A stretch of 32,963 bases of DNA from Eubacterium sp. (GTDB lineage Bacteria > Bacillota > Clostridia > Lachnospirales > Lachnospiraceae), in assembly GCA_017614395.1 (NCBI GenBank), contig JAGABX010000004.1, forward strand, positions 1 through 32,963, given 5' to 3'. Below are positions 1 through 32,963 of the stretch, piece after piece. Each line of letters begins with the position of its first letter. Position 1 is the stretch's first letter. The notes below the pieces were generated by a model, which saw nothing but the letters and a program-made list of their open reading frames with translations, was not told the DNA's origin and did no database searches. The position numbers were made by a program, and so were the translations under genes.

Positions 1-770
1 GTCAGCGTCACCTTTTTCGGATCCGCCGTGATATCGGTCTCGATGATCATTTTGGAACCGGCACCCTTGTAACCCATCAGCGTTACATGGTAGCTTGTTT
101 TTTCCGTTACAGGCTTGCCGAGGTCAACGGTTACGATTGGACGGCCACGATAATCGGAGTCGGTAACCTTTGCGACCTTGACAGCTCCGCCGGACGCGGA
201 CGAGGTATCCGTCACCTCTGCCACCTTGTCGGCATTGGTCGTCCAGTAACCTACATCCAGTATCTCTCCTTCCTCAGGCACCGAATCATATTTGTTTATA
301 TTGGTTGTCGACTGGTTAAAATAAATGGCGAGCTCGGTATTGCCATCCGTCTGGTTGGTTCGTGCCGCTGCTCTCTCGATGCTGAGCCAGACCACCTTCA
401 CCTTGCAGGTAAGTTTTTTGATCTTGACCTTTTTCCCGACCTTGTATTTTACCTTGGCAGTTACCTTTGTCGATGTGTCACCGGCACCCCCGGCCTTGAA
501 ATCAACCTGCGTCTTTTTCTTCTTGGACAGCTCCGCTACCGTCTTGTCACCGGTTTTCCATGTAGTCTTCAGGATCTTCGCACCGTTTTTCTCGATATAA
601 ATGGTCTGCGATGTCTCCGGAAGAGCCTCCGTGGATGTAAAAAGCAGCGATGGTGCCTTCTTTGCTGCCTCTGCCTTTTTCTGCGGCGCGGCGATCATCG
701 GCACAGCCAGTGCCAACGCGAGCAGCATCACGCCTGTTTTCTTTAATCCTTTCATTTTTTGTGTTCTCAT
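1..770 (-). CDS. Secreted Ig-like (Big2-type) repeat protein, C-terminus beyond the window
   Basis: About 256 codons are visible and the frame runs off the left edge without a stop. The start is the ATG at 770, preceded by AAAGGAGG about 7 nt upstream; an in-frame ATG at 755 is less well placed. The N-terminus is a Sec signal peptide: basic residues, then a hydrophobic stretch (VMLLALALAVPMIAA), then a lysine/alanine-rich linker. Residues from about 40 to 130 are rich in Lys, Val and Thr, with the pattern seen in bacterial Ig-like domains (KTTWKTGDKTVAELSKKKTQ, then KVTAKVKYKVGKKVKIKKL). No catalytic motif appears in the visible part. It is probably a surface or secreted beta-sandwich protein, or the N-terminal Ig module of a larger exoenzyme like the neighbouring peptidases. 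Its promoter carries the same direct repeat as the response-regulator gene. Confidence 0.75.
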   Translation of the reverse strand, partial: MRTQKMKGLKKTGVMLLALALAVPMIAAPQKKAEAAKKAPSLLFTSTEALPETSQTIYIEKNGAKILKTTWKTGDKTVAELSKKKKTQVDFKAGGAGDTSTKVTAKVKYKVGKKVKIKKLTCKVKVVWLSIERAAARTNQTDGNTELAIYFNQSTTNINKYDSVPEEGEILDVGYWTTNADKVAEVTDTSSASGGAVKVAKVTDSDYRGRPIVTVDLGKPVTEKTSYHVTLMGYKGAGSKMIIETDITADPKKVTL

Positions 771-829
771 GACTGTTTCCTCCTTTTTTTGCGCCGTTTC
801 ATCGGCATTATTTTTTTCTTGTTGAAACC

Positions 830-866
830 ACTATAACATATCAATCTGTACAAGATCTGTACAAAA
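830..866 (-). promoter_or_regulatory. Promoter with 11-bp tandem operator for the Ig-like protein gene
   Basis: Read on the minus strand there are two perfect tandem 11-bp units (TTGTACAGATC then TTGTACAGATT; plus-strand 845-866). Exactly 12 nt after the second TTGTAC comes TATAGT (830-835) as the -10 box. No consensus -35 exists; the repeats lie over the -35 position, as in activator-dependent (class II) promoters. The same layout with the same 12-nt spacing occurs ahead of the response-regulator gene. Confidence 0.65.
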
Positions 867-878
867 AAACAATTATTC

Positions 879-3680
879 TCAATCTGCGCTCCACAATTCC
901 ACACGATCCTCCGGCGCGAGATACATCGCATCCCCTTCCTTTACATCAAAGACACGGTAGAATTCATCCATGCACATGGCGACTCCGTTGGCGCGTGCCC
1001 GGGACTGCGGGTGTACATCCCCTGCAAATGGTTCCAGATCACCGATAGAAGAATAGTCATATAATGTGTTGTTCCACTGCTCGGCCGTTAATATAAAGAA
1101 ATCACGAATATAGCCATCGTTTCCCGGATATGTTTTTTTCAGGAGGCGAAGCGCGATCTCCGTACCGCCGAGATCGGCAATAGCCTCGTTCCGAACATCC
1201 AGTCCGTTCTGGTACAAAACGGATTTGTCTATATCGGATAAGAATTCGGCATAGGAACCGTACAGCTCAGCTATTTTTTCGCATTTTCTGTCAAAAGCGT
1301 CTTCATCCGATGGCTCCCAGCTGCGTTGCATATTGCCGTCCGCATTGAAATTATTGCCGATGCCGTCAAAATGATGTCCGATCTCATGACCGATGGTGGT
1401 TGCCATATAGGCGATGTTTTTTATGTCAATCGTTTCGGAGCCAGTTGGATTGTCCGTAAAAAGCGGTGCGCAGCAAACATGGCAAAGAATCGTCTCGTTC
1501 GGATAATAATAGGCATAGGCGTTATTATCCCAGGGGATCGTGCCGCTATCCAGCTCATCTTCCGGTGCCCACCACGGAATAGAGCCGTATTCTTCCTTCG
1601 TTGTCAGATGAACCAGGTAGGCTTCATAACTTTCGATGTGCAACAATGTCTCTGCCAGATTGCCGCCTTCCCCGGCAGTTCTCATATCATCCTGAACCCG
1701 GAGTGTCGCATACTCCTCCTCTGTCGGATACAGAGCCAGGTTTTTCATCTTGTCAATTTTTTCAAGCATCTCGCCTCGTGCTTTTTCACTGTAATTGCAT
1801 TCCGATATGGCTTCCCGGTAGGTATCCATAAATCGCCTGACCAGACTTTCAAATTCCGATTTATATGTCTTGCTGTATACCGTACGGGTGTACACCTGAT
1901 CATAGTCCCACGGAATCCGTTTCAATAAACCCTTAAGATTGTTCTTGAATTGCTTCTCCACGACTTTCTGAACCTGTGCATCCTTTTTTCCTTCGATCAT
2001 ATAGGTTTCAAAGGTCGTGATCATGTCCCGCAATCCCTGTCGGGTATAGACGATCAGGTCGCTTGCTGCCGTGAGAACCGCATATCCTTTCAAGGCATCG
2101 AGATTATTCTCAGATGAAAAAGCCTTGTTGAGCACGGACATGGATGCTTTTCCCTCAAAGCTGATGAGCGGATCCGCTTCATCACTGAAATCAAGCTTTC
2201 CTGCCCATTCCTTCATCCCGATATTCGGATACTTTTTATCAAGCGTTGATACTTTCATGAGTTTTGAGCGCGAACCGTCATCTTTTTCCGCCGCCTCAAT
2301 CAGAGAAATCATATAATCCTGTGTTTTGCTGACCATGGACTCATCGGTGATTCCCATATATCCGAGCACGTTTTTAACAAAGGTTTTGATCGTCTTTTTC
2401 TGCTGTTTCGCTGATCCGTCCAGATTACTCAGACGCGAAAAACAATTGGAACAGACCTGCAGATAGGAATATGTCCGGCAGCTCATTTCTTCTTCCGTGG
2501 CATTTTGATCTCCTTGGGATATGGCTGCGTACAATTCTTCATTGTCCTGTTCCTGATCAAAATCATTGGTTTCCAGAAGGGCATTGATTCCGTCGTGTCC
2601 GAATCCGGCGCATACTTCCCTTAACTCCGAGAGGTTTTTCGCGTTTATGATCGGTGATACCACCGCATCCCTCAACGTATTGAAAAAGACTTCATCACCG
2701 TCTGACCGCGTCAGCATGTCGTCGCGTGTGGAAATCAGCGACAGCACTGCATCCTCAGCCGATCCGTCCGGATGATCCGTGATCCGGCCGTTTTCATAGT
2801 CATCATTGATCTTCGCACAGTTTTCTTCGTAGAGAAAATCGGCTTCAGTAGGGTAATCCCACTTTACATTTCCGTTTTTATCCGTAAATCTTTTTTTCTC
2901 CTCCTCCGTCCAGCTGCCCTCGAGTCGTTCCATAAAGCTGTCTTTCTGGCTCTCATACAGATCCTCTGCGGGTGGCATGTCGGCTGCAGAAGCATATACG
3001 CGAATCGTTGCCGTGGCTGACAGGCCGGAGCCGTCGGTTGAGGATATGGTAACGGTCGTGGTACCGGGCTTCAGACCGAGAATATAGCCGGCATTACCGG
3101 GGGCTGCAACCTTGGTGTCCGCTACTTTCATCTCAATACAGTCCCAAAGGTAGAAACGATAGCCGAGATCGGTGACGCTTTTGAAGCAGGGACAGACTCC
3201 CTCGGAATTTCCGACAAAGGTTGCGTAATTCGGATGCTTAAATTTGATGTCAGTCAATACATTTTTATATTTGTTCCTTACCTTCACCATACATACCAGG
3301 TCTTCTGAGCCGGTCTTTTTTTTGTAACGGTATTTCACATTGACATTGATTTCACATGCGCCCATTTCCTGAGCAGTCACTTTACCCTTTTTACTGACTT
3401 TGGCTACCGAGGGATCGTAGGACTGCCACTTGATCTTTTTGATTGTCACGCCCTTTTTCTTTACCACCTTAAGCTTGGTCGACTGACATATCTTTTTTTT
3501 GCCACTCTGTGTCACGGTAAGCGTGACCTTTTTATCGGCCAGGGACACTGGGGAGGCCTTGGCTTCCGCATTTCCCTCCGCTGTCCCCGGAACTATGCCT
3601 GTGCCGATTCCCGACATCAGGATGGCAAGAGAAAGCAATGTGGCAGATGCAACTCTGGTTTTTGATGATCTCACTATCAT
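879..3680 (-). CDS. Secreted M13-family (neprilysin/PepO-like) zinc metallopeptidase with N-terminal Ig domain
   Basis: 933 residues. The first ~40 are a signal peptide (hydrophobic SATLLSLAILMSGIGTG). Residues ~48-230 are Big2-like Ig domains (VKKKGVTIKKIKW, DPSVAKVSKKGKVT). The rest is an M13 peptidase: zinc motif HEIGH at 765-769, third ligand Glu ~832 in NEAIADLGG, and the family C-terminus (HPQSRARANGV ... AMYLAPEDRVELW). M13 enzymes cut short peptides outside the membrane; the Ig part probably holds this one at the cell surface. The substrate-binding NAY is kept (NNAYAYYYP), but the following strand is cysteine-rich (CHVCC), unlike the two paralogues. The ATG sits 14 nt from AAGGAGGG, a long spacing. 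It is a separate unit from the five-gene operon, with an operator repeat in its own leader. The last 25 residues are identical to those of the peptidase at 4183-6942. Confidence 0.92.
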   Translation of the reverse strand: MIVRSSKTRVASATLLSLAILMSGIGTGIVPGTAEGNAEAKASPVSLADKKVTLTVTQSGKKKICQSTKLKVVKKKGVTIKKIKWQSYDPSVAKVSKKGKVTAQEMGACEINVNVKYRYKKKTGSEDLVCMVKVRNKYKNVLTDIKFKHPNYATFVGNSEGVCPCFKSVTDLGYRFYLWDCIEMKVADTKVAAPGNAGYILGLKPGTTTVTISSTDGSGLSATATIRVYASAADMPPAEDLYESQKDSFMERLEGSWTEEEKKRFTDKNGNVKWDYPTEADFLYEENCAKINDDYENGRITDHPDGSAEDAVLSLISTRDDMLTRSDGDEVFFNTLRDAVVSPIINAKNLSELREVCAGFGHDGINALLETNDFDQEQDNEELYAAISQGDQNATEEEMSCRTYSYLQVCSNCFSRLSNLDGSAKQQKKTIKTFVKNVLGYMGITDESMVSKTQDYMISLIEAAEKDDGSRSKLMKVSTLDKKYPNIGMKEWAGKLDFSDEADPLISFEGKASMSVLNKAFSSENNLDALKGYAVLTAASDLIVYTRQGLRDMITTFETYMIEGKKDAQVQKVVEKQFKNNLKGLLKRIPWDYDQVYTRTVYSKTYKSEFESLVRRFMDTYREAISECNYSEKARGEMLEKIDKMKNLALYPTEEEYATLRVQDDMRTAGEGGNLAETLLHIESYEAYLVHLTTKEEYGSIPWWAPEDELDSGTIPWDNNAYAYYYPNETILCHVCCAPLFTDNPTGSETIDIKNIAYMATTIGHEIGHHFDGIGNNFNADGNMQRSWEPSDEDAFDRKCEKIAELYGSYAEFLSDIDKSVLYQNGLDVRNEAIADLGGTEIALRLLKKTYPGNDGYIRDFFILTAEQWNNTLYDYSSIGDLEPFAGDVHPQSRARANGVAMCMDEFYRVFDVKEGDAMYLAPEDRVELWSAD

Positions 3681-3704
3681 AAAGCAGCTTCAATCCCTCC
3701 TTGT

Positions 3705-3757
3705 TCTATACAAAATCTGTACAAAAAAACCATATCACAAAACAGCACTTTTTTCAA
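3705..3757 (-). promoter_or_regulatory. Promoter and downstream 11-bp tandem operator of the first M13 gene
   Basis: On the minus strand TTGAAA (3752-3757), 17 nt, then TATGGT (3729-3734) forms a candidate sigma-A promoter with a start near 3722. The tandem repeat TTGTACAGATT-TTGTATAGA (plus 3705-3726) therefore lies over the start site and leader, not over the -35 as at the other two sites. A regulator bound here would be expected to repress. The repeat is clear; the promoter is moderately supported. Confidence 0.5.
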
Positions 3758-3771
3758 GTAATAATCCTCCA

Positions 3772-3803
3772 CCGACCAACCAAGAATCTTTTCGTTGACA
3801 ATA
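3772..3803 (+). repeat. 32-bp dispersed repeat, copy 1, ending in a TTGACA -35-like box
   Basis: This 32-bp segment matches 22129-22160 at 29 of 32 positions, in the same orientation; both end in TTTCGTTGACAATA. Here TTGACA (3795-3800) is followed after 17 nt by TAAAAT (3818-3823), a good plus-strand promoter that now leads only into the kinase-gene relic. The second copy lacks an obvious -10 box. Confidence 0.6.
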
Positions 3804-3833
3804 ATGATTATTGCCTATAAAATAGGATTTGTT

Positions 3834-3905
3834 AAAACTTGCAAACATCCCAGAGCTATAATCGCCACCCGTGAGACGGAAAGCAGTTACGAGGTGATCA
3901 GTTGA
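3834..3905 (+). pseudogene. Scar of a deleted histidine kinase gene (promoter end joined to a bit of the ATPase domain)
   Basis: The 18 bases AAACTTGCAAACATCCCA at 3835-3852 are identical to 30010-30027, the promoter region of the intact kinase at 30050. Directly after, 3858-3905 reads IIATRETESSYEVIS and stop. This matches the HATPase stretch IATRETEEAYEVI of that kinase and IATRESDESFEVI of the kinase at 11219, and the DNA is similar too. The intervening ~1.7 kb of a kinase gene is missing. The simplest reading is a third paralogous kinase reduced to its two ends by internal deletion. Confidence 0.6.
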
Positions 3906-4182
3906 AGTTCAGCACGGTTCCGGTTCCGGATTCATACTCGTAGTTAACAACGTACTTTGTGCCCTCAACCCAGACGAGGATCTCCTCCTCTGCAGCGTTT
4001 CTGCTGTCGATGTTGTATCCGGTTGTGGTCGTATAGAACTTTGCGCTTCCGGTAAAGATCCCTGATGCGAGCGTTTTCAGTGAATCTACGATGCCATCCT
4101 GATGTACTGCCTTTGATGTGATGATCTTTGCATCCTTTGCGATCGAGTCGGTACTACATTTTCGAATTCTTATTTTATGTTC
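3898..4182 (-). pseudogene. C-terminal remnant of an unidentified, probably exported protein, in frame after the upstream peptidase stop
   Basis: About 94 codons are open on the minus strand, directly after and in the same frame as the TGA of the M13 gene at 4183. They end at TGA 3898-3900. The translation looks like real protein (for example KAVHQDGIVDSLKTLASG and ILVWVEGTKYVVNYEYESG), with no start codon or ribosome site of its own. The most likely origin is a neighbouring gene whose 5' part was lost when the peptidase gene was placed against it. A read-through extension of the peptidase is possible but unsupported. I do not recognise the family. Confidence 0.5.
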
Positions 4183-6942
4183 TCAATCTGCGCTCCACAA
4201 TTCCACACGGTCCTCCGGCGCAAGATACATCGCATCCCCCTCCTTTACATCAAAGACACGATAGAATGCATCCATCATGGACGCCACGCCATTTGTCCGG
4301 GCGCGGGACAGCGGATGGACATCATTGATATAGCCGTCCAGCATATACGGCGGAATCGAATCCTGCTCCGTCGTCATCCACTGTTCCGCCGTGTATCGGA
4401 AGAATTTTTGGATCAGGTCGTCACGCCCGGGGTACTTTTTCTGCAGGATTCGGAGCGCGATCTCCGTTCCGCCGAGGTCTGCCATCGACTCCCCGACCAC
4501 ATTCATCCCATTTTGGTAATAGGCCTTGTTCTCCTCCCGGTCGGCATGCAAAAGCAGGGAACCGTAGATTTCAGCGAGTTTTTTAACCTTGTTGTCATAA
4601 AGCGTGCGATCATCCGCTCCCCACAGATCAACCAGCATACCCTCTGCATCAAAGCGGCTTCCTGTCGTGTCAAACGCATGTCCCATCTCATGTCCGATCG
4701 TTGTAGCCATGTAGCTGATGTTTTTTACATCTGTCTCCTCGTCCCCCTGTTCGTTATAGAAAAATAACACATCCTTGCCGATTCCGCCATGGAAAAACAC
4801 ACAGCGATTCACGAGGAAATTGTAGTAGGCGTTGGCCGTACCCGGCAGATTCTGATTGACTGCATCATCCGGATACCACCAGCTCATGCGATCGACCTCG
4901 GTGCCGATCGTCATACGTTCCAGATCCGCCTGGTACCTGTACACCTTCAATACGTTATCCGCCAGATTGCCTCCTTCGGCCGCAGTAACCAGATCATAAG
5001 GGATTTCATATTTTTTATAGGTAGCATCATCGGGATACAGGCATTCCACATCCAGTGTATCCAATTTTTTCAGCATATTTACCTTGAAGGTCTCCCCGTA
5101 TCCGGAGGCAGAGATGGCCTCACGGTAAGCATCCTTGTATTCCTGAACCAATTCCTCAAACTGTGTCTTGAAGCCTTTCGGATATACCGTATCCGTATAT
5201 ATGTGTTCAAAATCCCAGGGAACCAGCCCCTCAAGGCCCTCCATCTGTCTTTTATAATCATTTTCGACGGACTCCCTGATTGATGCCTCATCATCAGAAG
5301 ACTCCGGATTCATCTCATAGGCGATCCGCAAACTCGCTCTGGTATAATTGACGAGATCATAGGTTGCCGCTTCCGCCAGATACAGTTTCATGATCCCCAG
5401 GTTCTTTTCCTGCGACAGATATTTGTCCAACAGCCTATTGGCAGACGGATGCTGAATCTCCACCGGATCCTCCCCGGAAATCCGGTAACCCTTGTTCTCA
5501 AGGTGCTCGCGGATACGCAGGTACGGGTACTCCTCATCCACCTCTTTCAAAGGCTTCCGTTCATCCGAGGATGTATCATTGTTAAACATCGTCCCGTATT
5601 CTGTCAGCAAATCCACATAATCCGCCAGTTCTTTTTTAGAAAGCGTACCGAAACCCAATAGTTTGAAAAGCGTTTTATACCCGTTTTGTATGAATTTCTT
5701 TTCTTTCTCAGAGGCTCCGGCATGCCCCGCCTGACTGACAGAGGAATTGATCGACGGCAGATATCGCCTGCTCACATCGGTCGGTCCGGACGGGAGCGGC
5801 AGTTTCCCGTTCATTACATCTGCATAATACGAATCGTTTTCTCTGTACTTGAAAAAGCCGGACGCGTTCAAAAACCCGGGGAGCCCTCTTTTTTCCAGAT
5901 CCTCGCTGACACGGACCAGCTCCTCTATCGAGTTCGCTTCCCGGATCGGTGCCACCACCTTGTCCTGAAGGATCCGGAAAAATGCTTCCTCTGCCGTATC
6001 TCCGCCATTAAGCATCGCCAATCCCGTTGACAGGATTGAGTTCAGTGCATCCCCCGGCGTATTGTCCGGTTGCTTGGGGGCGGAAGAATAGGTCTTGATG
6101 ATTGCGTCTTTGTTAGTATCCGTTTGCAGTTTGATCTCACTTGCTTGACTCCAGTGAACCGCTCCGTCCTCGTCGACAAACCTTTCCTTTTCCTCTTCGG
6201 TCCAGCCGCTCTCCACCTTAGCCATGTAGCCGTCGCGAACTGAGTTATATAGATCGTTTTTCTCCTCCAGCTCGCTCCTCGTGGTAAAAACCTTTAACGT
6301 CGCCGTAACGGACAGACCGGTATCGTCCGTAGACTTTATGGAAACCGACGTGGTGCCGGTCTTTTTCCCGACTAACAGACCGTTTTCCCCGATGTCTGCA
6401 ACGGACGGATCCGAGACAGACATGGACAGGCAATCCCATGCAAAGAACTCCTTATCCATCTGCACCGTCGTGTCATAGCAGGGATTGATCCCCTCCGCAC
6501 CATCCACACAGGTGGCATAAGTTTTGTATTTTAACGTCAGTCCCGAGAGGATATGGCGGTAGTCCTTGTCCACTCTTACCCGGTAATTCAGCTTCTTTGT
6601 TTTATCTTTCTTTCGATAACGGTATTTCACCCGGACGGTAACCGTCGTCGCGCCCATGGCCTTCGGCGTGACCTTCCCCTTTTTACTTACCTTTACCACA
6701 TCCGGATCCGCCGTCTGATAGGTGATCTTTTTAATCTTGACACCATCCCGCTTCTTCACCCGGATCTTCGTTTTGCTCCTGGTAATCTGTGATCCGTCCT
6801 GTCGGATGGTAAGCGTACCGGAATTCTCCCGAAGACGAACCTCGGCAGACGCTGCCTCCGTCTCCGTGACACAGATACTCCCTGCAATCATAGCGAAAAC
6901 CAGCATAAAGGCAGTTACTGACTTTATCATTCTCATTCTCAC
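4183..6942 (-). CDS. Secreted M13-family zinc metallopeptidase with N-terminal Ig domain (second copy)
   Basis: 919 residues if started at GTG 6942 (GGGAGG 5 nt upstream); ATG 6936 is a close alternative. A signal peptide (SVTAFMLVFAMIAGSICVTETEA) is followed by Big2-like domains (~40-225; GVKIKKITYQTADPDVVKVS) and the M13 catalytic region: NAYYNF, HEMGH at 751-755, Glu ~818 in GESMADLGG, HPLSRARTNGV, and terminal EDRVELWSAD. It should hydrolyse extracellular peptides. It is the last gene of the apparent operon starting at 13437, 13 bp after the phosphatase gene. It is a paralogue of the peptidase at 879-3680. The last ~75 bp of the two genes differ at only about 4 positions, while upstream parts diverge strongly, which points to gene conversion or strong constraint. 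Confidence 0.92.
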   Translation of the reverse strand: MRMRMIKSVTAFMLVFAMIAGSICVTETEAASAEVRLRENSGTLTIRQDGSQITRSKTKIRVKKRDGVKIKKITYQTADPDVVKVSKKGKVTPKAMGATTVTVRVKYRYRKKDKTKKLNYRVRVDKDYRHILSGLTLKYKTYATCVDGAEGINPCYDTTVQMDKEFFAWDCLSMSVSDPSVADIGENGLLVGKKTGTTSVSIKSTDDTGLSVTATLKVFTTRSELEEKNDLYNSVRDGYMAKVESGWTEEEKERFVDEDGAVHWSQASEIKLQTDTNKDAIIKTYSSAPKQPDNTPGDALNSILSTGLAMLNGGDTAEEAFFRILQDKVVAPIREANSIEELVRVSEDLEKRGLPGFLNASGFFKYRENDSYYADVMNGKLPLPSGPTDVSRRYLPSINSSVSQAGHAGASEKEKKFIQNGYKTLFKLLGFGTLSKKELADYVDLLTEYGTMFNNDTSSDERKPLKEVDEEYPYLRIREHLENKGYRISGEDPVEIQHPSANRLLDKYLSQEKNLGIMKLYLAEAATYDLVNYTRASLRIAYEMNPESSDDEASIRESVENDYKRQMEGLEGLVPWDFEHIYTDTVYPKGFKTQFEELVQEYKDAYREAISASGYGETFKVNMLKKLDTLDVECLYPDDATYKKYEIPYDLVTAAEGGNLADNVLKVYRYQADLERMTIGTEVDRMSWWYPDDAVNQNLPGTANAYYNFLVNRCVFFHGGIGKDVLFFYNEQGDEETDVKNISYMATTIGHEMGHAFDTTGSRFDAEGMLVDLWGADDRTLYDNKVKKLAEIYGSLLLHADREENKAYYQNGMNVVGESMADLGGTEIALRILQKKYPGRDDLIQKFFRYTAEQWMTTEQDSIPPYMLDGYINDVHPLSRARTNGVASMMDAFYRVFDVKEGDAMYLAPEDRVELWSAD

Positions 6943-6955
6943 TCTATCCTCCCGT

Positions 6956-8713
6956 TTAAACCCGTTTACCGTTATACCGTATGCAGAGCATCGTCAAGTC
7001 ATCGAATTGCTCTGCTTCACCCGTAAAGACTTTAACTCGCTCGTGTACCGCCGACAAGACTGCTTCCGGATTACCATCCCCGCAGGAATTGAGGGCTCCA
7101 AGCGTTCGTTCCAAACCAAATTGCTCTCTATCTGCATTTGTTGCTTCCGGTACCCCGTCCGTGTATGCAAAAAGAATGGCTCCCGGTTTTAGATTAAGCT
7201 CATAGTCCGTATATTCACTCCCATCGAAAGAACCGATCACGATCCCATGCTCATCCTCTACAACCCGGAAGTCCTCGCCCGGCATCCTCAGAATAGGATT
7301 CTCGTGTCCCGCATTTGACGCTGTGAGAACACCCGTTTCGGTATCAAGTATGCCGAGCCATACCGTAACAAACATGTTCTCGCGGTTGTTGGCACAGACC
7401 ATTTCATTCACATCTTCCAAAACCTGCGCGGGCGTACCACCTGTCATCATTCGTGTCTGGATCATGTTTTTGGTCAGCATCATGAACATCGCCGCCGGAA
7501 TCCCCTTATCGGACACATCCGCCATCACGATGGCGAGATGATTCCCATCCAAAAAGAAAAAATCATAGAAATCGCCGCCAACCTCCTTTGCAGGTGTCAT
7601 ACTCGCGTAGATATCAAACTCCCTGCGATCCGGAAAAGGCGGAAAATCACTCGGCAGCATCGCTGCCTGTATCCTGTTTGCCAGCGTCAGTTCCGTGCTG
7701 ACTCGTTCCTTTTCCCTGGTAACCCTTGTGAGATTCTGTACATACTCCGCGAGTTCATGTTCCATGTCCTTCATGGCTATGCTGAGGACCTCAATCTCGT
7801 CTCCGGTACGGATATTCAGGTTGGAGAAGTGCGGTGCGCCATGACGACCTTCCCTGTTGTCCCTGGCATATTCCGAGGCGGCCGCTGCCATCTCATTGAC
7901 AGGAATAACCGTTCTTTTTTTTGTTCTCCGGATCGTAACGATCAGCACAATCACCATAACGATTGTAATCAGCATCGCATAATGAATAATAAACCAAATA
8001 CTTGTCCTGACCGCGTGATTCATGTCCTCCTCGCAGAATACAAAAACAGGATACTCCCCGAAACTGAACAGTTTCTCAGCCGCACAAGCTCGAAATCCAT
8101 ACTTTTCCATTCGATAGGTAACGGCGGGAATCTTTTTATCAGCGAATAGACTGTCAAACCAGGGGATGTCGTTTTCCTCCATAAACGTAGCTGTCGCATC
8201 CGGACTACACTCATCCCAATAACCGGGCGGACACTGATTTTCCGAATCATCCGCGTCCATGAGATACACCATCCGATTGTGTTTGGTATCTATAAACGCT
8301 ATAAAAACCGCCTCATCGTCGCTTGCCTTCCATGCATCCCGAAGTATTCTCAATTGCCCATAGTAAGAAGGACTATTGTATACCGATTGGTATTTATTCA
8401 GGTGTTTTTTCTCATGGTCATGCAAATCCTCCTCGGTGAGCGTTTCATACACACCCGAAACCGTCTCTGCCAGGTCGGCCAATTCATTAACATCCAGTGA
8501 CTGCGATATAATCCTTGCGTCCTGCCACGTATTGGTTCTGTATGCATAATCCAGTGAAAAATAGTACAGAAAAAAGACAAATACACCTGCTGTGATTCCA
8601 ATCATCAAAGTCAGAAATACGATCAGGCGCACCGTCTTCCCGGCAAAACTGTTGCGTTTTTTCTGCCGGTCATTCATATCCTGTATCGATTTAGGCTTCA
8701 TATCTATTACCAC
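6956..8713 (-). CDS. Membrane-anchored SpoIIE/RsbU-type PP2C serine phosphatase with HAMP
   Basis: 585 residues. There is a membrane span at ~28-50, an extracellular sensor region to ~230, a second span ~231-257 (MLITIVMVIVLIVTI), a HAMP linker to ~315, a coiled coil, and a SpoIIE-type phosphatase domain ~350-580. The metal-binding acidic motifs are intact: GGDFYDFF, VMADVSDKG, AYTDGVPEA, FDDLTML. Family members dephosphorylate anti-anti-sigma proteins in partner-switching pathways, here presumably in response to an outside signal. No anti-sigma or STAS partner lies nearby. It sits between two M13 peptidase genes. The GTG at 8713 overlaps the upstream stop (TAA 8707-8709) and has a weak AGGA 7 nt ahead; the ATG at 8701 is the alternative. 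Either implies translational coupling. Confidence 0.9.
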   Translation of the reverse strand: MVIDMKPKSIQDMNDRQKKRNSFAGKTVRLIVFLTLMIGITAGVFVFFLYYFSLDYAYRTNTWQDARIISQSLDVNELADLAETVSGVYETLTEEDLHDHEKKHLNKYQSVYNSPSYYGQLRILRDAWKASDDEAVFIAFIDTKHNRMVYLMDADDSENQCPPGYWDECSPDATATFMEENDIPWFDSLFADKKIPAVTYRMEKYGFRACAAEKLFSFGEYPVFVFCEEDMNHAVRTSIWFIIHYAMLITIVMVIVLIVTIRRTKKRTVIPVNEMAAAASEYARDNREGRHGAPHFSNLNIRTGDEIEVLSIAMKDMEHELAEYVQNLTRVTREKERVSTELTLANRIQAAMLPSDFPPFPDRREFDIYASMTPAKEVGGDFYDFFFLDGNHLAIVMADVSDKGIPAAMFMMLTKNMIQTRMMTGGTPAQVLEDVNEMVCANNRENMFVTVWLGILDTETGVLTASNAGHENPILRMPGEDFRVVEDEHGIVIGSFDGSEYTDYELNLKPGAILFAYTDGVPEATNADREQFGLERTLGALNSCGDGNPEAVLSAVHERVKVFTGEAEQFDDLTMLCIRYNGKRV

Positions 8714-11202
8714 ACGCGGATCCTGTCCTCCGGCGCGACATACATGCCATCGCCCTCCCGGATTCCATACGCTTCAAAAAACTCATCAAACTGCTGCACC
8801 ATCACATTCACACGCAGATAACGGAGCGGATGATTATCCGAAACGATCAGCTGCTCCACAAATTCCAAACCGCTCTGGTCACACCAGAGATCCGCGTACG
8901 CCTCGAAAAACTTTTTATAATCGAATCCCGGCATATCCTTTGCAACACCGAGTGCAGCTGCCATGCCTCCCATATCTCCGATCGACTCACCGGTCAGTTT
9001 CTTGCCCTTGAAATGAGCCCACGGAACCGGATAGATCGCATCGTAGTAAGCGGCTACCTTGTTAATCTGTTTCTGAAAAGCCTCATAGTCCTCCACGGAA
9101 AACCATCCCTCCGGATGATCCTTGGTGGCAACCAGATTTCCGTTTTTGTCATACTTGCTGCCCTTCGGATCCAGACCATGTGTCATCTCGTGACCGAGGA
9201 TACCGCCGATCTTGCCCAGCACCTCCTCATCCGACATATCCTTGTTGTAAAAATCCGGTCCCAACAGTCCCTCATAGATCAGGAAATTGTTATCCGGCGC
9301 ATTGTACATGGCATTGACCATGGTCGTCGTCAGGTCGGGAAATACATCGTAGTACCATCTTTTTCTGTCGTACTTTTTCCCGATGAATGACAGGTTATGC
9401 TTCAGCTTGTTATTCTCGACAACGCTCCGGTTCTCATAATATGACTTCGTTTTATCCATACTCAGATAGGAAGTATCGATGATCTCATCCGGTGACATGA
9501 TAAAGCAGTTCATGTTATCGAGCTTTTCAACCGCCGCCTGACGACCCTCCTCGGAGAGCCATGTCTCGCTGAGGATGACATTTCTCAGGCTCGCCTTGAT
9601 CTTGCCGGTGATATCGGTAATCCGTTTTTTTGTGTCCGGATCCACGATGCTCTCCATATAGGCGCTCTCAACGGCCGTTGACATAAAACCGTAGCTGGGC
9701 TCACGGCAATCGGAATTGTAGGTTTTATTGATTTCCGTCTGCCAATCCTTTTTCTGTTCCTCCGTGATCGTTGAAACCTTTTTCCCCTCCACATATCCGT
9801 CGTGTACCGCATAAGCCTCGAAATCCAGTTTATCAAGTGCTGCCACGGCATTGTGGACAAGTAAAAAGCTTTTGAGTTTCTGCAGATTCTCCTCGTTGTA
9901 ATATTTATCGAGCGCGGACAGATATCCCGGTATGTATACGATGGCTCTGCCCGATGTCACTCCATATCCGTTCAGGATTTTCTCGAGAGGAAACACGGTA
10001 TGTGTTTTGACAAATGAAGCTATATCAACCGGCGTCTGATCCTCTGTTATGTCACCGTCTTTCCGGAGGTCCGGTGCCAGTTCCTCCTCCACGGCATAGC
10101 ACTCCTTCAAAAGTTTTGCCGTCTCATCGGAAGAATATCCGACTCGTCCGAGTATGTACCTGGCATTCGCATCAAAAAACTCCCGCTGATTTTTCCTGTC
10201 ATCCGCTGACAGCTTGACATACGGATTGATTGTAAAATTTTCAGCCTTGTAATCAAATTCAATCTTCATACAGAGTTCGGAAGTGTCGGGATCGTACTGC
10301 ATAACGCCGAAATTCAGCAGATGTGCATCGGGATTTTTGTCCGGATCTGCGAGAATCTCCGTTAAATCGGAGAGAGAATTACAGGAGCTGATACCGTCTA
10401 AAATCTTTTTCAATGCAGATGTGCCGTCCGCATCCCGCTTCTCCCAATCCGTCGCTATGTCATAATAATCTCTGACTCTCTTAATATGATCACAGGTATA
10501 TTTGTCTCTGTCGGAAAAAAGCTCCTTGAGATTTTTGGTTGTCCGTTTCTCACCCTCGGTCCAGTGTGACGAGGCATCACCGGTGTCCCGGATGTGATCT
10601 CCGGCGATGAAATCATAGTTGGTCGCGAAATAGAAATCCGTTTTTTCATCAGGTCGCTCCGTCAAATCAGCTACACCGTAGATTTGGGAAGGCACCCAAG
10701 GGCTGCTCGCGCGCAGGATCAGCTCCTTTCCGTTTTTGCAGGCTTTTTTTGTCACGGTGGATGACACAAGCTTTTTATTTTTGATCTGCAAGCGGATGTA
10801 AGCGGTTTTCGATCCCTTCTTTTGAAAGACAATAACACTCTTTTTGGATGACTTTGTATACAGCTTCGTCACCTGTTTGTAGGATCCGGCCTGTTTCGCG
10901 GAGCGCGTCTTTTTATCATAAAGAAATACCTTTACCGTGCGTTTTTTGGATCCGGCCCCGGCCACAAACAGCTCATCGATTTCATCCCGGTCTATGTCAT
11001 AGAGATTGAAGGTTTTTCCGGTTTTATTCACGGTTTCCTGCATACCCTTCAGGTACATGATTTCCCTGGGAGTTTTTTTATACGTTGTTGTGGCGCAGGT
11101 GGATGATTTTACTGTTGTTTCCGCTCCCACCTGAATGCTTATCGTTGATACCGTCAACATCGCGGATAATAAAACTGTTACTGTTTTTTTCCATACTTTC
11201 AT
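8707..11202 (-). CDS. Secreted M13-family zinc metallopeptidase (third copy, without Ig domain)
   Basis: 831 residues from ATG 11202, chosen because AAAGGAGG lies 9 nt upstream and a signal peptide follows (VTVLLSAMLTVSTISIQVGA). A longer frame to 11283 would overlap the kinase gene and lacks a ribosome site. Residues ~40-150 form a small beta-rich module with a calcium-loop-like DIDRDEIDELF, replacing the Ig domains of the two paralogues. The peptidase part has VNAMYNAPDNN, HEMTH at 671-675 (the family's HExTH form), Glu ~739 in GESIGDMGG, HPLRYLRVN, and a C-terminus RIRVW that closely matches neprilysin. It is third in the operon, 16 bp after the kinase stop. It is the most canonical M13 enzyme of the three and the likeliest to act with the kinase on an extracellular peptide; that link is inference. 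Confidence 0.93.
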   Translation of the reverse strand: MKVWKKTVTVLLSAMLTVSTISIQVGAETTVKSSTCATTTYKKTPREIMYLKGMQETVNKTGKTFNLYDIDRDEIDELFVAGAGSKKRTVKVFLYDKKTRSAKQAGSYKQVTKLYTKSSKKSVIVFQKKGSKTAYIRLQIKNKKLVSSTVTKKACKNGKELILRASSPWVPSQIYGVADLTERPDEKTDFYFATNYDFIAGDHIRDTGDASSHWTEGEKRTTKNLKELFSDRDKYTCDHIKRVRDYYDIATDWEKRDADGTSALKKILDGISSCNSLSDLTEILADPDKNPDAHLLNFGVMQYDPDTSELCMKIEFDYKAENFTINPYVKLSADDRKNQREFFDANARYILGRVGYSSDETAKLLKECYAVEEELAPDLRKDGDITEDQTPVDIASFVKTHTVFPLEKILNGYGVTSGRAIVYIPGYLSALDKYYNEENLQKLKSFLLVHNAVAALDKLDFEAYAVHDGYVEGKKVSTITEEQKKDWQTEINKTYNSDCREPSYGFMSTAVESAYMESIVDPDTKKRITDITGKIKASLRNVILSETWLSEEGRQAAVEKLDNMNCFIMSPDEIIDTSYLSMDKTKSYYENRSVVENNKLKHNLSFIGKKYDRKRWYYDVFPDLTTTMVNAMYNAPDNNFLIYEGLLGPDFYNKDMSDEEVLGKIGGILGHEMTHGLDPKGSKYDKNGNLVATKDHPEGWFSVEDYEAFQKQINKVAAYYDAIYPVPWAHFKGKKLTGESIGDMGGMAAALGVAKDMPGFDYKKFFEAYADLWCDQSGLEFVEQLIVSDNHPLRYLRVNVMVQQFDEFFEAYGIREGDGMYVAPEDRIRVW

Positions 11203-11218
11203 ATCTATTTTTCCTCCT

Positions 11219-12628
11219 TTATTCTTGCGCGGATTTCGGCAGGATAATGCGAACCTCGGTACCCTCTCCCGGAGTACTGTCATAGGTTATTTTTGCGTCA
11301 CACATATCCTGCAGTCGCTTCATCGTGTTCTCCCTGCCGACATGGGACCTGCCGTCGTCCTTTTTGATCTCGTTCGGATCAAACCCAACCCCGTCATCGG
11401 TAACGATCACCTCGAAACTCTCGTCCGACTCACGGGTGGCAATCGTCACGGTACCGCCGTCCTCCTTCATCCCCACGCCGTGCTTGATTGCGTTCTCTAC
11501 CAACGGCTGGATCGACAGGATCGGGATGAAAAAGTCCGTGGCCTGTATGTCAAATACGACATTCAGCTTGTCCTGAAATCGCATCTGCTCGATATAAACG
11601 TATTTTTTCAGATGTTCCAGTTCTTTGGAAAAAGGCACCGGACCGCTCTGCTTGAGAGCATCCATGTTCCCCCGCAGATAGTCGGAAAAAGCAACCGTGG
11701 CCTCGTAGGCCGTGTCCGGCTCCAGCTTGCACAGGATGGCGATAGAGGAAAGCGTATTGTATACAAAGTGCGGACGCATCTGACTGACCATCAGATTGAC
11801 CCTGGCCTCATACAGCTCTTTTTCAGTCTCCATCCGGAGCCGTTCATTTTTAGCAACAACCATTCCGTACAAAAGCAGCAATGAGATCATGGTTGACGCG
11901 AATCCGATATTTATATCGAAAAACGGAAGCAGGATCATGTCACAGATGATCGGAATCACCGCTGCAGTGGCAACGATCAGCCTGTCCTTCAGCTTGTTTT
12001 TCGTTAAAACTACGCTGATCAGAATGAAAAACAATGCTATACCATAGTAAATCGTGGGCCATAGATACAGCACAGCCGATCCCATCCAACCTGTCTCATC
12101 GTAAATAAAGTATACCGGCACCCACAGATTGAGTAAAACGGATGCAAGCGAGAACGCCAGCAACACATTCATCAGTATGGAAACAAATCGGCGAAAACGC
12201 TCATTCAGCCCCAGTATCGTGGATACAAAGTTCCACAGCAGGAACTGTTGGATAAATGTGCCGGCCAGATCGCAGGTATCGGCAGCGATAAACACAGCCG
12301 TGGGAATCCCACCCGCCAGCAGATGGTTGAGGCAGTAATCCGAGAAAAGCATCACGGATGAGAAAAACAGCAACAGAACAAAGGTCCTGGTGTACTCGGA
12401 AAAACCCTCCCTGTCCTGAATCAGCCAGAACAGCAATACCGTACAGATACACAGACTAACCACATCCACTCCGGTTGTAAAGGAGATCATGCTGTCCAGA
12501 TCCGGAACACCCCAGACCGCTATACCCACAATTGAAAGGATGGCAAACAGCAGTGATACCGCAAACATAAGTGGCATCACCCATCGTTGCCGTCTCCAAA
12601 AGCCTTTGATTCTATCTGCTAACTCCAT
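11219..12628 (-). CDS. LytS/YehU-type sensor histidine kinase with polytopic membrane sensor
   Basis: 469 residues from ATG 12628 (GAGG 6 nt upstream); a TTG at 12658 would overlap the regulator stop. The first ~260 residues hold about eight hydrophobic spans with short loops, resembling peptide-sensing kinases rather than ones with a large outer domain. The kinase core has QMRPHFVYN (His ~287), an N-box LVENAIKHG (~379) and DDGVGF. The HisKA-type region PF06580 and the HATPase belong to the LytS/AgrC-like branch. It should phosphorylate the response regulator encoded 26 bp upstream. From the kinase core on it is a close paralogue of the kinase at 30050, but the sensor half differs, so the two probably detect different signals through similar output. 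Confidence 0.93.
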   Translation of the reverse strand: MELADRIKGFWRRQRWVMPLMFAVSLLFAILSIVGIAVWGVPDLDSMISFTTGVDVVSLCICTVLLFWLIQDREGFSEYTRTFVLLLFFSSVMLFSDYCLNHLLAGGIPTAVFIAADTCDLAGTFIQQFLLWNFVSTILGLNERFRRFVSILMNVLLAFSLASVLLNLWVPVYFIYDETGWMGSAVLYLWPTIYYGIALFFILISVVLTKNKLKDRLIVATAAVIPIICDMILLPFFDINIGFASTMISLLLLYGMVVAKNERLRMETEKELYEARVNLMVSQMRPHFVYNTLSSIAILCKLEPDTAYEATVAFSDYLRGNMDALKQSGPVPFSKELEHLKKYVYIEQMRFQDKLNVVFDIQATDFFIPILSIQPLVENAIKHGVGMKEDGGTVTIATRESDESFEVIVTDDGVGFDPNEIKKDDGRSHVGRENTMKRLQDMCDAKITYDSTPGEGTEVRIILPKSAQE

Positions 12629-12654
12629 GAATACCTCGCTACTTTTATCGCATG

Positions 12655-13437
12655 TCAATAATCATCAAAGAAAAACTCTGCCCAATAGTACTGGCTCATA
12701 TACTCATTCTGGTAGGCATTGACAGCCCCGGCGTCCAGCTCGGCAAAGCGATAGTAGTCACAGTCGAGGACATCGACATTGACGGCCAGTGCGTTATAGC
12801 TGCGGGTGATGGCGGCCTCGGCGCCGATCTTTTTCAGGGAACTGATCAGTGATGTAATGGTTGTCTGGATCAGGTTCTGCTGCTTTTTATCATAGGGCGC
12901 ATCCTCAAACAGTGCGGCACAGATCTCCCTGGTCGTACATGAACTGCCGTGGCGGTGAACCAGATAGGCAAACACCTCCTTGCTGCGGCTGCGCTCAAAA
13001 TGGACATGTTCACCGTCCGGTGTAAACACATCAAAATTTCCAAAACACTGAACACGCAGCAATGCGTCCTTTTTCGGCACGATCGGGAACCGCAGGTCCT
13101 CGAGTTCCGCGGCAACCTTCTCTTTGGTTACCGGCTTCATGATGTAACCGGATGCCTTCAGATCCATCGCGTCACCCTTATATTCGGAAAACCCGGTAAC
13201 AAATATGATGTTCATTTTCGGGTTGATGCCCTTCAGCATCCGTGCCAGATCCACACCGTTCATGCCGCGCATGTGGATATCCAGCAGGGCGATATCACAG
13301 CCGTCATCCTCCGCTGACTTCAGCAGATCCGCCTGGCGCTCAAACACCTGCACATCGGCATCCGGTTTGGCTTCCTTCACGGCGAGTTCGACCATCTTGC
13401 GCATCAGCGGCTCGTCATCAATACACAGAATTCTCAT
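12655..13437 (-). CDS. Response regulator: receiver domain plus SARP/OmpR-like winged-helix output
   Basis: 260 residues. The start ATG 13437 has GGAAGGAGAG just upstream. The receiver (1-~120) keeps the acidic pair in CIDDEP, the phospho-acceptor Asp in ALLDIHMRGMNG and the Lys in GYIMKPV. Residues ~130-225 form a winged-helix domain of the SARP type (LLRVQCFGNFDVFTPDG, SRSKEVFAYLVHRHGSSCTTREI). The C-terminal ~35 residues (DCDYYRFAELDAGAVN...) are nearly identical in the paralogue at 32035. It is the first gene of the operon with the kinase, and its own promoter carries the TTGTACAGAT repeat, so autoregulation is likely. SARP/OmpR-fold proteins classically bind 11-bp direct repeats, matching the operators seen at 845, 3705 and 13492. 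Binding itself is inference. Confidence 0.93.
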   Translation of the reverse strand: MRILCIDDEPLMRKMVELAVKEAKPDADVQVFERQADLLKSAEDDGCDIALLDIHMRGMNGVDLARMLKGINPKMNIIFVTGFSEYKGDAMDLKASGYIMKPVTKEKVAAELEDLRFPIVPKKDALLRVQCFGNFDVFTPDGEHVHFERSRSKEVFAYLVHRHGSSCTTREICAALFEDAPYDKKQQNLIQTTITSLISSLKKIGAEAAITRSYNALAVNVDVLDCDYYRFAELDAGAVNAYQNEYMSQYYWAEFFFDDY

Positions 13438-13476
13438 CCGGTCTCTCCTTCCGTCGTTTCCTTTGAAACTGAAATC

Positions 13477-13512
13477 AGTATATCACACCGATCTGTACAA
13501 GATCGTACAAAA
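13477..13512 (-). promoter_or_regulatory. Promoter with tandem operator of the kinase/peptidase operon
   Basis: On the minus strand two TTGTAC cores lie 10 bp apart (one base fewer than at the other sites). 12 nt after the second comes TATACT (13477-13482), the same 12-nt spacing as at the Ig-protein gene. The -35 position is occupied by the repeat instead of TTGACA. This is the only promoter-like sequence seen ahead of the five-gene run ending at 4183. Confidence 0.65.
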
Positions 13513-13543
13513 CACAACGCTGTTTTGGAATCTCTCAGTTTTC

Positions 13544-14788
13544 TTATAAATAGGATGTACCAAACAACTCTTCATTTTTAAGATGATCTATAAGGTTAAC
13601 ATGCTTGATTCCATTTCGTTTCTGTAGCAGATAGTCTGTAGTCACTACATACTTATCATAATTGTCATTTATAGCCTCAAGTGCCCTATATTCGCGATCC
13701 TCTGTCTCCCTGCTCGAGAGAATAGTATAGGAAACCTGAACATAAGAGTAGTCTGACTCCGGACTTCGAAGTATGAAATCGCATTCAAGCTTTCCGATTC
13801 TTCCGACACTGACCGAATACCCCTCACTGCGCGCATACAAATATACGATATTTTCAAGAACAGGACCATAGTTGATCTGATTATTCGTATTCTCAGAAAA
13901 ATAAAACCCAAGATCCGACAAATAATACTTCTTTTCACCGGACAGTGATTTCTTTGACTTCAAATCAAATCTGGGACATTCGTACAGAATCTTCGCATCA
14001 CAAAGTACATTTACATATCGTGTCACCGTCGCTCTGGTGATAACAAGGCCGGATTTGTTTAGAGCATCATGCAGACTCTTAATACTCATCGGCGCGCCGA
14101 AATTATTGATCAAAAACCTTCGCATGCTCTCAAATGTTTCGGTATTCCGTATCTTTACCCTACGGCGAATATCCTTTTCAAATATTTCTCGAACAACCTC
14201 CTTGACATATATCTTTCTTGCTTCTGTGGAATCAAGCCTGACAGTCCTGGGAAAACCACCTTCCAGGATAAACTGATTCAACTCCTCCATCGGGTTTGGA
14301 TCGATATCGATATGGTAGAACTCCTTCATTCTCTCGTATTCATCAAAAGTAAGTGTATACATCTCAAATTCAATATATCTTCCGGTGAGCTTTGTCACCA
14401 GTTCACCACTGAGAAGATATGAATTTGAGCCGGTTATGAAGATCGACCATCCTCCCTCTGTACGAAATCCGTTTATGACCTCCTCAAATCCTTCTACATT
14501 CTGAATCTCATCTATAAACAAATACTTGAGCTCCGGACTCTGACAACAAGACTCGATCAACTCATCCAGCTGATCTGCTTTTTTGATGCTTCGATATCCT
14601 CTTTTATCCAGATCCAGATAAATAATACGCTCATCCGATACACCTTTCTGGCGAAGTTCTGTCGCTATGGTCTCCATAAGACTAGATTTACCACATCGCC
14701 TTACCCCGGTTATAACCTTGATCAGGTCATCCGTATCATAGAATGAACGAATTTTCCTGAGATATTTTTCTCGTTTATACAGTTTCAT
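13544..14788 (-). CDS. AAA ATPase of the DUF4143 (AAA_14) family
   Basis: 414 residues. The start ATG 14788 has GGAGGG 6 nt upstream. The N-terminal P-loop ATPase has Walker A GVRRCGKS (28-35), Walker B YLFIDEIQN (~89-97) and a sensor region FITGSNSYLL. The C-terminal half (~200-414) is the DUF4143 domain, with a restriction-enzyme-like look (KLECDFILRSPESDYSYVQVSY). These ATPases are common, often in several copies, in anaerobic bacteria and archaea; their biochemical role is not settled. It is a single-gene unit with its own promoter, and a large palindrome sits directly upstream of the -35 box. It is not functionally connected to its neighbours by sequence. Confidence 0.9.
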   Translation of the reverse strand: MKLYKREKYLRKIRSFYDTDDLIKVITGVRRCGKSSLMETIATELRQKGVSDERIIYLDLDKRGYRSIKKADQLDELIESCCQSPELKYLFIDEIQNVEGFEEVINGFRTEGGWSIFITGSNSYLLSGELVTKLTGRYIEFEMYTLTFDEYERMKEFYHIDIDPNPMEELNQFILEGGFPRTVRLDSTEARKIYVKEVVREIFEKDIRRRVKIRNTETFESMRRFLINNFGAPMSIKSLHDALNKSGLVITRATVTRYVNVLCDAKILYECPRFDLKSKKSLSGEKKYYLSDLGFYFSENTNNQINYGPVLENIVYLYARSEGYSVSVGRIGKLECDFILRSPESDYSYVQVSYTILSSRETEDREYRALEAINDNYDKYVVTTDYLLQKRNGIKHVNLIDHLKNEELFGTSYL

Positions 14789-14809
14789 AGCTATCCCTCC
14801 ATCGGACTC

Positions 14810-14838
14810 ATTGTAACAAAAATACTCGTTAAAGTCAA
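14810..14838 (-). promoter_or_regulatory. Sigma-A promoter of the DUF4143 ATPase gene
   Basis: On the minus strand TTGACT (14833-14838), 17 nt, TACAAT (14810-14815), about 22 nt before the start codon. The -35 box abuts the left arm of the palindrome at 14839-14885. Confidence 0.7.
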
Positions 14839-14885
14839 GTTAACGATACATTTTTTCTCGTTTTTTAAAAAAATGTATCGTTAAC
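14839..14885. repeat. 18-bp perfect inverted repeat with 11-nt loop
   Basis: The arm GTTAACGATACATTTTTT (14839-14856) is exactly mirrored at 14868-14885. It lies just upstream of the -35 box of the ATPase gene and about 30 bp after the relic at 14917. It could be an operator, an AT-rich bidirectional terminator, or the trace of a small mobile element. The low GC argues against a strong terminator. Confidence 0.7.
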
Positions 14886-14916
14886 ATAAATAATCCGAAT
14901 GATCAGAGGTTTATTC

Positions 14917-14996
14917 TTAATTCACAAAGGATGTCTCACCGTCTTCATTGTAGGAAAGATACAAGGGTGATGCCGCTTCCTTCTCGTAAATCCGAT
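14917..14996 (-). pseudogene. Short C-terminal coding remnant of unknown origin
   Basis: The minus-strand frame ending at TAA 14917-14919 reads IYEKEAASPLYLSYNEDG followed by ETSFVN and stop. It looks like a protein C-terminus but has no start or ribosome site, and it is out of frame with the LRR gene that ends at 14997. It is probably the tail of a gene whose 5' part was lost. The call rests on composition only. Confidence 0.35.
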
Positions 14997-15980
14997 CTAA
15001 ATCGCCTTAACCTTATTATTTTTACTCATCCCGCTGCCATAAAGCATCTTCGAATATGCTTTCAGCTTTGATCCCGGAACCTTTATCACGACCTTTTTGG
15101 AAAGTCCGGAAAAAGAATTCTTTTGTATGGATTTTACCTTTTTTGAACGGATGATGATCTGCCGCAGGTTCCTGGTAGCAAGCTTTTCATCAGGAACCAG
15201 TTCAAACACCGGTCTTCCGTAGTCCCCGTTCTTGATTGCCGTAACATTCCCCGGGATATCGATCGTTTTCAGTCCGCTTCCGGGGAATGCTGACATGTAA
15301 ATCGATTGAACGCTTTGGGGGATTTCCAATTTTGTCAGTTTCCTGCAATTGACAAAATCATACGGCTTTATTGTTTTTATGTTCCGTGGGAGCCTGACCT
15401 CCTCCAGCCCCAAACAGTTAGCTAAAAGCTGGTTGTCCAGTTTTTTAACGGAATCCGGTATGATTAATTTTTTTATTTTGTAACTGAACCTGATCGATCC
15501 CAGCCTCTTCAGCGAATCCGGCAACACAAGCTCCTGCAGTTCCATACAGTTACTGAACGCGTCGGTTCCGATTTCAACAATGTTTTTTGACAGCGTAATC
15601 TCGTTCATGTTGATGCAGTCGCTGAAAGCCCAATCTCCTATCTTGGTTACGGAATCCGCCATCGTAACACTCTGCAGATTGGCAAATACAAAAAAGGAGG
15701 CCATTCCTATCTCCGTAATCCCGTCACTGATCACAATATGCTTCGTTTCATTGATATGCTCATACCATTCCGGCTGTTCCCCATACTCGAAAATCCTGCT
15801 GTTTTCCTTTATTACTCCGGATCCGGAAAAAGTCAGCGTACCGGACTCCTCATCAAAAGTCCAGGATACACCGGAGGTATCTTCTGCGCATTTCGCTTTT
15901 TTAGATAAGTTTGGACCGCTTATGCAACATAAGGATAGAATCCCGCACAGTACAATACCTGCTATCAGTCTTTTGCCCAT
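14997..15980 (-). CDS. Secreted BspA-like leucine-rich repeat protein
   Basis: 327 residues. The start overlaps the end of the subtilase gene by 16 bp and has AGGGTGATC 5 nt upstream, an extended match to the 16S tail. The signal peptide contains IAGIVLCGILSLCCISG. Then comes a short beta module (WTFDEESGTLTFSGSG) typical of these proteins, and about seven LRR_5 units of ~23 residues with the pattern I..G.F..C..L..(V/I).(L/I)P.S(V/L) (for example SVTKIGDWAFSDCINMNEI). The C-terminal unit ends in IKVPGSKLKAYSKML. Such proteins act as surface adhesins or interaction modules. Co-transcription and overlap suggest it is made together with the subtilase. Confidence 0.85.
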   Translation of the reverse strand: MGKRLIAGIVLCGILSLCCISGPNLSKKAKCAEDTSGVSWTFDEESGTLTFSGSGVIKENSRIFEYGEQPEWYEHINETKHIVISDGITEIGMASFFVFANLQSVTMADSVTKIGDWAFSDCINMNEITLSKNIVEIGTDAFSNCMELQELVLPDSLKRLGSIRFSYKIKKLIIPDSVKKLDNQLLANCLGLEEVRLPRNIKTIKPYDFVNCRKLTKLEIPQSVQSIYMSAFPGSGLKTIDIPGNVTAIKNGDYGRPVFELVPDEKLATRNLRQIIIRSKKVKSIQKNSFSGLSKKVVIKVPGSKLKAYSKMLYGSGMSKNNKVKAI

Positions 15981-17716
15981 TTTTTGATCACCCTTTCTAT
16001 GTTTCTGTTTTCAAGGTTTGTGATAACCAGATTCAGCTTGGTGCTTATTCCGTAGTGTAAATATTTCGATAGATTTTCCAACCCGAACGATTTGATCAGA
16101 TAGTCTTTCTTTTTCCTGACATCCTTAGAAGACTTTCCGTATTTTTCAATATACGATAGCATTTTATAATACCTGACATTGGAAAACATCAGCGGAGTAG
16201 CTGCTTTATACTTTACGACTGCGTGGCCGATCATCCAGTAGCTAACCTTTTTGGCGCCGTCTATGAGTCTTTTGGGGATGCAAACGGGGTCATCCGCCAT
16301 ATTGGTAGCCGGATAGAATGTCCCTGTTGCAGGGTCCTTATGTCCGTGCTTGATTCTGTCCCATTTCTTTACCAGTTTTTTTAATGAAGATTTTTTTAAC
16401 GATTTACGGTTTTTTCCACAGACTCCCGTCGAACTGTGGGCAAAAATATCGGTTGCTGTATGTATCGCCATACCGTAGACGAAGTATGCTTTTTCCTTTT
16501 TATCCTGCAGGGAGTATTGTTCAAACCCTTTTTTCGCAGCCCGTACAAGCTTCTTTTGGAATTTTGTTTTTGCTTTCGGCAGTTTCCCGTTTTTATACAA
16601 GCCGGCGGCCACCCGGGTAATATATATGGCGGAATCAACATAATTTGCTGTATATAGCCCGTGGAACTCCGGGTTTTCAACCATGCCGGCGATGGATGAT
16701 GCAGGATCATCCGGCCAGATAGTCCCTTTTTTCAAAGTTTGACTGTTGAACACAACAGCGTTTTGATGTTCAATCAGACTCCAATAGCCCTTTACTTCCT
16801 TTTCATTGTCGTCAGACAGAGTCGAACGGTAGTTTCCTCTTTCCTCCGTCATATATACTGCCTCTCTGCTACTCTTTGCATCTGCAACATCATCATACAT
16901 ATCCGTGGCGTTGGTACAGTCAATAAGGCCGTATCCATGTCCCGTCAGGTCATCGCCGACATGAGGTGAAACTGCGCTTTTGGCAATCACCTCACGGATA
17001 AAGTTCGCCGGCTTGTCCGGGTTCTGCTGCCACAGCCGGCTCGCCATCGCAGAAACATGGGGTGCGGCTATGCTCGTACCGGACACTTTATCTATATTAC
17101 CGTAGACATCCTTTACCCGCACACCTACGCCCGGCGCAAAGGCCTCGATCTCCTGTCCGCTTATGAATCCCTCCGGCAGATCTCCGTTTTTGTCCACGGC
17201 TCCGACCGCTATGACCTCCTCGTATTTTGCCGGATAGGAGACTGCTCCTCCCTCTCCTGCCGCGGCGATCAGGAGGATCCCCCTGTTGTATGCCTTTTGT
17301 ATCACATCATGCAGCTTTTCAGCATCCCTTTCAAGCCCGCAGCTGATGTTTATTATGTTGACTCTCTCATCGATCAGCCATTCGATCCCTGCCGCCAGAC
17401 GGTCCACTGAGGATGTATTGTTCTCATCGAGCACCTCGGCAGAGTATAGCCTCACATTTTTATTGATGCCGAAGATAATATCCGCAACAGCTGTCCCGTG
17501 TCCTGAAACATCGGAAAAGACAGGATTTTTTTCAATATAATCCGTGACAAAGTTTTTTGATTTATATACCGCAATATCATCGGTTTGATCCACACCGGAG
17601 TCAACAATCCCGATCTTTATATATTTTTTATTTATATCCGCCGCTGATGATCTCTGCCCCGGCAATGCGATAAGCATCAGCAACAAAACAGTCACTATAA
17701 AAGATAGTTTTTTCAT
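15965..17716 (-). CDS. Secreted subtilase (S8) fused to a zinc phospholipase C-like domain
   Basis: 583 residues. A signal peptide (1-~25) is followed by a subtilisin-type domain (~32-265) with Asp39 (GIVDSGVD), His73 (GHGTAVA) and Ser215 (GTSIAAPHVSAMA). The usual AAAGN oxyanion asparagine is absent: the sequence reads AAAGEGG (Glu155), with the next loop shortened. Residues ~305-583 form a helical domain with an early EHQNAVVFN and GMAIHTATDIFAHSS (His419, Asp423, His427), resembling the HxxxDxFxH core of zinc-dependent phospholipase C/S1-P1 nuclease-like folds. I infer an exported protease joined to a lipase- or nuclease-like domain; the second assignment is by motif only. The ribosome site is weak (TAGGGA). 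It is transcribed from a TATAAT-containing promoter and overlaps the LRR gene. Confidence 0.85.
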   Translation of the reverse strand: MKKLSFIVTVLLLMLIALPGQRSSAADINKKYIKIGIVDSGVDQTDDIAVYKSKNFVTDYIEKNPVFSDVSGHGTAVADIIFGINKNVRLYSAEVLDENNTSSVDRLAAGIEWLIDERVNIINISCGLERDAEKLHDVIQKAYNRGILLIAAAGEGGAVSYPAKYEEVIAVGAVDKNGDLPEGFISGQEIEAFAPGVGVRVKDVYGNIDKVSGTSIAAPHVSAMASRLWQQNPDKPANFIREVIAKSAVSPHVGDDLTGHGYGLIDCTNATDMYDDVADAKSSREAVYMTEERGNYRSTLSDDNEKEVKGYWSLIEHQNAVVFNSQTLKKGTIWPDDPASSIAGMVENPEFHGLYTANYVDSAIYITRVAAGLYKNGKLPKAKTKFQKKLVRAAKKGFEQYSLQDKKEKAYFVYGMAIHTATDIFAHSSTGVCGKNRKSLKKSSLKKLVKKWDRIKHGHKDPATGTFYPATNMADDPVCIPKRLIDGAKKVSYWMIGHAVVKYKAATPLMFSNVRYYKMLSYIEKYGKSSKDVRKKKDYLIKSFGLENLSKYLHYGISTKLNLVITNLENRNIERVIKKWAKD

Positions 17717-17743
17717 ACAGTGTCCCTAACCTACTATTATCTC

Positions 17744-17749
17744 ATTATA
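17744..17749 (-). promoter_or_regulatory. -10 box for the subtilase/LRR transcript
   Basis: TATAAT on the minus strand, about 27 nt before the subtilase start. No good -35 is found at 17 nt; that region is taken up by the tail of the terminator of the gene upstream. Confidence 0.45.
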
Positions 17750-17756
17750 ACAAATC

Positions 17757-17783
17757 AAAAGGGGGCATAATGCAATTCCCCCC
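17757..17783 (-). terminator. Rho-independent terminator of the transglutaminase-like gene
   Basis: On the minus strand GGGGGG (17778-17783), an 11-12-nt loop, and CCCCC (17761-17765) form a GC stem followed by TTTTGATTTG, starting 17 bp after the stop at 17800. Confidence 0.65.
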
Positions 17784-17799
17784 TCGATTTTATATCAGA

Positions 17800-19539
17800 T
17801 CATATCGTAGCACGTTTGAATTTCGCTTTTTTGGGAGCGCCGGCACTCTTGATCATTTCCTTAGCCTCCGCAAAGGTATTACTGTCCGCATAAATAGTGA
17901 ACACTGCATTTTTTTCTATACCTTTGAACGCATTACTATCGACCAAAACCAGATCCTCAACACTCCAAAGCACAATCTTTTTCAGCTTTTTACAATTGAA
18001 AAATGCCTTTTTATCGATAAGCATTATCGTGCCGGCCAAATATGCTGTTTTCAATTTGTTGCAGTGTGCAAAGGCTCCCTTATCAACAGCAAGAACCTCA
18101 TAATTATATTCATTCCCCTCATCATCCGTGTAGGTTACATAATCCGGAATATCAATCTTTTTCGGATTGCCTGCAGCCGCCTTGCAGGCCGCATATCCCT
18201 CGGAGTAAAGGTCATAGATCAATCCATCCTTTCCATAGTTTTCAATACAGGGATAAACCTCTCCGTCCGTGCTTTCGTCTACGTAATCATCGCCGGAATA
18301 GTTTGGATCCTTGTTATGATCCTGGTTTGCCTCTGCCTGAATCTTCAACAGGTCACACACGGCCTCATAGGTGTATTTTGTGCCGTTTGCGGTGGGGAGA
18401 TGTGTGGAATCCGCCTCCCGCACATGTGCACCGGAGGTGTCAAGCTCCGTCAGCTCCGTGGTTGTTCGGTTGAAATATTTGTACTTGATACCTTTGCCGC
18501 CATCCAAATCCCAAGTACAGTCAAGTTCATAATACTCCCCGTCGATGCATACCATGTTCCAGGCATGCGTGTCCGAGGTCACGATATAGGTCGGCACACC
18601 GAGATCGTCCAACAGTATTTTTGCCATCAGGGATATGCCGATACATACACCCGAATTCTCGACCATGGGACCATAGGCTGTTTTGATCTTGTACCATCGG
18701 ATAGTATTCGCATCCGGCTTGGAAGCGTCGTATTTTACACGGCCGCAAATATAATCATGAACCAGATATTCCATGATAGCCGGCTGTGTCTGGTCGAACC
18801 GGCTGTCGCTCACGAGTTCCGTCAATGCCTTGTCCTCAAATTCAACCAGCGAAGCCTCCCATGCCTGGTAGTCAAAGTCCTCCGCATTGGAATAACGACA
18901 CAGCGCTATGTACACCCGGCTGCCCTTGAACACATAAGATGTACGGAACAGGTAATGGGACAGGTCATAGGGATGATCGCAATGAAAGGCACGCAAAGCC
19001 ATGCGGAACAAATCTCTGTATTCGTCCTTGGTGTACGCACGGCTCATCTCCGCAACACCAACCCGGCCGGAGCTGATATCATCGGCCAACGATACCTCGG
19101 CCGGCCCGCTGCTTTTGGCTGCGTTAAAGTATTCCTCGCTCGACGCATACGGCTGAAATGTTGCGCTGACCTGTGCAGCTGTCTCATATAGCCGTTTTTC
19201 ATCCTCGTTCAGCGCCTCGTAGTAGACATCGGTTTGTAAAAAGTCCTCAGCCGCGAGAGACAGCCGTTCGCCGGCCTCTGCACGCTGCAGTCGTTTGACC
19301 GCGTCCGCGAGGAGATGCCGCGGTTGATACTTCTGTGATTCGCCAGATATTTTGCGGGCGTCTTGTCGGGTTGAATCAGGCGTAGCAACAGTTTCTGCCT
19401 GTGTTCCTGCCACACGGGCAATTGGCGATACTGCTCTGGCTTCAGCCTGCCAGCCTGATAACGGCAACAGTGAAGCGACCAGAGCCAAAGCAAACACGGT
19501 CGAAAGCAGCCGATTCAGCCTGTGTTTCATATATTTCAT
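17800..19539 (-). CDS. Secreted transglutaminase-like (cysteine protease fold) protein with C-terminal LRR units
   Basis: 579 residues. The start ATG 19539 has GGGAGGA 7 nt upstream. The signal peptide contains STVFALALVASLLPLSGWQAEA. A helical, Ala/Glu-rich segment covers ~50-220. The transglutaminase-core domain follows, with Cys299 (ENSGVCIGISLMAKILL), His325 (SDTHAWNMV) and Asp340 (YYELDCTWD), the complete triad. Residues ~460-560 hold two or three LRR_5 units (KGAFAHCNKLKTAYL, KKAFFNCKKLKKIVL). Bacterial members act as proteases or cross-linking enzymes at the cell surface. The gene is monocistronic by context: its own promoter lies at 19565-19593 and a terminator follows. Confidence 0.88.
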   Translation of the reverse strand: MKYMKHRLNRLLSTVFALALVASLLPLSGWQAEARAVSPIARVAGTQAETVATPDSTRQDARKISGESQKYQPRHLLADAVKRLQRAEAGERLSLAAEDFLQTDVYYEALNEDEKRLYETAAQVSATFQPYASSEEYFNAAKSSGPAEVSLADDISSGRVGVAEMSRAYTKDEYRDLFRMALRAFHCDHPYDLSHYLFRTSYVFKGSRVYIALCRYSNAEDFDYQAWEASLVEFEDKALTELVSDSRFDQTQPAIMEYLVHDYICGRVKYDASKPDANTIRWYKIKTAYGPMVENSGVCIGISLMAKILLDDLGVPTYIVTSDTHAWNMVCIDGEYYELDCTWDLDGGKGIKYKYFNRTTTELTELDTSGAHVREADSTHLPTANGTKYTYEAVCDLLKIQAEANQDHNKDPNYSGDDYVDESTDGEVYPCIENYGKDGLIYDLYSEGYAACKAAAGNPKKIDIPDYVTYTDDEGNEYNYEVLAVDKGAFAHCNKLKTAYLAGTIMLIDKKAFFNCKKLKKIVLWSVEDLVLVDSNAFKGIEKNAVFTIYADSNTFAEAKEMIKSAGAPKKAKFKRATI

Positions 19540-19564
19540 AATGGTGTCCTCCCTTAATATAAGA

Positions 19565-19593
19565 ATAGTAACATAAAATTACACATTTTACAA
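19565..19593 (-). promoter_or_regulatory. Sigma-A promoter of the transglutaminase-like gene
   Basis: Minus strand TTGTAA (19588-19593), 17 nt, TACTAT (19565-19570), 25 nt upstream of the start codon. Confidence 0.55.
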
Positions 19594-19617
19594 GAAAAAT
19601 CTGTGGCAAAGGAAGTA

Positions 19618-20778
19618 TCAGGCAGCAGCCACCTGGGTTTCCGACTTACTGATCCCGTCCGGATAAATCTTGGCAAACTCCGTTTTCATGGAAACCGGAT
19701 GATAGCCCTGCGCGATGTAGTCAGCTGACTTCTTCTCCCAGTCTTCCATACCCCATTCACGCTCGGAATCATCTGCCACTACCATGTACGCTCCTGTCGG
19801 ATAAGCGTTTCTCTTGTCGATCGCATAATTCAGCATACTGGTATCACTGCCGCTGTTACCAAATGCCAGCACCGGACGCTGTCCGATCTCACGCTCGATC
19901 CATATGGTCTTGCAAGCGTTAAGGTCTTTCTGGATAAAGCCTCCTGTAAATACCAGTTCGTCTCCGTCCACATATTTAAAATCCATATTGGACGAAACCG
20001 TCTCGTATCCCTTTACCTTGACCTCGAACTCCGTCCCGATGATGTGGTTCGGCGTGACATAGTCGGCAATCGGAGAGTTGGCCACGATCGCGCGTGTCGT
20101 AGTACGTTCGGTACCGCTGACCACATATTCCCGCAGGCTCTGAGCCGTCGCCGAATCCGCCGACCAATAGGTACTGAGCGGTTTTTCATCCGACGCAGCG
20201 CCCTCTAGGCTGTTCAGTATTTCAATCAGTTCCTTCTTTGTCGCATGCTTTTCGCACTTATATGCATGTGTTCTGGCTTTTTTAAACTTGGATTTCGAAA
20301 TCCTTTTTGCTTTCTCTCCGGCTTTCTGATACGAATAATAAGCCTTATCGTTGGCATCAAAATCCGAGAAGTATCTGTATTTTTCAACGAGTTTTCCCTT
20401 TTTCAGCTTATGAGCAATAGCCCATGCACCGGCACCTTCTCCGCACTCCCAGAACACCTTTTTTGAACTGTCGTATGAAAGAGAATACTCCGGAATAACC
20501 CTAAGTATTGTTTTGATTTTACCGGATTTGTACGCATAGACGATCGCTTTGTCTTTGTTCTGGATCAACAGATCATCAATTCCGTCGCCATCCGCATCTC
20601 CGATACTGTAGATGGCATCCTTGCCCTTGAATTTGATCGAACCGGATGAGATTGCTTCCGCAAAAGCCTCTCCTGCTTCCTGGTTTTTGCTTATTGCCAT
20701 GGATGGTTTGACGGGTAAAATGCTTAACAACATAGCAAACAGCAAAGTGATGGTAGGAATTCTTTTTCTCATTTTCAT
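19618..20778 (-). CDS. Exported protein: calcium-loop module plus C-terminal half of a HAD-family phosphatase
   Basis: 386 residues from ATG 20778, which has AAAGGA about 11 nt upstream; ATG 20790 is in frame but its ribosome site would overlap the start. The signal peptide contains ITLLFAMLLSILPVKPSMA. Residues ~40-170 resemble an FG-GAP/EF-hand-like module (GDADGDGIDDLLIQNKDK). Residues ~210-380 match the C-terminal half of secreted HAD hydrolases: YVVSGTERTTTRAIV, TPNHIIGTEFEVK, and motif IV region LAFGNSGSDTSML (~305-315). The N-terminal HAD motif I (DxDxT, the nucleophile) is not present; the linker EKPLSTYWSADSATAQSLRE jumps straight into the motif II region. It looks like an internally deleted or chimeric gene whose product probably lacks phosphatase activity. 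Confidence 0.75.
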   Translation of the reverse strand: MKMRKRIPTITLLFAMLLSILPVKPSMAISKNQEAGEAFAEAISSGSIKFKGKDAIYSIGDADGDGIDDLLIQNKDKAIVYAYKSGKIKTILRVIPEYSLSYDSSKKVFWECGEGAGAWAIAHKLKKGKLVEKYRYFSDFDANDKAYYSYQKAGEKAKRISKSKFKKARTHAYKCEKHATKKELIEILNSLEGAASDEKPLSTYWSADSATAQSLREYVVSGTERTTTRAIVANSPIADYVTPNHIIGTEFEVKVKGYETVSSNMDFKYVDGDELVFTGGFIQKDLNACKTIWIEREIGQRPVLAFGNSGSDTSMLNYAIDKRNAYPTGAYMVVADDSEREWGMEDWEKKSADYIAQGYHPVSMKTEFAKIYPDGISKSETQVAAA

Positions 20779-20786
20779 AGTTTTTA

Positions 20787-20888
20787 TCATCCTTTCTTTT
20801 TTTCGACATACCCGCTCTCAACCGCAACAGCAAACAGGATAACAGGCACAAAATCAGCAAGTGCCATAAGTACGGAAATATCTTTCAT
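20787..20888 (-). CDS. 33-residue hydrophobic small protein, probably a truncated membrane-protein N-terminus
   Basis: ATG 20888 with AAGG 7 nt upstream; its TGA (20787-20789) sits in the ATGA overlapping the first ATG (20790) of the HAD-like gene. The product is one hydrophobic helix (MALADFVPVILFAVAVE) followed by SGYVEKKKG. The helix reads like the beginning of a polytopic membrane protein, and the charged tail looks like a frame broken by deletion. It may be translated and coupled to the next gene, or be a remnant. Confidence 0.4.
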   Translation of the reverse strand: MKDISVLMALADFVPVILFAVAVESGYVEKKKG

Positions 20889-20936
20889 ATCTGAACCTTA
20901 TTGTTCCTTTCAAACTTCGCTACTTCGATCACAGCT

Positions 20937-21986
20937 CTAAGGATATCTTTGAACTATTTTTGAAAATCTGGGAAGCGTCAATTCCACACGTCCATACGTG
21001 GATGACTTCATTATCCCTTTTTTCTTTAAACGCTCCTGATATTTGGAGAATACAGATGATGTCATGGATAACAACTCACATGCTTCTTTAGTTTTGATTC
21101 CCTCGTCCGGAATAATCCTGACAACTCTCTGGTCTGTTTCAGATAAAGATTCCCATATCTTTCTATACGCGAAGTCGTCCAACATCTCGTCTAGTTTTGG
21201 CAAAATGTCTTCGAGTGTCTCGGATGCTTTTTTTTCAAAGAACAGCATTCCCAATAATTGAAATGCAAACGCGTACCCCTTTGTTAACTCCGATAATTCT
21301 TTCGCAGATTCCGGCGATAGATGGAGTAGCGACTCGTATTGATTGGTAATCTGAAATCCACTTAACCCGGATAACCGGATTTTCGGGCTTCTCAATAAAA
21401 ATGTCAAGGATTTATCATTCTGAACGGAATGAATATCTTCATATAATCCGGTCATGATGAGAAAAACCGGATACTCCTTGCGAACCAGTATTTGAAATTC
21501 ATTGCCAAAATCCCGCATATTCTGCCCGGAAGAAACCTCATCTATCGTAAATAAAACCTTTTTCTTTCGCTTAACAAGGGCGTTTAGCAGGCTTTCCATA
21601 ATACTTATGTTATCCTGAGCCAGAGACCTATCATTCCATTCCAGTTTTGTCCCTCCCAGAGAAAGTGACATCCCGGACGGTATCCACTGTTTGTGCGAAC
21701 GTACAATATCCGATAATCTGTTCGCGGACTCATCTAAAAGATCTCTTTGTGGTAACAGGTCTGCAACAACCCAATCTCCGGTCTTCTTCAGTTCATTTGC
21801 AATCGAGGTCATAAAGACTGTTTTTCCGCTTCCTCGGATTCCTTCAATCAGATACGTTTGAGATATTGGGTTGTTCCCGGAAAACGAATTAATAATCGTG
21901 TTAGTATCCTCGTATCTTGTAATAAAACTGGCAGGTGGTTTACCAAATGTCAGGGTGAACGGGTTCTCTTCCTTCATATCATTCAT
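20937..21986 (-). CDS. AAA ATPase (STAND/AAA_16-like) with C-terminal winged helix
   Basis: 349 residues. The start ATG 21986 has AAAGGAAGG directly upstream. Walker A is GIRGSGKT (49-56) and Walker B is KVLFTIDEVSS (~143-153). The ATPase region runs to ~235 and includes FLIMTGLYEDIHSV (sensor region). Helical residues lead to a C-terminal winged helix (~285-349: IKTKEACELLSMTSSVFSKY, then KGIMKSSTYGRVELTLPRF). The layout resembles ATPases that carry their own DNA-binding domain, found in defence or regulatory settings. It is transcribed alone from a near-consensus promoter, and its leader is filled with TTCGTA repeats that are a natural candidate target for autoregulation. No partner gene is adjacent apart from the small remnant downstream. 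Confidence 0.85.
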   Translation of the reverse strand: MNDMKEENPFTLTFGKPPASFITRYEDTNTIINSFSGNNPISQTYLIEGIRGSGKTVFMTSIANELKKTGDWVVADLLPQRDLLDESANRLSDIVRSHKQWIPSGMSLSLGGTKLEWNDRSLAQDNISIMESLLNALVKRKKKVLFTIDEVSSGQNMRDFGNEFQILVRKEYPVFLIMTGLYEDIHSVQNDKSLTFLLRSPKIRLSGLSGFQITNQYESLLHLSPESAKELSELTKGYAFAFQLLGMLFFEKKASETLEDILPKLDEMLDDFAYRKIWESLSETDQRVVRIIPDEGIKTKEACELLSMTSSVFSKYQERLKKKGIMKSSTYGRVELTLPRFSKIVQRYP

Positions 21987-22008
21987 AGCCTTCCTTTGCT
22001 TAAATCTC

Positions 22009-22091
22009 TTCGTAGTTCTTCGTAACTCGATATAGTTTCGTAACTCTTCGTAACTCCATGATGTCTTCGTAACCTTTCGTATCTCTTCGTA
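22009..22091 (-). repeat. Seven-copy TTCGTA (TACGAA) repeat array in the ATPase leader
   Basis: TTCGTA occurs at 22009, 22019, 22037, 22047, 22066, 22076 and 22086 on the plus strand. Spacings are 10, 18, 10, 19, 10 and 10 bp: pairs or triplets with a 10-bp period, roughly one helical turn, on one face of the DNA. The whole array lies between the predicted transcription start (~22085) and the ATPase start codon. It is either a regulator-binding array or an RNA-level control element. Confidence 0.8.
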
Positions 22092-22120
22092 AGTATAACA
22101 TGTTCAATTTTCCTTGTCAA
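22092..22120 (-). promoter_or_regulatory. Near-consensus sigma-A promoter of the AAA ATPase gene
   Basis: Minus strand TTGACA (22115-22120), 17 nt, TATACT (22092-22097). The transcription start is expected near 22085, giving a leader of about 100 nt. Confidence 0.8.
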
Positions 22121-22128
22121 GCCCATGT

Positions 22129-22160
22129 CCGACTAACCGAGAATCATTTCGTTGACAATA
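22129..22160 (+). repeat. 32-bp dispersed repeat, copy 2
   Basis: It matches 3772-3803 at 29 of 32 positions in the same orientation, ending in the same TTTCGTTGACAATA. No convincing -10 box or gene follows here; the next feature is the GC-rich palindrome at 22184. Confidence 0.6.
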
Positions 22161-22183
22161 TGGATGTCGTTAAGAACAGTCTG

Positions 22184-22207
22184 AGGCGGCCTGAAATCAG
22201 GCCGCCT
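22184..22207. repeat. GC-rich palindrome, 11-bp perfect arms with 2-nt loop
   Basis: AGGCGGCCTGA (22184-22194) is mirrored as TCAGGCCGCCT (22197-22207). No T-run follows on either side, so it is not a typical terminator. It lies in the 534-bp gap between the ATPase and AbiE units. Confidence 0.6.
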
Positions 22208-22241
22208 GTTCTGCAAAGACCTTTTGAGAAAAAGACATGTA

Positions 22242-22439
22242 GAATCCTTTTTGGCAAATGGCTCACAAATGGCTCATTTTTCTGTTACACGCGCCCGAAA
22301 TATACGATTTTTCAGGCTTTTTTCAAAATCCGCATATTCTGCCGTGGCATAGGTGAGATAGGAAATCGTTGCGAAGCCGATTTCCGTTATCGAAGCTATA
22401 CAGAGTAGATGGATAGGATTCGTATCATAGTTTCTTGTT
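22242..22439 (-). repeat. Intergenic element, copy A (downstream of the AbiE operon)
   Basis: This is the first of three same-direction copies (see 24796 and 26761). It shares a proximal block (22242), a direct repeat AAATGGCTC-ACAAATGGCTC (22257-22277) 15 bp further on, a central box with ATATACGATTTTTC, TGCCGTGGCA (22340-22349) 98 bp from the proximal block, and a distal TATCATA (22433-22439). The stretch between TGCCGTGGCA and TATCATA is 83 bp here, longer than in the other copies, and contains a small stem GGAAATCG/CGATTTCC. No ORF is evident. It is the most diverged copy. Confidence 0.5.
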
Positions 22440-22446
22440 ACCTTTC

Positions 22447-22480
22447 AAAAAAATGGTAGAAGCATAACGCTCCTACCATT
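22447..22480 (-). terminator. Rho-independent terminator of the AbiE-like operon
   Basis: Minus strand AATGGTAG (22473-22480) pairs with CTACCATT (22452-22459), with an inner AGC/GCT pair, and is followed by TTTTTTT (22447-22453). It lies about 40 bp after the last stop of the operon. Confidence 0.8.
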
Positions 22481-22520
22481 CTATCACAAGTTTCCAACGA
22501 GGGCAAGCAAAAATCCATCC

Positions 22521-22811
22521 CTACTCATACTCCTGAATAAGCCAATCGGCAACATCCTCATCATCCCAATCCGGATGATGAGCTATACAGTCAAGGATGG
22601 CATCAAAAAGGTCTTGAGATATCTTTGACTTATTGATGATCAATTCATCCGGGATTTCTCCATATAACCCTCGGACCACAGAAACTGTCATTTCGTATTT
22701 CCCAAGTTTCTTGTTTTCCTTATCTCTCATGAGTAAAGTCATAAACTCTGTCTCCTTTTCCACTCTGGTCGGCGCGAAACGGATGTCTATCGGACATCCC
22801 GCGCCCTCCAT
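22521..22811 (-). CDS. Small acidic protein of unknown function, third gene of the AbiE-like operon
   Basis: 96 residues from ATG 22811. ATG 22742 (residue 24, MTLLMRDKENKK) has a better ribosome site (AAGGAG 9 nt upstream) and may be the real start, giving 73 residues. The protein is rich in Asp/Glu near the end (HPDWDDEDVADWLIQEYE) with no membrane span. I do not recognise the family. It follows the AbiEii-like gene by 55 bp and precedes the terminator, so it probably belongs to the same transcript as an accessory component. Confidence 0.65.
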   Translation of the reverse strand: MEGAGCPIDIRFAPTRVEKETEFMTLLMRDKENKKLGKYEMTVSVVRGLYGEIPDELIINKSKISQDLFDAILDCIAHHPDWDDEDVADWLIQEYE

Positions 22812-22866
22812 TTCTCGCTCCCACGAACATCTGCTACATCTTCATCCATTCAAAGAATTCATAGAA

Positions 22867-23694
22867 TCAAATCATAGAAATCAATGCTTGTACTTGCTCG
22901 TATGCATCACGCCTGATAAACTCCGTCTCTTCTGCATCCGCTTCAACAAAGGATGAAACATCGACAGGTCCGGCATGACTCACACTTCCGAATTTTTCTA
23001 CGAGTTTTTCCTTCATATTGATGATAATCGGAGTGTTCCTGACATCTGAAAAGAGTTCTGCCAGTGCTGCAACTCCACCCGGATAATGCTTGATAAGAAA
23101 GTATATATCGTAGGCATCCTTAGCCTTCCCTCTTCCCATCGCTGCTGTTTTCATTACAAGATACGGAACAACCGCAATTACACTGACATTTGCAACGTCT
23201 ATTGCTCCGTCTGGTCTTGAAGTCTCAATCTTTACCTTCTGAGCTTCAAACTGAAATGCAAAATCCCCACCTGACGCCTTCAATGCTTTCAATCCCTGGA
23301 CATGTTGAGAGCGCTTCTTTTTCTGCGTCCCTCCGTACATTCCGGCCAAAATATCCACATCAACATCGTAAGAAACCGAATCAACAACAATTGTCTTTAT
23401 AAATGAAAAATATTTTTCCGGGTGTTCCCTATACCCATTGTTCATCAGGATTCTTGCCATTGTCTGATATCCGGAATCCTTGAGTGTCAGATGATTGATC
23501 AAAACATCCACATCGACACTGCCGATATGCCCCTCGCCCGGAAACATTAATTCTGGAACCCAACCGCCGACTATTCTGATTTCATCCTTGTACTCGCCAA
23601 ACAAATTGACAAGTTCAACCAACACGCGGTGTGCCGCTTCGGTCTGACCTGCGCTGTAGTCAGCACTGCTCTTTAATTCCTCATCTCGAATCAT
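22867..23694 (-). CDS. AbiEii-like nucleotidyltransferase (type IV toxin)
   Basis: 275 residues. It shows the nucleotidyltransferase fold typical of AbiEii/AbiGii toxins: VGGWVPELMFPGEGHIGSVD (about 42-61) containing the GG...GSxDxD catalytic pattern with DVDVLI, a further acidic strand VSYDVDVDILAG, and RGKAKDAYDIYFLIKHYP near residue 195. In this toxin family the enzyme acts on nucleotides or RNA and stops growth; toxin and antitoxin do not bind each other, and the antitoxin works as a repressor. The start (ATG 23694) overlaps the upstream antitoxin stop by 4 bp (ATGA), so the two are translationally coupled. All expected catalytic acids seem present. Confidence 0.83.
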   Translation of the reverse strand: MIRDEELKSSADYSAGQTEAAHRVLVELVNLFGEYKDEIRIVGGWVPELMFPGEGHIGSVDVDVLINHLTLKDSGYQTMARILMNNGYREHPEKYFSFIKTIVVDSVSYDVDVDILAGMYGGTQKKKRSQHVQGLKALKASGGDFAFQFEAQKVKIETSRPDGAIDVANVSVIAVVPYLVMKTAAMGRGKAKDAYDIYFLIKHYPGGVAALAELFSDVRNTPIIINMKEKLVEKFGSVSHAGPVDVSSFVEADAEETEFIRRDAYEQVQALISMI

Positions 23695-24716
23695 TTCAGT
23701 ATCTCCTTTTTCAAGATTGCCTCAGCCATCTCCTCTCCCCGTCCCTGCATTCTCATTAGATCAAAATAAACCTGTACCGGGGATACAACAGGCATTCCGT
23801 CCTTTTCTCTGATATCCACGAAAACATCATCATTATTTGCAATGAACAAAATGACATTTGCTCCCGAGTCGACTTCCTTCAGCCCGGCTTTTTCCATGAA
23901 ATCGTATGCGTTTTTAGCCGCTATCCACATGTGTACCTTCGTGTATCTGACAACAGGAGCATACCTTGCCCCTCCGGAAAAACCGGCAAGACCACCTTTA
24001 TAGTTATTCTCTACTAGTACCTCCGAGCATTTCTTCTCAATCTGAGATACATTATCCAAAGAATACGCGCTAACCATCTGTATATCTTCTGACAAAACAA
24101 CTGCACTCCACTCACGAAGAATACTCTCTGCGTCTGTGATCATAAAACCATCTCGCCCCATTTCTCCCCAGAGCTGATCGCATAGATACTCCTTGACACG
24201 TGATACCATTCCGATACTGCATCCGACTTTTATGGAAAGATTCTGAATCCTCCACCGAACTGATATATCTGCAAGCAATTCTCGAAGAATTTTTGATGTC
24301 ACAGCGGATGACGCTCGAAAGATACTCTTTACATTGTCTTCTTTTGGAAAAAGATTGGGATGCCCAATATCGGACAGATAGATAGTATCAAACGACACCA
24401 TGCAATTCCCTGAATAATCCAGATACCCCACTCCCAGCTTTTTGCATAGTTCAGCAGACGAAGGACTGATATAAGGAGCAACAATAACTCGATAGCAGGA
24501 TGTATCTTTTTCCGGGTGCGACACGATTGCATTTTCTATCCTTTTGGGATAACCCTGATCAAGAACAATCAGCTGAATGGCATGCTTTCCTTGCATTTCG
24601 ATAGTACCGTTGATTCGGTTCTCCGCTCCCTTTTTCAGCGAAATACTCTTTACAGCCGGAATCATATGTATTTTCTCTCGAAACAATTGTTCAGGTGTTT
24701 GCATCATCTGTTTCAC
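23691..24716 (-). CDS. AbiEi-like antitoxin with winged-helix domain
   Basis: 341 residues from GTG 24716, preceded by AAAGGCGGTGA; a TTG at 24734 would add six residues. The N-terminal part has a conserved-looking GVGYLDYSGNCMVSF (~115), like AbiEi-family antitoxins. A winged-helix region covers ~140-200 (VTSKILRELLADISVRWRIQ, then KVGCSIGMVSRVKEYL). The C-terminal part (GGLAGFSGGARYAPVVRYT, ANVILFIANNDDVFVDI) matches the antitoxin's second domain. AbiEi proteins repress their own operon and neutralise the toxin indirectly. It is first in the three-gene unit with its own promoter at 24747-24775. The family is assigned from motifs and pairing with the nucleotidyltransferase. Confidence 0.8.
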   Translation of the reverse strand: MKQMMQTPEQLFREKIHMIPAVKSISLKKGAENRINGTIEMQGKHAIQLIVLDQGYPKRIENAIVSHPEKDTSCYRVIVAPYISPSSAELCKKLGVGYLDYSGNCMVSFDTIYLSDIGHPNLFPKEDNVKSIFRASSAVTSKILRELLADISVRWRIQNLSIKVGCSIGMVSRVKEYLCDQLWGEMGRDGFMITDAESILREWSAVVLSEDIQMVSAYSLDNVSQIEKKCSEVLVENNYKGGLAGFSGGARYAPVVRYTKVHMWIAAKNAYDFMEKAGLKEVDSGANVILFIANNDDVFVDIREKDGMPVVSPVQVYFDLMRMQGRGEEMAEAILKKEILK

Positions 24717-24746
24717 TAAATCACCGCCTTTCAATGCTGTACTGAA

Positions 24747-24775
24747 AGTATATCATATAGTGAAACGATCGTCAA
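24747..24775 (-). promoter_or_regulatory. Promoter of the AbiE-like operon
   Basis: Minus strand TTGACG (24770-24775), 17 nt, TATACT (24747-24752), about 30 nt before the GTG start. The expected antitoxin operator was not resolved. Confidence 0.75.
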
Positions 24776-24795
24776 GAAAAATAGAAATAAATGTG

Positions 24796-24927
24796 GAGCC
24801 CCTTTTCGCGAAGTGGTTACAAAGTGGTTATTATTCGACTCTAAATCTGCCGGAAGTACCGTAAATCCGCTATTTTCACCCGTTTCGACAAGTCCTGCCG
24901 TGGCAAACAAAAAGAATTCTTATCATA
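24796..24927 (-). repeat. Intergenic element, copy B (between AbiE promoter and glycosylase gene)
   Basis: Blocks in order on the plus strand: GAGCCCC (24796), direct repeat AAGTGGTTAC-AAAGTGGTTA (24811-24830), GTAAATCCGCTAT (24860), TGCCGTGGCA (24896-24905, 100 bp after GAGCCCC), GAATTC, and TATCATA (24921-24927). The stop codon of the glycosylase gene (24923-24925) lies inside TATCATA. No ORF. Confidence 0.6.
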
Positions 24928-25402
24928 GCACTATTTCCCCTTTCCATCCCTCTATAAGCCTTTCCGTACTCCATGCCGCATTCGCCGGACTTGTTGATGG
25001 AAGACAGATTGCCTGCCTTCCGATTAACGGAAGAGTATATTTTTCATAATACTTCAGCGCTGTCTTTCCATTCACAAATATCCCCTTGATATCCGCATCA
25101 TCAAGAATAATACTCAAATCATTTACCGTCACATTCCGGATGCTGGAGTCTGAAGACCCCTCTATCTCACAGGAACAAATCACATCCCAGAGTGCGATGT
25201 GATTACGATGAAGGAAAGCGCTCTTATCCTCGACCGTTCCCGGCTCATCGTCATTAAAGACGGATGCGACAACTTTCCAAAAACGGTTACGCGGGTGACC
25301 ATAATAGAATCCTTCCTCTCTGGATTTCACAGACGGAAAACTCCCGAGTATCAATATTTCTGATTCCTCATCATATAGCGGTGAAAACGGATGAATCATC
25401 AT
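24923..25402 (-). CDS. Hypoxanthine-DNA glycosylase-like protein (UDG superfamily, family 6)
   Basis: 159 residues. The N-terminal motif ILILGSFPSVKSREEGFYYG followed by HPRNRFWKV, and the C-terminal LPSTSPANA, are those of the DNA-deoxyinosine (hypoxanthine) glycosylase family. It removes deaminated adenine from DNA, giving an abasic site for base-excision repair in the cytoplasm. The length is usual for the family. The start ATG 25402 lies 9 bp after the SEC-C microprotein stop, so the two share a transcript from the promoter at 25621-25649. The stop is embedded in the conserved TATCATA of element B. Confidence 0.85.
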   Translation of the reverse strand: MMIHPFSPLYDEESEILILGSFPSVKSREEGFYYGHPRNRFWKVVASVFNDDEPGTVEDKSAFLHRNHIALWDVICSCEIEGSSDSSIRNVTVNDLSIILDDADIKGIFVNGKTALKYYEKYTLPLIGRQAICLPSTSPANAAWSTERLIEGWKGEIVL

Positions 25403-25411
25403 ATAAACACA

Positions 25412-25534
25412 TCACCTTCCACAACAAAACTTAAACTTCTTCCCAGAACCGCAATGGCAAGGTGCATTGCGCGATATCTTCAGCCATAACAATTTCTCCT
25501 CACTCTGCAGTTTTTTCATTGGAATCTGCTTCAT
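25412..25534 (-). CDS. SEC-C motif zinc-binding microprotein
   Basis: 40 residues, too short for most gene callers. The ATG at 25534 has AGGGA 8 nt upstream. The C-terminal half is a complete SEC-C motif, RNAPCHCGSGKKFKFCC plus GR, with ligands Cys26, Cys28, Cys37 and Cys38. This motif occurs at the end of SecA and in many small or fused proteins, where it binds zinc. The N-terminal half is a charged helix (MKQIPMKKLQSEEKLLWLKI). It directly precedes the glycosylase gene in the same transcript. It could be an adaptor for that enzyme or a domain detached from it; the role is unknown. Confidence 0.7.
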   Translation of the reverse strand: MKQIPMKKLQSEEKLLWLKISRNAPCHCGSGKKFKFCCGR

Positions 25535-25620
25535 ATAGCATTCCCTAAAATGCAATCCTCCTAAAAATGCATGCTTCTTATTCCCATGGTTTTATCTTCC
25601 ATGACCCTAATGACAATACC

Positions 25621-25649
25621 ATTATACAGCATACTTCCACTTGAGTAAA
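25621..25649 (-). promoter_or_regulatory. Promoter of the SEC-C/glycosylase transcript
   Basis: Minus strand TTTACT (25644-25649), 17 nt, TATAAT (25621-25626), leaving a leader of about 80 nt. Confidence 0.7.
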
Positions 25650-25885
25650 GAAAAAAAGTGTTTTCCTGTCGGACGACAAACAGCAAATCCGGTTTTCGTT
25701 CGACAAATACATTGTACCTCAGGGAAAATGAGAAAATCTGCCTTAGAACGACAGTGAAAGAGATTTACCTGTCTTTATACGACAGTGAGACGGGAAGGCT
25801 GGGGAGTACATTGCAAAGTTGCAGTCTACTCCCGGAGCGCCTGATCGCGCAAAATTCTTAGAATCAATCAGAAATATCGTAGAAA
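25650..25885. other. Non-coding gap with repeated small hairpins
   Basis: No convincing gene. On the minus strand TGTCG recurs in four small stem-like units (plus-strand CGACA at 25674, 25701, 25749, 25780), for example CTGTC-GTATAAA-GACAG. A longer stem GGGAGTA/TACTCCC with an inner TGCAA/TTGCA lies at 25802-25833. The two best units (around 25749 and 25780) are 31 bp apart and share about two thirds of their bases. Confidence 0.35.
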
Positions 25886-25918
25886 GAAAAAACACCCGAG
25901 GATCAACGTCCCCGGGTG
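25886..25918 (-). terminator. Rho-independent terminator of the Rpn-like gene
   Basis: Minus strand CACCCGGGG (25910-25918) pairs with CCTCGGGTG (25893-25901) across an 8-nt loop with one mismatch, followed by TTTTTTC. It lies about 30 bp after the Rpn stop. Confidence 0.75.
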
Positions 25919-25949
25919 CAACAACCGCAATTCAATACAGGAGAGTCTG

Positions 25950-26570
25950 TCAAGCACTCTGCTCTCCAAGTATTTCATTCACTTGCTCCATTGTCAAATT
26001 AAGAGCTTCTACAATTTTCTCTTTTGAAACACCAACAGCATAAAAACTTCTGACATCTTCAAGCATTTTTTTCAATTCAGATTCTCTCCGAACTTCATCC
26101 ATTACCTTGCACATAGTCTGCACCCCCTCGTCCGTTTCTTTGAAATACCTCGGTTTCTCCGCTAATTTCTTAAAATACATATCATCGGGATTCGTACATC
26201 TGAAATCATGCATCAGCTTACCCAACTCAGTCTCGCTGTCCTCATTTGCACCATTGACATAGACGATATGTTCCTCATCACCAAACGGGTCATTATCCAA
26301 CTCAACGATATGCCGTTCTATATGATATATCGGTAAATCGCCGCCTAAAACATCGTTCTCTGTAATAAAAATCACATATGTTTCTGGCAATTCATCGAAA
26401 TCCTGTCCAGATTTCAAAATACTTGAATCCATAACACTGGAATGATATCTGGCACGCTTTCTGCCCGCACCGCGGTCGTCTCTTTGAATCTCTATATTTA
26501 TCTGACGTCCGTTTGCATCCTTAGCTTTGACATCAAGCCACACATCACGCCCCGACAGGCTTTTAATCAA
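25950..26570 (-). CDS. Rpn-family PD-(D/E)XK nuclease/putative transposase, 5'-truncated
   Basis: 206 residues from the first available start (TTG 26570). The sequence matches the middle and C-terminus of Rpn-type proteins: GRDVWLDVKAKDANGRQINI with EIQRDD (catalytic D...EXQ), KRARYHSSVMDSSIL, LPETYVIFITENDVLGG, and the C-terminal FYAVGVSKEKIVEALNLTMEQ. Homologous-looking codons continue in frame upstream to about 26640 (EILRIILDDKSIVVTESKTQ) without a start codon. The usual N-terminus, with its conserved Asp and Phe/Lys residues, is missing. Intact family members have roughly 300 residues and act as recombination-promoting endonucleases. This copy is therefore likely inactive, cut near element C. 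It has its own terminator. Confidence 0.75.
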   Translation of the reverse strand: MIKSLSGRDVWLDVKAKDANGRQINIEIQRDDRGAGRKRARYHSSVMDSSILKSGQDFDELPETYVIFITENDVLGGDLPIYHIERHIVELDNDPFGDEEHIVYVNGANEDSETELGKLMHDFRCTNPDDMYFKKLAEKPRYFKETDEGVQTMCKVMDEVRRESELKKMLEDVRSFYAVGVSKEKIVEALNLTMEQVNEILGEQSA

Positions 26571-26760
26571 ATACTGCGTTTTTGACTCCGTAACAACGAT
26601 ACTCTTATCGTCAAGGATAATGCGCAGGATTTCAAGTATATAATAACAGATAATAGGAAAAAAATCAACTGATATTTGTCAATCCAGATATCTACAGCAG
26701 TAGAATGATTTATAGAACAAGGAGTCCGTTTCTGATCCTCGTCAAGAAAAAAGCATTTTT
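26571..26760 (-). other. Remains of the Rpn 5' region between the Rpn frame and element C
   Basis: From 26571 to about 26640 the minus strand continues the Rpn reading frame without a start. From there to 26760 no homology, promoter or ribosome site was recognised. The break between Rpn coding sequence and element C lies here. Confidence 0.4.
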
Positions 26761-26912
26761 GAGCCCCGGGCGGTGTGTTGGGACAAAATTGGGTTAAAAA
26801 TTTCATCAAATCGTCTGTGAGGCCCGTAAAATCGCTATTCTTTTTCTGTCAGGATTTCTTGCCGTGGCAGATGAAAAGAATTCGCACAGGCGATTTCTGG
26901 ATTTTTATCATA
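26761..26912 (-). repeat. Intergenic element, copy C (upstream of the Rpn remnant)
   Basis: Plus-strand blocks: GAGCCCC (26761), direct repeat TTGGGACAAAATTGGGTTA (26778-26796), GTAAAATCGCTAT (26826), TGCCGTGGCA (26860-26869, 99 bp after GAGCCCC), GAATTC (26878), and TATCATA (26906-26912). As in copy B, the stop codon of the preceding gene (26908-26910) lies within TATCATA. No ORF. Confidence 0.6.
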
Positions 26913-27144
26913 ATGTTGCATCAACAACATCAAAGCTTTTATCCGTATACGAGTACTTAAGCGCTTGATCTGTATCCTCGACAGCACCACCTATAACCGC
27001 CGCATAAAGTGCCGCTTCATACCAAGACCCCTTAATAACAAAAAGGCTAAATTCAGGATGTTCCCTGCTAAATTGATAAAGATTCACTACTTCTCCATTG
27101 TAATATAATAGTTTCGAGTCTTTGATTTCACTAGTAGAATCCAT
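26908..27144 (-). CDS. Small protein of unknown function
   Basis: 78 residues. The ATG at 27144 is well supported by GAGAGGAG 8 nt upstream. The protein is soluble-looking, with an aromatic N-terminal half (KLLYYNGEVVNLYQFSREHP), a central SLFVIKGSWYEAALYAAVIGG, and a C-terminal DTDQALKYSYTDKSFDVVDA. I do not recognise a family. It follows the desulfurase-like gene by 50 bp on the same strand and may be co-transcribed. Its stop falls inside the TATCATA block of element C. Confidence 0.65.
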   Translation of the reverse strand: MDSTSEIKDSKLLYYNGEVVNLYQFSREHPEFSLFVIKGSWYEAALYAAVIGGAVEDTDQALKYSYTDKSFDVVDATL

Positions 27145-27194
27145 AAAAATCTCCTCTCACACGACTGATACATATCTCCCTGCGAAAAGTTTTA

Positions 27195-29921
27195 TCAATA
27201 CTCCGGCACGGCATCAAGGTTATCCTGATCCTTTTTGGCTGCCTCCATGGCTTTCGGGAGAATCTCAAGGAATTTGTCCACCTCTTCCTCCGTATTGTAA
27301 ATACCAAAGCTGACACGGACCATTCCCGGCGTCTTGGCGCTGGCGCAGCCCTCAAAATACTTCAGCTCGGAATCCGGGATTCCCATCAATCGCCATACAT
27401 ACGGGTGCGCACAGAACTGTCCGCGTCTCGTGGCAACGGCACCGATTTTGCTCAGCTGCTCGGCGAGCAACTCCGTGTTGATATCCGAAAAATTGAAGGT
27501 CACCACGCCCACACGGTCATCGATATTCTCGGAATCTCCGTACAGGATGATGTTCGGAAGCTTTTTCAATCCATCAATCACCTTGCGGTTAAGCTTCTTC
27601 TCGTGCTCCGTGATCGCGTCGAACCCAACATCACTGAGCACATCAATGGCTTTCCCGAGTCCGACGACTCCCGGATAATTCGGAGAACCCGCCTCGTAAA
27701 CCGCGATGTCATTTTTCTTGTAATCCACCCAGTTGTCCCCGACGATCTGAACCGTTCCTCCACCGTAGAAAGTTGGCATATGTTTGTAGAGTTCTCTCGC
27801 TTTTCCAACCACGGCACCGCCACCATAGGGCGAATACATCTTGTGCGCGGAAAAAGCGAGAAAATCAATATCATCCGTAGGGTCCGAAGTATCCCCGACC
27901 ATAGAGAACTGACGGTGCGCGACAATCTGGGCGCCATCCACCACGATCATGGCACCGTACTTGTGAGCCATTTTGGCTACACGATGGACATCCATCACAT
28001 AGCCGGTCACATTGGATGCGGCCGATATGGAGACGATCTTGACCTTGTTTTTCTTCAACAGCTTTTCGATATCCTCATATTTCACGCGTCCCTGATCATC
28101 CACCTCGGCATAGATCACCTTGCAGCGCTCACGCCAGGAAAGGTCGTTGGCATGATGCTCGATCCTCGTTGTGAGAACGACATCCTTTTTACTGGTGATC
28201 AGCGCAGACGCAAGTTTGTTCAGGCCATCGGTCGTTGAGTTGACATAGAAACATGTATAATCCGTATGGTCTGCGCCCAGAAAATCGAGCACTTTGTTTC
28301 TCGTGTTGATATAGAGTTCGGTGCTGTAATTCGACTTTTCCGAATATCCCCTGCCGATGGAACCGTACATCTCCAGTTTATTGTGAACCTCCTCCTCGAC
28401 CGGTTTCAACGCCGGTGTGGTGGCGGCATTGTCAAACCCGATCTGAGTGGCTGTCCCGGTCACTCCCTCACCTGTCAGGGGCACCTGCGTGTCAAGACCG
28501 ACCACAAAGTTTCGGATGTTGTCCAGTGTATATTTACCCTCCTTCACTATGGAGGAATCAATCACCTCCACGGATATATTCCATGAAAATACGGATTTAT
28601 CCTTGAATTTCACATCAAAGTATACATAGCCGGTTCCCGTACGCAGCGCCCGTACCACTCCCGCATCGTTGATAGATATGGCTTTTTCCGAATCTGAAAT
28701 TGGTTCCCCATCATCATCGTAAAACTCAAGCCTGTAGGAAACCGTGTATTCATTCTTTTTAATGTTTACCCCATAGGACTTGTTGCTCAGTACTTCGTTT
28801 ATCGTCGCTCCCAAGTCAAGAGTGTTTATGTTCATGTACGGACTCAGATAAGCCGGGTTGGGAAACGGCTCGTAAACATTATTTACCGCAGAAACTACAC
28901 CGTCCGCCAGTTCCCCCTGTGTCACCTTGATCTTTACGGTTCCGATTTTTGCTTTTTTCTTACCCTTTACTCTTTCATAGATCACGCCTTTTGTCGTACC
29001 GATACCGGTCGCACAGACTGCTGTTTTATCATCCGGATGATTCTCCGGATCGGGGTTTGCGATCACCCTGGCCACCTTGGTATTTTTGATCTTGATCGAA
29101 TACTCAGCATTTTCCTTCCGATCCACAAGCATCCCTTCCAGACCGGCGTAGGATTGATAATTCACCTTACTGTCGATATGGCTGTTGTACTCAAGTTTGA
29201 CAGTTTTATAGTACGAATCGATCGTAGTAGCCTTTGCTGAGGCTCTTTTCTCCCTCACGATGGCACCAGGCCATGTGATGATCCCACCGAATTCATACAC
29301 ATGCGTGTACCCGATATCCGCCAGCTTCTGCGAGGCCTCCTTGCTTCGGTTCCCGCTGCGGCAATACACCAGGATAATCTGATCCAGATCCGGCAGAAGC
29401 TCCGGCCTCTCCGTCCCGATCGTTTCGTTCGGAATAAGGATTGCTCCCGGGATATGCCCCTCGACGTACTCGTCCTCCCGCCGTACATCCACGATTACAT
29501 GACCATCATCCCTGGCCATCATCTGCATCGCTTCCTCCTGGGTTATCTGTGTGTATTCGGGAGTAGTCTGCGTTTCTGTAACAGAAACCCTGCATTTGTA
29601 TTTCTTCTTCATGTTTTTCGCAGTGATCAATGCCGCACCGCCGCTCACCGCTTTCACAAACGCTTTTGCATGGTTTTTACCCTTCGACGTCACGGTTGCC
29701 ACAGACGAATCCGACGACGACCAGGTAACCTTCTTTTTCGCTCCCTTTAACTGAATCGTCACATTCTCACCATCGATCAATGAAACCTCTGCTTTATCGA
29801 GCCGGATGCCGGATGCATATGACTTGATCGGAGCCGCAAAAACGATTTGCGAGAACAAAAGCGCCATTATCAACAACAGATTTACGGCATAAACAGCAAC
29901 ATTTTTCCTTCCGTTTTTCAT
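27195..29921 (-). CDS. Exported fusion: Big2 Ig domain, rhodanese and cysteine desulfurase-like PLP enzyme
   Basis: 908 residues. The start ATG 29921 has GGGAGGA 7 nt upstream. The signal peptide contains VNLLLIMALLFSQIVFAAP. A Big2-like domain covers ~40-115. The rhodanese domain (~125-225) has VIVDVRREDEYVEGHIPGA and the active loop CRSGNRS (Cys187). Two Ig-like stretches follow (~230-480). The class V aminotransferase/desulfurase domain (~490-895) has DNAATTP, EHHAND, DGAQ, the PLP lysine in FSAHKMYSPYGGG (Lys694) and the sulfur-carrying cysteine in RRGQFCAHP (Cys837). Desulfurases take sulfur from cysteine and rhodaneses relay persulfide; having both in one exported, wall-type protein is very unusual because PLP and the usual acceptors are cytoplasmic. 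All key residues are kept. It is divergent from the second kinase/regulator pair. Confidence 0.9.
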   Translation of the reverse strand: MKNGRKNVAVYAVNLLLIMALLFSQIVFAAPIKSYASGIRLDKAEVSLIDGENVTIQLKGAKKKVTWSSSDSSVATVTSKGKNHAKAFVKAVSGGAALITAKNMKKKYKCRVSVTETQTTPEYTQITQEEAMQMMARDDGHVIVDVRREDEYVEGHIPGAILIPNETIGTERPELLPDLDQIILVYCRSGNRSKEASQKLADIGYTHVYEFGGIITWPGAIVREKRASAKATTIDSYYKTVKLEYNSHIDSKVNYQSYAGLEGMLVDRKENAEYSIKIKNTKVARVIANPDPENHPDDKTAVCATGIGTTKGVIYERVKGKKKAKIGTVKIKVTQGELADGVVSAVNNVYEPFPNPAYLSPYMNINTLDLGATINEVLSNKSYGVNIKKNEYTVSYRLEFYDDDGEPISDSEKAISINDAGVVRALRTGTGYVYFDVKFKDKSVFSWNISVEVIDSSIVKEGKYTLDNIRNFVVGLDTQVPLTGEGVTGTATQIGFDNAATTPALKPVEEEVHNKLEMYGSIGRGYSEKSNYSTELYINTRNKVLDFLGADHTDYTCFYVNSTTDGLNKLASALITSKKDVVLTTRIEHHANDLSWRERCKVIYAEVDDQGRVKYEDIEKLLKKNKVKIVSISAASNVTGYVMDVHRVAKMAHKYGAMIVVDGAQIVAHRQFSMVGDTSDPTDDIDFLAFSAHKMYSPYGGGAVVGKARELYKHMPTFYGGGTVQIVGDNWVDYKKNDIAVYEAGSPNYPGVVGLGKAIDVLSDVGFDAITEHEKKLNRKVIDGLKKLPNIILYGDSENIDDRVGVVTFNFSDINTELLAEQLSKIGAVATRRGQFCAHPYVWRLMGIPDSELKYFEGCASAKTPGMVRVSFGIYNTEEEVDKFLEILPKAMEAAKKDQDNLDAVPEY

Positions 29922-29953
29922 TCAAGTGTCCTCCCTTCACTAACCTCTCCCTC

Positions 29954-29982
29954 ATTATACATAATGTGCTCAAATTTCGCAA
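29954..29982 (-). promoter_or_regulatory. Promoter of the desulfurase-like gene
   Basis: Minus strand TTGCGA (29977-29982), 17 nt, TATAAT (29954-29959), about 32 nt before the start codon. Confidence 0.75.
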
Positions 29983-30017
29983 GTTTTTTGTGAACGCCCT
30001 ATTTAAAACAAACTTGC
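29979..30017. promoter_or_regulatory. Inverted repeat overlapping both -35 boxes of the divergent promoters
   Basis: GCAAGTTT (29979-29986) is mirrored as AAACTTGC (30010-30017). Each arm covers the -35 box of one of the two divergent promoters, so a single bound regulator could control both. One arm with flanking bases is also present in the kinase-gene relic at 3835. Confidence 0.55.
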
Positions 30018-30042
30018 AAACATCCCAAGGCTGTGATAAAAT
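30014..30042 (+). promoter_or_regulatory. Promoter of the second kinase/regulator operon, predicted leaderless
   Basis: TTGCAA (30014-30019), 17 nt, TAAAAT (30037-30042). Transcription would start near 30049-30050, where the kinase ATG lies, and no ribosome site precedes that ATG, so a leaderless mRNA is predicted. Confidence 0.55.
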
Positions 30043-30049
30043 ACAGAAC

Positions 30050-32020
30050 ATGATAAAAATACTGGGTGGCAGGGTTTATTCTGCCGTGGGAATAGGCATC
30101 CTTCTGTTGGGTCTTACAGGACTCATTGTTTTTGGTATGCAATACTTTCTGGGGATGTCATTACTGCCACCACAGAACGCCCTGACAGAAGGGCGCTTTT
30201 CCGTAGACGACGGTCCCTGGAAACAGGTAAACGGGGACGGCACGATCCCTGACTCATTCCATACTCTCACCTGCAAATGGACCTTACCGGAGTATTCACT
30301 TGAGACATACAGCAATCTAAATATTTCATCTAAAAATGTCTGGTATGAACTGCGCGGCTCGTCGGGACAGCTTTTGGCAGAGCATAACTATCAAAGCAAG
30401 CAGGCTCTGCTGGATAAATCTTATGATTTATATCGAAACGCCGCACGTGACATTGGGGATTCATCCGATCCCATGCTCGACAGAAACTATTTCGACAAGA
30501 ACTTTCCCATCGGCGATGCCCCGTTCATGTATATGCCGGATACACCGGGATACAAAACGACTGTCACATCGATTGATGAGCTGGTACGTTTGGGCTTAAC
30601 TGAAAACGAAAGCTTAACACTGACCGTGACCAATCCGTATTCTGACTCAGAGATGCGTTTTTCCGAATGCTTCGACATCACACTGAGCGGTGACAACGGG
30701 TACTACCTCCGTTTCTTCAGTGATGTGTTGCCTGTATTACTGGTATTTGTTCTGATCTGCTTTTTCGGCATCTTTTTATTCCCGATCGCGGGCTTTATCC
30801 TTGGAAAGATCGACTATCGCTACCTGACCTTCGGTCTGCTCAGCTTTTTTTGGGGTCTGTTTATGATCGGTCAAAGGATCGGAAATTATATAAATCTCTG
30901 GATTTATGATCCCACTGTTTGCATGGCGTTAGAGGTTCTGCTGAACTACATCCTAATCGCCGCCATCCTGTTCTATCTCAAATCAAATCTGAAAAATGCC
31001 GTCCCCCGGATGCTTGCAAACCTGACGATAACCGTCTTTATACTGACCTCGGCCGTTGCTGCCATCCTGCATTTTTCCCACATCCGTGACCTGTATGCAA
31101 CCTCTCGTTATATGTATATCGTGACGGCGGTCGGCGTACTTATCCTGGTGATATTACTGATCAATGAGACCGGAAAACAGGCCTTGACTGAACGAAAACG
31201 GTCGTTACTGTTTCTCATATCCTGGATCCCGCTGGCACTGACAATCCTCGTCGACGCGGTCAATCACTATGTTTATTTTACAAGAATTCATTTTTACTAC
31301 TTCGGATTAGCAGTCACCATGTTTTTCCAGATATTCCGAATGATACTTGATCTCAAGCGGCAATACAAGGAGGCAATCCGTTATCAGCAGATACAGAAGG
31401 AACTGTATGAGGCGCGTGTCGGGGTTATGGTCAGCCAGATCCAGCCGCATTTCATGTACAACGCCCTGACCTCCATCGCGATGATGTGTTCGATTGATCC
31501 GGACACGGCGAAGGATGCGACCATCACCTTCGCAAAATACCTGCGCGGCAACATGGATTCCCTGAAACAGACGGCACCCGTTCCGTTCGAACAGGAGCTG
31601 GAGCACCTGAAAAAGTATTTATATATAGAAAAACTCCGTTTTCAGGACAAACTGAACATCGAATACGATATTCAAACAACAGCGTTCTATCTGCCGTTAC
31701 TCAGTATCCAGCCTCTGGTGGAGAATGCCGTCAAACATGGGGTGGGCATGAAAAAGAAAGGCGGCACCGTCACCATCGCCACCCGCGAGACGGAGGAGGC
31801 TTACGAAGTGATCATCTCGGATGACGGCGTAGGCTTTGACACGAATGCGGAAAAACCGGACGACGGGCGGTCACATGTCGGGATGGAGAATACAAAACGC
31901 CGGCTGAAAGAACTGTGTGACGGCGAGGTCGTGATCGAAAGTACGGTCGATGTCGGGACGACGGCAACCGTAGTTCTGCCGAAGAGCGGGCAGCAGAATG
32001 CGAATGCCGAAGGCGAATGA
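30050..32020 (+). CDS. Sensor histidine kinase with extracellular domain and 7TM (7TMR-DISM-like) region
   Basis: 656 residues from ATG 30050; an upstream in-frame ATG at 29966 would begin inside the promoter. A membrane span at ~13-38 is followed by an extracellular beta-rich domain (~40-220: RFSVDDGPWKQVNGDG, KNVWYELRGSSGQLLAEHN), about seven spans (~222-430) and the LytS-type kinase core: MVSQIQPHFMYN (His467), N-box LVENAVKHG, and DDGVGF. The arrangement resembles 7TMR-DISM receptors that sense small extracellular ligands. It should phosphorylate the regulator encoded 14 bp downstream. The kinase core is strongly similar to that of 11219-12628 while the sensors differ. A relic of a third such gene lies at 3834-3905. 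Confidence 0.92.
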   Translation: MIKILGGRVYSAVGIGILLLGLTGLIVFGMQYFLGMSLLPPQNALTEGRFSVDDGPWKQVNGDGTIPDSFHTLTCKWTLPEYSLETYSNLNISSKNVWYELRGSSGQLLAEHNYQSKQALLDKSYDLYRNAARDIGDSSDPMLDRNYFDKNFPIGDAPFMYMPDTPGYKTTVTSIDELVRLGLTENESLTLTVTNPYSDSEMRFSECFDITLSGDNGYYLRFFSDVLPVLLVFVLICFFGIFLFPIAGFILGKIDYRYLTFGLLSFFWGLFMIGQRIGNYINLWIYDPTVCMALEVLLNYILIAAILFYLKSNLKNAVPRMLANLTITVFILTSAVAAILHFSHIRDLYATSRYMYIVTAVGVLILVILLINETGKQALTERKRSLLFLISWIPLALTILVDAVNHYVYFTRIHFYYFGLAVTMFFQIFRMILDLKRQYKEAIRYQQIQKELYEARVGVMVSQIQPHFMYNALTSIAMMCSIDPDTAKDATITFAKYLRGNMDSLKQTAPVPFEQELEHLKKYLYIEKLRFQDKLNIEYDIQTTAFYLPLLSIQPLVENAVKHGVGMKKKGGTVTIATRETEEAYEVIISDDGVGFDTNAEKPDDGRSHVGMENTKRRLKELCDGEVVIESTVDVGTTATVVLPKSGQQNANAEGE

Positions 32021-32034
32021 AAAAGGAGGAGTCT

Positions 32035-32817
32035 ATGCGGATACTATGTCTGGATGATGAACCATTGGCTTTACAGATGCTTGAAACCAGTGTAAAAAAA
32101 GCAAAACCGGATGCGGAGGTCGTTCCATTCGATGATCAGGACGAACTGATCGCGGATGCAAAGAAAAACGGGTGCGATGTCGCTTTTCTCGATATACATA
32201 TGCGTGGGATGAATGGTGTCGAGGTGGCCAAAAACCTCAAGGAGATCAATCCGAAGATGAACCTCATCTTTGTGACCGGCTTCTCCGAGTATAAAGGCGA
32301 CGCGATGGACATACGCGCCAGCGGGTACATCATGAAGCCCGTTACGGATGAGGAAGTGGCGAGTGAACTCGAAAACCTGCGCTATGAAATCATTCCGAAG
32401 AAAAATGCCCTGTTGCGCGTGCAGTGTTTTGGAAATTTCGACGTATTCACACCGGACGGGGAGCCGGTACACTTCGAGCGCAGCCGGGCCAAAGAGATTT
32501 TCGCCTATCTGGTACACCGCCATGGGAGTTCCTGCACAACACGCGAGATTGCAGCCGCCCTGTTTGAGGACGAGCCCTACGATAAAAAGCAACAGAGTTA
32601 TCTCCAGACGCTGATCGCGGCTATGAACAAGAGTCTGAAAAAGATCGGCGCCGCCGATGCCATCCGGAAAAGCTACAATGCCCTCTCCGTCAATGTCGAT
32701 GTGCTGGATTGCGATTACTATCGTTTTGCCGAGCTGGATGCCGGCGCCGTAAACTCCTATCAGAATGAATACATGAGCCAGTATTACTGGGCCGAATTCT
32801 TCTTTGATGACTACTGA
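32035..32817 (+). CDS. Response regulator, receiver plus SARP/OmpR-like winged helix (paralogue)
   Basis: 260 residues from ATG 32035, which has AAAGGAGGA 4 nt upstream and matches the start of the paralogue (MRILC.DDEP); an ATG at 32017 overlapping the kinase stop would add six residues. The receiver keeps LDDEP, FLDIHMRGMNG and GYIMKPV. The output domain (~130-225) has LLRVQCFGNFDVFTPDG and SRAKEIFAYLVHRHG, almost unchanged from the regulator at 12655-13437. The C-terminal 35 residues differ at one position. Because the output domains are so alike, the two regulators may recognise the same TTGTACAGAT repeats. No such repeat occurs at this operon's own promoter. A terminator follows. Confidence 0.93.
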   Translation: MRILCLDDEPLALQMLETSVKKAKPDAEVVPFDDQDELIADAKKNGCDVAFLDIHMRGMNGVEVAKNLKEINPKMNLIFVTGFSEYKGDAMDIRASGYIMKPVTDEEVASELENLRYEIIPKKNALLRVQCFGNFDVFTPDGEPVHFERSRAKEIFAYLVHRHGSSCTTREIAAALFEDEPYDKKQQSYLQTLIAAMNKSLKKIGAADAIRKSYNALSVNVDVLDCDYYRFAELDAGAVNSYQNEYMSQYYWAEFFFDDY

Positions 32818-32829
32818 AAAAAAAATCAC

Positions 32830-32870
32830 AACCTTAAACATACGAAAAATAGCACTTTTTAGGTTTTTTT
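32830..32870 (+). terminator. Rho-independent terminator of the second kinase/regulator operon
   Basis: AACCTTAAA (32830-32838) pairs with TTTAGGTT (32858-32865) with one bulged T, an inner AAAA/TTTT pair, and a T-run to 32870. It is AT-rich but well placed 12 bp after the stop. From 32871 to the window end no gene is visible. Confidence 0.6.
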
Positions 32871-32963
32871 CAAAAAAATCTGAAAATGTGTTTTTTTTTG
32901 TTGTTATTCTGTTGTAGTCCTTTTGGTATGATGGTCTCAACAAAGAAAGATAGCCGCCGAAGA

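What the first reader, a model, noticed from the sequence alone, without database searches (positions are those of the whole stretch)
22242..26912. Three direct copies of a ~110-bp element bound defence-type gene modules like a cassette array
At 22242, 24796 and 26761 the same ordered blocks occur: GAGCCCC-like start, a paired direct repeat (TGGYT.ACAAA.TGGYT.A) 15-17 bp later, a box near GTAAATCCGCTAT, then TGCCGTGGCA at 98, 100 and 99 bp, and a final TATCATA. In copies B and C the stop codon of the preceding gene lies inside TATCATA. The copies flank the AbiE operon and the glycosylase/Rpn module. Paired direct repeats next to a short inverted core resemble arm and core sites of a tyrosine recombinase, so these may be recombination sites or ends of a small mobile unit. 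No recombinase is in the window. I know of no described element with this layout.
Basis: partly seen in the sequence, partly recalled or inferred. Interest (0 to 1): 0.8.

Follow-up and report, generated by a model that had tools for sequence, protein, structure and literature searches.

The report
Stacked integration scars flanking defence genes
The three repeated elements are leftover docking sites of mobile DNA that inserts at the start of one conserved phosphatase gene, and the genes between them, partly of anti-phage type, look like cargo of successive insertions that lost their own integrase.

Summary
The three copies are real (pairwise z 5.8 to 8.1). They are attachment-site junctions of integrative elements whose Tn916/Tn1549-type integrase targets the 5' end of the low-molecular-weight protein tyrosine phosphatase (PTP) gene. 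On the minus strand, TATCATA...TGCCGTGGCA is the PTP start, ATG...TGCCACGGCA; the paired repeat is an 11-bp-period arm site about 62 bp away. Such an integrase sits directly upstream of PTP elsewhere in this genome. Among 80 named relatives, PTP lies just behind the integrase in 66 and a displaced PTP start in 9 more. The 11-bp period occurs in 32 of 50 displaced sites and 0 of 76 PTP controls. Integrase-side ends joined to either PTP or a foreign arm place the crossover at the end of TGCCACGGCA. Integrase-less stacks recur in other genera, often with AbiE, restriction or similar cargo. The window's units lack the integrase-side pair and two of three sites are interrupted, so I favour serial insertion and decay over active shuffling. 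The stack is not shown to lie at PTP. CIME accretion is known; the target and the defence stacks appear new.

The parts
22258..22279 (-). Arm-type paired direct repeat of junction A (11-bp period)
   Evidence: sequence; period test
22340..22349 (-). Core of junction A, TGCCACGGCA on the minus strand
22350..22407 (.). Interruption between the core and the displaced PTP start in A (contains a GGAAATCG...CGATTTCC inverted repeat); the C85 copy has it too
22408..22428 (-). Displaced PTP start in A (ATGATACGAATCCTATCCATC)
22441..22489 (-). Remnant of an integrase-side end: 84% like the region at and just upstream of the integrase start on contig C118; the integrase gene itself is missing
22429..24812 (-). 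Integrase-less unit A-B (AbiE-type operon)
22521..22811 (-). Small cargo gene, 96 aa, no Pfam or PADLOC match
22867..23694 (-). AbiEii-like gene, 275 aa (PADLOC AbiEii, E 4.6e-5; no Pfam match)
23691..24734 (-). AbiEi-type antitoxin gene, 347 aa (PF09952, E 9.8e-8; no PADLOC match)
24813..24834 (-). Arm-type paired direct repeat of junction B
24896..24926 (-). Core plus uninterrupted displaced PTP start of junction B (MIRILFVCHGR); overlaps the stop of the upstream gene as ATGA
24927..26777 (-). Integrase-less unit B-C (UDG-like and PDDEXK_2 genes)
24923..25402 (-). Uracil-DNA-glycosylase-superfamily gene, 159 aa (PF03167, E 3e-12)
25950..26570 (-). PDDEXK_2 (Rpn/transposase-like nuclease) gene, 206 aa (PF12784, E 1.3e-12)
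26778..26799 (-). Arm-type paired direct repeat of junction C
26860..26911 (-). Core and displaced PTP start of junction C, interrupted by about 16 bp; 26899-26921 (the far part of the start and 10 bases beyond) is identical to the PTP start region on contig C118
26908..27144 (-). 78-aa gene whose TGA stop overlaps the displaced ATG as ATGA

Best explanation
Each copy is a hybrid attachment site. Integrative elements with a Tn916/Tn1549-type tyrosine integrase recombine at the codons for C-H-G in the P-loop at the start of the LMW-PTP gene (TGCCACGGCA). On integration the element supplies a new upstream region and start codon to PTP and pushes the old start (ATG...TGCCACGGCA) to its far end. 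There it sits beside that element's arm repeats (11-bp period, about 62 bp from the core). A later element that integrates at the same core stacks next to the previous one. Elements then lose the integrase but keep cargo and the far-end junction. The window holds three such junctions (A, B, C) with different arm sequences. They bound two small integrase-less units, one with an AbiE-type operon and one with a UDG-like and a PDDEXK_2 gene. Shown by sequence comparison: the site anatomy, the integrase family, the PTP target, the crossover position, and the recurrence of stacked units. Inferred: the order of events, that decay (not shuffling) made the small units, and that the cargo was kept for defence.
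For: Own genome: the PTP gene has an integrase (PF02920 E 1.8e-25, PF00589 E 1.2e-29; PDB: Tn1549 Int E 2.7e-82, Tn916 Int N-domain E 1.9e-13) directly upstream on the same strand. 62 genomes of genus and order: 5 of 28 PF02920 hits sit directly upstream of PTP, one more (G006, L262) has a displaced PTP start behind it. Named genomes: 66 of 80 related integrases have the PTP motif 176 to 704 bp behind the match; 9 of the other 14 have a displaced PTP start there by the pattern (7 by the stricter test; L147 and L155 are the weaker two), 2 ran off the contig, 3 have neither. Displaced-start pattern in 69 of 397 family genomes and 67 of 334 genera, against 2 genomes for the reversed control; all 20 stretches fetched from these hits held a displaced start. 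11-bp period in 32 of 50 displaced sites; at most 5 at any other period from 5 to 24; 0 of 76 PTP-coding controls; shuffle mean 1.2, maximum 7. Integrase-side pair in 76 of 82 cases, 68 with a 12-bp period. The arm unit matches between both ends in 9 of 9 elements against 14 of 72 cross pairings, permutation p 0.0003. The same 9.58-kb element (99.3%) lies in two species with unrelated flanks upstream of the displaced start. In 10 of 10 listed pairs of a PTP site and a displaced site with similar integrase-side ends, similarity stops at the last base of TGCCACGGCA, while 5 PTP-PTP pairs run 7 to 16 bases further (two of the loci, L143 and L214, are the same contig). Stacks elsewhere: L212 (5 sites), L213, L216, L221. 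A's flank resembles the integrase promoter region, with no integrase.
Against: The window contig does not contain PTP, so the stack is not shown to lie at the PTP locus; a profile of the start and core found no other site in the window than B and C, and A only by its core. The integrase in this genome has an arm unit (TATCACAAA) that matches none of A, B or C, so it is not shown to be their cognate. 18 of 50 displaced sites lack a clear 11-bp pair; some of these may be decayed or false. The two copies of the 9.58-kb element already differ about 100 bp before the PTP start, so that pair maps the crossover on the arm side only. 7 of 15 integrase-less units still have an integrase-side pair of 8 of 9 or better, though not of their own arm unit. 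Excision or movement was not observed, and no empty site in a close strain was available. L118, L131 and L175, and most PF02920 integrases of the genus-and-order set, have no PTP behind them.
Confidence: 0.85

Rival explanations
1. Active integron-like cassette array: the small integrase-less units are themselves mobile and are exchanged in trans by PTP-clade integrases acting on their cores and arms.
For: Units are small (1.7 to 7.2 kb) with few genes; 38 of 43 ORFs of 75 aa or more in 13 such units outside the window lie on the strand of the PTP start; stacked units recur in several genera; 7 of 15 units keep some integrase-side pair; relatives of the AbiEi unit of L212 lie beside a displaced site in G113 (L238) and G200 (L249) and beside PTP in G349 (L242).
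Against: 8 of 15 units, both window units among them, lack an integrase-side pair that 76 of 82 integrase-bearing elements have, and in none of 15 is there better than a 7-of-9 match to its own arm unit (only 7 of the 15 have a clear arm unit to compare). Sites A and C are interrupted. Of 11 fetched relatives of the L212 AbiEi unit, 8 show no recognisable core within the fetched stretch.
Confidence: 0.12
2. Integron gene cassettes: the copies are attC sites.
For: Same-strand genes, each separated by a ~110-bp repeat with a short inverted core.
Against: No excess single-strand folding on either strand of A, B or C (DNA parameters, z -0.49 to +2.69), and the core is PTP coding sequence joined to 11-bp direct repeats in relatives. 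Integron integrase was not searched for separately.
Confidence: 0.01
3. Regulatory element or structured RNA (operator, terminator or riboswitch) shared by defence operons.
For: Paired direct repeats resemble an operator, and beyond the arm of B and of C lies TTGACG, a possible -35 box.
Against: No Rfam match in the window at gathering thresholds, no stable fold; the same arrangement sits next to integrases and PTP starts in other genera, with arm units that differ between elements and match at both ends of one element.
Confidence: 0.02

Closest known systems
CIME (cis-mobilizable element) accretion next to ICE/IME (PMC5704250, passages read)
   Same: Elements that lost integration and transfer genes but keep att sites, stacked by site-specific integration at one gene end.
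   Different: Units here are very small, often carry defence-type genes, several are stacked, and the window units lack the integrase-side arm pair. The target is the PTP start.
dusA-specific genomic islands (PMC4482086, passages read)
   Same: Integration at the 5' end of a conserved gene; the island supplies a new 5' end and the old one is displaced.
   Different: Different target gene; the integrases were not compared here, and the word 'tandem' does not occur in that paper's held text.
Tn916/Tn1549 integrases (IntTn916 subgroup; PMC8138268 and PMC5871717, passages read)
   Same: Arm-binding domain PF02920 plus catalytic domain; own integrase matches the Tn1549 Int structure at E 2.7e-82; a Tn1549-type integrase on plasmid pMG2200 has TTTACTACT twice, 12 bp apart, behind it (that it is Tn1549-type is my reading).
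   Different: Tn916 and Tn1549 insert into AT-rich DNA without strict specificity (passage in PMC8138268); the clade here is tied to PTP and separates from the Tn1549-type rows in a tree of 66 rows.

Membership tests
IntTn916-subgroup integrative element | Integrase with Tn916-type arm-binding domain and tyrosine recombinase catalytic domain | tested here: met
   C118 integrase: PF02920 E 1.8e-25, PF00589 E 1.2e-29. It lies on another contig than the window; none was found in the window.
IntTn916-subgroup integrative element | Arm-type direct repeats at both element ends | tested here: inconclusive
   Arm-side pair present in A, B and C; integrase-side pair missing in A-B and B-C. Both present in integrase-bearing relatives.
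PTP-specific integrase clade | PTP start is the target | tested here: met
   66 of 80 have PTP directly behind the integrase, 9 more a displaced PTP start; crossover at the end of TGCCACGGCA.
CIME | Bounded by attL and attR | tested here: inconclusive
   Both units are bounded by cores with a displaced PTP start, but sites A and C are interrupted and the integrase-side arms are gone.
CIME | No integrase or conjugation genes | tested here: met
   No integrase-profile hit in A-C; the Pfam matches there are AbiEi, UDG and PDDEXK_2 only. No dedicated search for conjugation genes was made.
CIME | Mobilised in cis by a neighbouring element | not testable with these tools
   Needs an excision or transfer assay.
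Integron cassette array | attC sites with strong single-strand fold | tested here: not met
   z -0.49 to +2.69 for A, B, C on both strands.
Integron cassette array | IntI integrase | not tested
   No separate IntI search. Of the five PF00589 matches in the genome only the C118 one was classified.

The most novel reading that the evidence does not exclude
A second, integron-like system for stockpiling defence genes in gut Clostridia: PTP-clade Tn916-type integrases recognise a shared core in a conserved phosphatase gene plus element-specific arm 'codes', and stacked integrase-less units are still moved in trans by integrases whose arm code fits, so that the phosphatase locus acts as a loading dock for anti-phage genes.
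Probability: 0.12. Interest if true: 0.85.

Novelty: new variant of a known kind. Interest (0 to 1): 0.62.

Why it matters
It identifies the start of a conserved phosphatase gene as a widespread integration hotspot in gut Clostridia and gives an exact signature (ATG...TGCCACGGCA followed at about 62 bp by an 11-bp-period pair) for finding element ends without their integrase. Such ends delimit small modules that are often defence-type, so they could be mined for new anti-phage systems. The matching arm units at both ends make arm specificity in a large Gram-positive integrase subgroup directly testable.

Tried and rejected
attC/integron reading: no excess folding. Structured RNA: no Rfam match at gathering thresholds in the window. 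Bare TGCCGTGGCA search: 21 exact matches in the genome (8 for the reversed control), of which 4 are element copies and 1 the PTP gene by eye; the rest look like chance, so the 10-mer alone is not diagnostic. An early alignment call held a dummy 3-base second row and was useless. Window AbiEi protein in 145 relatives: 4 genomes with a match including its own, at 31 to 43% identity in the other three, none with a recognisable core in the fetched stretch; this shows patchiness but not whole-module exchange in this species. Search for a second TATCACA pair to close the C118 element: only the known pair was found. Two faecal phage-collection records with such integrases (L256, L257) were checked for circular ends: no terminal overlap. 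Literature: searches found no paper with the terms; one search listed 15 of 1,621 and one search listed 3; none of those listed is on PTP as a target by its title or shown abstract. This covers only open-licence PMC papers. Defence enrichment was not measured against a genome background. The comparison used queries taken from the units themselves: AbiEi-like hits 3 inside 15 integrase-less units (55 kb) and 2 outside (2.0 Mb), both of these close to a displaced site; AAA_14-type hits 2 inside and 3 outside, one of them (window 13544-14788) with no site nearby.

I also widened the relatives of the L212 AbiEi unit to 11.
Full report
Observation. TGCCGTGGCA falls at 22340, 24896 and 26860 and TATCAT at 22423, 24921 and 26906. 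The cargo genes are on the minus strand, so the element is best read on that strand.

What the core is. In relatives, a pattern made of TGCCGTGGCA and the next 12 bases (up to 2 mismatches) hit 30 of 99 genomes, with no hit for the reversed control. The majority of hits were the first codons of an intact gene, M-I-K-I-L-F-I-C-H-G-N-I-C-R, the P-loop of a low-molecular-weight protein tyrosine phosphatase (own copy PF01451 E 4.1e-35). In six other loci (L028, L031, L035, L037, L046, L054) the same start was followed not by PTP but by other DNA, in five of them with a paired repeat, as in the window; about five further hits looked like chance. So A, B and C are displaced PTP starts joined to an arm.

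The integrase. In the window's own genome the PTP gene (contig C118) has directly upstream, on the same strand, a 426-aa integrase with the Tn916-type arm-binding domain and the tyrosine recombinase domain; its best PDB matches are Tn1549 Int and, for the N-terminal part, Tn916 Int. In 62 genomes (own, 37 of the genus, 24 of the order), 5 of 28 PF02920 hits sit directly upstream of PTP, and a sixth (L262) has a displaced PTP start behind it. The PTP motif lies 176 to 704 bp behind the integrase match in 66 of the 80. In 9 of the other 14 (L104, L117, L143, L147, L155, L168, L170, L173, L177) a displaced PTP start lies there instead by the pattern; the stricter test accepts 7 of these (not L147 and L155). 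L171 and L180 ran off the contig; L118, L131 and L175 had neither directly behind. In a tree of 66 integrase rows (those outside L102-L181 longer than 300 aa, all non-PTP rows and a third of the PTP rows within it; 62 different) one group of 49 rows (support 100/99) holds all 31 PTP rows and 9 of 10 displaced-start rows; Tn1549-type rows fall outside (midpoint root). One displaced-start row (L218) falls outside, and 9 rows without a recognised site fall inside.

The arms. In 50 displaced sites that share no 25-mer (A and its 93%-alike C85 copy both count; a few are doubtful sites), a tandem pair with an 11-bp period occurs in 32, against at most 5 for any other period from 5 to 24, 0 of 76 PTP-coding controls, and a shuffle mean of 1.2, maximum 7. 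In 27 of the 32 it starts 60 to 66 bp from the core; in A, B and C at 64, 66 and 61 bp. On the integrase side a pair of 8 of 9 or better is found in 76 of 82 cases, 68 of them with a 12-bp period; random sequence of like length gave 5.6% (two contigs are counted twice, as L065/L159 and L068/L179). In 9 elements with both ends in hand (L179 dropped as a copy of L068) a 7-base unit is identical at both ends in 9 of 9, against 14 of 72 cross pairings (permutation p 0.0003). So the core is shared by all elements and the arm unit is particular to each. That the arms correspond to Tn916 DR2 repeats is recalled; an integrase of the Tn1549 kind on plasmid pMG2200 has TTTACTACT twice behind it.

The crossover. 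Two species carry the same 9.58-kb element (99.3% identical); upstream of the displaced start their flanks are unrelated, and unbroken identity begins right after TGCCAYGGCW. On the PTP side these two copies already differ about 100 bp before the start, so they map the arm side only. For the other side, sites with similar integrase-side ends were compared: in 10 of 10 listed pairs of a PTP site and a displaced site the similarity stops at the last base of TGCCACGGCA, while 5 PTP-PTP pairs run on for 7 to 16 bases and one displaced pair for 2 (the listing kept pairs of 88% or more whose match ends near the core, and L143 and L214 are the same contig). Alignments of L162/L177, L162/L168, L117/L141 and L143/L146 show the abrupt change from PTP to a foreign arm. 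These comparisons also show how stacks arise: an integrase-side end joined to another element's arm.

Stacks and cargo. A displaced-start pattern is present in 69 of 397 genomes of the family, 67 of 334 genera, against 2 genomes for the reversed control; all 20 stretches fetched from these hits held a displaced start. Of 141 sequences scanned, 47 show at least one site that the script called displaced (a few, such as L064, are likely chance, and in the window the script sees B only because A and C are interrupted). Stacks with no intact integrase between sites occur in L212 (five sites), L213, L215, L216, L217 and L221, and single units next to PTP in L062, L063 and L223 (insertion-sequence genes are also present in L215 and L217). 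Pfam on 30 of the 43 ORFs listed for these 13 units found AbiEi antitoxins (L212, L213, L221), GmrSD (L213), Mrr-like, Schlafen-type helicase with GIY-YIG, and MazG-like (L212), AAA_14/DUF4143 (L212, L223), a reverse transcriptase (L216), YhcG nuclease (L221), type I restriction-modification parts (L215), an Eco57I-type methylase (L221), a Schlafen AlbA domain (L217) and Fic (L062). L063 holds a leucine-rich-repeat protein and the first L212 unit an integrase fragment plus a protein without a match, so not all are defence-like. Nine of the 30 had no family match. Unit A-B has the AbiE-type pair. Unit B-C has a UDG-superfamily and a PDDEXK_2 protein without a PADLOC match, so its defence role is a guess. 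38 of the 43 ORFs lie on the strand of the PTP start, and 29 of the 30 that were scanned. No background rate of defence genes was measured.

Mobile or fossil. Of 15 integrase-less units (2 in the window, 13 elsewhere), 8 have no integrase-side pair of 8 of 9 or better, A-B and B-C among them; 7 have one (L212 first and fourth unit, L213, L215, L216, L221 first unit, L223), against 7% expected in random sequence of that length. None of the 15 has better than a 7-of-9 match to its own arm unit, but only 7 of them have a clear arm unit to compare. So some units may be chimeras of two elements, with the integrase-side remnant of one and the arm of another (inference). To the right of A, 50 bp match the start region of the C118 integrase, with the integrase missing. 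A and C are interrupted. This fits loss of the integrase after insertion. The ATGA overlaps at B and C suggest that cargo genes had become coupled to PTP while that junction was the active gene start (inference). I give 0.85 to the attachment-site and accretion reading as stated and 0.12 to ongoing exchange of single units.

Known and new. Accretion and CIMEs (PMC5704250), 5'-end replacement (dusA islands, PMC4482086) and site-specific clusters within the IntTn916 subgroup (PMC8138268) are known; I read passages of these, not the whole texts. The word phosphatase does not occur in the held main texts of PMC8138268, PMC6907783 and PMC5704250. Searches listed no paper on PTP as a target or on such stacks; one search listed only 15 of 1,621. 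I call it a new variant of a known kind.

Limits. The genome is in 151 contigs, the window contig lacks PTP, the C118 integrase has an arm unit unlike those of A, B and C, and no strain comparison within the species was possible.

Noticed in passing
L072 (own contig C85) 570-2144: A thiol-activated-cytolysin (PF01289) gene lies just left of a fourth junction, 93% like A, on a 3.9-kb contig.
   Followed up: no
window 11219-13437 and 29966-32817: Two inverted paralogous histidine-kinase/response-regulator pairs; the window's right end (31373-32963) is 87% like contig C85, which continues into the cytolysin gene and an A-type junction.
   Followed up: partly
window 13544-14788: AAA_14/DUF4143 protein (PADLOC candidate PDC-S01, E 4e-136), the same kind as cargo in L212 and L223, but with no recognisable junction nearby.
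   Followed up: partly
window 22350-22407 and 26883-26898: Sites A and C are interrupted between core and start; both inserts hold a CGATTTC(C/T) stretch. Origin unexplained.
   Followed up: no
window 879-11283: Three M13-type peptidase paralogues, two with Big_2 domains, in one cluster.
   Followed up: no
window 22008-22103: Degenerate TTCGTAACTC tandem repeats upstream of the AAA ATPase gene (20937-21986).
   Followed up: no
L066 334-1818: A 494-aa gene sits between a displaced PTP start and a truncated integrase, so cargo can also lie on the integrase side.
   Followed up: no
L138, minus strand near 15906 and 16622: Two displaced starts about 0.7 kb apart, opposite to the local integrase: possibly a very small unit.
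   Followed up: no
integrase-less units L212 first unit, L215, L221 first unit: A 12-bp-period pair remains on the integrase side but its unit differs from the unit's own arm, as if two elements had fused by deletion.
   Followed up: partly
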